From: a virus
IMG/VR virus record: IMGVR_UViG_3300013132_000058
Location: 1-57,556 of that record
Reading direction: 5' to 3' (one strand)
DNA length: 57,556 nucleotides
The translations under genes were made by a program, and so were the position numbers. Shown here one piece after another: positions 1-57,556 of this stretch (position 1 is the first letter of the stretch; the number at the start of each line of letters is the position of its first letter). Below the pieces are notes generated by a model. It had not been told where the DNA came from, made no database searches, and saw only the letters and a program-made list of their open reading frames with translations.

Positions 1-498
1 ATCAATTGGTCAACAGGTAGAACAGATTTGTGGGTACAAACCGCTGATTTGACTGCTTCAGACTTGAGTACGGGTCAAACTTTTTCACGATTATTTACTG
101 GTAATGCTGCACCTGGTACAACAATTGAAAATGCTTGGACAACATTCAGAAGTCAATTAACAGGAACATATACAACTATGACATTGTCAAATTCACTTGG
201 GACATCATTGACAGTGAATGATTCAAAAGTACAAGATATTGCAGATGCGTTAAGAACAGCAACAACTAATACTAATTTTTCAGTTGTTATTGGTTCAAAT
301 ACTTGGAGAGTACTTCATGGATGCGTTTCGGGTACGCCAGATGTTAATTCTATTTACTTGACAAATGATACTGCTTGTAATTGCGGAGGTGGTGGTAAAT
401 ACACAATAAGACCGATGATTAAAAATTTTATTTGGGGTGGACTTAATGGTTCGTCTTGTGCTCAACCAACTCAAACAATAAATGTAACATTTAACTGA
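1..498 (+). CDS. C-terminal part of a virion (tail or fibre-type) protein, 5' end cut by window
   Basis: The reading frame is open from base 1 and ends with TGA at 496-498, so this is the last 165 residues of a longer protein; the TTG at 28 is internal. The sequence is rich in Thr, Ser, Asn and Gly, as in beta-structured phage fibre or adhesin proteins. It has four Cys near the end (one in LHGCVSG, two in TACNCGG, one in GSSCAQ) that could pair. The next ORF starts on its stop codon (TGATG). No domain is recognised, and a virion role is inferred from composition and the surrounding tail genes. Confidence 0.55.
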   Translation: MNWSTGRTDLWVQTADLTASDLSTGQTFSRLFTGNAAPGTTIENAWTTFRSQLTGTYTTMTLSNSLGTSLTVNDSKVQDIADALRTATTNTNFSVVIGSNTWRVLHGCVSGTPDVNSIYLTNDTACNCGGGGKYTIRPMIKNFIWGGLNGSSCAQPTQTINVTFN

Positions 499-635
499 TG
501 GAAGAATTATATTACATATTAGATATTGAAACAAATTTACCTATAATCGAAAATTTGACATACCAAGAGGGGATAAATTGGTTGATAGAAAATGGTGTCG
601 CAAACATTCATATTCTAACTCAACACACTTCTTGA
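498..635 (+). CDS. Small hypothetical protein, 45 aa
   Basis: ATG at 498 overlaps the stop of the upstream gene (TGATG), a coupling arrangement used repeatedly in this genome. The 45-residue product begins MEELYYILDIETNLP and ends ILTQHTS. It is acidic with mixed hydrophobic residues and has no membrane segment or Cys. No function is recognised. Support is the coupled start and sensible composition only, so it could be a chance ORF in the leader of the DNA polymerase gene. Confidence 0.35.
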   Translation: MEELYYILDIETNLPIIENLTYQEGINWLIENGVANIHILTQHTS

Positions 636-683
636 TTTTTTTTTTGACAGATTTTTTCACTATATTTAATTATAAAGACTAAC

Positions 684-699
684 TGCAGATACGTCTGCA
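684..699 (+). promoter_or_regulatory. Hairpin in the DNA polymerase leader, possible translational operator
   Basis: A perfect 6-bp inverted repeat (TGCAGA / TCTGCA) encloses TACG, which as RNA is a UNCG-type tetraloop. It lies 30 bases upstream of the polymerase ATG at 730. T4 gp43 represses its own translation by binding a leader hairpin, so a similar role is conceivable here. The fold is seen; the function is inferred. Confidence 0.35.
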
Positions 700-729
700 A
701 GCTAATGTGTCAACCAAAAATTATTGTAC

Positions 730-3618
730 ATGAAAGAATTAATTTCGCAAGAAGTTATTGAGAACTTTTTGTTCGGTTCTGACCCAGAAAAATACATAGT
801 TGGTGTCGAATACGATTATCAAAAAAATTTAATATATAAAATAATTCAGGACCCAGAAAAGGGTAAAATTATAAAACCTGATACGTTTACCCCATTCTTG
901 TGGTGTGGGGATTTATCTCAGTTAAATTTTTACGGGGGTTCTAAATCAGAACAAAAAAAATATATACAACATTATGGTATCGTAATTGAAAAATTAAATA
1001 CTGAGAACCACCCAAGATTAATTAACGGTCATAACTTTTTAATCAAAAGTATAAAAAGTTATTCATCACTAATAAGTTTTTTCAAAACAGGTGGTATCGA
1101 TATATGGAATGATAAATATAAACAATATTTTACTATTTTATCCCCCGTAGAACAATATTTAGTACAAAAGAAAAAAAGATTATTTAAAGGAATTGATGAT
1201 TATAATGGTGTTCATAGATTAGTATTCGACATTGAAACTACTGGTTTAAATCCAAAAGAGGATAATATAATCCTAATTGGCATAAAAGATAATCGAGGTT
1301 TTAAGAAAACGATACCAACATTTGGTGATGATGGTGAAAAAAATGCAATAATATCATTTTTTAATTATATAAAAGATATTAAACCAACAATTATTGGTGG
1401 TTATAATTCTGCTTCATTTGATTTTCCATTTATATTAAAAAGAGCAAAATATTTAGGATTAGATATTACTGAACTAACATCGGTATATGGTAATAGAGGT
1501 TTGAAAGAAAAAGAGGGGTTATTAAAGTTAGCAAATGAAATTGAACCTTATACTCAACATACTTTGTTTGGTTTTAATATAATTGATATTTCTCATTCTG
1601 TTAGAAGAGCACAAGCAATTAATTCGGAAATCAAATCTTGGAGTCTTAAATATATCACCAAATATCTTGAAAAAGAAAAACCTAATCGTGTATATGTTGA
1701 TGGTAAAGAAATATCAAATGTATATCTATCGAATGACAAATATTATGTAAATCCAAAAACAGGTAAGTATAGAAAGATTGGGGAAAAAGGGACTGAAAAT
1801 TTATTATCAAGATTTCCTAATGTTTATGAAATATGGGATGGTGAAAAAATAATAGAACAATATCTTGACGATGACCTTTATGAAACTATGATTGTGGACG
1901 AATCATTTAGTCAGTCTACATTTTTACTTTCAAAGTGGATTCCCACAACATATGAACGTATATCTACGATGGGAACTGCAACATTATGGAAAATCATAAT
2001 GTTATCTTGGTCATATGAAAATAATTTGGCAATACCGTGTAAAGTAGAAAAAAGGAAATTTACTGGTGGATTATCTCGTTTATTGAATGTTGGTTATTCT
2101 AAGAATGTTGTCAAGTTTGACTTTGCATCTCTGTATCCATCCATTCAACTTGTCTATGATATTTTTCCTGAATGTGATGTAATGGGTGTTCAGAAGTCCT
2201 TACTGAAATATTTTAGGAACATTCGTATTCAATATAAGAGACTTACAGGTGAATTAAAAGATAGTAATCCTGTTTTGTCTGAAATGTATGATAGAAAGCA
2301 GTTACCTATTAAAATATTCATTAACGGTTACTTTGGTTCATTATCAGCACCACAAGTATTTCCATGGGCAGAAATGGATAAAGCAGAATCAATCACTTGT
2401 ATCGGAAGACAGTGTCTTCGAATGATGATTATGTTTTATATGAAGAAAGGTTATAAACCATTAGTTATGGATACTGATGGTGTAAACTTTGAAACACCAG
2501 TAGATGTTGAATCTCATACATATGTTGGTATTGGAAATAATGAATTGGTCGAAAAAGGAAAGATATATAGTGGTGTTGAAGCAGATACAGCAGAATTCAA
2601 TGATTTGTTTATGAGGAATGAAATGGGTCTTGATTTGGATTATTTCTCTCCTTCGACAATCAATATTTCAAGAAAAAATTATATTATCAAATTAATTAAG
2701 AAAGGTAAAGAAAAGATTAAATTAACTGGTAATACTATCAAGTCAAAGAAACTTCAACAATATATTTCAGACTTTTTAGACGAAGGACTAAAACATTTAT
2801 TAAATGGTGATGGTGTTTCCTTTATAGAATTATATTATAGTTATATTGATAAAATTTTTAGTAAACAAATACCTTTATCTAAGATTGCAAATAAAAGTAG
2901 GATGAAACAATCCGTTGAATACTACAAAGACCACATTACCAAGAGAACTAAATCAGGGGTATTGATGTCAAGACAAGCACATATGGAACTTGTTATACAA
3001 AGTCAATATCCCGCTAATTTGGGTGAAACTATATACTATGTAAATAATGGTAAAAAGAAAACATCGGGGGATGTTCAAAAAATAACAAAAGCAACAAAGA
3101 AACAACAAGAAGAATATTATATTAATAATGGTAAACCAATTCCGTTTGACTATGTTGAAATCAATTGTTATATGATACCAGAAAAAGACATTACAAGTAA
3201 TCCTCAAATGACCGGTGATTATAATGTTCCGAGATACATTAGTATTTTTAATAAAAGAATTGAACCACTTCTTGTAGTATTTAAACCTGAGATTCGTGAT
3301 GATATATTGATTGAAGACCCAAAAGACAGGCAATATTTTACTAAAATACAATGTGACTTAGTAAATGGATATCCATTGAAAGAGGTCGGTCAAGATAAAT
3401 TTGATGAAGTTATGACTTTATCTGAAAGTGAAGTTAGATTTTGGAATGAAATGAAACAAGACCCATATTTTATGTACGTTGATAACAGTGTGAATATTAT
3501 TGACCAATATTGGGTCAACCATAACAGAAAAGTTGTGAACTATGAAGAAAAAAGTTCTATTGATAGTTATGAAGATATACAAGAAGATGATTCAAATATA
3601 TATTTTGCAATAGATTAA
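730..3618 (+). CDS. 43: DNA polymerase, family B, T4 gp43-like
   Basis: Replicative DNA polymerase with 3'-5' proofreading exonuclease, 962 aa against about 900 in T4. Exonuclease motif I is VFDIETTG (Asp167, Glu169), motif II lies in GGYNSASFDFPF, and motif III fits YLDDDLYET. Polymerase motif A is KFDFASLYPS (Asp464), motif B is KIFINGYFGS, and motif C is VMDTDGVNF (Asp581, Asp583), with Gly where T4-type enzymes usually have Ser. ATG 730 is preferred to an upstream in-frame TTG at 724. A hairpin lies in the leader. The 3' end shares three bases with the stop of the converging neck-type gene. It would work with gp32, gp41 and UvsX encoded further along; clamp and clamp loader are outside the window. 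Confidence 0.95.
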   Translation: MKELISQEVIENFLFGSDPEKYIVGVEYDYQKNLIYKIIQDPEKGKIIKPDTFTPFLWCGDLSQLNFYGGSKSEQKKYIQHYGIVIEKLNTENHPRLINGHNFLIKSIKSYSSLISFFKTGGIDIWNDKYKQYFTILSPVEQYLVQKKKRLFKGIDDYNGVHRLVFDIETTGLNPKEDNIILIGIKDNRGFKKTIPTFGDDGEKNAIISFFNYIKDIKPTIIGGYNSASFDFPFILKRAKYLGLDITELTSVYGNRGLKEKEGLLKLANEIEPYTQHTLFGFNIIDISHSVRRAQAINSEIKSWSLKYITKYLEKEKPNRVYVDGKEISNVYLSNDKYYVNPKTGKYRKIGEKGTENLLSRFPNVYEIWDGEKIIEQYLDDDLYETMIVDESFSQSTFLLSKWIPTTYERISTMGTATLWKIIMLSWSYENNLAIPCKVEKRKFTGGLSRLLNVGYSKNVVKFDFASLYPSIQLVYDIFPECDVMGVQKSLLKYFRNIRIQYKRLTGELKDSNPVLSEMYDRKQLPIKIFINGYFGSLSAPQVFPWAEMDKAESITCIGRQCLRMMIMFYMKKGYKPLVMDTDGVNFETPVDVESHTYVGIGNNELVEKGKIYSGVEADTAEFNDLFMRNEMGLDLDYFSPSTINISRKNYIIKLIKKGKEKIKLTGNTIKSKKLQQYISDFLDEGLKHLLNGDGVSFIELYYSYIDKIFSKQIPLSKIANKSRMKQSVEYYKDHITKRTKSGVLMSRQAHMELVIQSQYPANLGETIYYVNNGKKKTSGDVQKITKATKKQQEEYYINNGKPIPFDYVEINCYMIPEKDITSNPQMTGDYNVPRYISIFNKRIEPLLVVFKPEIRDDILIEDPKDRQYFTKIQCDLVNGYPLKEVGQDKFDEVMTLSESEVRFWNEMKQDPYFMYVDNSVNIIDQYWVNHNRKVVNYEEKSSIDSYEDIQEDDSNIYFAID

Positions 3619-4742
3619 ATCACTTGGATTGGATATATCATCGCTCTATATTTTAATGCAGCGTTCAAATATTCCGCTTCTGATTTTTTTCGCTCCAATA
3701 ACTTTTCGGGTCTTAATCTTGTTAATATTCCTTCAGTACCTATCAGTTCTTCAATTAATTTAGACCTTTCATCTTTATATTCAGTTTGTAAAGATGTATA
3801 ATCTAATTTTACGGTACTATCGGGTACTTGTAACTCTCCAGAAAATTTACCCCATATTCTTGATAAACCTTCTTTAGCATAAGTCATCAAATAACGTCTT
3901 ATCCAATTCTGAGCAGGTTTATTCAACTTAGACCAAGTTAAAATTTCAGTTGCAACATCTGATGGTAATTTAACAATATCTTTATTTGCTTCCAAACATT
4001 CATCACGATTATCTGTAGTTTCATAATACCAATACCATAATTGGTAGTTATGTTGTTGTATTGAACCAAAATCAAATTTACCACCTGGTGTATTATATAA
4101 GTGTACAAGTTTTGTTCCATTTGGTCCTGCGGTAATTCTATATGTCAATTCTCCACCAATTAATCTGTTTTTAATGTTTCTATCTTGCATCCTTAACAAT
4201 AAATCAAATGCTGGTAACATGAAATAAGAACCTGATGTACCTACTTGTGCAAAACCACCAACACCACCGAAACCAACACCCCCAAGACCACCAAAACCAC
4301 CCAAAAATGGGTCAACAATTGAATCAGTTAATTCTGCCCTTGTGAACCATAATAACTCATTTATTTCTCTTCCTGCGGGAATTATATAGGTTTGTGTATT
4401 TGCGGTTAATGTGATATAATCTTTTTTTAATTCCCATGGTCCACCAGCTTGTAAACCAACAATTTTAGAATATGCATATGAATATTGTGTTTCATAATCT
4501 AAACTTCTTGTTGTAAATGCTCTAGTCAATGAAACAGCGTCAACATCAACATTAACCAACGAAGACCATTGTGATTCAATCAACCAATTGTAAATGTATT
4601 GTTCGTAATCATTAATGCTTAATTCTAAGAATGAATCCATTTGTTCTTCTGTAAGTTCAATACCTCTTACAGGCATTCCTAATAAATGAAATATTTGAGT
4701 ATATAATTTTTCTTTATCTATTTGTGATATTACTGTTGACAT
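3615..4742 (-). CDS. Neck / head-tail connector-type virion protein
   Basis: 375 aa on the reverse strand. The C-terminal half contains LTWSKLNKPAQNWIRRY followed by a charged helical tail (KLIEELIGTE, PEKLLERKKSEAEYL). I associate this pattern with neck or connector proteins of T4-like environmental phages, but I cannot assign a T4 gene number. Residues about 148-170 form a Gly-rich stretch (GGFGGLGGVGFGGVGG), possibly a flexible loop. The start at 4742 has a TATTTAT motif 16 bases upstream on the same strand. The gene converges on DNA polymerase with overlapping stop codons. It is one of three reverse-strand genes here and lies near other neck/tail genes (6813-9760). Confidence 0.55.
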   Translation of the reverse strand: MSTVISQIDKEKLYTQIFHLLGMPVRGIELTEEQMDSFLELSINDYEQYIYNWLIESQWSSLVNVDVDAVSLTRAFTTRSLDYETQYSYAYSKIVGLQAGGPWELKKDYITLTANTQTYIIPAGREINELLWFTRAELTDSIVDPFLGGFGGLGGVGFGGVGGFAQVGTSGSYFMLPAFDLLLRMQDRNIKNRLIGGELTYRITAGPNGTKLVHLYNTPGGKFDFGSIQQHNYQLWYWYYETTDNRDECLEANKDIVKLPSDVATEILTWSKLNKPAQNWIRRYLMTYAKEGLSRIWGKFSGELQVPDSTVKLDYTSLQTEYKDERSKLIEELIGTEGILTRLRPEKLLERKKSEAEYLNAALKYRAMIYPIQVI

Positions 4743-4779
4743 AGTTTGACATATTACAATAAATATTTTATATTTAGAT

Positions 4780-5013
4780 ATGGATACAAGTGATGAAAAA
4801 ATGAAAGAAATTTTATTATTTTGTTATCAAAACAAAATAATATTCGAATTTAATAAGGAAGGTACAAAAAATAAATTTATTATTGATAAAGTAGATGAAA
4901 AAAACAGATTTGTGTTATCGATACCCAATCCAAAAGACAAAAAATTAGAAAAACTCATTGTTGGTGGATTTAAAGAACTAAAAAATTTGATTAATCAAAT
5001 CTCTACTAAATGA
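4780..5013 (+). CDS. Hypothetical protein, 77 aa
   Basis: A short, Lys/Glu-rich soluble protein beginning MDTSDEKMKEILLFC and ending LINQISTK. The composition suggests an alpha/beta fold with alternating charged and hydrophobic residues, and there is no membrane segment. It is divergent from the neck-type gene, with only 37 bases between the starts, and its last 36 bases overlap the end of the converging SNF2 helicase gene. No family is recognised. The overlap at the 3' end is a caution, but the start context (ATATTTAGAT before ATG) resembles other genes here. Confidence 0.5.
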   Translation: MDTSDEKMKEILLFCYQNKIIFEFNKEGTKNKFIIDKVDEKNRFVLSIPNPKDKKLEKLIVGGFKELKNLINQISTK

Positions 5014-6735
5014 TTCTGAATATTCACCATCGCCCATAACTTGGTCAATAATATTTTTCTTTTTTTGTAATATATTATAAATTATTCTTTCGATTGTATT
5101 ATCAAATATAGGATAGTAAACTAATACTGAATTTTTTTGTCCATACCTATATGCCCTATCTTCTGCTTGAGAATGGTGTGCTGGAACAAAAGATAAATCA
5201 TTCATTATTACAGTTTCTGCTGCTGTTAATGTGATACCAACACCTGCAGCAATTATATTACCTATGAATAATTTTGTTTTATCATTATTTTGAAATTTAT
5301 CGATACTTTCTTGTCTTTTATCTTTAGACATTCTACCATCAAGGGTTACAGAAATCTTTTTATATTTATCGTGTAATATTTCTAATGTATTTGTAAAATT
5401 TGTAAATACAATTATTTTTTTATCTTGTTCTAAAAACTTATCAATTAATTCACAGGTATATGGAATTTTTTCCATTGCAATTAATTGTCTAATTTTCATT
5501 AGTCTATTTAAGGTGACAGTAATACTTTCTTTATTTTTGTTTTCATTGGTAATTCTCATAAAATCTTCTAACTCTTCATCATAAAAAGTACTTTTTAATT
5601 CTAAAAATAACGGTGAAATAATTTTTTCTGGTAAATCTAATACATCTGTTTTTAATCTTCTAAGCACAATATTTTTAGTCAATTCTCTCAATTCATCCAA
5701 GTTAGAGGCACCACTTGTATTCCATATTTTTCTATTTCCAACCTTGAATTGATATCCTTTACAATATCTTTTTACATATGTTTGCCAATTTATTGCTAAA
5801 GGTGAGTTTACAATTTTAAGCAAGTTAAAATAGTTTATTGGTCTTGATGTCATAGGTGTACCCGATAACAACCATACTTTTGGTATTTCAGATAAAACAT
5901 CATTTAATAATTTTGTGCGGTTAGCTTGGGGATTACTGAGAAAATGACACTCATCCACTATAGCTAAATCAAAATTAGCATTTACTAATAATTTATAATC
6001 ATCACTATCTTCTGATTTTTCTGTTGTATGATAATTTTTTATGATATCATAATTGATAATGTAAAAATCAAAAGTTGAACCCCATTTTCTTCCTTCGACA
6101 ATTAATATTCTTCTATCAGTATAATTTTCAATTTCACGTTTCCAATTTATTTTAAGTGAAGCGGGGCAAACAATAAGTATTTTTTTTGCTTTTGATTCTA
6201 AAGATGATATCACCGCAATTGTGGTTTTTCCTAACCCTTGTTCATCTGCTAAAATATAACGGTCATTTGCTAAAAGTTTCTCTATTGCAATTTTTTGATG
6301 TTCAAGCGGTGGTCGATTAGAATATTTTGTGTAATCAATTTCTCTATCCAATTTTTTTTCTTCAACAACTATAGCTGTTTTTGGAACATAAAAACAATAG
6401 TTATTCTCTGATTCAATAATTTTTCCATATATGTGATATGCTTTATCAGTATCACACAATAATTTTTCACACCAAATACTTTCAGGAGGATTTACTAATT
6501 TTTTCTCATCCATGAGTTTATCTGCAAATGAAGAAGATAATTTTAAGAATTTTCTTGCAACTTTAGGGTTTATATTATGATATTTTAAAATATAGTCTGA
6601 TTGTGGTCTAGTGAGATTAATAATCTTTTTATTTAATAATCTTTTTTTCCATTCTAATATTTGATTATTAGAACCTTCATAATTTTCTAAAATATTTCTT
6701 GCTTTAATTTCAGGTGTTTCAATGTCCATATTCAT
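4978..6735 (-). CDS. SNF2-family DEAD/H helicase (ATP-dependent DNA translocase)
   Basis: 585-aa superfamily 2 helicase. The motifs appear in order: Q-like region PPLEHQKIAI, Walker A ADEQGLGKTT (about 163-172), DECH box (261-264), motif III LLSGTP (289-294), and motif VI QAEDRAYRYGQ in the C-terminal RecA lobe. The RYGQ ending is typical of SNF2/SMARCAL1-type annealing helicases rather than T4 UvsW, although the role in fork remodelling or recombination could be similar. About 140 N-terminal residues precede the helicase core. Two ATG codons (6735 and 6729) could start it. Overlapping ATAAATA copies (6766-6776) lie upstream as the reverse-strand TATTTAT motif. Confidence 0.88.
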   Translation of the reverse strand: MNMDIETPEIKARNILENYEGSNNQILEWKKRLLNKKIINLTRPQSDYILKYHNINPKVARKFLKLSSSFADKLMDEKKLVNPPESIWCEKLLCDTDKAYHIYGKIIESENNYCFYVPKTAIVVEEKKLDREIDYTKYSNRPPLEHQKIAIEKLLANDRYILADEQGLGKTTIAVISSLESKAKKILIVCPASLKINWKREIENYTDRRILIVEGRKWGSTFDFYIINYDIIKNYHTTEKSEDSDDYKLLVNANFDLAIVDECHFLSNPQANRTKLLNDVLSEIPKVWLLSGTPMTSRPINYFNLLKIVNSPLAINWQTYVKRYCKGYQFKVGNRKIWNTSGASNLDELRELTKNIVLRRLKTDVLDLPEKIISPLFLELKSTFYDEELEDFMRITNENKNKESITVTLNRLMKIRQLIAMEKIPYTCELIDKFLEQDKKIIVFTNFTNTLEILHDKYKKISVTLDGRMSKDKRQESIDKFQNNDKTKLFIGNIIAAGVGITLTAAETVIMNDLSFVPAHHSQAEDRAYRYGQKNSVLVYYPIFDNTIERIIYNILQKKKNIIDQVMGDGEYSESFSRDLINQIF

Positions 6736-6765
6736 ACAATATATATAAATTATCTCATAATATCT

Positions 6766-6776
6766 ATAAATAAATA
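6766..6776 (-). promoter_or_regulatory. TATTTAT motif (two overlapping copies) upstream of SNF2 helicase
   Basis: On the reverse strand the sequence reads TATTTATTTAT, starting about 30 bases before the helicase ATG. It matches the motif found ahead of many genes here; promoter function is inferred. Confidence 0.3.
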
Positions 6777-6789
6777 TTAAATTGAGAAC

Positions 6790-6796
6790 TATTTAT
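6790..6796 (+). promoter_or_regulatory. TATTTAT motif upstream of the 6813 gene
   Basis: CTATTTATG ends 16 bases before the ATG at 6813, the first gene of the neck/tail run. Candidate phage promoter element by recurrence, not by experiment. Confidence 0.35.
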
Positions 6797-6812
6797 GAAA
6801 TAATGATTATAT

Positions 6813-7985
6813 ATGATTCTATCTAGAATTAAATACGATGAATTTATTCTTTCATTATTAGATGAAAGTAGTAGTGAATATAAAAAATTATTTAAACAAC
6901 AATTATCGAAAACTAATACTGAATCGATTCATGACATGCTTGTAAAACATAATTTTCAAGATGTTTATATATCATTTAGAGATGATTATCGAGTATCAAA
7001 TATTAATATCTATACGCCATATGATACACCAATAGGTTTATATGCGTATCCTTTATCTGATTTACTACAATCAAAAAAAATTTATATAAATAACAATTTT
7101 AATACGGAGTGGAATGATGTTAAATCTATTCCCGATGAAAAATTTTTTACAAATAGGGTATTTCCTTTTGCACAGGACAAACCTGTAATATATCTTTTTC
7201 ATATATCAGATAATTCTAATATAATTTTTACATCAAAAGATGATTTTGATAAAATATCATATTATTTAAAGAGAATTTATTCAATATTGAAAAATAAAAT
7301 GGAAATTTCAAAACCACAGATTTCATTGATTGAAGATATATGTTATAATTATTTAAACTATAAATTCTATAATTCAACTTGGTTCAAAAAAAGTGTTGTT
7401 GGAGCTCAAGCATTATGGAGTATAATATATGATATTTCAAATATACTAAAAATAAAACCTAATAAATTTTTTACATCGATTGTATATCAAATTGGTTTAA
7501 AGGGTGTAGTTGATGATGCTGGTCTTGGTGCAATACATCCTAATGAACCAATTCAAGCAGTATTTTTTTATGGTTATGAAAAATTGATTGATGATAAATT
7601 ATTGTTATCAAGAAGATTTGGTAAAAATTTTATGTTACCCGTGAGTAAACCATATTCTGAATATAATGAATTTGAAAAAAAGAAAATTTTGTTCAGAAAT
7701 CAAGATAAAATGTCTAAATTTTTTAGTGAGAAATTTAGAATGAATTACAGCCGTGTAAATGAATTTATTAAATATAAATATTTAATTAATAATAAAATAC
7801 CTGTTCCATTATACAATTTAAGTAAAAACCAATGGGATTTTATTTATATAAATCCATATAAAAAAATTTACAAATTATTGGATATAAAAGATGTTCATTC
7901 ATCTTGGTATAGTGAAAATAATGTAAGTCTTTTATTCAATGAAATTCAAAAAAATATAGTAAAACAAAAAAACCTTACAATGTGA
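6813..7985 (+). CDS. Unknown phage protein, 390 aa, with GLGAIHPNEP motif
   Basis: A protein rich in Asn, Lys, Tyr and Phe, first in the run leading to the tail sheath. Two segments look conserved: PIGLYAYPL (about residues 73-81), and DDAGLGAIHPNEPIQAVFF (about 228-246). The second resembles a short motif I have seen in large phage proteins of unknown function. No catalytic site or membrane helix can be named. The middle (TWFKKSVVGAQALWSIIYD) looks like packed helices. The stop codon overlaps the next gene's ATG (TGATG), so the two are probably coupled. Neighbours suggest a neck or injected virion role, but that is inference. Confidence 0.6.
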   Translation: MILSRIKYDEFILSLLDESSSEYKKLFKQQLSKTNTESIHDMLVKHNFQDVYISFRDDYRVSNINIYTPYDTPIGLYAYPLSDLLQSKKIYINNNFNTEWNDVKSIPDEKFFTNRVFPFAQDKPVIYLFHISDNSNIIFTSKDDFDKISYYLKRIYSILKNKMEISKPQISLIEDICYNYLNYKFYNSTWFKKSVVGAQALWSIIYDISNILKIKPNKFFTSIVYQIGLKGVVDDAGLGAIHPNEPIQAVFFYGYEKLIDDKLLLSRRFGKNFMLPVSKPYSEYNEFEKKKILFRNQDKMSKFFSEKFRMNYSRVNEFIKYKYLINNKIPVPLYNLSKNQWDFIYINPYKKIYKLLDIKDVHSSWYSENNVSLLFNEIQKNIVKQKNLTM

Positions 7986-8500
7986 TGTCAAATTCTAAAT
8001 TACCAATAACAAGATTATCTAAATTTTTTTCTGAGGATGATTTTTTTTTACAAATAAAATTAGGTCAAGAATATCTACATGGAGATATAAACATGAAATT
8101 TGTTTTATATCGAGTTGATAGAGAAAAAACTGATACTAATAATATATATGGTGAAGCGGGAAAAGACGACATAAAATTTTTTCCACCTGTTGAATTTAAT
8201 GGTATAGTCAAGATTGATGACCCAAAAAATGTATCATATAAGGGTGGAATTATGAGGTATCAAGAAGCAGGGAATGTTATAATATCAGTTTACATATCAC
8301 ATTTAGAAGAATTAGGTATAGATATCAGATATGGTGATTATATTGGTTATGCGGATAAAGAAGATAAATTAAGATATTATCAAGTTACCAACGATGGAAG
8401 AATCACGTCAGACGGAAAACATAAAATGTTTGGTTATAAACCACATTATAGAACAATAACTTGTGCTATTGTACAAGAAAATGAATTTAGAGGTATTTAA
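7985..8500 (+). CDS. Probable neck/virion protein, 171 aa
   Basis: ATG 7985 overlaps the preceding stop (TGATG); an in-frame GTG three bases earlier is less likely. The product is mostly beta-type with a compact charged pattern (FFPPVEFNGIVKID, GIMRYQEAGNVIISVY, DIRYGDYIGYAD), ending ITCAIVQENEFRGI. There is no membrane segment. It is followed three bases later by the gp15-like gene. In T4 the order 13-14-15-18 places neck proteins here, so a head-completion or neck role is plausible, but no family match is claimed. Confidence 0.55.
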   Translation: MSNSKLPITRLSKFFSEDDFFLQIKLGQEYLHGDINMKFVLYRVDREKTDTNNIYGEAGKDDIKFFPPVEFNGIVKIDDPKNVSYKGGIMRYQEAGNVIISVYISHLEELGIDIRYGDYIGYADKEDKLRYYQVTNDGRITSDGKHKMFGYKPHYRTITCAIVQENEFRGI

Positions 8501-8503
8501 AAA

Positions 8504-9760
8504 ATGGCAAGACCTAAAAGAAAAAACAATATTGATGTCTATGAAAATAGAAATCCTTTATTAGGAAAGGACGTACAGGATAATAGACAAAAATTATTAG
8601 ATAATATTACAAAATCAGATACATACTTACCTGATTCTATTTTGCATGATGATTTAGATAGAGGTATGTTGGAATATGTAAAAAAACATTTTGTTATAGT
8701 ATCAGATGGAGAAAAAATTCCTGTCATTGACAAAATTTTAACTGTACAAAGATGGGCAGAATTTTCATCTAATTGGTCTTTTTCCGATAATGATGGTAAC
8801 ATAAAATTACCATTTATTGTTGTAATAAGGAAACCAGATGTACAACCTGGTTCCAATCCATCAATTCAAAGAACTATACCTGATAGGAAAGTTTTCTATT
8901 ACCAAACTATTCCGACTTGGGATGGTAACAAAAAAGGCGCAGATGTATATAAAATACCACAACCTGTTGCTGTTGATATTACATATGAAATATCATTAGT
9001 TTGTAACAAATTTACTGATACAAATCATTTGAATAAAATTGTAATGCAAAAATTCGCGTCAAGACAATCTTATACAATAATAAAGGGACATTACATACCA
9101 ATAATTTTACAAAGTAATGACGATACAACACCATTAGATACAATAGATGGAAGAAGATTTTATATTCAAAACTATAAATTTATAATGTTAGGTTTGTTAG
9201 TGGACCGTGATGAATTTGAAGTAAAACCAGCTTTAAGTAGATTTTTATTGATGAATGAATTGATAGAAGATATCGAAACCAAGAAAAAATATGAAAATAA
9301 AGATATTAATGTTAAAAGTATATCATTTGTAGCAAACGGTGTTGACACGACTTTTAGTGTCGGAGAGTCGATAACATTTCTTTTAAATGTTGGAATCAAT
9401 GGATTAGTACAAATAAAAAATGTAGATTATTATCATATTTCAAATACATCAAAAATTACATTTGATGAACCACCTCAAGAAGGAAGTATAGTAACTATAG
9501 TATATTATAAAGGAAAAAGCTCTGAAGTATATATTGATAATTATGGTAAAATTGTTCAATTAAGAAACGAAACATTCATTTATGATGGTTCATCATTATC
9601 ATTTAACACTACTTCAAATATATCTTATGTCATAACTGTTGATATAAATGGTTTAGTTGAAGAAATAGATAATGGTTATTTTGTATCTGGTGACGATGAA
9701 TTTACATTTAATTATACACCAGTCATAGGTTCAAAGATAAGTATAGTATATTTTAGTTAA
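8504..9760 (+). CDS. Tail terminator / gp15-like protein with two extra C-terminal beta domains
   Basis: 418 aa. Residues about 45-260 fit the gp15-type tail-terminator pattern: VQRWAEFSSNWSFSD, LPFIVVIRKPDVQPGSNP, TIPTWDGNKKGADVYKIPQP, then FASRQSYTIIKGHYIPI and a YKFIMLGLLVDRDEFEVKP end. gp15 caps the tube and sheath and joins tail to neck. Residues about 270-418 form two similar beta-rich units, each with NVGINGLV or TVDINGLV followed by a 'P..GS.(V/I).IVY' ending. These look like Ig-like decoration domains and are not part of T4 gp15 (272 aa). The gene sits immediately upstream of the sheath gene as in T4. Confidence 0.7.
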   Translation: MARPKRKNNIDVYENRNPLLGKDVQDNRQKLLDNITKSDTYLPDSILHDDLDRGMLEYVKKHFVIVSDGEKIPVIDKILTVQRWAEFSSNWSFSDNDGNIKLPFIVVIRKPDVQPGSNPSIQRTIPDRKVFYYQTIPTWDGNKKGADVYKIPQPVAVDITYEISLVCNKFTDTNHLNKIVMQKFASRQSYTIIKGHYIPIILQSNDDTTPLDTIDGRRFYIQNYKFIMLGLLVDRDEFEVKPALSRFLLMNELIEDIETKKKYENKDINVKSISFVANGVDTTFSVGESITFLLNVGINGLVQIKNVDYYHISNTSKITFDEPPQEGSIVTIVYYKGKSSEVYIDNYGKIVQLRNETFIYDGSSLSFNTTSNISYVITVDINGLVEEIDNGYFVSGDDEFTFNYTPVIGSKISIVYFS

Positions 9761-9807
9761 AAAAATGAAGTTTGTCAATATAAATTAATCTTTGAATAAA
9801 ATAAAGA

Positions 9808-9814
9808 TATTTAT
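9808..9814 (+). promoter_or_regulatory. TATTTAT motif upstream of tail sheath gene
   Basis: GATATTTATATG lies 37 bases before the gp18 ATG in the 91-base gap after gp15. Same motif as ahead of other runs; promoter role inferred. Confidence 0.35.
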
Positions 9815-9851
9815 ATGATAAGTAATAAATATTAATAAATTTTTTAAACTA

Positions 9852-12755
9852 ATGGCAACTTCAAACAGAGTTTTTGTATCCCCCGGTGTATATACATCAG
9901 AAAAAGATTTAACGTTTGTTGCACAAAGTATTGGTGTAACAACATTAGGAGTGGTAGGTGAAGCATTGAAAGGTCCTGCTTTTGAACCTATTTTGATTCG
10001 TGATTTCGACGAATTTAGGACATTTTTTGGTGGGACATCCATATTGAAAGATGGTGATGGTAATCCAAGATATGAATTATCATATGTTGCAAAATCATAT
10101 CTTCAAGAGTCAAATCAATTATTTGTAACAAGGATTTTAGGTCTCACAGGACATAAACCATATAGAACATATGGTATAACAACACTTGGTGGTTTAGAAC
10201 CTTCTCAAACAGGAACAACATCTATTGCTGCTTGGGAAAATAGTTTGTCGTCAAGTTCTACAGGTACAACCACTCCAACTGAATCAGGTATTACTGGTTC
10301 AACATTCTACTCATCATTGACGGGTAAAACATCGATTGATGGTACTTCAATGACAGAATACATTGTTCAGAATTTCAGTGGATTTACAACTGCCGACCAT
10401 AACAAATGGTTTGTAATTGGTTTAGTACCAACATCAGGAACTACAAGTTTAACTTCAACATTAGAGGAATTATCACCACTGACAGGATTGTACAATGATG
10501 ATAATACCAACGGTAAAGAATGGTATAATCAAATGTTTACCGATGCATTAACTGCAGTACATTCATATTTGTTTGTATATAATAGTGGAACGACATCATT
10601 TACAACTACAAGATATGTATATGATGCTTCTGTAAATACAGATTACGATGATATTGTGGTTGCTGCTTTAAGAAGTAGAGGTAGATATGTAAATGATGCA
10701 TTAATAAGAGAAGTAAGTGGTGCAACAAGTGTCACAGTATCTGACATTGATGACATTGGCTCAAATCCTCTTGGTGAATTTACATTAAGTGTCACAGGAG
10801 CTACTGGCGGAGAAAAAACGTTTACAACATCATTTGATAGTACATCTTCAAAATTCATTACTAAAGTTTTAGGTACTGATGTATTTGACAGGAATTATAG
10901 TGATTTTCCATTATATGTTCATGAAGTATATAACAATGAAATCGATAACTTATATGGTCTTGGACTCATTAGAGGTCTAAGTACGACCGTTACAACCAAT
11001 TTAGATGGTAATGACTTCTTAACTACTTGGAAGACATCATCGTCTCCTTATGTCGTTTCAGAAGTAAGGGGTAATAAAGTAAACAACTTATTCCAAGTTA
11101 TTACAATTTCAGATGGTGAATCTTCAAATTTCGATGTGAAGATTACAATACAAAACGTTGATTTAGAAAATAGTCAATTTGATGTATTAGTCAGAGACTA
11201 CAATGATACTGATGATAATATGGTTGTATTGGAGAGATATACAAGATGTTCATTAAACCCAACATTACCTGGTTATATTGCCAAAAAAATCGGTACATCT
11301 AATGGTGAATATGAATTGAAGTCAAAATACATCATGTTAAATATGGCTGATAATCATCCAACAGATGCAATTCCTGCTGGTTTCAAAGGTTATACAACAA
11401 ATGTTGATTTCGATACAAAAACTCTTGGTTCAATATCATATAAAACATCTTATTTATCTGCGGGTGATGTTGTTAAATATTTATCAAATGGTATACCCGT
11501 AATATCAAATGGTGACAAAGTAAGAAAAGTATCTCTAGGTTTTTCAACACAAGATGGATACAAATTTGATAGAGATTTACTGAAATATAAAGGTGTAAGT
11601 GCAACTGGAGTTACTCATGGATTCCATTTATCAACCAACGCATCTACAATCACTGGTAGTACATATGATGGTTATGAATTTAAAACAACTGAATATGATT
11701 TAGAAGGGACTAACAAAGGACTTTTAACAAGTATTGCTTACAGGAAATTCACATTTGTTACCGCTGGTGGTTTTGATGGATGGGACATTTATAGAGATGT
11801 AAGAACTTATTCGGATAGTTACATTTTTGGTAAATCACAATATGTATTAAATCATACAAATACTAATACTACAAATGGTGTGTTTGATAACACAACAGGT
11901 AATTCTGATTATTATTCATATCTACTAGGTATTCAAACATTTTCAAATCCAGAAGCGATTGACATCAATGTATTTGCGACTCCTGGTATCAATTTATCTG
12001 ACCATTCCTCTTTGACCCAACAATCAATCGACATGATTGAGACGGACAGAGCGGATTCACTCTATATCATCAATAGTAAAAATAGAAGTACTTCGGATGA
12101 TGTTATTGAAGACTTAGAAACAATTGATTTGGATTCTAATTATTCTGCAACATATTGGCCATGGATTCAAGTAAGAGATGAAGATAATGGAAGTCTTATC
12201 TATGTACCACCCACTTGTGAAGTAGTACGTAATATCGCACTTACTGATAACATTACTTATCCATGGTTTGCAGTAGCTGGTTATCAAAGAGGGTTGGTTA
12301 ATTCAGTCAAAGCATTTAAGAAGTTAACACTTGATGAAAGAGATGATTTGTATAATGCTAGAATCAATCCAATTGCAACCTTTGCAGATACTGGTACAAT
12401 CATTTGGGGTAACAAAACTCTACAGGTAAAAGAATCTGCGCTTGATAGAATTAACGTTAGAAGACTTCTTTTAAGAGCAAGAAAACTTATTTCGGCAGTT
12501 GCAATAAGATTGTTATTCGAACAAAATGATGAGCAAGTGAGAAATGAATTCCTAAGACTAGTCAATCCAATACTAGAATCAATCAAGAGAGAAAGAGGTT
12601 TATCTGAATTTAGAGTTACAGTATCGAATGATGTAGAAGACCTTGATGCAAATACATTGAGAGGTAAAATATACATTAAACCAATAAAATCGTTAGAATT
12701 TATTGATGTTGAATTTATTATTACTCCAACAGGAGCATCTTTTGAAAATATTTGA
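9852..12755 (+). CDS. 18: Contractile tail sheath protein, gp18-like
   Basis: 967 aa, about 300 longer than T4 gp18 (659 aa). The N terminus is typical of sheath proteins: VFVSPGVYTSEKDL, then GVVGEALKGPAFEP and IRDFDEFRTFFGG. The C-terminal core is also typical: IIWGNKTLQ, INVRRLLLRARKLI and FRVTVSNDVEDLDAN. The extra length lies in the middle (roughly residues 110-650), Thr/Ser/Gly-rich beta sequence where T4 gp18 carries its surface domains. The sheath contracts on host binding to drive the tube through the envelope. The stop is TGA, followed at once by a strong terminator, which shows TGA acts as stop in this genome. Confidence 0.93.
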   Translation: MATSNRVFVSPGVYTSEKDLTFVAQSIGVTTLGVVGEALKGPAFEPILIRDFDEFRTFFGGTSILKDGDGNPRYELSYVAKSYLQESNQLFVTRILGLTGHKPYRTYGITTLGGLEPSQTGTTSIAAWENSLSSSSTGTTTPTESGITGSTFYSSLTGKTSIDGTSMTEYIVQNFSGFTTADHNKWFVIGLVPTSGTTSLTSTLEELSPLTGLYNDDNTNGKEWYNQMFTDALTAVHSYLFVYNSGTTSFTTTRYVYDASVNTDYDDIVVAALRSRGRYVNDALIREVSGATSVTVSDIDDIGSNPLGEFTLSVTGATGGEKTFTTSFDSTSSKFITKVLGTDVFDRNYSDFPLYVHEVYNNEIDNLYGLGLIRGLSTTVTTNLDGNDFLTTWKTSSSPYVVSEVRGNKVNNLFQVITISDGESSNFDVKITIQNVDLENSQFDVLVRDYNDTDDNMVVLERYTRCSLNPTLPGYIAKKIGTSNGEYELKSKYIMLNMADNHPTDAIPAGFKGYTTNVDFDTKTLGSISYKTSYLSAGDVVKYLSNGIPVISNGDKVRKVSLGFSTQDGYKFDRDLLKYKGVSATGVTHGFHLSTNASTITGSTYDGYEFKTTEYDLEGTNKGLLTSIAYRKFTFVTAGGFDGWDIYRDVRTYSDSYIFGKSQYVLNHTNTNTTNGVFDNTTGNSDYYSYLLGIQTFSNPEAIDINVFATPGINLSDHSSLTQQSIDMIETDRADSLYIINSKNRSTSDDVIEDLETIDLDSNYSATYWPWIQVRDEDNGSLIYVPPTCEVVRNIALTDNITYPWFAVAGYQRGLVNSVKAFKKLTLDERDDLYNARINPIATFADTGTIIWGNKTLQVKESALDRINVRRLLLRARKLISAVAIRLLFEQNDEQVRNEFLRLVNPILESIKRERGLSEFRVTVSNDVEDLDANTLRGKIYIKPIKSLEFIDVEFIITPTGASFENI

Positions 12756-12771
12756 TTCCTAATTTTTCATC

Positions 12772-12808
12772 AAAAAACCCTCTTAATTAATTTTAAGGGG
12801 GTTTTTTA
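12772..12808 (+). terminator. Intrinsic terminator after tail sheath gene
   Basis: AAAAACCCTCTT pairs with AAGGGGGTTTTT across a 10-base AT loop with one G-U pair and a T-rich end. It sits 17 bases after the gp18 stop. The flanking A run could also let it serve the converging reverse-strand gene. Confidence 0.85.
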
Positions 12809-12828
12809 TTTATTTTTATTATATTTAC

Positions 12829-12924
12829 ATGTATAGAACTTTTAATAACTATCAAATATATTTTACCATGGACATAAAATTAAATTGTGAACATTGTAAT
12901 AAACAATTCATTGTCGTTCAATGA
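12829..12924 (+). CDS. Very short ORF with CxxC pair, possible remnant
   Basis: A 31-codon ORF (ATG 12829, or internal ATG 12868) whose end reads LNCEHCNKQFIVVQ before TGA. The CxxC followed by K.F.V resembles the first half of the zinc ribbons found at the N terminus of some HNH-type or small phage proteins, but the second Cys pair is missing. A TATTTAT copy lies at 12807-12813. It may be chance or a decayed gene; confidence is low. Confidence 0.18.
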   Translation: MYRTFNNYQIYFTMDIKLNCEHCNKQFIVVQ

Positions 12925-12940
12925 AATTTGAAATGTTACT

Positions 12941-13057
12941 TTAAGGTTGAACAAATAATTTTGTTCCGACATTTATTGTTGAAAGTAAATCCAATATACC
13001 ATTATTTGATATTCTAATACAACCTCCAGATGCTTTTCTACCTAATTGTTTTTCTCA
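12941..13057 (-). pseudogene. In-frame continuation of the L,D-transpeptidase beyond TGA, carrying the catalytic Cys
   Basis: Read in the same frame after the TGA at 13057-13055, the sequence continues for 37 codons to TAA at 12943-12941. It contains GRKASGGCIRIS, the YkuD active-site block, and ends VGTKLFVQP, a normal family ending. The His of IHGTN in the upstream ORF lies 16 residues before this Cys when the TGA is counted as one residue, which fits the family spacing (H, 14-17 residues, then S/T-x-G-C). The enzyme is therefore split by a single stop codon: a nonsense mutation, a read-through site or a sequencing error. Confidence 0.75.
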
Positions 13058-13621
13058 ATTTGTTCCGTGTATATATATACCTCTTGAAAATACATTCTTA
13101 TTGCATTCTTCATATCCCTGTAATACCAATATTCCTGTCAAAACTTCAGCTTTATGTAAATGTCCTTCTTCGTCTTTTCTAGTACTATCAATATTTGGTC
13201 CTAATACACTATTAATGGGTCTTTTACCAACCAATACTTGGTATTTTTTTGGTGATTTTATTTTATCTGACACTTTCATTAATCCAGGATTTGTGAGAAA
13301 TGAATTACTTGAACTTCCAAATCCATTGGCTCCAGTAGAAATTTTATATTGTCTTGTTAAACTTACACCATTATTGGTATAAAATAATGTTTGTGTTGGA
13401 CCCCAAACTATTAATAATGGTTCATTCTTTTTAATTTTATTATTCTTTAATAGAATACTATATACATCTTTCCAACTTTTTGCGTTCTTAGTGAATTTAG
13501 TACTACACTCTTCATTAGAAAAAAAACTTTTTATTTTACCGGTAACACGGTCTATAAAACCTTGTTCAGATAATAAGGTTACTAATTTATCTATTTGTTT
13601 TTCAGTAAGAATAATTTTCAT
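13055..13621 (-). CDS. L,D-transpeptidase-like (YkuD fold) protein, stopped by TGA before its catalytic Cys
   Basis: 188 codons from ATG 13621 (an in-frame TTG at 13636 is unlikely). The N terminus MKIILTEKQIDKLVTLLSEQ is a helical tag ending in Glu-Gln that I associate with virion proteins of T4-like Bacteroidota phages. The main part (PLLIVWGPTQTLFYTN, TGILVLQGY, IYIHGTN) is a YkuD domain, which cross-links or remodels peptidoglycan with a Cys nucleophile. The ORF ends at TGA just after HGTN; the Cys block SGGCIRI follows in frame (see 12941-13057). A TATTTAT motif ends 4 bases before the ATG. The gene sits in reverse orientation between gp18 and gp19. As written the product would lack its nucleophile. 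Confidence 0.72.
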   Translation of the reverse strand: MKIILTEKQIDKLVTLLSEQGFIDRVTGKIKSFFSNEECSTKFTKNAKSWKDVYSILLKNNKIKKNEPLLIVWGPTQTLFYTNNGVSLTRQYKISTGANGFGSSSNSFLTNPGLMKVSDKIKSPKKYQVLVGKRPINSVLGPNIDSTRKDEEGHLHKAEVLTGILVLQGYEECNKNVFSRGIYIHGTN

Positions 13622-13625
13622 ACTA

Positions 13626-13632
13626 ATAAATA
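13626..13632 (-). promoter_or_regulatory. TATTTAT motif upstream of the L,D-transpeptidase-like gene
   Basis: On the reverse strand, GATATTTATTAGT directly precedes the ATG at 13621. It matches the forward-strand copies; function inferred. Confidence 0.38.
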
Positions 13633-13636
13633 TCAA

Positions 13637-13898
13637 AAAAAAAATTACCCAGTATACTAGAACTAGTTTTTTAGTTATTTTCTATTATTATTTTTTTAAA
13701 TTTTATATATTAATTATTAGATATTACTTCTAGTTCTAAGTACTAGTATAGAAAAAATACGAATTTTTTCCGAGAAAATCAATAGGTTGAGACAAATTTT
13801 TTTCATAAACATAAATTTTTTAATACTTTCAATATTTTTTTTATTGTCTAAGTGTTTTTTTTTATAAGGTGATATTTATTTGTAAATATAATACTAAC
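13637..13898. other. AT-rich divergent intergenic region with split inverted repeat
   Basis: 262 bases without a gene, between a reverse-strand start (13621) and the gp19 start (13899). It is almost entirely A/T with many T runs. TATACTAGAACTAG (13653-13666) recurs as its inverse, interrupted by a few bases, in CTAGTTCTAAGTACTAGTATA (13730-13750), giving a possible large cruciform or regulator-binding pair. It probably holds divergent promoters. An origin role is only a guess. Confidence 0.4.
13873..13879 (+). promoter_or_regulatory. TATTTAT motif upstream of gp19
   Basis: GATATTTATTTGTAAATA ends 19 bases or fewer before the gp19 ATG at 13899. Candidate promoter element by recurrence. Confidence 0.38.
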
Positions 13899-14387
13899 AT
13901 GGCGGACTTACTAATGAAAATGCCCCTCCCTTACGAACCCAAAAGAAAAAATAGGTTTATATTAAGGTTTCCATCATCATTGGGGATAAATGAATGGTAT
14001 GTTTTTTCAACAAGCAGACCAACAGCAAAAATTAAATCAGTTGAAATACCTTTTCTTAATACATCAACATACGTTGCAGGTAGATTCGATTGGGAAGAAA
14101 TTAAAGTTCAATTTAAAGACCCCATAGGACCTTCTGCATCACAAGCATTAATGGAATGGTTTCGTTTACATGCGGAATCCGTGACAGGTAGAATGGGTTA
14201 CGCAGCAGGATACAAGAAAGATGTTGAACTTGAAATGCTCGACCCAACAGGTGTTGTAGTTGAAAAATGGATTCTTCAAGGATGTTTCTTAACTGGCTTG
14301 AATTTTGGTGACTTGAACTATAGCCAAGATGAATTAGCTACAATTGATGCATCTCTTAGAATGGACCGTTGTATACAAGTATACTAG
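13899..14387 (+). CDS. 19: Tail tube protein, gp19-like
   Basis: 162 aa, almost identical in length to T4 gp19 (163 aa). It begins MADLLMKMPLPYEPKRKNRF and has the tube-fold signatures KSVEIPFLNTSTYVAGRF, WEEIKVQFKDPIGPSAS, ALMEWFRLHAESVTGRMGYA, and the C-terminal DELATIDASLRMDRCIQVY. It polymerises into the inner tube of the contractile tail. ATG 13899 is chosen over an in-frame GTG at 13869, because the extra residues are encoded by the upstream TATTTAT element. A terminator follows at 14440. Confidence 0.93.
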   Translation: MADLLMKMPLPYEPKRKNRFILRFPSSLGINEWYVFSTSRPTAKIKSVEIPFLNTSTYVAGRFDWEEIKVQFKDPIGPSASQALMEWFRLHAESVTGRMGYAAGYKKDVELEMLDPTGVVVEKWILQGCFLTGLNFGDLNYSQDELATIDASLRMDRCIQVY

Positions 14388-14439
14388 TATTTATTACATA
14401 TCTTTTGTAACCAAAAGAAAATTCTATTTACAATTTAAT

Positions 14440-14474
14440 AAAATTCCCATATATTTTTTATGGGAATTTTTTTT
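14440..14474 (+). terminator. Intrinsic terminator after gp19
   Basis: AAAATTCCCATA and TATGGGAATTTT form a perfect 12-bp stem with a 7-base loop, followed by a run of T. It lies about 50 bases after the gp19 stop and 18 bases before the next start. Confidence 0.85.
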
Positions 14475-14491
14475 ATTTAAAACTAAATATT

Positions 14492-14890
14492 ATGTCTACA
14501 ATTATGTATCATGCAATAGAACCATTAATGGAAAATAGATTTTTAATTGAATTAAATGGTAGTGACGTACCTTCATATACTTTCAGAGAATATGAGTTAT
14601 ATAATGAAGGTAATGATTTTATATTTAAAACAAAATTTTATGAAAATGTCAATTATACTTTTAATCCAAAAAGTATATTTGATATTACAAGTGTAAATAT
14701 TAAATATTTGGACCCCGTTGGTGACATTGTTAATGGTTTGACTTTTAAAGTTAAGGGTATAAATTTCAATAGAAAACAATCTTATTCAAACAGTGAATTA
14801 CAAATTAATGAAATAAAAATTCTTGTTGATGTAGAGTCTATGACACCGTATTATCATGCTAATAAAGAAGAAAATACTGAAAAAAAATAA
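14492..14890 (+). CDS. Tail-tube-like or tube-baseplate junction protein, 132 aa
   Basis: A small beta-type protein beginning MSTIMYHAIEPLMENRFLIEL. The opening pattern (ENRFLIELNGSDVPSYTFREYE) and the later KYLDPVGDIVNGLTFKV resemble the gp19 tube fold, so it may be a tube paralogue such as a tube initiator or adaptor. It sits between gp19 and the gp26-type gene, and its stop is 4 bases before the next ATG. The Lys/Glu-rich tail (NKEENTEKK) is probably disordered. Homology to the tube is inferred from short patterns only. Confidence 0.6.
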   Translation: MSTIMYHAIEPLMENRFLIELNGSDVPSYTFREYELYNEGNDFIFKTKFYENVNYTFNPKSIFDITSVNIKYLDPVGDIVNGLTFKVKGINFNRKQSYSNSELQINEIKILVDVESMTPYYHANKEENTEKK

Positions 14891-14893
14891 AAT

Positions 14894-15643
14894 ATGGAAG
14901 AATTAAGAGTTGACCCAACAATACAATATGATGTTGTTGAATTACCGAGTAAAGGAATTTATTATCAAAACAATAAAAAATCAGTTAGGGTTGCCTATTT
15001 GACCGCATCAGATGAAAATGTATTATCATCACCCAATATAATTAATACAAGTAATGTAATAGATGAATTATTGAAAAGAAAAATTTTAGATAAAGATATT
15101 AATTATGATGAAATTGTTGATAGAGATAAAGAAGCAATATTAATTTTTTTAAGAAATACTGCATTCGGTTCTGAATATAAAGTAAAATTAACTGACCCAG
15201 AAACTAATGAGTTTTTTTATGATAATATTGATTTAAGCACATTAAATTACAAGGATTTTAAATTGGAGGCAGATATAAATGGAGAATATAAATTTTTCAT
15301 GCCAAAATCAAAAATTGATATTACATTTAAATTTTTGACCAAAAAACAAGAAAAAGAACTTGAGAATATAAAAAATAATTGGAATGGTAATGATGTTGCA
15401 CCCTTGGTAACAAAAAGATTGGAAATGATGATAAAATCTGTTGCGGGTGTTAGGGACCAAATGAATATTAGAAATTTTGTATTGAATTTACCTATAGTAG
15501 ATTCTCAAGAGTTTAGGAAATTTGTTAATGAACATGAACCTGGACTTGATTTAAAAAGAAAAGCAAAAGCCCCATCAGGAGAAGAGGTCGATTATGTAAT
15601 CGGCTTTGGGGTTGAATTTTTTCGAGTTTTCTACGGATTATAA
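14894..15643 (+). CDS. Baseplate hub assembly chaperone, T4 gp26/gp51-type
   Basis: 249 aa, beginning MEELRVDPTIQYDVVELPSKG. The order LPSKGIYYQNNKKSVRVAYLTASDE, LLKRKI and FLRNTAFGSEY is typical of the gp26-type family, thought to act as chaperone between tape measure and hub in the way lambda G/GT does. It lies directly upstream of the tape measure, as tail chaperones do. The C terminus in this frame (VEFFRVFYGL) ends soon after a TTTTTTC run at 15617-15623. A +1 shift there joins a well-conserved-looking continuation ending at 15770 (total 291 aa). See the next entry. Confidence 0.72.
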   Translation: MEELRVDPTIQYDVVELPSKGIYYQNNKKSVRVAYLTASDENVLSSPNIINTSNVIDELLKRKILDKDINYDEIVDRDKEAILIFLRNTAFGSEYKVKLTDPETNEFFYDNIDLSTLNYKDFKLEADINGEYKFFMPKSKIDITFKFLTKKQEKELENIKNNWNGNDVAPLVTKRLEMMIKSVAGVRDQMNIRNFVLNLPIVDSQEFRKFVNEHEPGLDLKRKAKAPSGEEVDYVIGFGVEFFRVFYGL

Positions 15644-15770
15644 AAAAACACAATTATCAGAAATTTTCTTTCTGATAAGAAAGGGGTTCTCATATGGTGA
15701 TATCATATCTATGCCGATATTTGAAAGAAGGTGGTTTATCGAATACATCATGGAAATAGAAAATAAATAA
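15612..15770 (+). CDS. Out-of-frame continuation of the gp26-type chaperone (candidate +1 frameshift product)
   Basis: In the frame one base ahead of the gp26-type gene, an ORF opens after a stop at 15597-15599 and runs to TAA at 15768-15770. It has no ATG near its beginning, only TTG codons at 15606 and 15612. The peptide reads FFLIRKGFSYGDIISMPIFE then RRWFIEYIMEIENK. The 'fsy.dI..MPi.eRR' pattern resembles the C-terminal part of T4-like hub chaperones. Expression could be by slippage on TTTTTTC (15617-15623), by TTG start, or the split could be a one-base assembly error in the T run. It ends 16 bases before the tape-measure start. Confidence 0.6.
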   Translation: MNFFEFSTDYKKTQLSEIFFLIRKGFSYGDIISMPIFERRWFIEYIMEIENK

Positions 15771-15775
15771 TTGTC

Positions 15776-15782
15776 TATTTAT
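15776..15782 (+). promoter_or_regulatory. TATTTAT motif upstream of tape measure
   Basis: GTCTATTTATTTGT abuts the ATG at 15787, with only 4 bases between. If it is a -10 element the transcript would be nearly leaderless. Confidence 0.38.
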
Positions 15783-15786
15783 TTGT

Positions 15787-18700
15787 ATGGCAAGGTCAAA
15801 AACACTACAGCAACATGCAATTAATTCTTCAAATTTTTCTGACTATCTTCGTAGAGTATCAAATGATGGTTATGATGTAAATGATAGAGGAGAAGCTGAC
15901 CAAATTTTTTCAGTTTGGGCACAAAGAGAAGGTCCATCTAGAGGTAATCAACCTAATAATAATGATACAAAATCATTTAGTAATATATTGAGTGCATTCC
16001 GAAGTAATGCACAATTCACATCTATTGAACAAGAAAATATCAAGGTTGATAAATTTGTGGAGTCATTCATGGGTATTATTAAACAACCAAAAAAAGTAAA
16101 TATTTTTACTCAGCCATCAGAAATTATAAAACAATTGATTCAATCTTCTTTTATAGAACTTGTAAATCAATTAGAAATATATTATAGAGAACAATCAGCA
16201 TTAAGAACCGCAATAAATAAAGATGCTGGTCTAAATTTTCAATTTGCAGAATCTTATAGAAAAACACTAACTGACGCAAGTCCAAAACTATTACAATATG
16301 GTATTAGTTTTAAAGATTTGGCAGAAACATCAGTTGCATTAGTAAAAAATACTGGTCGTTTTTATACACTTAATGAAACTTCAATTATTAGAGCTGCACA
16401 AGTTTCAGGTGCATATATGGATTCTATGTATGATATGACGACATTACTACCTGCATTTGAAAAAATTGGTATTGGAGCAACAGAAGCAATGGAAAGTATT
16501 GCAAGAGCGGGTAAGGATTCTATTTCTTTAGGTTTAAGGGCACAAAATGTCACCAAACAAGTCGGGGCAAACATTGACAAATTAAATCAATATGGATTTA
16601 AAAATGGTGTCGATGGTCTTACAAAAATGGTTCAAAAATCCATAGAATTTAGAATGTCGATGGAAGAAGTTTATAAAATTGCGGATAAGGTAATGTCTCC
16701 TGAAGGTGCAATAGAATTATCTGCGAATTTACAAGTTTTAGGTGGTGCCATCGGTGCGTTTAATGACCCTATGCAGTTGATGTATATGGCAACTAACAAT
16801 GTTGAAGGATTACAAGATGCATTAATTCAAGCATCTTCTAATTTGGCTACATACAATCAAGAACAACAACGTTTTGAGATTACAGGTGTCAACTTACGTT
16901 ATGCTAAACAAATGGCAGCAGACTTAGGTGTGACGTATAATGATTTAGCACAAGGTGCAATTGCAGCTGCAGAAAAAAGTTCAGCTGCATCTGATTTATT
17001 GAGAGCAGGATTAATATTGGATGATGAAGATAAAGAGTTTATTACCAATATTTCTAAGATGAAAGATGGAAAAATGGTAATTGACGTAAGTAATTCAACT
17101 AAATTACAAGAATTTTTTGGTGGAACTTCGGTTGCACTTGAAAATTTGGACCAAGCACAAGTTGAAATGATAAAACAATATAGAAGTCAATTAACTAAGA
17201 AAACAGAAGAAGAAATTATATTTAATCAATATACAAGTATAACAAATATTGAAAACTCAGTGAATTCAATTGCAGCTCGATTGAGAACTACTGCTGGTAG
17301 GGGTTTGGAAAATATTGTGATGGATAAGGGTATGCGAAAATTGATGGAAACGTTTGGAATGGAAATCGACGAAAATAGACCAGTAACCGAAGAAATTACC
17401 TCTAAATTGACTAGTCTTGTAAATAGTTTAAATGATAAACAACTTAGATATTATGAATTAGATAAAGAAGTTATAAATCGTTTTAAAAAAGAAATAGAAT
17501 CTTATGAAGATGCACTTGGATTAAAAAAAGAAAGCAGTACAGAAACCAAACCAGTAACTCCCCAAAAACAAAGTACACCCACTAAAATTGAACCTAAGAA
17601 AGAAGGCGAAAATGCATATGATAAATTTAAAGATAATATCTCAAATAACATTAGCATTATGACAGGTTTAATAAATAGTGCGTTTGGTAAAATATCAGAT
17701 GCATATAATAGTATGTCCGATAGACTTTTTTCGGTAAATAAGGATTCGAAGAATCACTTATCAAGTATAGACGGAAATATCAAAACGTTAGTTGATAAAT
17801 CAAATACAAATGTAACAGCTAAAGTTAATAGTAAAAATTCATCATCACCTATAGTTACAACAGAAAATGATGATTTGGCAAAATTAGTATCTTATTTATC
17901 ATATGAAGATTATACAATATATACATATTTAAAAGAAATAAGTAATTCATTTAAATCATATGCTGAAAATACATCATATAAAACATCAGAAATAAAAGAA
18001 ACAAAACCCAAAAAAGAAAAAGCAGAATTATTTTTTGATAAAGGATATAAAGCACCTGTACAAAAACGAAAAGTAAATGACGAAAATGTTGATAAAAAAA
18101 ATAATGAAGAAACAATAACAGGACCTTTTAAAAATGTTTCTAATATAGAATCTAATAGTGATAAAACTATTCAACCACCAAAAATTGAACAAAACCTATT
18201 AACTAAAAATATTACTGAAATTCTAAATAATATTAGTAGTTTGAATACTGAAGGAAATAGTAGTTTGAAATCATTATATGATTTATCTAAAGAATCAAAT
18301 AATATTTTATCCAATATACAAAAAAATACATTACCCAAAATTGATACCGATAAAACACTTTTAAGACAAGACACACTTGTAACTGAAAAAATAGTCAGTC
18401 AACCAAACACACCACAAACAGATTTAATATCTAATTTATTTCCAATTATACAAAATATAAGAGATGATATTTCAGATATTTTAAATTCTAATATACTTTC
18501 TGAAGGAAAACTATACGACATTAACAATCAGATGGATTTATCTATAAAAAATAATGAAAAAAATAATATAGTTATAAGTCAACCAAATGTAATTGAATAT
18601 AACAAAATAGGTAACCAAATTTTTACACAACTTGTAGATGTAATGTCAAAACCTAATCCGACTGAAAAAACAGATAAAACAATTACAGTAAGACATATAC

Positions 18701-18837
18701 ACGAACACCAACATATTGTAAAATCTCCGGCAATGGAAGATGCACTAGCAAGATATATTACTAGATTTCCGAATTTTTTTAGAGAGTCACAATCTATGGA
18801 TGAGAGAAGTTATACAAATACTGAGATAATAACATAA
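15787..18837 (+). CDS. Tail tape measure protein
   Basis: 1016 aa. Mostly helical, with a central Ala/Gly/Met-rich part (IGATEAMESIARAGKDSISL, SANLQVLGGAIGAFNDPMQL) like phage tape measures. From about residue 590 it is a long low-complexity Lys/Asn/Ser/Thr-rich section with helical segments, and it ends in a His-rich patch (RHIHEHQH) and a short helical tail. It follows the gp26-type chaperone, the usual chaperone/tape-measure order. It sets tail length; at about 0.15 nm per residue, 1016 residues predict a tail near 150 nm, against about 100 nm for T4 (gp29, 590 aa). That length is an inference and assumes the whole chain is extended. Confidence 0.8.
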   Translation: MARSKTLQQHAINSSNFSDYLRRVSNDGYDVNDRGEADQIFSVWAQREGPSRGNQPNNNDTKSFSNILSAFRSNAQFTSIEQENIKVDKFVESFMGIIKQPKKVNIFTQPSEIIKQLIQSSFIELVNQLEIYYREQSALRTAINKDAGLNFQFAESYRKTLTDASPKLLQYGISFKDLAETSVALVKNTGRFYTLNETSIIRAAQVSGAYMDSMYDMTTLLPAFEKIGIGATEAMESIARAGKDSISLGLRAQNVTKQVGANIDKLNQYGFKNGVDGLTKMVQKSIEFRMSMEEVYKIADKVMSPEGAIELSANLQVLGGAIGAFNDPMQLMYMATNNVEGLQDALIQASSNLATYNQEQQRFEITGVNLRYAKQMAADLGVTYNDLAQGAIAAAEKSSAASDLLRAGLILDDEDKEFITNISKMKDGKMVIDVSNSTKLQEFFGGTSVALENLDQAQVEMIKQYRSQLTKKTEEEIIFNQYTSITNIENSVNSIAARLRTTAGRGLENIVMDKGMRKLMETFGMEIDENRPVTEEITSKLTSLVNSLNDKQLRYYELDKEVINRFKKEIESYEDALGLKKESSTETKPVTPQKQSTPTKIEPKKEGENAYDKFKDNISNNISIMTGLINSAFGKISDAYNSMSDRLFSVNKDSKNHLSSIDGNIKTLVDKSNTNVTAKVNSKNSSSPIVTTENDDLAKLVSYLSYEDYTIYTYLKEISNSFKSYAENTSYKTSEIKETKPKKEKAELFFDKGYKAPVQKRKVNDENVDKKNNEETITGPFKNVSNIESNSDKTIQPPKIEQNLLTKNITEILNNISSLNTEGNSSLKSLYDLSKESNNILSNIQKNTLPKIDTDKTLLRQDTLVTEKIVSQPNTPQTDLISNLFPIIQNIRDDISDILNSNILSEGKLYDINNQMDLSIKNNEKNNIVISQPNVIEYNKIGNQIFTQLVDVMSKPNPTEKTDKTITVRHIHEHQHIVKSPAMEDALARYITRFPNFFRESQSMDERSYTNTEIIT

Positions 18838-18862
18838 GCATAATTAATTTTTTTTGTTGCTC

Positions 18863-18869
18863 TATTTAT
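18863..18869 (+). promoter_or_regulatory. TATTTAT motif upstream of the 18885 gene
   Basis: CTCTATTTATTATT ends about 15 bases before the ATG at 18885, in a 47-base gap after the tape measure. Confidence 0.38.
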
Positions 18870-18884
18870 TATTAAAACATTTGA

Positions 18885-21800
18885 ATGCCATTAGATTTTG
18901 ATTCAACAAAACAATTTAGAGATTTTGTATTATCGAGAACTTTACAAGTTCCGAATGGTCCACAATCATTTACATCACAAAATTATATAGTACAAAATTT
19001 GAATCAATTTCCAAATTTAGACCCTGGCGCAGTTGATACAAATCGACAGATAGATTTATTAATACCATCAACTAATAACATATTTAAACCCACACAATAT
19101 TTTATAAAAGATGTGTTAGAAACAATACCTAGACGAGCTAATCTATCACTATATTATAACGGTACACCTTATTTCTTGAGTGGTGAATATAATTTAGTCG
19201 GCATTATGAGTAATGATAATTATGATAATGAGTCTGAATTATTCAAATTTGCAGCATCATATATCCGAGACAGGACACAAAAAGGACCAGTTTATTCAAG
19301 ATTAGAACAAAACTTACTTAAATCGACTTTAGGAAAAATAAGATTATTAGATGCTCTTCAAGGTAATTTAGCAACTGCAACAAATATTGTTACTGGTAGG
19401 GAGCCATTAGTGGAATCAAATAATAATATTACAGTTGCGAAAACTCCAATTGGTAAAGGAATTGATTTTATTCAAACTGTTGCTGGTGTTGAGTTTCCTT
19501 GGACAGAAATACCTGGTGATTATTTAACTAATCCAAATAGACAAACAGAAAGAAGAAATACAGCAAATACTGAAATTGGTAGAACGTTACAAGATGCATC
19601 TGGCGCATTATTATCAATTTTCGGTGTACAAAGAAAACCATTGGAAACACGAAAACCTTCAGATATATTTATTGAATATACTGGTACAGGACCAAAACAA
19701 CAATTATTTGATTTATTATCAAAATCAAAATACGCTCCAAATTATACAACAACTGCAAGGTCACAAAACACATCAAAACTATTTAACTTTATTGATAAAG
19801 CTGCCCAAGGTATTAAGAATTTAATTGGTACTGAAGCACCTGAAGGAGTTGCATATATTGGAGATGATAGGGGTAATAATGTTATCAATACTATGTCAGA
19901 TATGAATGGTAACATAGTAAAAAGTAATTATTATCTAAGTTTACTTTTTGATGAATCACAATCAAGATTATTTGAACGTACAAAAAACGTAAGTGAATCA
20001 GGAGAAATTTCAGGTAAACTAACTTGGATAAGTCGAAATTCCAATAATAAATTAGGTGTAAATAATGATGAATACAATACACAATCATCAAATTTAGAAA
20101 AATCGCTATCAACAAATTACGAATTCAGAGAAGATTCAATTTTTGGATATACTCAACAATTATTAGACAGTATGCCAAAAGGTGGAGAATCTAGAAATCA
20201 TATCGGTAATGTAATAGACCAAACATCAAGAGTTTTTAAAGAAGGTGATAAGTTTTTATCTAGAGGTTCATCTATCAAATATGTGGACAAATTTACAGGT
20301 ATAGAATCGGGTGTTGAATACTGTAGAACATGGACAAAAGATAGACCATATTTATCCTATTCAGATACAATGAAAATAGGTGGAAATAATAGAAAATTTG
20401 AAGGTACAGTAGTATCTAATCCATGGAATTTGAATATTGGTCCAATGTCAAATGGAAAGAAAGGTTTCGAAAATTCTTCAAATATATTCGATGGATATAA
20501 TTTTGGTACTGATAAAGATGGTAATTCTTTTTATGCTAAAAAATATATGTTTTCCATAGAAAACTTAGCATGGAAAACATCAACATCACCTGGTTTCACT
20601 GTTTTGGATTTACCAGTATGTGAAAGAGGACCAAATGGTGGTCGTATTATGTGGTTTCCACCTTATGATTTAAAAGTAAGTGAACAAAATAGTGTTAAAT
20701 GGGATGAAAATAATTTCATAGGAAGACCCGAACCAATATATACGTATAATAATACAACAAGAAGTGGGACACTAGGTTTCAAAATAGTGGTGGACCACCC
20801 AAGTATATTAAATTTATTGACTAGAGAATTTTTTGAAAACATGTCAGATGAAGAATCTGACAATTATATTAATGCATTTTTTGCTGGTTGTGAAACATTA
20901 GATTTTTATGAATTGATACGAAGGTTTAGTACATTGGACCCAACGGATATTGAGTATATAAAACAGTATTTGAATGATTCAAAAAACACAGACCAAGAGG
21001 TAGTAAGAAAATATAAAACCGTATTAAATCCAACTGTAAATGAAAACACACCTGTAACAAATAAATCCAATAAAGAAGAATCATCATTAATCGAAGCATC
21101 ACCTTTAAACGTTACGTTATATTTTGATGATGGTGTACCACTTACAGAAACTGGATTAATAACGCAAACGGATTATGAAAAATTATATTCTAGCTACGTT
21201 GTTAAACAAAATATTTATTCGAGTGAATTGAATAATTTATTAATAAATCTTACTGGAACAACATTTACAAATGATGTTTTACCCAATGTAAAAAATGATA
21301 GAAAACTTATATACAATACAGAAAACGATGTTAGTAGTGAAAAAATAACATCAAAAGTAAATTTTTATAATAATAATTTTAGTGTTTTTACAATTCGACA
21401 TAGTTTTTATGTAGTTTATCTAACAGATTTAAAACAACTTTTGACTGAAGGTAAATCTGAGGATATTAAGATTATAATTAATTCGAGTGCGTCATCAAGA
21501 GATACCACCGAAAAAAATTTATTGCTTACATTTAGACGTTCATATAGTGTCTTGTTAGATATTTTTAAAAAAATTACTAAAACAGATTCTACTCCACCAC
21601 AACCAAAATGGGTAGATACAAAAGATAAAAAAGAATTTGTAAGTGTATATTCATCAAAAAATGATTTTGGTTATGATTATGACACAAAAATTACAGTTAC
21701 TATTACAAACTCAGGTGAAACTTATCCAGGTTGTGAAAATAAAGATTTTAAATATAAAACAAGATTGGGTATAGTATCTCCAATTGCATTTGAGTGTAGA

Positions 21801-23648
21801 AAAACAGAAGTAAATATAACATATAAAAAAAGTTCAACTGAGGATACAAAAAAACAAAATGACAATACAACAGTAATACAAAGTCAATCCCCGACTAGAA
21901 TTATTATAGATGGTGAAACACAAGTCCCGACTAAAGTTAAAAAACCACCTATTGATATAATGAAAAGAATTATAATGAAAACATTATCTGAATGTTTTTA
22001 TTTCAAAAAATTAGATGAAACATCACCAACAGTTTTTAATTCATTAAGAGAAAAATTAAGATATTTTCATCCTGCCTTCCATTCAACAACACCAGAAGGG
22101 CTAAATTCACGATTGACGTTTATTCAACAATGTTTACGACCTGGTGAGACATTACCAATAAAAGGGTTATCAGATTCAACTGATTTGAATGCCCGTAATA
22201 CCACATTCGGTCCCCCACCAATATGTATTCTACGAATAGGTGACTTTTATCATTCAAAAGTTGTTATAAGAGATGCACAAATAAGCTATGATGACTCTAC
22301 ATGGGATTATAACCCTGAAGGTATTGGATTACAACCTATGATTGCAAGTGTCACACTTTCCATATCATTCATCGGGGGTCAAGGATTAGAGAGACCAGTA
22401 GAAAGATTACAGAACGCACTATCATCTAATTTTTATGCTAATACTGAGATTTATGACGAAAGGTCAATTCAAACAAACACATTAATATCAGGTAAAGATG
22501 CAGAAAAATTCACTAAGGAATTTTTAGAAGATTTACTGAAAAGAGATAATAGAACACCTGAACCTGAAAGTGAAAACAACGGTAGTACATTAAGAAACGG
22601 TAAATATATCGGTGAATTTTCTGAAGGGGTCTTATCATATGCAAAATTGGTTATCGATGTACATAATAAAATAAAAAATTATTTTAAAGTATTTACAGAA
22701 TCATATAATATTTTAATTCCTTTTTATGGGAAAAAATTGAGTAACTTGATTTTATCGAATACCTATCGTACTATAAAAACATATGATATTTGGACACCCT
22801 CAGATAGTTTATCATCACCTTCAGAATCAATTGATTTGTTAGGATTATATCCAAAAGGAAAAGAATTATCAATATATATTCAAGTTGTAAAAAGACAATT
22901 TATAACAACACTAAAAAATAGTAATCCATCGGTAATATTTGGGTTTGATAAATTTATGGATAGTTCTTTAATAACAAAAACAAATGATGAATATCTATAT
23001 AAATTTTTAGAAAAAGAGGTATCAACTATTTTTGATGATATGACAAATAATTCTCAAATATATGCAATTGAAAATTCAAGAGATGAATTAATTAAATCAA
23101 TTGACAATGTAAATTTTATTGTCAAACATGGGAAAGATTTTATGATGATGCCAGATAAAAGTACAAATACCAATGTTGGCACTCAAGTTACTTTAAGTGG
23201 TTTTACCAAAAATTTATTATATGATGAGTATTCTTATGGTATTGATTATATAAATAATAATACATCAAAATTATATGAAGATTTAGATACGACAATAAAT
23301 TTTAATAATCCGACATTTACAACAAGTGATGTATCTGAAATAATGAAATCAATATTAAAAAATAAAAAAAATAATTTATTAAATATTTTTACTGATAGAA
23401 GTTTATATAATGATAATGTTCTCAAAAAAATGTCAAATTCTTTAGATAAATTTTTTAATGATTCACCAACCGAAAAAAAATTTAAATTAGGTAAGTATAA
23501 AGATTATGTTGAAAAAATATTATCATATACAATCAATACAACAACTGACGCAAATCCGTCCGATACTATCTATGTTGATGGTGATAAAATAAATAAATCA
23601 CCAATATTGGTAAAAGATAAATTAAACTACTATAAAACTAAGTTATAA
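18885..23648 (+). CDS. Giant baseplate / tube-cap protein, 1587 aa
   Basis: A very large soluble structural protein. Around residues 550-650 it reads MFSIENLAWKTST, then GPNGGRIMWFPPYDLKV and GRPEPIYTYNNTTRSGTLGF. Around 1115-1170 it reads RIGDFYHSKVVIRDAQISYD, then PMIASVTLSISFIGG. These resemble tube-fold strands found in baseplate tube-cap proteins such as gp48 and gp54, which in T4 are separate proteins of about 320-360 aa. Several Pro/Lys/Thr-rich linkers separate the blocks. It is placed between the tape measure and the gp53-like gene, consistent with the hub-tube junction. Exact T4 equivalence is not established. Confidence 0.65.
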   Translation: MPLDFDSTKQFRDFVLSRTLQVPNGPQSFTSQNYIVQNLNQFPNLDPGAVDTNRQIDLLIPSTNNIFKPTQYFIKDVLETIPRRANLSLYYNGTPYFLSGEYNLVGIMSNDNYDNESELFKFAASYIRDRTQKGPVYSRLEQNLLKSTLGKIRLLDALQGNLATATNIVTGREPLVESNNNITVAKTPIGKGIDFIQTVAGVEFPWTEIPGDYLTNPNRQTERRNTANTEIGRTLQDASGALLSIFGVQRKPLETRKPSDIFIEYTGTGPKQQLFDLLSKSKYAPNYTTTARSQNTSKLFNFIDKAAQGIKNLIGTEAPEGVAYIGDDRGNNVINTMSDMNGNIVKSNYYLSLLFDESQSRLFERTKNVSESGEISGKLTWISRNSNNKLGVNNDEYNTQSSNLEKSLSTNYEFREDSIFGYTQQLLDSMPKGGESRNHIGNVIDQTSRVFKEGDKFLSRGSSIKYVDKFTGIESGVEYCRTWTKDRPYLSYSDTMKIGGNNRKFEGTVVSNPWNLNIGPMSNGKKGFENSSNIFDGYNFGTDKDGNSFYAKKYMFSIENLAWKTSTSPGFTVLDLPVCERGPNGGRIMWFPPYDLKVSEQNSVKWDENNFIGRPEPIYTYNNTTRSGTLGFKIVVDHPSILNLLTREFFENMSDEESDNYINAFFAGCETLDFYELIRRFSTLDPTDIEYIKQYLNDSKNTDQEVVRKYKTVLNPTVNENTPVTNKSNKEESSLIEASPLNVTLYFDDGVPLTETGLITQTDYEKLYSSYVVKQNIYSSELNNLLINLTGTTFTNDVLPNVKNDRKLIYNTENDVSSEKITSKVNFYNNNFSVFTIRHSFYVVYLTDLKQLLTEGKSEDIKIIINSSASSRDTTEKNLLLTFRRSYSVLLDIFKKITKTDSTPPQPKWVDTKDKKEFVSVYSSKNDFGYDYDTKITVTITNSGETYPGCENKDFKYKTRLGIVSPIAFECRKTEVNITYKKSSTEDTKKQNDNTTVIQSQSPTRIIIDGETQVPTKVKKPPIDIMKRIIMKTLSECFYFKKLDETSPTVFNSLREKLRYFHPAFHSTTPEGLNSRLTFIQQCLRPGETLPIKGLSDSTDLNARNTTFGPPPICILRIGDFYHSKVVIRDAQISYDDSTWDYNPEGIGLQPMIASVTLSISFIGGQGLERPVERLQNALSSNFYANTEIYDERSIQTNTLISGKDAEKFTKEFLEDLLKRDNRTPEPESENNGSTLRNGKYIGEFSEGVLSYAKLVIDVHNKIKNYFKVFTESYNILIPFYGKKLSNLILSNTYRTIKTYDIWTPSDSLSSPSESIDLLGLYPKGKELSIYIQVVKRQFITTLKNSNPSVIFGFDKFMDSSLITKTNDEYLYKFLEKEVSTIFDDMTNNSQIYAIENSRDELIKSIDNVNFIVKHGKDFMMMPDKSTNTNVGTQVTLSGFTKNLLYDEYSYGIDYINNNTSKLYEDLDTTINFNNPTFTTSDVSEIMKSILKNKKNNLLNIFTDRSLYNDNVLKKMSNSLDKFFNDSPTEKKFKLGKYKDYVEKILSYTINTTTDANPSDTIYVDGDKINKSPILVKDKLNYYKTKL

Positions 23649-23650
23649 AA

Positions 23651-23977
23651 ATGAGTAGAAATTATTTTGATAGATATCAATTTTTTGAAACAGATGGTAA
23701 TTTCAGAATTGTACCTGGTATAGAATTACCGATAAAATCAAGTGATAAGTACATAACATATAATAAAGGACGTACAAGATTAGATAAAGTTTCACAAGAT
23801 AATTATGGTTCACCTACGTTTGGTTGGTTAATTATGCAGGCAAATCCTGAAGTTGGAGGTATTGAATTTGAAATTCCTGACAATTATGTTCTGAGATTGC
23901 CATTTCCTTTAATTCCATCTTTACAAGATTACAAAAGAGCAGTAGATTTATATAATTTATATTATGGGGAACAATAA
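23651..23977 (+). CDS. 53: Baseplate wedge protein, gp53-like
   Basis: 108 aa. The pattern SRNYFDRYQFFETDGN, then RLDKVSQDNYGSPTFGWLIM and QANPEVGG fits the LysM-like core of baseplate wedge proteins related to T4 gp53, which links wedges in the baseplate. T4 gp53 is longer (196 aa), so this is a minimal version. It starts two bases after the upstream stop, and its last 14 bases overlap the start of the giant hub gene, indicating coupled expression. Confidence 0.72.
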   Translation: MSRNYFDRYQFFETDGNFRIVPGIELPIKSSDKYITYNKGRTRLDKVSQDNYGSPTFGWLIMQANPEVGGIEFEIPDNYVLRLPFPLIPSLQDYKRAVDLYNLYYGEQ

Positions 23978-26900
23978 TTTGTCTGATAGTGAAAAAATTT
24001 TAGTCAAGGTAGACCACAATAATTTAATTTATATTGACCCTAATAGTGTTATTGATAATGATGGTAGTCCTCAACCAAGAAATGTCAAACAAGAGAATTT
24101 GATTATGTTTGTAAACTTGGAAGCAGATATAATTCCGAGGTCAATTTTAAAATCTGAAAACGATAGAAATACATTAGTGTCCATTGCAAGAGGAACTTTG
24201 AATTTTTTGAGAAATCAGAAAGGTGGTGATTATGATACTAATTGGACAGAATCATTTTATTCGCAACAAAAAAATGTGAATATACCTTTCGGTAACACAG
24301 GATTATCAACACAAATTAAAATTAATGACGATTACTATGATGAAACAGGACAATCATTTGGTATTGATAGTATCAACATATCAATCAAAGGAGCTAATTC
24401 AATCCCACAGGTAAACATATCATTTATTGATGTTAGAGGTAAAACATTATTTGAATCACCTGAAAATTCAGCATATAAAGCATTTTTTCATCTTCCATGG
24501 CCAATTTTTTACCTAACATTGAAAGGTTATTATGGTAAAGCAATAAAATACAGATTACATTTATCCAAATTCAGTAGTAAATTCAATGATTCAACAGGTA
24601 ATTTTGATATTACAACAACTTTTGTTGGTTCAACATTTGCATATTTGAATGACATATCATTAAATTTGATAATGAATGCTCCCTATATGTACTATGTTGA
24701 AAATACAACAACAAAAAATACAGACACTAATGAAACTATTGTTGAAATATCTCGTACATCGAAAGGTTACCAAATACTTAAATCAATATATGCAGAATAT
24801 GAAAGGAAAGGTTTAGTTGAAAAAGGTTTTCCAATAAAAACTTTAAGAGAATTAATCAGAAACGCTGAAAATTTAGATAAAACATTAGAAAAAACAATTT
24901 TAAATGATAAATTAAATCCTATTGTTTTTGTAGGAATGAATGAATTTGAAAAATCAATCGAAAATTTTGAGAAAGCGTGTATAGAGTGGGCTAAAAAATA
25001 TTTGTTACAAACAGGTGAACTTGATAATGATAATTTTAGATGGTATGAATTAAATTCACAAAACAAAAAAAGTAGTGAAAACATTATTGGATTAACTGGA
25101 ATTACATTAGAAAAAATAGTTATTAATAATGTTGATAATATAAATAAAAATAAGTTATTTGCAGAAGAAGTAAAAAATTTAATTAAATCACAAAAAACAG
25201 GAAATTCAAATTTTTCTGTAGAAAATATATTATCTAAACCAATCAAATGGAGTGATAAATATTACAGACAAAATTCAAAAAATCAACAATATGAAGTAAA
25301 ATTTGATTTATTAATTTCAGAAATAAGAGAAATTAAAAAAACATTCGACACTGAAAAAGATAAATTAATAAATTATGTTGAAGATGAAATGAATAAAATT
25401 ATAATAAATAAAGATTTTGAAGGAGGGTTTGGGTTCAAACCAACCATAAAAAATATTTTTGCGGTAATTTTAGCAAATGCTGATGTGTATATTAGATTGA
25501 TGAAAGATGTACATCAAAAATCGTTTAATAATGGAAGTGAAAGACAAAAAAACATTGGTAATTTATCTAAAGAAACTTTGTATGATAAATCAATATATCC
25601 ATGGCCAGAAATTAAAAAACCATCCGAAAAAGACAAACAAAATGTCATTGCATATCCTGGTGATAATGATTTGATTGAGAAGTTGAAATCGGATGATGCT
25701 GAATTATGGCCTGAAGTTGATTTCGTCGAAAATTACATAAGGGTTGCAACAAACAAATCAGACCCAAACTCAGAAAAAGAAACAGGTATTGATAATATTA
25801 ATTTCAAATTACCTGATGATAAAAATGCAAATAATTTTCAACCATTAAATGCGTTTTCCATTGTAAGTGAAAATATACCATATATTGATAAATCTCCATC
25901 ATCTTTTTTGTATGAAATTTGGGAAAGAGCAACTTACATAAATTTAGTTGATTCTTTTGATTATTCAACATTGAAAGAATTATCAGATGTTGAGTTTATA
26001 AATATAAAAAATTCGATTGTTGAAGATACTGAAATTATTAATATTTTAAGTAAAGATATTACCAGTGTAAATATATTGACACAAAAATTGAGTGAATATT
26101 CACCATTTGAACGATATCCATTTTATCAAGATGAATTATCAACTATACCATATATAAAAGATTCTATTAATGTACCATATAAAATTGTTGAAAATAGTTC
26201 AATTAATAAAAATATAATAACTCAAAAATATGATAATTTAAAAAAGCAATTATCAACGTATAAAGCAGAATCTTATAGAAAAAATATATATCCTTTCAAT
26301 TCTGATTTATATCTATCTTATTTGAAACAAAATTCATATACTGATGATGAATTGAAATTTACAAATCAATTTGTTGTTGATATTACTGATTCATTAATAC
26401 AAACATCTGATAGTGTAAATTATGTGAAATCAAAATACACAATCAATATGTTTGATAATAAATTAAAAATCAATAACACGAATGTAAATTTATTGAATAC
26501 ATCATTTTTTCATAGACAAATATATTATGATTTTATAAAACAATCTAGCATCGGAAAATATGTTGCATCATCATATTTGTTATTAAATTCGTTACCATTT
26601 ATTGATTTAGATGAGATTGTGTCTATAGGTGGAGATACAGTTTCTAAAGTGAAATATTCTGCATTATTCAGAGAAATTGGAGCAACACATGATATACCAT
26701 ATCATTTAATTTGTAAATGGGGTTCAATATATCATAGGTATAAGAAATATATAATAGATGGTGTTGATATATTAGGAAATATTTTAAATCCAAATAAAAA
26801 AACAAGACCAATTGACGGTGAATTATTTTTCAATAACAAAGAAACATCTTCAGAATTCACAGCATTTACAATTAATGGTGAGACTGTCACATATAATCAA

Positions 26901-29723
26901 CAGAGAGATATTGGTATCCATCCTTTTTATGACGCGATATTTCATCAAGTAGTTAATGATTACAATCATTATGACGTATTATCGGGAAATACATCCTTTT
27001 CACAGAATGTTATTGACAAAAAAATATTATCACGTGTGTCGAATGAAGCTAATTTATTGAAATTTTGGACATCTTTTGTAGACAATAACAAATATAAATC
27101 CAATGAAAATTTTTATACTTTATTACCTTGTGATGGAAATAATAGTAATAATAATATTATCGAAAACTTAACTACAGGTGAACTAACAACTAATTCTGAA
27201 ACTTTTTCAACCGCATTACAGAAAAATTTCAGAATTATATGGCAAGATGAGTTTATTAATGACAATTTCGATAATCAAAATTTTCCTTCTTATAATCAAT
27301 ATCATAGAACATATGTAAGTAATTCAACTTCATTGGATAATTTATATTCAATAAATGATGATTATCGCAAGATTTTGGATTTAATAGGAACATTTAGTCC
27401 ACAAATATTAGATGAATTCGAAGAAATATTTTTACAATTTTCATCTGAAAAACTCAATGATAAAAAAGATTATAGGTTTCCTAATGTAAGATACACTAAA
27501 TTTCAAGATTTATTAAAAGAAATTGTAACGATAGATAAAACGACAATTACAAATACACAAATTGATGCATTAATTTTGGATTTGAAAAAATTACAAGTCG
27601 AAAAACTTAAAGAAGTTACAACTAAAATTACATCAGATAATAATAAATTAAAAATTACTATTGGGAACCCTAAAGAATTTGATTTACATGTATTATATGG
27701 ATTTACAAAATTGAATCCAATTAATACATTTTCATATAATTTATTTAATACATCACAATTAACAACGAACAATTTAAAACTTATAGAATTATATTTAAGT
27801 GAAGATACTAATAATTATTATAGGGATTTTTTTCAAGTTCTTGATGTCGAATTAAATGAAACAAACATTATACAATTTAGACCTTTAATTTACATATATG
27901 CGGGATATCGCAAGAATAATGGAATAAATAATCTGACAAGTTTTAGACAATATTTAATTGACAATATATTACAAAAATCAGATGTAAATAATGTAGGAAG
28001 TTTCGAAAGTCGTAGGTTAGTATATCTAAATTTTTTGATTGCAAATTTTAGAAATTTAGAACAAAAAATACCTAAAGAAACATTTAAAAAAATTGTACCA
28101 GGATATAATATCAAAGACCCTAAAATAGAGTTATATAATTATTTTAAATCTTTCAATGATAAATGGATTGCTGGTAATTCTATAGGTCAGAGATTATTAC
28201 TTGAAGAATTTTTATTCTTGGATAAAGCCAATAAAGATATTGGTGATAAATTATATATAAATATTGATAGATTACTTAATTTAGGTGACCCAAAAAATTC
28301 AAAAATAACATTGTATGGAATAATTTCAGTGTTATTACAGAATTCAGGGTTAGATATGAGACCTATACCCGCGTATGTCAATTTTTATGGAAACAATACA
28401 AAAAACCTTAATAAGATTACACCATCTAAAAATGTTGCGTCAAATTTATTTGGTACTTTTTTAGAGGTGGATTATCAAGATTCATCACCCAAGATTATAA
28501 TACAGTATATTGGTCAAACATCTAAACATTTAGATGTACAAAATAAAAAATATAAATTTGCTGATGACTCATTTGTGATGTCAGATACAAATAATAATCC
28601 TTTATTGATAACCTCTTTGGAATCATTCGAGAATGTTGATTTATCAAAATCAAATAGAGTAGTTGCGTTTGAAGTAAGTTTTGGCGACCAAAATCAATCT
28701 ATTTTCAAAAGCATACAACTTGACCAATCATCATTAAAAAACACTTCAGAGTCGTTTGTAGTTATGGAAAACATTGCTAGAACAGAATCTGGTGCCGGAG
28801 CATATAATATAGATGTAGGTTTATTTGACTATTACAGACAAGCATCATATACATGTGATGTTACTTGTTTTGGAAATGTTATGATACAACCAACTATGTT
28901 TTTTTATTTGAAAAATGTTCCAATGTTCAAAGGTTCATATTGGATAACTGAAGTGACTCACAACATCAAAGCGAACAATTTCACAACAACATTTAAAGGT
29001 ACAAGGATTCCTTTCAAATCATTACCAGACCCTCAAGATTCGTTTACATCATCATATAGAGTTTTATTTGATAAAATAAGAAATAAAGCAATCTTGAAAA
29101 TTAAAAATGAACAACAAATATTTGATAACGGGTACACATTTACATATAATAATATAACATATACAACAAAACCAGTATTTTTACTTGACAATGAAGATTT
29201 TTATAAAAATGTTGTAAAAAAAGCAGGATTTACTGATATATATTCTGTACCATATAATGGAAGTATTGGAGGTGAATTTATACAATTAATAAACTACACA
29301 CACCCAACTAAATCAAATAAGGAATGGTTGAGAGCAAGAGTAGTAATTATGGGTGGAGAAAAAAACATAATAGATGATAATACATCCATGGAAATAGTAA
29401 CAAAGAAAAACGGTACAAAATTATTATGGAGTGCAGTTAAAAACAAAAGTGATAGTTCTACATTTTATAGCTTAAATTTTGTTGAACAATTTTTGAATCA
29501 AGATAATAACTTTAATCAATTATTAAATGATAAAACATTTTTCGTTAATCCTAAAAACAGTAAAGAATTATCGGTAGAATATAAATTTGATAATAACACA
29601 ATATCAGGACCCATAACATTTGGTCCAAACGTGCAAAATTTTGGAATCGGAATGTCAAAATATTTGATGAATAAATTAGGATTGTTTGAAGGAGATATTG
29701 TATATTTTATTATGGAAAAATAA
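23964..29723 (+). CDS. Giant baseplate hub protein, 1919 aa
   Basis: The largest complete gene here. The N-terminal 250 residues contain SFGIDSINISIKGANSIPQV and AFFHLPWPIFYLTLKGYYGK, a beta-domain pattern found in hub proteins. Residues about 1590-1695 contain CFGNVMIQPTMFFYLKNVPM, SYWITEVTHNIKANNFTTTF and KGTRIPF, a pattern like the hub fold shared by T4 gp27 and VgrG-type proteins. The middle 1200 residues are Asn/Lys-rich with no recognised domain. A roughly 210-residue C-terminal extension follows the hub-like part. It overlaps the gp53-like gene by 14 bases. No lysozyme motif was seen, so a cell-wall enzyme is not evident. Confidence 0.68.
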   Translation: MGNNNLSDSEKILVKVDHNNLIYIDPNSVIDNDGSPQPRNVKQENLIMFVNLEADIIPRSILKSENDRNTLVSIARGTLNFLRNQKGGDYDTNWTESFYSQQKNVNIPFGNTGLSTQIKINDDYYDETGQSFGIDSINISIKGANSIPQVNISFIDVRGKTLFESPENSAYKAFFHLPWPIFYLTLKGYYGKAIKYRLHLSKFSSKFNDSTGNFDITTTFVGSTFAYLNDISLNLIMNAPYMYYVENTTTKNTDTNETIVEISRTSKGYQILKSIYAEYERKGLVEKGFPIKTLRELIRNAENLDKTLEKTILNDKLNPIVFVGMNEFEKSIENFEKACIEWAKKYLLQTGELDNDNFRWYELNSQNKKSSENIIGLTGITLEKIVINNVDNINKNKLFAEEVKNLIKSQKTGNSNFSVENILSKPIKWSDKYYRQNSKNQQYEVKFDLLISEIREIKKTFDTEKDKLINYVEDEMNKIIINKDFEGGFGFKPTIKNIFAVILANADVYIRLMKDVHQKSFNNGSERQKNIGNLSKETLYDKSIYPWPEIKKPSEKDKQNVIAYPGDNDLIEKLKSDDAELWPEVDFVENYIRVATNKSDPNSEKETGIDNINFKLPDDKNANNFQPLNAFSIVSENIPYIDKSPSSFLYEIWERATYINLVDSFDYSTLKELSDVEFINIKNSIVEDTEIINILSKDITSVNILTQKLSEYSPFERYPFYQDELSTIPYIKDSINVPYKIVENSSINKNIITQKYDNLKKQLSTYKAESYRKNIYPFNSDLYLSYLKQNSYTDDELKFTNQFVVDITDSLIQTSDSVNYVKSKYTINMFDNKLKINNTNVNLLNTSFFHRQIYYDFIKQSSIGKYVASSYLLLNSLPFIDLDEIVSIGGDTVSKVKYSALFREIGATHDIPYHLICKWGSIYHRYKKYIIDGVDILGNILNPNKKTRPIDGELFFNNKETSSEFTAFTINGETVTYNQQRDIGIHPFYDAIFHQVVNDYNHYDVLSGNTSFSQNVIDKKILSRVSNEANLLKFWTSFVDNNKYKSNENFYTLLPCDGNNSNNNIIENLTTGELTTNSETFSTALQKNFRIIWQDEFINDNFDNQNFPSYNQYHRTYVSNSTSLDNLYSINDDYRKILDLIGTFSPQILDEFEEIFLQFSSEKLNDKKDYRFPNVRYTKFQDLLKEIVTIDKTTITNTQIDALILDLKKLQVEKLKEVTTKITSDNNKLKITIGNPKEFDLHVLYGFTKLNPINTFSYNLFNTSQLTTNNLKLIELYLSEDTNNYYRDFFQVLDVELNETNIIQFRPLIYIYAGYRKNNGINNLTSFRQYLIDNILQKSDVNNVGSFESRRLVYLNFLIANFRNLEQKIPKETFKKIVPGYNIKDPKIELYNYFKSFNDKWIAGNSIGQRLLLEEFLFLDKANKDIGDKLYINIDRLLNLGDPKNSKITLYGIISVLLQNSGLDMRPIPAYVNFYGNNTKNLNKITPSKNVASNLFGTFLEVDYQDSSPKIIIQYIGQTSKHLDVQNKKYKFADDSFVMSDTNNNPLLITSLESFENVDLSKSNRVVAFEVSFGDQNQSIFKSIQLDQSSLKNTSESFVVMENIARTESGAGAYNIDVGLFDYYRQASYTCDVTCFGNVMIQPTMFFYLKNVPMFKGSYWITEVTHNIKANNFTTTFKGTRIPFKSLPDPQDSFTSSYRVLFDKIRNKAILKIKNEQQIFDNGYTFTYNNITYTTKPVFLLDNEDFYKNVVKKAGFTDIYSVPYNGSIGGEFIQLINYTHPTKSNKEWLRARVVIMGGEKNIIDDNTSMEIVTKKNGTKLLWSAVKNKSDSSTFYSLNFVEQFLNQDNNFNQLLNDKTFFVNPKNSKELSVEYKFDNNTISGPITFGPNVQNFGIGMSKYLMNKLGLFEGDIVYFIMEK

Positions 29724-29740
29724 TTTTTATTTTTTTACTA

Positions 29741-29747
29741 TATTTAT
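29741..29747 (+). promoter_or_regulatory. TATTTAT motif upstream of the 29758 gene
   Basis: CTATATTTATATAAAAAACT leads directly into the ATG at 29758 with a 10-base gap after the motif. Confidence 0.36.
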
Positions 29748-29757
29748 ATAAAAAACT

Positions 29758-29955
29758 ATGAGACAAAATAATATTGAAAATATTTTAGATAAATATTTGA
29801 ATGTTGAAAATAAAAAAAATTCAAATACTAAAGAAAAAGAAGTTTGTGATATGGTTACTGGTGAATGTTATGTTGTGAGAGAAAAGGATGGTATTGTTGA
29901 AAGAATAAATAAAAAATATCTTACCGAAGACGGTAGACAATTATTACAAGATTGA
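29758..29955 (+). CDS. Small hypothetical protein, 65 aa
   Basis: A charged, mostly helical protein with a central VCDMVTGECYVVREKDGIVE segment, in which two Cys flank a turn, followed by RINKKYLTEDGRQLL. The 'TGE.Y.VRE.DG..ER.' pattern looks conserved, like a short beta-hairpin, but I do not recognise a named family. It starts a new run after the hub gene behind a TATTTAT motif and ends 4 bases before the Pro-rich protein gene. Confidence 0.6.
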   Translation: MRQNNIENILDKYLNVENKKNSNTKEKEVCDMVTGECYVVREKDGIVERINKKYLTEDGRQLLQD

Positions 29956-29959
29956 AACT

Positions 29960-30610
29960 ATGTTAGAGAAAAAATTATTAGAGGAAATCGCACGATATAA
30001 AGAAATTAATCGATATGCGAGAAAATTAATGAATGAGCAAGATTTACCACCTACACCTGGTGGAGATTTACCGCCACCTGCACCAGGTGGTGACGTACCT
30101 CCACCAGCACCTGGTGGAGATTTACCGCCAGCACCTGGTGGTGATGTTCCTCCTCCTCCCCTTCCTGACGATTCGGGTGTAGGTGGAACGGATACTGAGG
30201 AAATTGATATCACTGATTTAGTTAATATGACTAAAAGTATCAAAAAAGATATGGAAAATAAAAAATCCGAATCAGTTGGTGTTGAAACAAAAATGAATGA
30301 TATTTTTACAAAATTGGATGATTTGGAACAAAAATTATCTAATATGGATAATATCATTTCAAAGATAGAAGAATTGGGCAGTAAAGTTGAAAGAATGAAA
30401 CCTAAAACTCCTGAAGAAAAATTAAATCTTCGTTCATTAGATTCATATCCATTCAATCAGAACCCCCAAGAATTTTTTGCACATAAAAAAAATGAAATGG
30501 AAATGAGTGGTAAAAACGAATATGTTTTGACAAAAGATGACATAATGAACTATTCTAATGATAATATAAGGGATACGTTTAATTCAGATTTAGAAGATGA
30601 AGAATTTTAA
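29960..30610 (+). CDS. Virion-type protein with N-terminal Glu-Gln tag, Pro/Gly repeats and coiled coil
   Basis: 216 aa. Residues 1-28 form a helix ending RKLMNEQ, comparable to the LSEQ tag of the L,D-transpeptidase-like protein. Residues about 30-70 are about four copies of an 8-9 residue unit (consensus PPAPGGD plus Leu or Val). Residues about 80-155 form a coiled coil (MNDIFTKLDDLEQKLSNMDN, IISKIEELGSKVERM). The C terminus is acidic (DLEDEEF) and overlaps the next gene by 14 bases. The layout suggests an elongated structural or scaffold-like protein; function is unknown. Confidence 0.6.
   Translation: MLEKKLLEEIARYKEINRYARKLMNEQDLPPTPGGDLPPPAPGGDVPPPAPGGDLPPAPGGDVPPPPLPDDSGVGGTDTEEIDITDLVNMTKSIKKDMENKKSESVGVETKMNDIFTKLDDLEQKLSNMDNIISKIEELGSKVERMKPKTPEEKLNLRSLDSYPFNQNPQEFFAHKKNEMEMSGKNEYVLTKDDIMNYSNDNIRDTFNSDLEDEEF
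30046..30165 (+). repeat. Tandem repeats encoding PPAPGGD-type units
   Basis: About four imperfect units of 24-27 bases, each encoding PP-(A/T)P-GGD followed by Leu or Val. Successive units differ mostly at third codon positions. Repeats of this kind can change copy number by recombination or slippage. Confidence 0.75.
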
Positions 30611-30980
30611 TACTAATGTAAACTTTTTTATTGGTTTGCAGTCACAAATGAAAATTTTGCATTGGCAAACAATTGGCTCAGGAAGTTATGCTCAACATAA
30701 TGCGTTCGCAGGTTTTTATGATACAATGGATGAATTGATTGATAATTTTGTTGAACAATCGATGGGTAGATATGGTAGGTTTCAATTGGATGACAATTCT
30801 AATACAATAGAATTAATGAACTATCGAGACGTAGATTTGAAAAAATTTATTGAAGTACTTAGAAATTCATTAATATCAATGTCAAGTGAAATTGATGATA
30901 CTGATACAAATTTATTAAATTTAAGAGATGAAATGTTAGGTGAAGTAAATAAATTAAATTATTTGTTGACGTTGGAGTAA
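30597..30980 (+). CDS. Mini ferritin / Dps-like four-helix protein
   Basis: 127 aa. The first helix contains MKILHWQT (His22), followed by YAQHNAFAGFYDTMDELID with His34, Asp42, Asp45, Glu46, Asp49 and Glu53. This matches the Dps/ferritin-like spacing 'LHW..... H..F...Y..lDel.D...E', where His, Asp and Glu form the ferroxidase site. The protein is shorter than Dps (about 160 aa) and resembles a small phage family sometimes listed as DUF5856. It may bind metal or DNA. It overlaps the upstream gene by 14 bases and is followed by a strong terminator. Ferroxidase activity is not proven by sequence. Confidence 0.68.
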   Translation: MKNFNTNVNFFIGLQSQMKILHWQTIGSGSYAQHNAFAGFYDTMDELIDNFVEQSMGRYGRFQLDDNSNTIELMNYRDVDLKKFIEVLRNSLISMSSEIDDTDTNLLNLRDEMLGEVNKLNYLLTLE

Positions 30981-30998
30981 AAAAATATTTTCAAAAAT

Positions 30999-31033
30999 AA
31001 AAAGGTCAGAGTTTTTTTTCTGACCTTTTTTTA
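30999..31033 (+). terminator. Intrinsic terminator before gp32
   Basis: AAAAAGGTCAGA pairs perfectly with TCTGACCTTTTT over an 8-base T-rich loop, followed by more T. It separates the Dps-like gene from gene 32. Confidence 0.9.
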
Positions 31034-31064
31034 TTATATTATATACATAACCAAATTTATAATT

Positions 31065-31901
31065 ATGTCAACATTAGATTCAGTACTTGCACAGTACGAA
31101 AAAAACAAACAAGCCACAAGTGGCAACAAAGTTTCTCAGGACGAGAGAATGAAAAAGTATTTCACCACAATTTTACCTAAAGGTTCTAAAGGTGAAGAAA
31201 GAAGAATTAGGATTTTACCGACAAAAGACGGTTCATCACCTTTTGTTGAGGTAAAATTCCACGAAATTCAAGTAGGGGGTCAATGGTTAAAACTGTATGA
31301 CCCAGCACAAGAAGGTAAACGTTCACCCCTAAATGAAGTTTACGAAGGTCTAATGATGGAGGGAGATGCACAAAGTAAAGAAGATGCAAAAACATATCGC
31401 TCACGTAAATTTTACATTGTAAAAGTTATTGATAGAGATAATGAACAGGATGGTGTAAAATTTTGGAGATTTAAGCATAATGCAAAAGGTGATGGTGTTT
31501 TTGATAAAATCTTTCCTATATTCAAAAACAAGGGAAATATTACCGATATTAAAAATGGTAGAGATTTGATTCTTTCATTAACCTTAGCAAAATCTGGTAA
31601 TGGTAAAGAGTATACTGTAATCAATTCAGTCATTCCCGAAGACCCTGGACCTTTACATACTGATAAAGAAACATCTAAAATTTGGGAGAATGACGAACTT
31701 GTATGGTCTGATGTTTATTCCAAGAAAGGAGAAGATTACCTTGAGATGGTTGCAAGGGGGGAAGAACCGAGATGGGATTCTGTCACCAATAAATGGGTAA
31801 GTAATGCTATGGAAGAATCTGAAATTACAAGCAACAAATCGAAAAAGGTTGTTGTCGACCCTCAAATTGATGATAGTGTTGATGATGATTTACCTTTCTA
31901 A
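31065..31901 (+). CDS. 32: Single-stranded DNA-binding protein, gp32-like, zinc-free, with SSB-like tail
   Basis: 278 aa. The OB-fold part reads RRIRILPTKDGSSPFVEVKF and GGQWLKLYDPAQEGKRSP, typical of phage gp32. T4 gp32 has one His and three Cys binding zinc in this area; this protein contains no Cys at all, so the zinc site is lost. The C terminus is acidic and ends DDSVDDDLPF, close to the DDDIPF tip of bacterial SSB rather than the T4 tail. It coats ssDNA in replication and recombination and is expected to contact UvsX, polymerase and helicase. It is preceded by a terminator and followed by a long hairpin at 31918-31965. Confidence 0.9.
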   Translation: MSTLDSVLAQYEKNKQATSGNKVSQDERMKKYFTTILPKGSKGEERRIRILPTKDGSSPFVEVKFHEIQVGGQWLKLYDPAQEGKRSPLNEVYEGLMMEGDAQSKEDAKTYRSRKFYIVKVIDRDNEQDGVKFWRFKHNAKGDGVFDKIFPIFKNKGNITDIKNGRDLILSLTLAKSGNGKEYTVINSVIPEDPGPLHTDKETSKIWENDELVWSDVYSKKGEDYLEMVARGEEPRWDSVTNKWVSNAMEESEITSNKSKKVVVDPQIDDSVDDDLPF

Positions 31902-31917
31902 TTGAATCAAAAATAGT

Positions 31918-31965
31918 GAACCCCTTGGGTTGGTCAGATTGGTCAAAGACCAATCCTTGGGGTTC
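31918..31965 (+). promoter_or_regulatory. Long hairpin between gene 32 and uvsX with two possible folds
   Basis: GAACCCC / GGGGTTC (7 bp), a TT/TT internal loop and GGGTTGGTC / GACCAATCC (9 bp, one G-U) form a 16-bp symmetrical hairpin with a 12-base loop. A second copy of TTGGTC inside the loop allows a competing stem, GATTGGTC / GACCAATC, over a 3-base loop. There is no T run after it, so it is not a classic terminator. It may be a processing, stability or attenuation element. Confidence 0.6.
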
Positions 31966-31985
31966 CTTTACCAAAAATTTGTAGT

Positions 31986-32990
31986 ATGGCAATCAAGAAA
32001 AAAAGTTTTGATTATATTTCTAAGTTTTCGAGTAGTACAAAATATAAGAATGAAGATTTTTATTATTGTGGGGAAGCATTTAATCAAGCGTGTGGTCTTC
32101 CCGGTCCAGTAATGGGAAACATTAATATGTTTCTTGGTCATACCAACTCTTCAAAGACAACAGCAATGATTTTGTCTGCAGTAGATGCACAAAAAAAAGG
32201 AGATTTACCTATTCTTATTATTACTGAACGTAAATGGAAATGGGAACATGCACTTGAACTTGGATTTCAGGCAGAAAAAAATGAAGATGGAGAATGGGTT
32301 GGAGATTTTATTTTCAATGACTCATTTGATTATATTGAACAAGCAACAGATTTTGTGAATGAAATATTGAATTTACACGAAAAAGGTGAAATCCCAAGAA
32401 ATATTTTGATTTGTTGGGATTCAATCGGTTCTATTCCATGTAAATTGACATATGACGGTAAAGGTGGTAAACAACATAACGCATCAGTACTTTCTGATAA
32501 AATCGGTATGGGTATTCATGCAAGGATTACAAAATCAAAAAAAGAAGATTACCCAACAAAAGAATCTCCTTTCTATGTGACGATGGTTGTAGTAAACCAA
32601 CCATGGGTAGAACTACCCGATAATCCTTTTGGACAACCTGAGATTAAAGCAAAAGGTGGAGAAGCATTATGGTTAGCATCCGCACTTGTATTTTTATTTG
32701 GAAATCAAAAGAAATCAGGTATTAATCACATAGATGCAGTTAAAGGAGGTAGAAAAGTTTCATATGCGGTGAGAACTAAAGTATCAATATTAAAGAATCA
32801 CGTAAATGGATTGGGTTATAAAGATGGTAAGCTTATTGTTGTACATAATGGTTATATTCCTGATACGAAAGAGGCGTTAGAAGAATACAAAAAACAATAT
32901 TCAGAATTTTGGTCTCAAAAACTTGGTGGCGTTTTTACATTATCTGAATCAGTAACAACTGAGGATGATGAAGATGAATCCGATTATTAA
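31986..32990 (+). CDS. uvsX: UvsX-type RecA recombinase
   Basis: 334 aa (T4 UvsX 391 aa). Walker A is GHTNSSKTT (about residues 50-58) and Walker B is ILICWDSIG with the catalytic Asp. The region LPDNPFGQPEIKAKGGEALWL and RKVSYAVRTKVSILKN fits the DNA-binding and C-terminal RecA core. The C terminus is acidic (TTEDDEDESDY). It forms filaments on ssDNA and drives strand exchange and recombination-dependent replication with gp32. The start ATG at 31986 lies 20 bases after the hairpin. The next gene begins 16 bases after its stop. Confidence 0.92.
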   Translation: MAIKKKSFDYISKFSSSTKYKNEDFYYCGEAFNQACGLPGPVMGNINMFLGHTNSSKTTAMILSAVDAQKKGDLPILIITERKWKWEHALELGFQAEKNEDGEWVGDFIFNDSFDYIEQATDFVNEILNLHEKGEIPRNILICWDSIGSIPCKLTYDGKGGKQHNASVLSDKIGMGIHARITKSKKEDYPTKESPFYVTMVVVNQPWVELPDNPFGQPEIKAKGGEALWLASALVFLFGNQKKSGINHIDAVKGGRKVSYAVRTKVSILKNHVNGLGYKDGKLIVVHNGYIPDTKEALEEYKKQYSEFWSQKLGGVFTLSESVTTEDDEDESDY

Positions 32991-33006
32991 TCTGTAATAA
33001 ACTTTA

Positions 33007-34029
33007 ATGTCTGTATTATTAGTTGATGGTGACAATTTACTTACAATCGGTTTCTATGGTGTTAAAAATTATTTCTACAAGGGAAATCATATTGGAGGAA
33101 TATATCATTTTCTCAATACTCTTAGGAGAGCGTTTGAAACATATTATTTAGATAAAATAGTTGTATTTTGGGATGGTGAAGATTCGTCGCATTCAAGAAA
33201 AAAAATATATGCAAATTATAAAGCAAATAGGAAAGAAAGATTAAAATCTGAAGAGGAAAAAAATTCATACCAATATCAACGATATAGAATAAAACAATAC
33301 TTAGAAGAAATATATGTTAGACAAGGTGAGTATCAATATTGTGAAACAGATGATTGTGTTGCATATTACACACAACAATCAAATGAAAACAATATCATAA
33401 TATATTCATCTGACGGTGATTTAACTCAATTAATATCTGATAAAATTAAACTATATAATCCTCAAAAAGGAAAGATTATAAATATTGGTGACATTTCAAA
33501 TTTTAAAAACGAAGATATTTTAGTAGAAAATATCGTTGTTGCTAAAATGATATGTGGGGATTCTTCAGATAATTTTCATGGAATAAGAAATTTTGGTATT
33601 AAAACATTAGTTGAACTTTTTCCTGAAATTAAAAAAGAAAAACTTACGATTGAAGATATAATTAATAAAGTACAAGTCTTACATGAAAATGATAAAGACA
33701 ATAGAAAACTTATCAATTTATTGACAGGGGTAACGAAGGAAGGAGTTATGGGGGATGAATATTTTGAAATTGCAAAAAAAATTATAGAATTAAAAGAACC
33801 AATATTGACAGAGGAAGCTAAGAATGATATTTATAGTCTTATAAATGAGAGTTTGGACCCAGAAGGAAGGTCGTACAAAAATACATTGAAAATGATGTCA
33901 CAGGATGGTATTTTCAATATATTACCTAAATCAGATGATGGATGGATAAACTTTATAAATCCATTTTTAAGATTGACAAGAAAAGAAAAAAACAAAAGAA
34001 TGATAAAAATTAAACAAAATGAAAAGTAA
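33007..34029 (+). CDS. rnh: 5'-3' exonuclease / RNase H, FEN family
   Basis: 340 aa (T4 RNase H 305 aa). Metal-binding acidic motifs of FEN nucleases are present: LLVDGDN (Asp6, Asp8), VVFWDGEDSSHSRK, YCETDDCVAYY, YSSDGDL, and ICGDSSDNFHGIRNFGIKT, which leads into the helix-hairpin-helix DNA-binding turn. It removes RNA primers and 5' flaps during lagging-strand synthesis. It lies after uvsX and overlaps the next gene by 11 bases. Confidence 0.88.
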   Translation: MSVLLVDGDNLLTIGFYGVKNYFYKGNHIGGIYHFLNTLRRAFETYYLDKIVVFWDGEDSSHSRKKIYANYKANRKERLKSEEEKNSYQYQRYRIKQYLEEIYVRQGEYQYCETDDCVAYYTQQSNENNIIIYSSDGDLTQLISDKIKLYNPQKGKIINIGDISNFKNEDILVENIVVAKMICGDSSDNFHGIRNFGIKTLVELFPEIKKEKLTIEDIINKVQVLHENDKDNRKLINLLTGVTKEGVMGDEYFEIAKKIIELKEPILTEEAKNDIYSLINESLDPEGRSYKNTLKMMSQDGIFNILPKSDDGWINFINPFLRLTRKEKNKRMIKIKQNEK

Positions 34030-34264
34030 AATTGAATTACTGAACTCAGAAGGACCAATTTTAGAATTGTATAAAAAATCAACTTTTATGCTAAGATTTA
34101 AAGAGTCTGGTGAGTTGATGGAAATTAATGAAAAAACATTAAGACAATTTTTAGATGGTAAATTGACACTAATCACAGAAGATTCAAAAGGATGGAACAT
34201 GAATGATTTCTCCGATGGAATGAAACAATCAAAAGAAAAAATTAATCAATTTATAAACAGTTAA
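34019..34264 (+). CDS. Small hypothetical protein, 81 aa
   Basis: ATG 34019 lies inside the end of the FEN nuclease gene (11-base overlap), suggesting translational coupling. The product is charged and likely helical (TFMLRFKESGELMEINEKTL, RQFLDGKLTL) and ends in a short helical tail (GMKQSKEKINQFINS). There is no Cys or membrane segment. No family is recognised. Its place among replication genes suggests an accessory role, but nothing in the sequence shows it. Confidence 0.6.
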   Translation: MKSKIELLNSEGPILELYKKSTFMLRFKESGELMEINEKTLRQFLDGKLTLITEDSKGWNMNDFSDGMKQSKEKINQFINS

Positions 34265-34266
34265 AT

Positions 34267-34707
34267 ATGCAACAAGAATTAACAAAGTTTGAGTTTTTAT
34301 TATCTCTTGATGACAATATTATTTGTCAAAGATTTTTTAATGTAAAAAATCATAACCCAAAATCAAGGCGTTCAATGAATTTACACGAATGTGTAAAAAA
34401 AATTTGTGAGACAATTTCAGAAGATTTGAAAATAAAAAGTTCTGATTATCTATGTGAAAATCAAAACTTTTTTTTGTCTCCCGATGTTGTGGAAGAAGTG
34501 AATAATGATAAAGAAGAATATTTTGATTTAGTAATTAAGTTAGATGAGAATGTATTTATTCAAAGAATATTTCCAGCATATTATTATCACCCTAAGGTAA
34601 GATATACGGTTGATATTCGTAATAGGTTGAAACAATTCTTATCGGATTTAACTGAAACGTTATCCATGACAGAATTGGAGACGACCTATTTAGGTTATGA
34701 ACTTTAA
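34267..34707 (+). CDS. Hypothetical protein with internal duplication, 146 aa
   Basis: The protein consists of two similar halves. Residues about 9-53 (FLLSLDDNIICQRFF, HNPKSRR, then a helix ending TISEDL) align with residues about 86-131 (LVIKLDENVFIQRIF, YHPKVRY, then a helix ending LTETL). Each half looks like a beta-hairpin followed by a long helix. It lies 2 bases after the previous gene and 9 bases before gp41, suggesting a replication accessory such as a loader or adaptor, but no family is recognised. Confidence 0.6.
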   Translation: MQQELTKFEFLLSLDDNIICQRFFNVKNHNPKSRRSMNLHECVKKICETISEDLKIKSSDYLCENQNFFLSPDVVEEVNNDKEEYFDLVIKLDENVFIQRIFPAYYYHPKVRYTVDIRNRLKQFLSDLTETLSMTELETTYLGYEL

Positions 34708-34716
34708 AAAAAAAAG

Positions 34717-36093
34717 ATGTCAGAAAAAAACTTTGGATATTTAGGGTTTGATTTTCAACAAAAATTGATTAAAGCAATTATTGAAGATAAAAAATATGCT
34801 GAAAGGATTATAGATATAATTGAAAGTAAATTTTTTGAGAATTCTTCATTTAAATTCATAATGGAGAATATAAAGGAGTTTTATAATAGATTTGAAAGGA
34901 TACCCGATTATGTTACTTTATCACAAAAAATAGTAAATGAGAACGGTAACAATACTACATGTAACATACATTTGGATACGTTAGAAATACTAAAAAATTC
35001 TGACCATAATACAGACTATGTTCAAGAAACTGCGTTGAATTTTTGTAGACAACAAAATTTAAAAAAAGTATTAAAAAGAGTTGATAAAATTATTGAAGGT
35101 GGAGAATTTGAAAAGTATAGTGAAATCGAAAATCTGATTGTAGATGCATTACAGGTTGGTGTTCAAGAAGATGAACCAACTGATGTTTTTGATGATATTG
35201 ATAGTGCATTAGAGAAGAATTACAGACATCCAATACCCACAGGTATAGTAGGTATAGATAACCTCTTAAAGGGTGGTTTAGGTCGTGGAGAATTAGGAAT
35301 TATACTTGCACCAACAGGTGTTGGTAAAACTACCATTCTATCAAAATTTTCTAACACGGCATATAATATGGATTTTAATGTTCTTCAAATCTTTTTTGAA
35401 GATAATATGGGAGATATCAAAAGAAAACATTATACTATATGGTCTGGAATTCCATCTGATTACCAACCTGACAATAAGAGCGAAGTAATTGATAAAGTAC
35501 AAGAAATAAAAAGTAAATCTAAAGGAAGACTTAAACTTCTTAAACTTCCAAGTAGTGAAGTTACAATATCACAAATAAAATCAATAGTACGAAAAAAAGT
35601 TGCAGATGGTTTCAAAATTGATTTGTTAATCATAGACTATGTTGATTGTATACATCCAGAAAAATCTGCGAATGGTGAAGAGTGGAAAGGTGAGGGTGCA
35701 ATAATGAGAAGATTAGAATCTATATCTAGTGAATTTAATTTAGCGATATGGACTGCAACACAAGGTGGTAGAGATTCAATATCATCTGATATTGTTAATA
35801 CTGACCAAATGGGTGGTTCCATAAAAAAAGCACAAATTGCACATGTAATTGTATCTGTGGCTAAAACTTTGGAACAGAAAGAACATAATCTTGCAACAAT
35901 TGCATTATTAAAATCTAGAATAGGAAAAGATGGTATTGTTTTTGAAAATTGTAAATTTAACAATGAATATATATTAATTGATACTGAATCACAAAGTACA
36001 TTATTGGGTGTAGAGGAACAAAAAGTACAAGACAGACAAGAAAGAGCAAAACAGGCTTTTCTGAAAAGACAAGAATTAAGTAATAAAAATTAA
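34717..36093 (+). CDS. 41: Replicative DNA helicase, gp41 / DnaB-like
   Basis: 458 aa (T4 gp41 475 aa). The N-terminal helical domain is followed by a RecA-type core with Walker A LAPTGVGKTT (about residues 196-205), Walker B LLIIDYVDCIHP (about 302-313), the conserved ATQGGRDSI and DQMGGSIKKAQIAHVIVSVA, and an end rich in Lys, Glu and Gln. It unwinds the fork ahead of the phage polymerase. The start is preceded by an A-rich leader with no Shine-Dalgarno sequence. The primase normally paired with it is not in the window. Confidence 0.9.
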   Translation: MSEKNFGYLGFDFQQKLIKAIIEDKKYAERIIDIIESKFFENSSFKFIMENIKEFYNRFERIPDYVTLSQKIVNENGNNTTCNIHLDTLEILKNSDHNTDYVQETALNFCRQQNLKKVLKRVDKIIEGGEFEKYSEIENLIVDALQVGVQEDEPTDVFDDIDSALEKNYRHPIPTGIVGIDNLLKGGLGRGELGIILAPTGVGKTTILSKFSNTAYNMDFNVLQIFFEDNMGDIKRKHYTIWSGIPSDYQPDNKSEVIDKVQEIKSKSKGRLKLLKLPSSEVTISQIKSIVRKKVADGFKIDLLIIDYVDCIHPEKSANGEEWKGEGAIMRRLESISSEFNLAIWTATQGGRDSISSDIVNTDQMGGSIKKAQIAHVIVSVAKTLEQKEHNLATIALLKSRIGKDGIVFENCKFNNEYILIDTESQSTLLGVEEQKVQDRQERAKQAFLKRQELSNKN

Positions 36094-36108
36094 TATAAAA
36101 AAAGTAAA

Positions 36109-38376
36109 ATGCAAAAAGGTAAAAAGTTTTTGAGTGATTTAAAATTGTATTCTGATTATTTCAAATGGAGAGAAGACCTAAATAGGTATGAAAATTGGCA
36201 AGAATCCTGCGAAGACATTATTAATGGGCATAGAAAAAAGTATGCAGGTACTTACATTGATGATTATTTACTTTCAGCATTAGAAAGTATGATTGACCAA
36301 GCAGTACTAGCATCACAAAGAAATCTTCAATATCGTTACAATGAAATTATGAGGCATAATACAAGAATGTTTAATTGCACTAGCACACATATTATGCGTA
36401 ATCGTGTTTTCCAAGAAATTTTTTATCTTGGTTTATCTGGTTGCGGTGTTGGTGGTGGATTACTTTTACCATTTGTAGATAATTTAAGCCGCATTCAAAA
36501 AAGAACATTGGGAACCAAAACCTATATTGTACCTGATAGTATAGAAGGATGGGCAGACGCTTTGGGCGTTCTTATGTCGTCTTATTTTGCTGACAAACAA
36601 CCATTCCCTGAATATGCTGGATATGAAGTAAAGTTTGATTATTCTAAAGTGAGAGAAAAAGGGACTTATATTAGTGGTGGTTTTAAGGCACCTGGGCCTG
36701 ATGGTCTTAAACAATCTTTGGAAAAAATTGAACAATTAATAGAAAAATGGATTGAGAAAGAAGGAAATAAAATCAGACCAATTTTAGCATTTGATATTAT
36801 TTGTCACGCTTCTGATGCTGTATTATCTGGTGGTGTTAGAAGGTCAGCACTTAACATGATTGTGGACCCGAATGACCAAGAAATGATTCATGCAAAAGTT
36901 GGAAATTGGAGAAGTGAAAACCCTCAAAGAGCAAGAAGTAATAATTCTGTTCTTCTTTTGAGAGGGAAAGTTACAAAAGAAGATTTTGAATATCTTGTAA
37001 AATTAAATGAAGGAGATAGTGATATTGGTTTCTTATTTGCAAATTCATGGTTCGACATGTTTAATCCATGTTTTGAAATTTTAAAATTACCTATTCTTGA
37101 CACAATTGATTTCTCCAAAATTGACTATGAAGATATTTGTCATTATGTCAAATCAAATGAACACAAATTTGGAATCCAAGGTTGTAATCTTACTGAGATT
37201 AACGCAGAAAAAGCAACAACTAAAGAAAAGTTTTTCAAAGCATGTAGAGATGCTTCAATTCTTGGTACACTCCAAGCTGGGTATAATTCATTCCCATATC
37301 TTGGTGAAGTAAGTGAAAAGATATTTGCTAGAGAAGCACTTCTTGGGGTTAGTATTACTGGATGGATGAACAATCCTATGTTATTCAACGCTGAACTTTT
37401 AAAAGAAGGTGCACAAGTTGTTAAACAAACTAATAAAGAACTTGCTCAAATTATAGGTATAAATCAAGCAGCAAGAACCACATGCGTAAAACCTTCTGGT
37501 AATGCTTCTGTAGTATTAGGAACATCATCTGGTATACATCCAGAACATTCTGAAAGATACTTCCGTATCATGCAACTTAATAAAGAGAGCAACACCGCAA
37601 AATGGTTAGATAACAACATGCAGTTTCTTTTAGAGGATAGTGTGTGGTCACAAACTAAAAGTGATTATGTTGTATTTGTACCGGTTGAAAATCCGAAAAA
37701 AGGTTTATTCAAAAAGGATATGAAAGGTGTTAAACATCTTGAGTTAATTAAACTTGTTCAACAAAATTGGGTAAATGCTGGTACAAATCCTGAAAAGTGT
37801 GTATATAATCCTGTGAACCACAATACATCTTGCACAGTTATTATAGATGATAAAGAAACTATTATAAACTATATCTGGGACAACAGACAAGATTTCACAG
37901 CCGTATCATTTATTTCAGACTATGGTGACAAGGATTTTAATCAGGCACCATTCACGTCTGTGCTTACATTAGAGGAATTGGTTACCGAATATGGTAAAGG
38001 TGCTGTATTGGCTTCTGGATTGGTTGTAGACGGTCTTCATTATTTTGAAAACAATCTATGGAATGCGTGTGACACATTAATCAACATGGGAACCGAATAT
38101 GCTTTGCCTATTACTGGAACAAGAGAACAAGTTTTACTAAAGAAGTATTGGTTAGATAGGGCCAAAAAGTTTGCTAAGAATTACTTTAAAGGTGATTTAA
38201 AGAAAATGGTCTATTGTTTGAAAGATGTACATTTATTCCACAAATGGGAAACAGTTACAAGACAATTCAAAGAAGTAAATTTTGGAGAAATTCTTGATAA
38301 ACCACAGTTCAAGGACATTAGTGATTATGGTGCTCTCAGTTGTGCAGGGGGGAGTTGCGAGATAGTTCGTATTTAA
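36109..38376 (+). CDS. nrdJ: Adenosylcobalamin-dependent ribonucleoside-triphosphate reductase, class II monomeric
   Basis: 755 aa, similar to the monomeric lactobacillus enzyme (739 aa). It reduces ribonucleoside triphosphates to deoxy forms using vitamin B12 coenzyme. Candidate active-site residues are Cys90 (RMFNCTSTH), Cys321 and Glu323 (NPCFEI), and Cys359 (GCNLTEI). The C-terminal redox pair is CAGGSC (Cys745, Cys750) just before the end. The glycyl/radical core block KPSGNASVVLGTSSGIHPEH is present. The distance Cys321-Cys359 is 38 residues, against 11 in the lactobacillus enzyme. It needs no oxygen or diiron partner but needs B12 and a thioredoxin-type reductant from the host. By eye the gene is less AT-rich than its neighbours. 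It follows gp41 by 15 bases. Confidence 0.88.
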   Translation: MQKGKKFLSDLKLYSDYFKWREDLNRYENWQESCEDIINGHRKKYAGTYIDDYLLSALESMIDQAVLASQRNLQYRYNEIMRHNTRMFNCTSTHIMRNRVFQEIFYLGLSGCGVGGGLLLPFVDNLSRIQKRTLGTKTYIVPDSIEGWADALGVLMSSYFADKQPFPEYAGYEVKFDYSKVREKGTYISGGFKAPGPDGLKQSLEKIEQLIEKWIEKEGNKIRPILAFDIICHASDAVLSGGVRRSALNMIVDPNDQEMIHAKVGNWRSENPQRARSNNSVLLLRGKVTKEDFEYLVKLNEGDSDIGFLFANSWFDMFNPCFEILKLPILDTIDFSKIDYEDICHYVKSNEHKFGIQGCNLTEINAEKATTKEKFFKACRDASILGTLQAGYNSFPYLGEVSEKIFAREALLGVSITGWMNNPMLFNAELLKEGAQVVKQTNKELAQIIGINQAARTTCVKPSGNASVVLGTSSGIHPEHSERYFRIMQLNKESNTAKWLDNNMQFLLEDSVWSQTKSDYVVFVPVENPKKGLFKKDMKGVKHLELIKLVQQNWVNAGTNPEKCVYNPVNHNTSCTVIIDDKETIINYIWDNRQDFTAVSFISDYGDKDFNQAPFTSVLTLEELVTEYGKGAVLASGLVVDGLHYFENNLWNACDTLINMGTEYALPITGTREQVLLKKYWLDRAKKFAKNYFKGDLKKMVYCLKDVHLFHKWETVTRQFKEVNFGEILDKPQFKDISDYGALSCAGGSCEIVRI

Positions 38377-38414
38377 TTTAATTAGAAATTAATTTCTTAT
38401 AAAAAGTAAATGAA

Positions 38415-38421
38415 TATTTAT
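38415..38421 (+). promoter_or_regulatory. TATTTAT motif upstream of the glycosyltransferase gene
   Basis: GAATATTTATGAATG places the motif 2 bases before the ATG at 38424. Same element as elsewhere; function inferred. Confidence 0.3.
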
Positions 38422-38423
38422 GA

Positions 38424-39101
38424 ATGATGAAAAGATTGACGATTGTTATACCAAGCAAAAACGAAGGAAAAACATTAATAAAATGTTTAAGTCTTTTAGA
38501 ATTGCAAACCGAAAATTTTGATATAATAATTGCAGATTCATCAGACATTCAGGATATTGAATTACATGAATACGTAAAAGAAAAGTTTCATATAAGAATT
38601 ATTGATGGAGGTTTGCCAAGTGTGGCACGTAATAAGGGGTTTGACTTAGTTCAAACCCCTTATGTTCTTTTTTTGGATGCAGATATTATGTTGTACGATA
38701 CAAAAATCTTGGAAACATGTATACAAAGAATGAATGAATATGAATTAATAAGTTGTGTTTATAAATGTGATGATAACAAATATAATTATGTTTGGAAATT
38801 TTATCACATTATTCAAAAAATTATGTCAGAAACTTTTGTTGTTGGTGGTTTCCAATTATGGAATGTACAAAAATTTAAAGAATATGGGAAATTTGACATC
38901 AATATAAAAGTTGCTGAGGATTGGATGTTAAGTAGAAAAGTAAAAAAACATAAACACAAACTAATAGATAGATATATATATACTTCAGGTAGAAGATTTA
39001 AAAATAAGGGTGTTATGTGGATGTTATATCTAATGTTAAATTCTTGGATAAATAGAAATAATATAAAATGGTTTTATAAAAGTCACAATTATTGGTCATG
39101 A
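38424..39101 (+). CDS. Family 2 glycosyltransferase
   Basis: 225 aa with the GT-A fold: LTIVIPSKNEGKTLIKCL, then IIIADSSD, the donor-binding FLDADIML (DxD, Asp85/Asp87) and AEDWMLSRKVKK as the likely catalytic-acid block. It transfers a sugar from a nucleotide donor to an unknown acceptor. The C terminus has a hydrophobic stretch (GVMWMLYLMLNSWI) that could touch the membrane. Two adjacent ATG codons start it. Its stop overlaps the ATG of a 30-aa membrane peptide (ATGA). The acceptor could be host envelope glycan, virion protein or DNA; none is shown by sequence. Confidence 0.85.
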   Translation: MMKRLTIVIPSKNEGKTLIKCLSLLELQTENFDIIIADSSDIQDIELHEYVKEKFHIRIIDGGLPSVARNKGFDLVQTPYVLFLDADIMLYDTKILETCIQRMNEYELISCVYKCDDNKYNYVWKFYHIIQKIMSETFVVGGFQLWNVQKFKEYGKFDINIKVAEDWMLSRKVKKHKHKLIDRYIYTSGRRFKNKGVMWMLYLMLNSWINRNNIKWFYKSHNYWS

Positions 39102-39190
39102 AAAAGAAAATTAATTTAGAATTAATTATTATTACAACCGTATCGTTATTTATACTTAGTTTAAAAATTTCTCAATGGTTGATACGATAA
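39098..39190 (+). CDS. Small single-span membrane peptide, 30 aa
   Basis: ATG 39098 overlaps the glycosyltransferase stop (ATGA). The 30-residue product MKKKINLELIIITTVSLFIL, then SLKISQWLIR, has a basic N terminus and one hydrophobic segment (about residues 8-23), fitting an inner-membrane peptide. It ends 16 bases inside the next gene. Features that favour reality are the coupled start, the membrane-type composition and the overlap with both neighbours. Function is unknown; it could anchor the neighbouring enzymes. Confidence 0.45.
   Translation: MKKKINLELIIITTVSLFILSLKISQWLIR
39147..39153 (+). promoter_or_regulatory. TATTTAT motif upstream of the phosphatase gene
   Basis: GTTATTTATACTTAG ends 21 bases before the ATG at 39175; it lies inside the small membrane-peptide ORF, so it may be coincidental. 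Confidence 0.22.
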
Positions 39191-39936
39191 TCATATCTGA
39201 TTTACATTTAGGTACAAGGGATTGTAAATCAGAAGAATTATTAGAATTTTTATCAAATAACGAATGTAGAAATTTGATTTTAAATGGTGATATTATTGAT
39301 GGTTGGGCAATAAATAGAGGGTCTAAATGGAGAAAAAAACATACAAAAGTAATTAATAAATTATTTGAAATATCAAAAAAAACAAACGTCATTTGGGTTA
39401 GAGGTAATCATGACGAATTTTTAGATGAATTTATCGATTTTAATATAGGTAATATTAAAATCGTAAGAAATTTTGTATTGAATATACAACATTGGGTCAA
39501 AGAAGATGTTTTTGAAAATAGAAGATACTATGTTTTTCATGGTGATGATATTGATGTTTTCATGTTGAAATATAAATGGTTATCAAAAATAGGTAGTATT
39601 GGATATGATATTGCTCTTTGGTTAAACACATATTATAATAAATGGAGAAAATATCGTGGATTAAAATATAAATCAATATCAAAACCACTAAAGCAAAATG
39701 TAAAATCTGCAATTAATTATGTAAATGATTTTGAAGTCACAGCAACAAAAATCGCAAAATATAATGAATGTGTTGGAGTCATATGTGGTCATATACACCA
39801 AGATAAAAACATATTTATAGATAATATACATTATTTGAATTCAGGAGATTGGGTAGAGTCAATGACTGCAATAATCATTCATCAAGATGGAAAAATTGAA
39901 TTATTAACATATAAATTAAAAATTGAACATGAGTAG
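39175..39936 (+). CDS. LpxH-like calcineurin-type metallophosphatase
   Basis: 253 aa with a complete metal site: SDLHLG (Asp9, His11), NGDIIDGW (Asp39), RGNHDEF (Asn78, His79, Asp80), FHGDDID (His122) and CGHIHQD (His206, His208). The whole-length pattern, including LNSGDWVESMTA near the end, fits the UDP-2,3-diacylglucosamine pyrophosphatase-like family (COG2908 type). Many bacteria have such genes near glycosyltransferases. In lipid A synthesis LpxH cleaves UDP-2,3-diacylglucosamine, but relatives may act on other phosphoesters. It overlaps the DUF5522 gene by 8 bases. The substrate is inferred only. Confidence 0.85.
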   Translation: MVDTIIISDLHLGTRDCKSEELLEFLSNNECRNLILNGDIIDGWAINRGSKWRKKHTKVINKLFEISKKTNVIWVRGNHDEFLDEFIDFNIGNIKIVRNFVLNIQHWVKEDVFENRRYYVFHGDDIDVFMLKYKWLSKIGSIGYDIALWLNTYYNKWRKYRGLKYKSISKPLKQNVKSAINYVNDFEVTATKIAKYNECVGVICGHIHQDKNIFIDNIHYLNSGDWVESMTAIIIHQDGKIELLTYKLKIEHE

Positions 39937-40123
39937 AACTTTTGAAAAAGGAATACATTATTATTTGGTTGATACAAGAGTTGTATTTACTGAAATATAT
40001 CATTTAGAAAGAGGGTATTGTTGTGGTTCCGTAAAAGATGGTTGCAGACATTGTCCATACGAACCAAAAGGACAAAGGGGTAATACCAAAGTAAAAGAAA
40101 AAGATAAAAACTCGGACGAATAG
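39929..40123 (+). CDS. DUF5522-like Cys-rich protein
   Basis: 64 aa from ATG 39929 (the TTG at 39923 is less likely). The core reads VFTEIYHLERGYCCGS and then DGCRHCPYEPKG, with four Cys and one His, matching the small Bacteroidota family DUF5522 ('VFT..hHLeRGyCCG.GCrHCPY'). The Cys spacing suggests metal binding. Compared with the usual CCGNGC it has three extra residues between the Cys groups. The C terminus is Lys-rich. The stop codon lies in the loop of the following terminator. Function is not known; the gene supports a Bacteroidota host. Confidence 0.75.
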   Translation: MSRTFEKGIHYYLVDTRVVFTEIYHLERGYCCGSVKDGCRHCPYEPKGQRGNTKVKEKDKNSDE

Positions 40124-40136
40124 TCCGAGTTTTTAT
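40106..40136 (+). terminator. Intrinsic terminator after the DUF5522 gene
   Basis: AAAAACTCGGAC and GTCCGAGTTTTT form a perfect 12-bp stem with loop GAATA. The gene's TAG stop (40121-40123) spans the end of the loop, so the stem is partly inside the coding sequence. Confidence 0.9.
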
Positions 40137-40160
40137 TTATAACCATTTTATCAATCATTA

Positions 40161-40167
40161 TATTTAT
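40161..40167 (+). promoter_or_regulatory. TATTTAT motif upstream of gp25
   Basis: TATATTTATTTCAT runs straight into the ATG at 40173 (5 bases between). First gene of the last baseplate run. Confidence 0.38.
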
Positions 40168-40172
40168 TTCAT

Positions 40173-40622
40173 ATGGCTACGTATGGTATAGATTTTCCAT
40201 TCAGGGATAGTAACAAAGGAACTTTTTTGAGGATGACTAGTACACCAGAGAAAGAGGTTAGAGCAAATCTAATTCATTTATTATTGACAAGAAAAGGTAC
40301 TAGATATTTTTTACCAGAATTCGGTACAAGAATATATGAATATATATTTGACCAAAATGATATAGTATCATGGAATTTGATTGAAGAAGAAATAAGAGAA
40401 GCTATAAAAAAGTTTATTCCAAACTTAGACATTAATTCAATTACTGTAATCAATGCAGAAAATGATGATTCAGAATCTACAAGTGTTTCAGAACAGGAGG
40501 ATGATAGATTATTTAGAGTTTCGGATTTATCAACTAAACCATATACAGCAAAAGTAAAAATTGATTACACCGTAAATAACGGTGCATTTTCATCATCTGA
40601 TTTTATAATTATAAACATTTAA
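40173..40622 (+). CDS. 25: Baseplate wedge protein, gp25-like
   Basis: 149 aa (T4 gp25 132 aa). The gp25/lysozyme-like pattern is clear: GIDFPFRDSNKGTFLRMT, VRANLIHLLLTRKGTRYFLP and EFGTRIYEYIFDQND, then EEEIREAIKKFIP. gp25 sits in the baseplate wedge and starts sheath assembly. An acidic loop (ENDDSESTSVSEQEDDRLF) is inserted before the last strands. The next gene begins one base after its stop. Confidence 0.93.
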   Translation: MATYGIDFPFRDSNKGTFLRMTSTPEKEVRANLIHLLLTRKGTRYFLPEFGTRIYEYIFDQNDIVSWNLIEEEIREAIKKFIPNLDINSITVINAENDDSESTSVSEQEDDRLFRVSDLSTKPYTAKVKIDYTVNNGAFSSSDFIIINI

Positions 40623-40623
40623 A

Positions 40624-42456
40624 ATGGCAAAAAAAATATCCTACTCAGTTAGAGATTTCGCGAGTTTAAGACAGGAACTTGTAAACTTAACAAAATTATA
40701 TTATCCAGATTTAGTTAAAAACACTAATGATGCGTCAATATTTTCAGTATTATTAGATTTAAATGCTGCGGTTGCAGATAATTTACATTTTCATATAGAT
40801 AGAGTTTGGCAAGAGACAATGTTAGATTTTGCACAACAACGTCAATCTTTATATCATATAGCAAAAACTTATGGATTAAGAATACCAGGGAATCGTCCGT
40901 CTGTTGCATTATGTGATTTTTCAATCAATGTACCTGTACGTGGTGATAAAGAAGATGAAAGGTATTTGGGATTATTAAAAAGTGGTGCACAAGTGTCAGG
41001 TGGAGGTCAAATATTTGAAACAACTGAAGATATTGATTTTTCAAATCCATTCAATAATAGGGGGGAACCTAACAGACTCAAAATACCAAATTTTGATGGT
41101 AATAATAAATTGATATCATATACGATTACGAAAAGAGAAGCTGTAGTTAATGGTGTGACAAGAATTTATAGAAAAGTAATCACTGAAATTGACCAAAAAC
41201 CATTTTTAAAAATTTATTTACCTGAACAAAATGTGTTGGGTATTGTCTCTGTTATTCATAAAGAAGGCACATCATTTGGTGCAAATCCAACATCATCAGA
41301 ATTTGATTCTAATGTAAATAAATGGTATGAAGTTAAATCATTAATTGAAGATAAAGTATTCATACCAGACCCCACATCTGTTTCTGATAGAAATAATTTT
41401 GTTGCAGGTAATTATGTGAATGTAACAGACAAATTCATAACTGAATATACTCCTGAGGGTTATTTTTTAATGACATTCGGTTCAGGTAATGTTGACCCGA
41501 TGGACAATTTAGATGATTATATAACAAACAATTTAAAAGTAAATTTGGGTTCATTTTTGAATAATATGTCTTTAGGTATGATACCAAAACCAAACACAAC
41601 TTTATTTATAAAATATCGAATCGGTGGAGGTAGAGATTCAAATTTAGGAGTAAACGTAATTCAAAGTATTGATAATCTTGAATTCAATGTATTAGGCCCA
41701 AATACCGCAATTAACTCTCAAGTTATACAATCATTAAGAACAACTAATGTGACACCAGCAATAGGAGGTGCAGACCAACCGACAATAGAGGAATTAAGAA
41801 ACATGGTCGCATATAATTTTGCTGCACAGAATAGAGCAGTTACATTAAATGATTATAAATCATTGATTGAAAATATGCCGTCCACATATGGCGCGCCAGC
41901 AAAAGTAAATGTTATGGAAATTGATAACAAAATAGTAATCAAAGTATTATCATATGATGAAAGAGGAAATTTGACAGACATTGTTTCAAGTACATTAAAA
42001 AATAATATCATAAATTATCTATCTGAATATCGTATGATTAACGATTACATAGATTTGGATAATGGAGAGGTGATTGATTTAAAATTAGAATTAGATTTAG
42101 TCATAGATAAAAATGTTTCTCAAACAGATATTTTAAAAACAGTGATAACTGACACAACAGATTATTTTAGTATTGATAAAAGAAAAATGGGAGACCCATT
42201 ATTTGTTGGAGATTTAATAAGGTTAATTGGTAATATATCAGGAGTAATCAATGTTGTTGAAGTTAGAGTATATAATTTGACAGGTGGGGAATATTCAACT
42301 TCTGAAGTTGCACAATCATATAAAGATGTACTTACAAAAGAAATACAACAATCTGATTTAACCATATATATGAAGTCTAATCAAATTTATCAGATAAGAT
42401 TTCCAAATAAGGATATTAAAATAAGGGTAAAAACATTAGGTACGACTACATTTTGA
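40624..42456 (+). CDS. 6: Baseplate wedge protein, gp6 (baseplate J)-like
   Basis: 610 aa (T4 gp6 660 aa). N terminus: SYSVRDFASLRQELVNLTKL, then DLNAAVADNLHFHIDRVWQE; the middle has PAIGGADQPTIEELRNMVAY, NFAAQNRAVTLNDYKSLIEN and MPSTYGAP, the core signature of baseplate J/gp6 proteins. gp6 dimers form the inner ring that triggers baseplate rearrangement. The stop is TGA. A 54-base gap with an AT-rich imperfect hairpin and a TATTTAT motif precedes the next gene. Confidence 0.93.
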   Translation: MAKKISYSVRDFASLRQELVNLTKLYYPDLVKNTNDASIFSVLLDLNAAVADNLHFHIDRVWQETMLDFAQQRQSLYHIAKTYGLRIPGNRPSVALCDFSINVPVRGDKEDERYLGLLKSGAQVSGGGQIFETTEDIDFSNPFNNRGEPNRLKIPNFDGNNKLISYTITKREAVVNGVTRIYRKVITEIDQKPFLKIYLPEQNVLGIVSVIHKEGTSFGANPTSSEFDSNVNKWYEVKSLIEDKVFIPDPTSVSDRNNFVAGNYVNVTDKFITEYTPEGYFLMTFGSGNVDPMDNLDDYITNNLKVNLGSFLNNMSLGMIPKPNTTLFIKYRIGGGRDSNLGVNVIQSIDNLEFNVLGPNTAINSQVIQSLRTTNVTPAIGGADQPTIEELRNMVAYNFAAQNRAVTLNDYKSLIENMPSTYGAPAKVNVMEIDNKIVIKVLSYDERGNLTDIVSSTLKNNIINYLSEYRMINDYIDLDNGEVIDLKLELDLVIDKNVSQTDILKTVITDTTDYFSIDKRKMGDPLFVGDLIRLIGNISGVINVVEVRVYNLTGGEYSTSEVAQSYKDVLTKEIQQSDLTIYMKSNQIYQIRFPNKDIKIRVKTLGTTTF

Positions 42457-42496
42457 TTTAATTTTTATTTATAATAATAGAAAATAACATTTTTTC

Positions 42497-42503
42497 TATT
42501 TAT
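42497..42503 (+). promoter_or_regulatory. TATTTAT motif upstream of the 42511 gene
   Basis: TTCTATTTATTATTATA precedes the ATG at 42511, with 7 bases between motif and start. Confidence 0.38.
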
Positions 42504-42510
42504 TATTATA

Positions 42511-45500
42511 ATGGTACAAAAGCATAGAATATTCACTGATATTGGAATTGACCAAAAAATTGTAGTTGAACTAAAACAGGACTATGATTTGTTGGAAGTT
42601 CTCTCATTAAAATTCACTCAAAAAGATGTATATACATCCTTGTGTTCTGATTACGGTGTCGTTGTAGGAAGAATCTCCGCAAATAATGGTTTAGGAATAC
42701 CAAACGCGAAAGTTTCAATATTCGTTGAATTATCTGATGATGACGTTAATGACCCAGTAATTTCCAAATTATATCCATATATAGAAGTTAGAGATAGAAA
42801 TGAAGATGGTTACAGATACAATTTATTACCAAACAAAAAACAACATGGTGGACATGTACCTACAGGTACTTTTCCGAGTCAATCCGACATATTAAACAGG
42901 GAAGAAGTATTAGAAGTATATGAAAAATATTACAACTATACTGTAAAAACAAATGATGCTGGTGATTTTATGATTTGGGGAGTACCCGTAGGAAGTCAAA
43001 GATTACACGTCGATATTGATTTATCTGATATTGGTTGTTTTTCTTTGAGACCTTATGATTTTATAAAAAAAGGAATAGGTGAATCAAATTTTGAAAGATT
43101 TTATAATTTTAAATCAAGTATAGACATTGATGGATTACCACAAATTGTAAGTTTTGATAAAACTATAGAGGTATATCCATTTTGGGGGAATCAAGAATTG
43201 TGTGAAATTGGCATAACAAGAAGTGATTTTGATTTATCTGATAGGGGTATATCAATAGACCCAATTACATTAATACTTTTCTCTTCATTTACAGACGATA
43301 ATAGTGACGCAATAAAACGAAATGGTAGAATAAGAGCAAAATCAGGTTATAAATGTAATCTACAAACGAATTCAGGAACAATAGAATGTGTAAGATATAG
43401 TGGTAATAAAGTTATTGGTTCTGATAATGTATCACTATATCCTGAATTAGAATATTTTAATATTACTGAAGTCATAGATGAAGATGGTGTTGCTATGGCG
43501 TTGTTACCCATGAATATGGATTATGTTTATACTAATGAATTTGGTGAACAAGTTGTAACAAATGACAAAAATAGGGGTGTACCGACAACATCTATTGCAA
43601 GATTTCGTGTTGGGTTAGATTTCAATGATAGAAAAAAAACCACAGCAAAATATCTTGTACCAAACATACGAGAATTCACACCTGATATTAATAGAGGGAC
43701 ACATAATCGAGCAGAATATAGTATGGGTATGTTAGCTACATATCAATTTTCAGATGTATTTGAAGATTATTTAACAGTTTTTCACCCAATAACTGGCTCA
43801 ACCTTAGACACAACTAATTATTCTCCTTTCGTCAAAAATCATAAAAAAGATTTGATGTTAGGTACTAACAACAATGGAATACCAGAGGATTATTTTTACA
43901 AATTTACATATGGTAAAGTATATACAATATCTTCTTTTCAAGGTACGCATTATGAAACATCAAGAAGAGATGCATTTTTAGGAGTAAAACAAATAAGACC
44001 AAAAATTGAAGAAGATTGTGCTTCTAAAGTAAACTATTTCCCAACCAATTTCGCATTCAAAAACAGAACTAATTTTAATCTTCTTATATCACAGATTGTA
44101 TTATTTTTTTTACTTATAATAAACACTGTATTTGTAAAATTTGGAGAATTATTGGGTGGGTTTGTATATACGATTGCAGATTTCTTTTCCAATTTAGTTA
44201 TTCCAATAATTAGAGTAAGGTTATTTGAAAAATTAGGTGAACAATTAAAGGATTTAGCATATAAAATACAAGATAGATTCACAGTTTTACTATCATTGAC
44301 AATATATCCCGATTGTGAAGAATGTTTGTCTGATGATGAATATGTTACACAAGACACATCATTCCAAAATAATTATTGTAGAATCGGAGAAGTTAAATTA
44401 AAATTAAATAATTACGAATCAGGTGCAAATAAATATGTTTTATTATATATAAAAAACACTGAGTCATCAACTAATTTTAGTAGTAGTGAAAATGACGCTA
44501 CCACACTATTACCGGATTTATTCCCTAATCAATCGTCAAAATCAAATGAAGGATTATGTGCAGATGCAGATACGATTAATTATTCAGACTTAGATAATCT
44601 ACATACCTTGACTGTATCAATACCAAATGACACAAATACATCAAGATATTTTGCAAACATATATCCAATTAGTTCATCTAATAGTGTAAGTTTTACTGAG
44701 TTCCTAATTTTTTTCAATGATGGTGTTAATTCATTTGATACAAAATTTATTGTGGATAATGGTGGTGGATTAATGAATACTTTTGGTTTAGGTAATGGAA
44801 AATACTTGGTATTTACTTATGATGAATGGAATGAATTGACTGGTATTGACTATGAGAATACTACTGTTGACGATACAAATACATACGCTGTTCTAAGAAT
44901 TGGTGATAGGTCAAAATTAATAGACGAACAAACAAAAGGAAATAATGTCGTCATAGAACAAGGTTGTCAGAAATATGATAAAGTATTTGATGAATCCATT
45001 GTTAGAACCTATTTGTGGGGGCAAACAACAAATTATGGTTCTGTTACAGACCCACTTAATCCACCAACATATTCAAGTGGTTATCAAGAATCTCAGACAA
45101 GACCTTTGAATTATAATTTATTATCAACTATCATTGGTACACAATCAACACAAAGACTACCATATAAAGTTACTTGGAATAAAATCGGTAATTCAACATA
45201 TGACCGAAGAACAAAATCAGGATTGTCTGAATTTAGAGATGGAGTATTTACAATAATACCATCAATAAATGGAGGTAGTAGAAATCTTATTGCAATAAGA
45301 GAATGGTATAATAGAAAAAGAATGAGTACAACCTTTTGTGGTGGTATTGTAAATTATTCATTTATTGATAATTGGTTACACGGAATACTTTATTTTTTCA
45401 AATTTGATAGAAGACTAAGATGGGATGATGAATCCAATTTTGATTTGAACCAAGGTGGTTCAAAATATCCAAGAGAATTAATATTCTATAATGTATTTGA

Positions 45501-46701
45501 TGATAATTTTTATTACAGAAGCACACCATATAAATTTACAAATAATGTTGGCGAATTTATCGGGCAACAATATTTCAAAGTTACAAATTCTTCACTTTAT
45601 CAAAAACAAATATTACATCCAACAACATTTTATGATTTAGGAGTTCGAGATGAATTTTTTTACGAAATATGTTCAGATTCAAATATAGACCCAAATTGTT
45701 CAGTAATTAGAGATATATCTAAAACTTCATACCAAGACCCAGCATTAATATTAGAACATGCTTTGAATTACCGATTAGACGCATCAAATGCAAAGTTTAA
45801 AATTGATGAATTCTTTAGTGGAACTGAATATGGTTCAAATATTAAAGTATTGGATGGAGACATTTTACAGTTAATATCAATCAATTGCGAATCAGGTATT
45901 GAAGATTTTGACTTAGATAGTCCCCAATATTTTATATATAACAATGAATTTATGGACCCAGAAAGTCCACAGTTCGCCTCTTATTTTAAGAGAAATAATT
46001 TATTTGGACCATTACCTATAGATTTTAAATTCGATGTAAATGGTGCATTTGTAAGAGGATGCCTTAATAATAGATTAGGAGATTTTTCACAAAAAGTTCC
46101 ATTTTATTTATGGGATAAAAAAGATGATGGTTTTGGTGGGTATGGTCTAATATCTGATACGCAAAAATGGGATAGACAAAATATTGCGACCATGAAATTA
46201 CAAAGAATATTTTCAATATCATCACATAATTCAACAACCACAAATTATTTAATGAGTGATGGAGAAGAAGAATATTTGTTGAAACCAATGACAATAACAC
46301 ACCCGACAATATCAATACAAGGTTCATATGAAAATATGTTAGAACGTATTGATGTAATTAGTTTATCACCACCTAACACATCAACAAATGGTGCGTTAGA
46401 ATATATTGAAGGAAATATATGGTTACATGTCTTATCATATGCCGGTTCAGATTTTAAAAAGACACCAATTACAGGTGATTTATATGTTGTTGTTAATAAA
46501 ACATGGGTCAAACAGTCCCAAGGATATGTAAATGGATTATTTGAAACATTTTTATTTCAAACTCAAAAAAATTATAGTGGAAATAAACAAGTTTTATCAA
46601 CACCATTTTTATTCTATTTTGGTTTAAAACCAGAAAAAACATCTTTTGATATTTTTACAAAATACTTTGGACCTAAAAATGCATTTATAACTGTAGACTA
46701 A
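42511..46701 (+). CDS. Giant baseplate protein (gp7 position) with membrane-like helices, 1396 aa
   Basis: It follows gp6 as gp7 does in T4, but no sequence match to gp7 is claimed. Residues about 45-165 contain SDYGVVVGRISANNGLGIPN, AKVSIFVEL and later TNDAGDFMIWGVPVGSQRLH, the pattern of a carboxypeptidase-regulatory-like beta domain. Residues 524-569 (44080-44217) are two strongly hydrophobic stretches, LLISQIVLFFLLIINTVFV and LGGFVYTIADFFSNLVIPII, followed by a basic/amphipathic helix and a Cys pair (PDCEEC). The C-terminal half is beta-type with aromatic patches (FIDNWLHGILYFFKFDRRL). Its stop overlaps the next ATG (TAATG). It is probably a baseplate periphery or injected protein. Confidence 0.68.
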   Translation: MVQKHRIFTDIGIDQKIVVELKQDYDLLEVLSLKFTQKDVYTSLCSDYGVVVGRISANNGLGIPNAKVSIFVELSDDDVNDPVISKLYPYIEVRDRNEDGYRYNLLPNKKQHGGHVPTGTFPSQSDILNREEVLEVYEKYYNYTVKTNDAGDFMIWGVPVGSQRLHVDIDLSDIGCFSLRPYDFIKKGIGESNFERFYNFKSSIDIDGLPQIVSFDKTIEVYPFWGNQELCEIGITRSDFDLSDRGISIDPITLILFSSFTDDNSDAIKRNGRIRAKSGYKCNLQTNSGTIECVRYSGNKVIGSDNVSLYPELEYFNITEVIDEDGVAMALLPMNMDYVYTNEFGEQVVTNDKNRGVPTTSIARFRVGLDFNDRKKTTAKYLVPNIREFTPDINRGTHNRAEYSMGMLATYQFSDVFEDYLTVFHPITGSTLDTTNYSPFVKNHKKDLMLGTNNNGIPEDYFYKFTYGKVYTISSFQGTHYETSRRDAFLGVKQIRPKIEEDCASKVNYFPTNFAFKNRTNFNLLISQIVLFFLLIINTVFVKFGELLGGFVYTIADFFSNLVIPIIRVRLFEKLGEQLKDLAYKIQDRFTVLLSLTIYPDCEECLSDDEYVTQDTSFQNNYCRIGEVKLKLNNYESGANKYVLLYIKNTESSTNFSSSENDATTLLPDLFPNQSSKSNEGLCADADTINYSDLDNLHTLTVSIPNDTNTSRYFANIYPISSSNSVSFTEFLIFFNDGVNSFDTKFIVDNGGGLMNTFGLGNGKYLVFTYDEWNELTGIDYENTTVDDTNTYAVLRIGDRSKLIDEQTKGNNVVIEQGCQKYDKVFDESIVRTYLWGQTTNYGSVTDPLNPPTYSSGYQESQTRPLNYNLLSTIIGTQSTQRLPYKVTWNKIGNSTYDRRTKSGLSEFRDGVFTIIPSINGGSRNLIAIREWYNRKRMSTTFCGGIVNYSFIDNWLHGILYFFKFDRRLRWDDESNFDLNQGGSKYPRELIFYNVFDDNFYYRSTPYKFTNNVGEFIGQQYFKVTNSSLYQKQILHPTTFYDLGVRDEFFYEICSDSNIDPNCSVIRDISKTSYQDPALILEHALNYRLDASNAKFKIDEFFSGTEYGSNIKVLDGDILQLISINCESGIEDFDLDSPQYFIYNNEFMDPESPQFASYFKRNNLFGPLPIDFKFDVNGAFVRGCLNNRLGDFSQKVPFYLWDKKDDGFGGYGLISDTQKWDRQNIATMKLQRIFSISSHNSTTTNYLMSDGEEEYLLKPMTITHPTISIQGSYENMLERIDVISLSPPNTSTNGALEYIEGNIWLHVLSYAGSDFKKTPITGDLYVVVNKTWVKQSQGYVNGLFETFLFQTQKNYSGNKQVLSTPFLFYFGLKPEKTSFDIFTKYFGPKNAFITVD

Positions 46702-48470
46702 TGAATAAAAGAAAAGTCATATTACCAACAAAAAGATACTTCAATGCACCCGAAGAAGAATTAAATACGTTATTAGAGTTAAATAATTCTCAAAATTTAC
46801 TTAGAGAAAATGACAAGAATATTATATTAAGTGTATCTGAATTATACAACAAGGAAAGAAATCAAAGTATTAAATATAAAATATATGGTAAAATAAAATT
46901 AATTTTTAGTAATGAATATGTTGGAACAACACAATATGATTACTTGAGAAATAATTTATATCTTCTTGGTGTTGGAGAAGCTGGCAATGATACTGGATAC
47001 ATACCTTATAATGAATTTGCGTTGTTTAGAAACGATACGTTGAGAGAAATAAATAATCCATCATCAGGAAACACAGTGATAAATTTTACACCTGATATTG
47101 AATTATTTACACAATACACGGGGCATACCACAATTACAAATATTGATGCACCGTATTATAATTGGAATGTTTATTTATCATATGTATATACATCAGATAC
47201 ACAATATCAATTATCATATACATTATCTAATAATGTTACTTATACATTCAAAGCAGAGGATGGAATACCATTTGTAATATCATCAGATTCAAGATATTAT
47301 ATTTTAACTACTACTGTTGAACATGGAATGAGTGTTGGAGAATATATTATTCTTAACAATTCAATTATAAATTCTTTACCTATTATTGATAAAATATTTT
47401 ATATTGATATAGTTGGAGATGAAACTTATAATTCAGAAAAATTTATAATTAAAATATTAAAATCTGAAGTTTCAAATACTATAACATTAACTAACAATAC
47501 TGTAATTTTTGGTAAAAGATGTTTGAATAAAAAAGATATTAATAATACAACCTCACAATATTATGTTCATAAACATAAGACATTAACAAATATCGATGAT
47601 TATATAATGGATAATATTGGTTTTGAATCATCTATATGGGAAGACGAAAAAAAATTATTATTTGAAAATTCTGCTGGAATTAACAATTATTTAGTTGAAA
47701 AAAATAGAATGGAAAGTGTATTGTTTGATTTTAAAAGACCATTTTATTTATCAGGCATTACTAACAATTTAGGGTATACTCCAACAGAAGTTTATGTAAC
47801 AATTTTATTTAGAAATAAAAACGGTTATTTTGACTACCCACCAAAAGTTGGTTATAAATTTCACTTTCACGATACATGGATAGACCAACATTTTGATGGA
47901 GATACATCAAAAGAAAACAATTTATCATTTACTCAATTTTCTAAAACAGAAAATTCAACAACATATAACTTTAAATCTGGAAATCAAATTTATGTTGGTA
48001 CACCTTTGATTGGAGGTTTTATTGAATATAATAATTCAGAATTTAAAGAAAGAGTTATAAGTGAATGTTACCATAAAATTACAATACCGACTGATATTTT
48101 TGATTACAATCAAAATGATAATGCATCTTATCAAGGAGCATCAAATACTAACATGTTTGGTTTATATTTTCAACCACATCACAAAGTAAAACTTAGACAA
48201 CTATCACCTTATATTGAAACTTCAAAAGTTGATAATGTCATCAATTTGCCTGAAAATGTAAAATATTTTGATGACGAAAAATTATGGAAATGGAGAGATT
48301 TATATGAACATGGATTTATTGATGATGAAGGAAATGGAACTGATTTCCCATTTGTCAATGACATTCATTATGTGATAAAGAATATAAATGTTTATTTAAG
48401 AAACGAAAAATTATATACAAATAAAGAAGAAGGTTTAACCTCATTTTTATTAAAAAGAATTAAATGTTAA
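46701..48470 (+). CDS. Baseplate or tail-fibre-associated protein, 589 aa
   Basis: The start overlaps the preceding stop (TAATG). The protein is rich in Tyr, Asn, Ile and Thr and mostly beta-type, as in receptor-binding or wedge proteins. One segment reads YPPKVGYKFHFHDTWIDQHFDG, with several His and aromatic residues that could bind metal. The C terminus is basic (FLLKRIKC). No domain is recognised. Its place between the gp7-position protein and smaller fibre genes suggests a baseplate-periphery role. Confidence 0.6.
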   Translation: MNKRKVILPTKRYFNAPEEELNTLLELNNSQNLLRENDKNIILSVSELYNKERNQSIKYKIYGKIKLIFSNEYVGTTQYDYLRNNLYLLGVGEAGNDTGYIPYNEFALFRNDTLREINNPSSGNTVINFTPDIELFTQYTGHTTITNIDAPYYNWNVYLSYVYTSDTQYQLSYTLSNNVTYTFKAEDGIPFVISSDSRYYILTTTVEHGMSVGEYIILNNSIINSLPIIDKIFYIDIVGDETYNSEKFIIKILKSEVSNTITLTNNTVIFGKRCLNKKDINNTTSQYYVHKHKTLTNIDDYIMDNIGFESSIWEDEKKLLFENSAGINNYLVEKNRMESVLFDFKRPFYLSGITNNLGYTPTEVYVTILFRNKNGYFDYPPKVGYKFHFHDTWIDQHFDGDTSKENNLSFTQFSKTENSTTYNFKSGNQIYVGTPLIGGFIEYNNSEFKERVISECYHKITIPTDIFDYNQNDNASYQGASNTNMFGLYFQPHHKVKLRQLSPYIETSKVDNVINLPENVKYFDDEKLWKWRDLYEHGFIDDEGNGTDFPFVNDIHYVIKNINVYLRNEKLYTNKEEGLTSFLLKRIKC

Positions 48471-48471
48471 T

Positions 48472-49281
48472 ATGAAAATATTAAAACCATTAGTTGATTT
48501 AAATATTGTACCATCTAATACATCTGATTATAGAATAGATTTAGGTTGGGTGGAATCAATGAATAGTTATGAATCTGAATTATTAGATATTGTTATAAAT
48601 GATATTGAAAATTATGAGACAGTTAGATATATTCACAAAAATTATACTTCAACCATAGATAGTGTTTCGTATAGTCAAAATGATATTTGGTATTATTTTT
48701 ATTTTTTAGATGGTAATAATTATGTTCAAAATTATGAAAGTGTTGGAATCACTAATTCTCAAAATTCTAAATTAACTAAACAATCTACAAATAGTTTTTT
48801 TAGATTAGAATTTTATAAAACACCAAATGATGAAATCCCTAATCGAGACAATAGAAAACTAATATTTGGAAAAAATTTAGATTTACCCACAGGTGAAAGA
48901 TTTTATTTGACAGCAGATAACTTTAATGATTTTGTTTTTGTACCCGTATTCATGGGTTCAAACTATAAAAATAAAGAAAATATGTATTTTTTTTGGTTTC
49001 AAGATGAAACACCATATGATGAAACCGAATTTACAGGAAATACATTATATATGACCGCAAAATTTTTTAATGGTGGTGATGGTTCAATTGTTGACTTTAC
49101 TAATAAATGTTTAAGTAGTATAGATGAAGTTGATGAATCTGAAGATATGTATTATAAAATTATAATCAATATGACTAATTATACATATGAAGTGTACGAA
49201 TTTGATGGAATTATTGGTAATAGAATCGGAATTAGAAGTAACCCAATAAAATTTTATGAAAAAGGTGGAGGAAATTGTTAA
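48472..49281 (+). CDS. Hypothetical virion protein, 269 aa
   Basis: It starts one base after the preceding stop and ends on the next gene's ATG (TAATG). Composition is Asn/Tyr/Phe-rich beta-type (YSQNDIWYYFYFLDGNNYVQ, FYLTADNFNDFVFVPVFMGS, YKIIINMTNYTYEVYEFDG). It ends in a Gly-rich tail with one Cys (EKGGGNC). No family is recognised; the setting implies a baseplate or fibre adaptor. Confidence 0.55.
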   Translation: MKILKPLVDLNIVPSNTSDYRIDLGWVESMNSYESELLDIVINDIENYETVRYIHKNYTSTIDSVSYSQNDIWYYFYFLDGNNYVQNYESVGITNSQNSKLTKQSTNSFFRLEFYKTPNDEIPNRDNRKLIFGKNLDLPTGERFYLTADNFNDFVFVPVFMGSNYKNKENMYFFWFQDETPYDETEFTGNTLYMTAKFFNGGDGSIVDFTNKCLSSIDEVDESEDMYYKIIINMTNYTYEVYEFDGIIGNRIGIRSNPIKFYEKGGGNC

Positions 49282-50405
49282 TGGAAAAAAATAAATATCA
49301 ATTATTAAGAAAAAAAATTCCTGAAGTTGTTTTAGTATCATTGAATAGTCAAAATTGGTATGATTATCAAGATAAAATTATTCCTTGGTCGGGTAGTTTA
49401 TATATCGGACCAAACATAAATGATATATATTATAATGTAACAGGTAGTGTTGCAGTTGGTTATTACAAATGGAATGGTGATAAATGGAAAACAATCAACG
49501 ATACAAATTCTTATTATTCTTATAACATACCGATATTTTTAGAATCAAAAGTTGATGAATATGGAGTAATGGTTGGATTTGATGGTAATATTGAACAGGT
49601 AGAACAATTGGTAAACTTTTCATATACACAAATTGATAAAACAATAACATTGTATAATACAGTAAATCCTGATAAATTAAGAACGATAGTTGAACAAACA
49701 TATGATGTAAATTGGGGTGATGGAACAACATCAAACATAGATATCAATAGTGGTATCGTAGGAACTAATCTACCTGCAATAACACATACATACGTTAATA
49801 ACAACACATACACAATTAGAATTTCTCTAAACTCACCATGGAGCACTCAAATATTAGAAAAAAAAGTTACAATACCTCAAAATATATTTAAATACAATCC
49901 TTTAGGGACATTTTCTAATGTGTCTGTACCATCGTACACAAACGCAACAGGACAAACACAAAATTATCTATATGATTTAGATAATACCAATATTACAGGA
50001 TATACAATATCTGGATTCACATATTTAGCGATTGGAAAAAGTAGAGTACAAGAACTAAAATTATATGGACAGAATGAATATAGTGGAACAACAATTGGTA
50101 TAGATAATATTGGTAATTATACAGCATATACAATTGATGGTTTATATTATAAAGATTACAATGATGGATACACAATGATTACCGGAAGTACAACAGGTTA
50201 TACAAGAGAAGAAGTATTCAATAAATTAATTACACGTAATGAACATTTTTTAGGTTTTGTAGATGAACCTCAAATATATTCTGACATATTTGTTGATAGA
50301 AAAAAACAAAGTGTATTAGAAAATAATTTTAGATTATCTGAAATCGATAGTATTGGTGAATTAGAGGTCTATCAAAATGAATATTTTCAAATAAAAAAAC
50401 AATAA
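49281..50405 (+). CDS. Fibre/adhesin-type protein with PKD-like domain
   Basis: 374 aa from ATG 49281 (overlapping the upstream stop); an in-frame TTG at 49275 is less likely. Residues about 140-195 read TYDVNWGDGTTSNIDINSG, then ITHTYVNNNTYTIRISLNSP, the PKD-type Ig fold (WGDG followed by H.Y ... Y.I.). PKD domains occur in surface adhesins and suggest a host-binding or spacer role. The rest is Thr/Tyr/Asn-rich beta sequence. A TATTTAT motif lies 5 bases after its stop. Confidence 0.65.
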   Translation: MEKNKYQLLRKKIPEVVLVSLNSQNWYDYQDKIIPWSGSLYIGPNINDIYYNVTGSVAVGYYKWNGDKWKTINDTNSYYSYNIPIFLESKVDEYGVMVGFDGNIEQVEQLVNFSYTQIDKTITLYNTVNPDKLRTIVEQTYDVNWGDGTTSNIDINSGIVGTNLPAITHTYVNNNTYTIRISLNSPWSTQILEKKVTIPQNIFKYNPLGTFSNVSVPSYTNATGQTQNYLYDLDNTNITGYTISGFTYLAIGKSRVQELKLYGQNEYSGTTIGIDNIGNYTAYTIDGLYYKDYNDGYTMITGSTTGYTREEVFNKLITRNEHFLGFVDEPQIYSDIFVDRKKQSVLENNFRLSEIDSIGELEVYQNEYFQIKKQ

Positions 50406-50410
50406 AATTA

Positions 50411-50417
50411 TATTTAT
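50411..50417 (+). promoter_or_regulatory. TATTTAT motif upstream of the 50430 gene
   Basis: TTATATTTATAAATAAAAC lies in the 24-base gap before the ATG at 50430. This copy is also close to the T4 late-type TATAAATA on the same strand. Confidence 0.38.
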
Positions 50418-50429
50418 AAATAAAACTTT

Positions 50430-51350
50430 ATGTCGATAGGAGCATATGGTACGATAAGACCGGCAGACGTATCACCAGAAGATGTTGATTTATATTTTCA
50501 TTATTCGTCAAATAGGGTTTCTTCAACTGAAGTTACTTTGAAGAAATTAAGTGCTGTTGATTTGTTGACTCCAATTTATCATAACTCACAAACAACAGAT
50601 GATATAAATGCACCAAATGTTGAATTATTGGGTGGATTATACAATTTAAAATTATCATCAAATGATTTTACGGAATTGGGAATATATACGTTACACCTTA
50701 GACCAAAACAAATCAGGACAACAATTACTGATTGTGGAGTTTTATCTTCATTACCTTCTGTAAGAGGTGTGATAATTGATTTAAGTAATGTACCAAATGC
50801 CGATAGAAATAAATTTACACCACAAGGATTAGTTGGTTACAGAATTGAATATATAAATCAAACTGACAATAAAAAAGTTCCTAATTTTTATAGATTAATA
50901 ACATCAAATTTTTATTGTACACCTGTAACTACTAATGTGACTAGTACAACACAAAAAGCGATACGTTATCAATATAGTGACCAACCAACTAATTTAATGT
51001 TTTTGACTGTCACACCTTCATCTACACCATCAAATAAACCGAATACAATACCGTACATAGGACAACCATCACAAAAAATTATTTTAACGAATACTTTTTT
51101 TAACCCAACAACAATTGAAATTGAAATGGTTGAACATGATGTCTCAACATTAGCACATGCATTATTTGGCAATCAAAGTAAGGCAATTTCTTCAGGAATA
51201 TATACAATATATGACAATAATAACAACATTTATAAACAATATAATCTATATGAAATTAAAGATGAATTTAATGAAACATTATACGAAATAAGAGAACAAA
51301 GAACAGATGTTGATGAGACATTAAATTTTGATAATATTACTACATTATAA
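50430..51350 (+). CDS. Hypothetical tail/baseplate protein, 306 aa
   Basis: Begins [20 protein letters not shown]. Mainly beta-type with an ordered N-terminal part ([38 protein letters not shown]) and a Pro/Ser/Thr-rich middle ([10 protein letters not shown]). The C-terminal part contains [20 protein letters not shown] and [14 protein letters not shown] do not recognise a family. It is directly coupled (TAATG) to the giant stalk protein, suggesting they assemble together. Confidence 0.58.
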
Positions 51351-54300
51351 TGGTTAAAAGAAAAGTTCCAAGTCAAGCTGCAAGTGGCTCTGATACATTC
51401 AGTGACAATTTAGTTGGTGTGCAAATTACTGATGGTACTAGTCAATTAACAAATACGAATTTTTTATTAGATAAAGTTATTCCACAGAAAGATGATAAAA
51501 ATTTTTCATCTCAACCTTTTTCTGATTTTCTAACGTTAGATGATTTAGAAAAAAAAATTGTAAACTCAGTAAATAATACATCAACGTCCATTCAATCAGA
51601 CACAACAATCAGGTTTAATTCAGATAAAAAAAATGCGAATAAATCATTATTTGGTTCTCTTAAAAAAAGAATATTAGCATCCCTTACAAATATCATACAA
51701 AATTATCCAGCAGCTTTTTATGTAAATACAAAAAGTCCTATAAGTTTAGAACAATATGGTGCAAAAAATATTGTCTATGACAATAGTTTTAATACAACGA
51801 ATTTTGATGTTGAAGTATCTATGATATTCAACCCTTTTGGGATAGAATTGATTGAGCCCAATTATAGTTTAGGAACATTAGATGATAATACACTAAGAAG
51901 ATTTTATTCATCTTATACTAACTATACTTTAGATATCAGTGGGAATACATACAACATCATCAATTCAGTTGTGTCTACAGATAGAACAACTATTAATTTA
52001 AAAGTTAATGGTAAACCATTTACGGTTACTGCGTATACTGAAAATATACTTATTAGACCAAATGATGGTATTGTCGAAGAATTTTACAAGAATTTAGATG
52101 AATTAGAATCTATTTTAATTAATCGAGATACTAATCCAAAGTTTACCGCAACATTCAAAGTCCCAAGAGATAATTACAATAACACAAGAATACAAATAAA
52201 TGAAGAAAGTATTACTTGGTCAATATCCGAGGATAATTGGAACCCCAAAATTATTGGATTAGAATATGAAAATTATGTAAGAAATCTAAGTGATATTGCT
52301 GATGAAGTTGATAATTACAAATCTAATTTATTTGTAAGATTCATGTCATCACCACAACTATATGAATTTGATACCGAGGAGCAAAAGGGTGAAAGTGTAT
52401 TTCAATTGTATGGTCAGAGTTTTGATAGAGTAAAGAAATTCATTGATAACATTGCATATATGCGTAATGTTACGTATGATGGTATAAATAATGTACCCGA
52501 TATATTACTAAAAAATTTATCCAATAATTTAGGGTTTGAAGCCCTTGATTTAACAGATGAAAAAAGTATTGAAAAACTTTTATATTCAAGGATAGACAAT
52601 ACATATGACGGGATATCATTGGGTGTGAATATAATTGAATCCGAGTATGAATTTTATAGAAGATTACTTGTGAATCTTGCTAATTTATTCAAATCTAAAG
52701 GTACAAGAAAGGGGATTATATTTTTTTTAAGGTTCTTGGGTATACCTGAACCTATGATAATATTCGATGAATATGTGTATAGAGTAACATCTATGCCAAA
52801 ATCATTAGACATACAAAGTGATATTTATGATGCATTATTTTCAGGTTCAACAACATTCAGTAGAGAAAATTATCCTGTTGATGAAGTCACCGGATTACCG
52901 AGAAGAGCATTTGATTTAACATCAGACATATTTTTTCAAAAAGGTGCGGGGTGGTATGAGAGAACTAACCAACACAGGTCAATAGATATAATAGATAATG
53001 ATAATTCAATATTAACAGGTAGAACGAAAGTAATTAAAACAAAAAACAAAGATTTTACATACGGAGAAGATTACTTTGATATTTTTAGGACTTTACCGGG
53101 TTTAGATACTGGTTATGAATTAGAGTCACAGATTGATAATATAAAATCACATACAGATGATATATTCTCACCTTTGATTTTAAACAGAAAAAATATCAAT
53201 ATTTATGTTTCATCTGCACGTGCTTTAGATTATGATATCTATAGAAAATCAAGAGAATTATTATTGTCTTTTGGGACTGCGACATTAGAACCACAGACAG
53301 GAGTAACATTTTCACAGTTCCTTAATAATGTAATAAGTGGTCAAATTGAAAATTCACATTTGATTAAATACAAAAAAAATTACATCAAACTTGAGGATAT
53401 ATACAGGTCATATTTAAATAGTACAGGATTTACTGCTTATAATCTTCCAACAATAAATGAATTTGTTAACACCATAAGTCCATATTGGACAAAATTATTA
53501 GAACAATTCATACCAGCGTCTACAATATGGACAGGTGGTAATATTATACAAAATAGTGTATTCGGTAGAAACAAGTATCAATATAAAAAAGGTTGTGTAA
53601 GTAAAAAGTTCAGTCAAACATTATATCCTGATTTCGAAATATCAATAGAAGAGGATTTAGAAACAATGTTGAGTGAAGAAATAAATTTAAGAGGTTTATC
53701 TAGTATAAGTAGTATAACATTAGTACCTATAATAAATATTGATGGAAAAATCTACAGTGGTTCATCAGAAGATGAGGTTGTTGTAATTAGTGGTACAACA
53801 TCAGTATCTGATGTTTCGGCAAGATTATACACAGGGTTTTCTCAAGATATATCAACGTATATTGATGACGGGGGTTGTACTTCATTACTCACAGGTGCAA
53901 CAAGTTTACCACTTATTTGTGATTATAAAACTTATGTAACTCCTGATATTTCCGAAGTACAAAATTTATGGAGTGGAGCAGTAATAAATCTCATTGAAAA
54001 CGTTGTTAACAGTCCAACACAAAAAATTAAATATGAATTTTCGGGGTCATCGATTGTATTTACCTCATTATATTTCGGAACAAACGATTGTTCAGTAAGA
54101 GATTTTATTGATTTAAGTTTTGCGTCAGAATATAACAAGACAGGTCCGACATGCGGTGTTCAAGTAAATTTTGATTTCGAAAATGATACGATTTATGAAG
54201 ATGGTAGTGAAGATTGTAGATTAATTGGCGATATATTAATCACATTTACTGGTGATACTATTGGTGTACTTGATACTGGAGGAGGACCTTATAGTCCTGT

Positions 54301-57300
54301 CCATTCATACATAAATTGTTCTGATGATATTACACGACTATCCGTTGAAGATATTTGTACATTGAGATTAAGTGCACTGACAGAAAATGAAGAAGTTGAT
54401 TTATTGTTTATTGATGCTGCAAACTGTGATGTAAAAATAAAGTTACAAGGATTACAACTTAAATCAGTTTGTAATCCATATGATTCATCTCTTACAACGG
54501 GTTATACAATAGAACCAATCGTACAATATAGACAAAGTTTTGATTATGGTATAAAAAGTGGAACAACAGTATTAGTAATAAGTGGTGTAACTATCGATGT
54601 AAACACCACATCTGTTGATATTGAAGATTATATTACATCAAATAATATTATTCCAACATTAATTGAGGATATTGTTTCAGGACAAACAATATTATCTGCA
54701 ATATATCTTTCTAATGCAGACTATACATATCAACAAGTAGTAGAAGGTAAGTCCTTGAACGATTTTTCATTTACATTTTTATATACAGGTTTGACAGTAT
54801 CAAATATAGATTGTCTTGGTTCGATTAAAAAGAACATAATTACAACAAGTGGTTCATCTGGAACTGAAATATTTGAAGTTTTACCTACAAGCAGACTTAG
54901 GGTTTATACCAACAAAAACATAAATGAAATTGATGGGTCAATAACAGATAAGAAAAAATATGAATTTGATAACAGATTACCTGAATATTTACAAGTAATA
55001 ACAGAGGAATCAATACAAACACAAGACTACATTGATGGATGTTGTCCTGAGTTGGAACAAACTGGTCAAACGATTAATTACATAAGGCGGGGTGATTACC
55101 TAATTGCACATAATGGTGAATTATTAGAAATAAGTGGAGTAACATTAGATTATTGTGAACCAAACATATATTTCCATTTAAATGTAAATAATGATACAGA
55201 TTTATCAAATATTATAATTTTCAACGGTAATAATAATTATCAAATATTAATGCAGCATTCGTATACCAAGTTTAATAACATGGATATGAAACTACAACAA
55301 TATTACTATGTGCCAAATTCAGATAATTGTGACACAATCCCAACTATTGAACAATTAGAAAGAGAAGAATATGAAATAAATTGTCCGACATTACCACCAA
55401 TTCCAAACTTAACACCAACACCAACAGTTACTCGAACACCAACACGTACCCCAACACATACACCAACAAGAACATTAACACCAACAGTCACCAAAACACC
55501 AACATATACACCAACAAGAACATTAACACCATCACCAACATCAACAAAACCATTAGTAACAAGAAATTGCGACACAACAATTTTTGGTGTTTATTCAAAT
55601 ACACCAGTCAATTATTACATTGATATAAACAACACATCCAATTTGAATGGAACCATAACGTTCACCTTTGATGGTTACGTTGAAGAGGATGTATTCGAAG
55701 TTTATGTTCCATATAGCGCGACTACAACTCCCTATGTATTTGGTGGAGGTTCTGGTTCTGCAACTATAGCAATACCGTCGAATACTGAGATTGTAAGAGT
55801 AAAAGTAATAACAAGTATTAATGTTGAAACACAATATCAATTCAATGTTTCATGTATACAACCCGCTACGGTATATCCATGTAATTTCAATATATCAGGA
55901 ACATATTCAGAGATTAAACAAACATTTTATGTTAATACACAATCTAATAATCAAACAGGATATATAATATTTAATTATTCAGGTTATAGTACAAATGATA
56001 TTTTTGAAGTATATGCACCCTCATCATTGTCTGTACCATATACGTTTGATGGGTTTTCGGGTAGTGAAACAATTTTTATTGATGGAACATACAATATAAT
56101 AAGAGTTGATGTTACTACACCAGACCCCGAATCTAAATTTGATTTTGAAGTAGATTGTTTGTCTCCATATGTACTTCCAACACCAACAATAACACCAACA
56201 AATTCAATAACACCAACAAATTCAATAACACCAACAATTACACCATCAACAACAAAATTATCATTAATTGGGTGTAATGAACAAGTTGAGGCGGGATATT
56301 CAGCGACACCAAAGGATTATTATTTTGATATAGATAATGATAATAACACGAATGGAGTAATAACATTTAATTATTCTGGTTATACCCTTGAAGAAGAATT
56401 TGAAGTATATGTGCCATTTAATGCTTCAACAACGCAATACAAATATACTGGAGGAACAGATAGTGTTGAAATTTTTATTCCTCAAAATGTTGATAAAATC
56501 AGAGTCAAAGTGATATCCAACGATGATTTTGATTCAACGTATAGAATATCAGTTTCATGTTTTGAAGAAAGAGAGTTATATCAATGCAATGAAATAATAA
56601 CAGGACAATATTCAGATACACCGATAACATATTACGTTGAGATAGACCAAACAAATATTTTTGGAGATGTATTATTTGAATACACAGGAGGTACAACCCA
56701 AGATATATTTGATGTATATGCTCCAATACCAACAACATCACCAAATTCATACACTGGTGGTACTGGTTCGGACACTATATCTATCAATGATTTCATGTAC
56801 TATGTCAAAGTTATAGTCACAACTAACGTTAATATAGAAACAAATTTTCAGTTTATTTTAAGTTGTTTTAATAATTTGACTACACCAACACCTACACCAA
56901 CAGTTACAAATACACCAACGAATACGAAAACTCCAACTCTTACCCCTACAAATACTATAACAAGTACTCCAACAAATACAATTACTCCCACTGAAACACC
57001 AACTAATACTGTAACTGTAACTCCAACAAATACTAGAACTCCAACTAGAACTCCAACTATAACTCCAACAAATACAATAACTAGTACGAATACACCTACT
57101 GAAACACCAACAAATACACCAACTCAAACTCCTACTAATTCAATAACTCCAACCAATACCATAACTCCAACAAATACTATTACTCCAACTCAAACTCCTA
57201 CAAATACCATTACGCCTACTAACACCATTACACCAACAAATACTATTACGCCAACTCAAACTCCTACAAATACCATTACACCTACCAATACCATTACACC

Positions 57301-57556
57301 TACAAATACAATAACACCAACACAGACTATTACTCCTACAAATACAATGACACCTACCAATACCATTACACCAACTCAAACACCAACAAATACCATTACG
57401 CCTACCCAAACTCCTACAAATACTATTACACCAACAAATACTATTACACCTACTAACACCATTACACCAACTCAAACACCTACAAATACAATTACTCCTA
57501 CTAATACAATTACACCAACCAATACCATTACACCTACTAATACCATTACACCAACA
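51350..57556 (+). CDS. Giant tail adhesin: tail-protein-I-like N terminus, repeats and Thr/Pro stalk; 3' end cut by window
   Basis: The frame is open for 2069 codons to the end of the window. Residues 1 to about 750 look like a baseplate-attached tail protein, including [19 protein letters not shown] followed by [11 protein letters not shown], the 'KGT..gI..l.....gi' pattern of tail protein I-type baseplate proteins. Residues about 750-1340 are beta-rich with scattered Cys. From about 1345 there is a Thr/Pro linker, then four beta repeats of about 95 residues (55565-56866), each bracketed by Cys. From 56879 an uninterrupted Thr/Pro stalk of at least 226 residues follows. It starts on the previous stop (TAATG). 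The product probably forms the outermost host-binding fibre; the receptor-binding tip would lie beyond the window. Confidence 0.72.
55395..55555 (+). repeat. Short Thr/Pro linker repeat, first of three
   Basis: Encodes about 50 residues in which TPT recurs with Arg, Lys, His or Tyr between units ([18 protein letters not shown]). It separates the N-terminal body from the first Cys-bracketed domain. Confidence 0.8.
55565..56866 (+). repeat. Four Cys-bracketed beta-domain repeats within the adhesin
   Basis: Approximate units are 55565-55855, 55877-56158, 56270-56560 and 56582-56866. Each has Cys near its start and Cys at its end, an aromatic (N/D)YY.(D/E)I-type strand, I.F.(F/Y)(S/D)GY, (F)EVY(V/A)P and a late I(R/V)V.V strand. 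The protein pattern is conserved while DNA identity is low, so the duplication is old. The Cys pair could form a disulfide closing each sandwich. A second TPTN linker (about 56174-56255) lies between units 2 and 3. Confidence 0.82.
56879..57556 (+). repeat. Long Thr/Pro tandem repeat (stalk), continues past window end
   Basis: At least 226 codons of NTITPT, TQTPTN and TPTET-type units with an 18-base basic period, plus 12-base TQTP insertions. Synonymous third-base changes (ACA/ACT/ACC, CCA/CCT) are common, which stabilises the array somewhat. It resembles mucin-like stalks. The window ends inside the array. Confidence 0.9.

What the first reader, a model, noticed from the sequence alone, without database searches (positions are those of the whole stretch)
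14894..15770. Candidate programmed +1 frameshift in the gp26/gp51-type hub chaperone
Seen: the chaperone frame ends VEFFRVFYGL at 15643, while the frame one base ahead is open from 15600 to 15770 and encodes FFLIRKGFSYGDIISMPIFE then RRWFIEYIMEIENK, with no ATG at its beginning. A TTTTTTC run (15617-15623) sits where a Phe-tRNA could slip +1. Known: tail chaperones upstream of tape measures are often made as two products by frameshifting (lambda G/GT). Inference: this T4-like phage makes a short 249-aa and a long 291-aa chaperone. I am not aware of a frameshift being described for the T4 gp26 type, so this may be new.
Basis: partly seen in the sequence, partly recalled or inferred. Interest (0 to 1): 0.78.

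Follow-up and report, generated by a model that had tools for sequence, protein, structure and literature searches.

The report
Plus-one frameshift in phage tail chaperone
A T4-related virus of bacteria appears to make a short and a long version of one tail-building helper protein by having ribosomes skip one base at a conserved spot, probably nudged by an RNA hairpin just upstream; the two-version trick is known, but this forward skip and its hairpin look new for this protein family.

Summary
It is neither an error nor chance. In 213 distinct relatives' junctions the same break recurs, always with the C-terminal piece in the +1 frame, at a conserved site TTT-YTT-(CGN|TGG)-CCY. The post-stop piece has dN/dS 0.14 in +1 (1.5 and 1.0 in the other frames) and no stops. 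Fused product: 291 aa. The protein is the T4 gp26/gp51-type tail assembly chaperone (PF12322, phrog_150): zero frame = gp26-like short form, fusion = gp51-like long form. What looks new is the +1 direction at a sense codon and, in the window's subgroup, a conserved RNA hairpin ending 4 nt before the slip site, where engineered upstream hairpins stimulate +1 shifting. Frameshifting is inferred from comparative sequence evidence; nothing was measured. Verdict: real, conserved, new variant of a known kind.

The parts
14894..15643 (+). Zero-frame ORF, 249 aa: short chaperone form (TAC-N, T4 gp26-like)
   Evidence: PF12322 E=2.5e-6 above its cut-off; phrog_150 E=1.2e-10, profile 15-234 of 282; 43 close relatives at 61-73% identity
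15624..15770 (+). +1-frame extension (48 aa plus stop): C-terminal domain of the long form (TAC-C, T4 gp51 C-terminus-like)
   Evidence: dN/dS 0.14 in +1 versus 1.51/1.04 over type I relatives; HHalign 93.2% to the -1-frame extensions of cyanophages and others, 80.3% to the gp51 C-terminus; predicted all-helical
15617..15625 (+). Slip site TTT TTT CGA (P-site TTT re-pairs with TTC, A-site CGA)
   Evidence: Conserved in 213 distinct junctions as TTT/CTT/TTC, TTT/CTT/CTA, then TGG 122, CGN 85; TTT TTT CGN occurs once in 15,946 codons of the window's genes
15569..15612 (+). Upstream RNA hairpin: outer stem 15569-15574 (GCCCCA) with 15607-15612 (TGGGGT); inner stem about 15585-15593 with 15598-15606; bulge 15575-15584 (TCAGGAGAAG)
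   Evidence: -18.4 kcal/mol, z -2.1; outer stem 96.1% paired over 72 sequences, covariation score above all 500 shuffles and all slid versions; amino-acid-preserving shuffles mean z -2.10 over type I, most extreme of 11 windows
15641..15643 (+). Zero-frame stop TAA ending the short form
   Evidence: a zero-frame stop follows the slip site in every distinct junction
15787..18837 (+). Downstream ORF, 1016 aa: probable tape measure protein
   Evidence: Position and length only; no PHROGs or Pfam match; the annotated relatives immuto and LIS04 have a tape measure gene here
13869..14387 (+). Tail tube protein (T4 gp19-like), a likely partner of the chaperone
   Evidence: phrog_4542 E=3.5e-26
9852..12755 (+). 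Tail sheath protein: the virus has a contractile tail
   Evidence: phrog_23 E=2.3e-55

Best explanation
The locus is a tail assembly chaperone gene of the T4 gp26/gp51 family decoded by programmed +1 ribosomal frameshifting. Most ribosomes stop at 15641 and give the 249-aa short form. A fraction pause with peptidyl-tRNA-Phe on TTT (15620-15622) and a rare Arg codon CGA in the A site; the tRNA re-pairs one base forward on TTC (15621-15623) and translation continues to 15767, giving a 291-aa long form with a helical C-terminal domain. A hairpin (15569-15612) refolding behind the ribosome probably favours the forward slip. By analogy with lambda G/GT, many short copies coat the tape measure protein and few long copies recruit tail tube subunits. 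Shown here by comparative sequence evidence: the conserved two-frame gene, the slip site, selection on the +1 frame, family membership, hairpin conservation. Inferred: that shifting occurs, its efficiency, the stimulating role of the hairpin, and chaperone function.
For: Same break in 213 distinct junctions, +1 in all of them. +1 frame under purifying selection with no stops. Unbiased DNA-motif scan 120/120. PF12322/phrog_150 match of the zero frame; the fusion extends the phrog_150 match to column 275, where gp51 reaches 280 and gp26 ends at 235. HHalign links +1 extension, -1 extension and gp51 C-terminus. One family member per contig in 13 large relatives (116-317 kb) and the window, so no separate gp51 was found. 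Arg codon at the site CGN in 85/85 versus 10% elsewhere in the same genes; GGG 79/85 versus 11%; GCC and ACC of the 5' arm also rare elsewhere. Hairpin. Upstream hairpins stimulate +1 shifting at CUU UGA in a 70S system (PMC6321510). C-terminal extension predicted helical, fusion pLDDT 89.7.
Against: No expression data. Stem covariation is modest: the silent Pro/Phe pair is not significant (Fisher p=0.16), the inner stem slides in register between clades, and part of a deep branch (L104-L107, L115) breaks the outer stem. The TGG group has only weak upstream structure (mean z -0.92). The tape measure ORF is identified by position only. Related sequences are not independent, so counts overstate the number of events.
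Confidence: 0.9

Rival explanations
1. A sequencing, assembly or recent indel error in a homopolymer split one 291-aa gene.
For: T6 run at 15617-15622; the T4 paralogue gp51 carries the extension in a single frame.
Against: The same +1 break occurs in 213 distinct junctions from many independent assemblies and in isolate genomes; about 40 sites lack a T6 run (CTT, CTA or TTC at the site).
Confidence: 0.01
2. The downstream frame is a separate small gene with its own start, coupled to the chaperone's stop, as in Ackermannviridae-like relatives.
For: Dickeya phage RC-2014 (L308), Pseudomonas phage Cygsa01 (L056) and Vibrio phage K369 (L305) have the extension in the -1 frame with a TAATG-type overlap; the window has a TTG at 15606.
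Against: 53 of 213 relatives have no ATG, GTG or TTG between the upstream +1 stop and extension residue 8, only 67 have an ATG there, and the first ATG inside the extension is most often near residue 29-32, mid-domain. The slip codons and the rare CGN codon would have no reason to be conserved.
Confidence: 0.04
3. The shift is -2 ribosomal slippage, which reaches the same frame with one extra Phe.
For: TTT TTT allows P-site re-pairing two bases back in most sites, and -2 is known for phage Mu (own knowledge).
Against: Sites with TTC TTT CGN (L047, L073), TTT CTT TGG (30) and TTT CTA (4) do not offer -2 re-pairing but do offer +1.
Confidence: 0.04
4. Transcriptional slippage on the T run makes a subset of messages one base shorter.
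For: Run of six T.
Against: Bacterial slippage usually needs longer runs (own knowledge); about 40 of 213 conserved sites have no such run.
Confidence: 0.01

Closest known systems
T4-like tail assembly chaperones (Vladimirov, Gautam & Davidson 2022; T4 gp26 and gp51)
   Same: Same protein family (PF12322, phrog_150); short and long forms; the C-terminal extension is homologous to that of gp51
   Different: T4 encodes the two forms as separate genes, and relatives with poly-T sites are cited as -1; here a single gene shifts +1 at a sense codon. I could not read the paper itself, so I cannot exclude that it mentions +1 cases
Lambda gpG/gpGT tail assembly chaperone
   Same: Short form plus frameshifted long form encoded next to the tape measure gene; proposed same job
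   Different: Lambda shifts -1 (PMC5009743); no sequence homology was tested here
Phage +1 chaperone shifts: Bacillus phage Moonbeam (PMC4299906), haloarchaeal HSTV-2 (PMC5009743)
   Same: +1 direction in a tail chaperone gene
   Different: Different phages; shift sites and any hairpin were not compared
E. coli prfB (RF2) +1 frameshift, CUU UGA
   Same: P-site tRNA re-pairs one base forward next to a slow A-site codon; the immuto group even has CTT TGG
   Different: Sense codon instead of a stop in the A site; an upstream hairpin instead of a Shine-Dalgarno element
Engineered upstream hairpins that stimulate +1 shifting in 70S (PMC6321510)
   Same: Stable hairpin just 5' of a +1 site
   Different: Those are designed constructs; this is a natural, conserved one (role untested)
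0305phi8-36 gp143/gp144 two-gene tail chaperone (PMC2147016)
   Same: Shows that short and long forms can come from paralogous genes, as in T4
   Different: No frameshift there

Membership tests
T4 gp26/gp51 chaperone family (PF12322 / phrog_150) | Zero-frame protein matches the curated family model above its cut-off | tested here: met
   PF12322 27.8 bits versus cut-off 24.5; phrog_150 E=1.2e-10; BFVD structural hits with names are mostly gp26-type baseplate hub proteins
T4 gp26/gp51 chaperone family (PF12322 / phrog_150) | Long form carries a C-terminal extension homologous to gp51's | tested here: met
   Fusion reaches phrog_150 column 275 of 282; HHalign +1 extension versus gp51 C-terminus 80.3%, E=1.4e-5, stronger through the -1 extensions (93.2% and 97.3%)
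Programmed +1 ribosomal frameshift | P-site codon can re-pair one base forward, next to a rare or slow A-site codon | tested here: met
   TTT to TTC; CGN is 91 of 575 Arg codons in the window's genes and 10% elsewhere in the type I genes, but 85/85 at the site
Programmed +1 ribosomal frameshift | Shifted product is made | not testable with these tools
   Needs proteomics or a reporter assay
[quoted passage not shown]
   Order tube, unknown ORF, chaperone, large ORF in the window; annotated tape measure in the same place in immuto and LIS04; the window's own tape measure is assigned by position only
Tail assembly chaperone with frameshift (lambda G/GT type) | Long form is minor, binds tail tube; both absent from virions | not testable with these tools
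   Biochemistry needed
Classical -1 frameshift heptamer (X XXY YYZ) | Heptamer in phase and extension in the -1 frame | tested here: not met
   Extension is in +1; in phase the window's site reads A TTT TTT (G TTT TTT in most type I relatives)
[quoted passage not shown]
   A site is CGA; the upstream GGGG is one arm of a hairpin, with the partner arm also biased to matching rare codons and GCACC/GGTGC in L102 and L103
5' hairpin-stimulated +1 frameshift | Conserved hairpin ending just upstream of the slip site | tested here: met
   Type I only; no signal in seven -1 relatives (mean z -0.02)
5' hairpin-stimulated +1 frameshift | Hairpin raises shift efficiency | not testable with these tools
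   Stem-breaking and compensating variants in a reporter needed

The most novel reading that the evidence does not exclude
A large clade of uncultivated T4-related phages uses a natural 5' mRNA hairpin, refolding behind the ribosome, to drive +1 frameshifting at a sense codon in the tail chaperone gene, while homologous chaperones in related phages use -1 shifting, a coupled small gene, or a duplicated gene. That would be a natural, deeply conserved case of the upstream-hairpin mechanism so far seen in engineered constructs.
Probability: 0.6. Interest if true: 0.7.

Novelty: new variant of a known kind. Interest (0 to 1): 0.55.

Why it matters
The family shows four apparent decoding solutions for the same two chaperone forms (+1 shift, -1 shift, coupled small gene, duplicated gene), which lets one ask how a recoding direction flips in evolution. 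A natural hairpin directly 5' of a +1 site would make testable what a 2016 review left as 'perhaps' (PMC5009743): whether mRNA structure 5' of a site stimulates +1 shifting. Practically, hundreds of environmental phage genomes probably have their chaperone's C-terminal part unannotated or called a separate gene.

Tried and rejected
Genome-contig scan found no relatives. tblastn with the fused protein did not span the junction in any record, because the two parts lie in different frames. Downstream RNA structure: no conserved signal (mean z -0.26 and -0.41). The GGGG upstream was first read as a Shine-Dalgarno element and rejected once its partner arm was found. Aligning the short extension ORFs together with full proteins misplaced them, so the structure was predicted from the fusion plus zero-frame rows only. 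Foldseek against PDB gave no meaningful match. No tRNA gene in the window. The 2022 Virology paper is not held.

Full report
Observation. The fused product is 291 aa.

Not an error, not chance. A first scan gave 43 IMG/VR relatives at 61-73% identity; every one whose contig continues past the stop keeps the same layout. Three more scans and isolate phages brought this to 282 loci with a readable junction, 276 with the +1 frame open across the stop; five of the rest are contig ends that are also +1, and one (L049, an uncultured huge phage) has the piece in the -1 frame with its own overlapping ATG. In type I (CGN) relatives the region past the zero-frame stop has 0 stops in 3786 +1 codons against 378 and 327 in the other frames, and dN/dS 0.14 against 1.51 and 1.04 (pairs are not independent).

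Slip site. Over 213 distinct junctions: codon 1 TTT 208, CTT 3, TTC 2; codon 2 TTT 178, CTT 31, CTA 4; next codon TGG 122, CGN 85, others 6; then CCT 198, CCC 9. Every site offers a TTT followed by T or C for +1 re-pairing. The TTC TTT, CTT and CTA sites speak against -2 slippage and against transcriptional slippage. Arg is always CGN at the site (85/85) though CGN is 10% of Arg codons elsewhere in these genes. In the window TTT TTT CGN occurs once in 15,946 codons.

Identity. The zero frame matches PF12322 and phrog_150. T4 gp26 (208 aa) and gp51 (249 aa) both match the same models: gp26 ends at phrog_150 column 235, gp51 runs to 280, the window's zero frame ends at 234 and its fusion runs to 275. 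HHalign probabilities: gp26 versus gp51 99.5%; +1 extensions versus -1 extensions of cyanophages and others 93.2%; those versus gp51 C-terminus 97.3%; +1 extensions versus gp51 directly 80.3%. So gp26 looks like the short form and gp51 like the long form. In cyanophages and the KVP40-like phage VH7D the extension follows in the -1 frame at T TTT TTC; in L056, L305 and L308 it has a TAATG overlap; in T4 and relatives gp26 ends at this spot with no extension. Thirteen large relatives and the window hold one family member each.

Prior art. The gp26/gp51 assignment is published: Vladimirov, Gautam & Davidson 2022 (Virology 566:9-15). I could not read it; PMC10885494 says of it that some T4-like phages carry one short and one long gene instead of frameshifting, and PMC12846349 cites it for poly-T -1 signals in T4-like chaperone genes. 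From memory, its abstract also says that frameshifting is conserved in several T4-like groups. [quoted passage not shown] +1 chaperone shifts are reported for Moonbeam (PMC4299906) and proposed for HSTV-2 (PMC5009743).

Upstream hairpin. Downstream sequence shows no conserved structure. Upstream, type I relatives share a hairpin ending 4 nt before the first TTT: outer stem 15569-15574 with 15607-15612 and an inner stem (window -18.4 kcal/mol). With amino-acid-preserving codon shuffles the 60 nt before the site have mean z -2.10 in type I, against -0.60 for the next window. The outer stem is 96.1% paired over 72 sequences; the covariation score of outer plus inner stem exceeds all 500 shuffles and all slid versions, with GCACC/GGTGC replacing GCCCC/GGGGT in L102 and L103. 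Both arms use codons rare elsewhere in the gene (GCC 7%, ACC 15%, GGG 12%). Limits: the silent Pro/Phe pair is not significant (p=0.16), the inner stem slides in register, part of one deep branch breaks the outer stem, and the TGG group is weak (-0.92). Seven -1 relatives show none (-0.02). Upstream hairpins stimulate +1 shifting at CUU UGA in a 70S system (PMC6321510), and a 2016 review thought 5' structure might perhaps do so (PMC5009743).

Structure. The fusion is predicted at mean pLDDT 89.7 with an all-helical C-terminal extension (the extension itself scores about 68-84). Viral structure hits that carry names are mostly gp26-type proteins; none of use in PDB.

Conclusion. A conserved +1 frameshift making short and long tail chaperones is the best reading (0.9). 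It is a new variant of a known kind; the hairpin's role is the open, testable part.

Noticed in passing
L053:3199-3390, L303:2232-2402, L306 after 2331: In cyanophages the small ORF annotated 'baseplate hub assembly catalyst' is the -1-frame C-terminal piece of the gp26 chaperone, often left unannotated (e.g. L304, L306); sites read T TTT TTC.
   Followed up: partly
window 15575-15584 and the same place in type I relatives: The hairpin's bulge has strongly preferred silent choices (TCA 72/84, GGA 80/84 against 36% and 30% elsewhere), spelling CAGGAG; its role is unexplained.
   Followed up: partly
L049 (LR756511) about 4740-4935: A huge phage's chaperone has a different C-terminus and the extension in the -1 frame overlapping at TAATG.
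   Followed up: no
window 14492-14890: Unknown 132-aa ORF between the tail tube and chaperone genes, no convincing family match.
   Followed up: no
window 724-6735 and 31065-38376: DNA polymerase, helicase, SSB, UvsX-like recombinase, exonuclease, DnaB-like helicase and ribonucleotide reductase genes beside tail genes, which fits a T4-related myovirus.
   Followed up: partly
L102-L107, L115: A deep branch of type I often uses GGT instead of GGG at the hairpin's 3' arm; L102 and L103 compensate, others lose part of the stem.
   Followed up: partly
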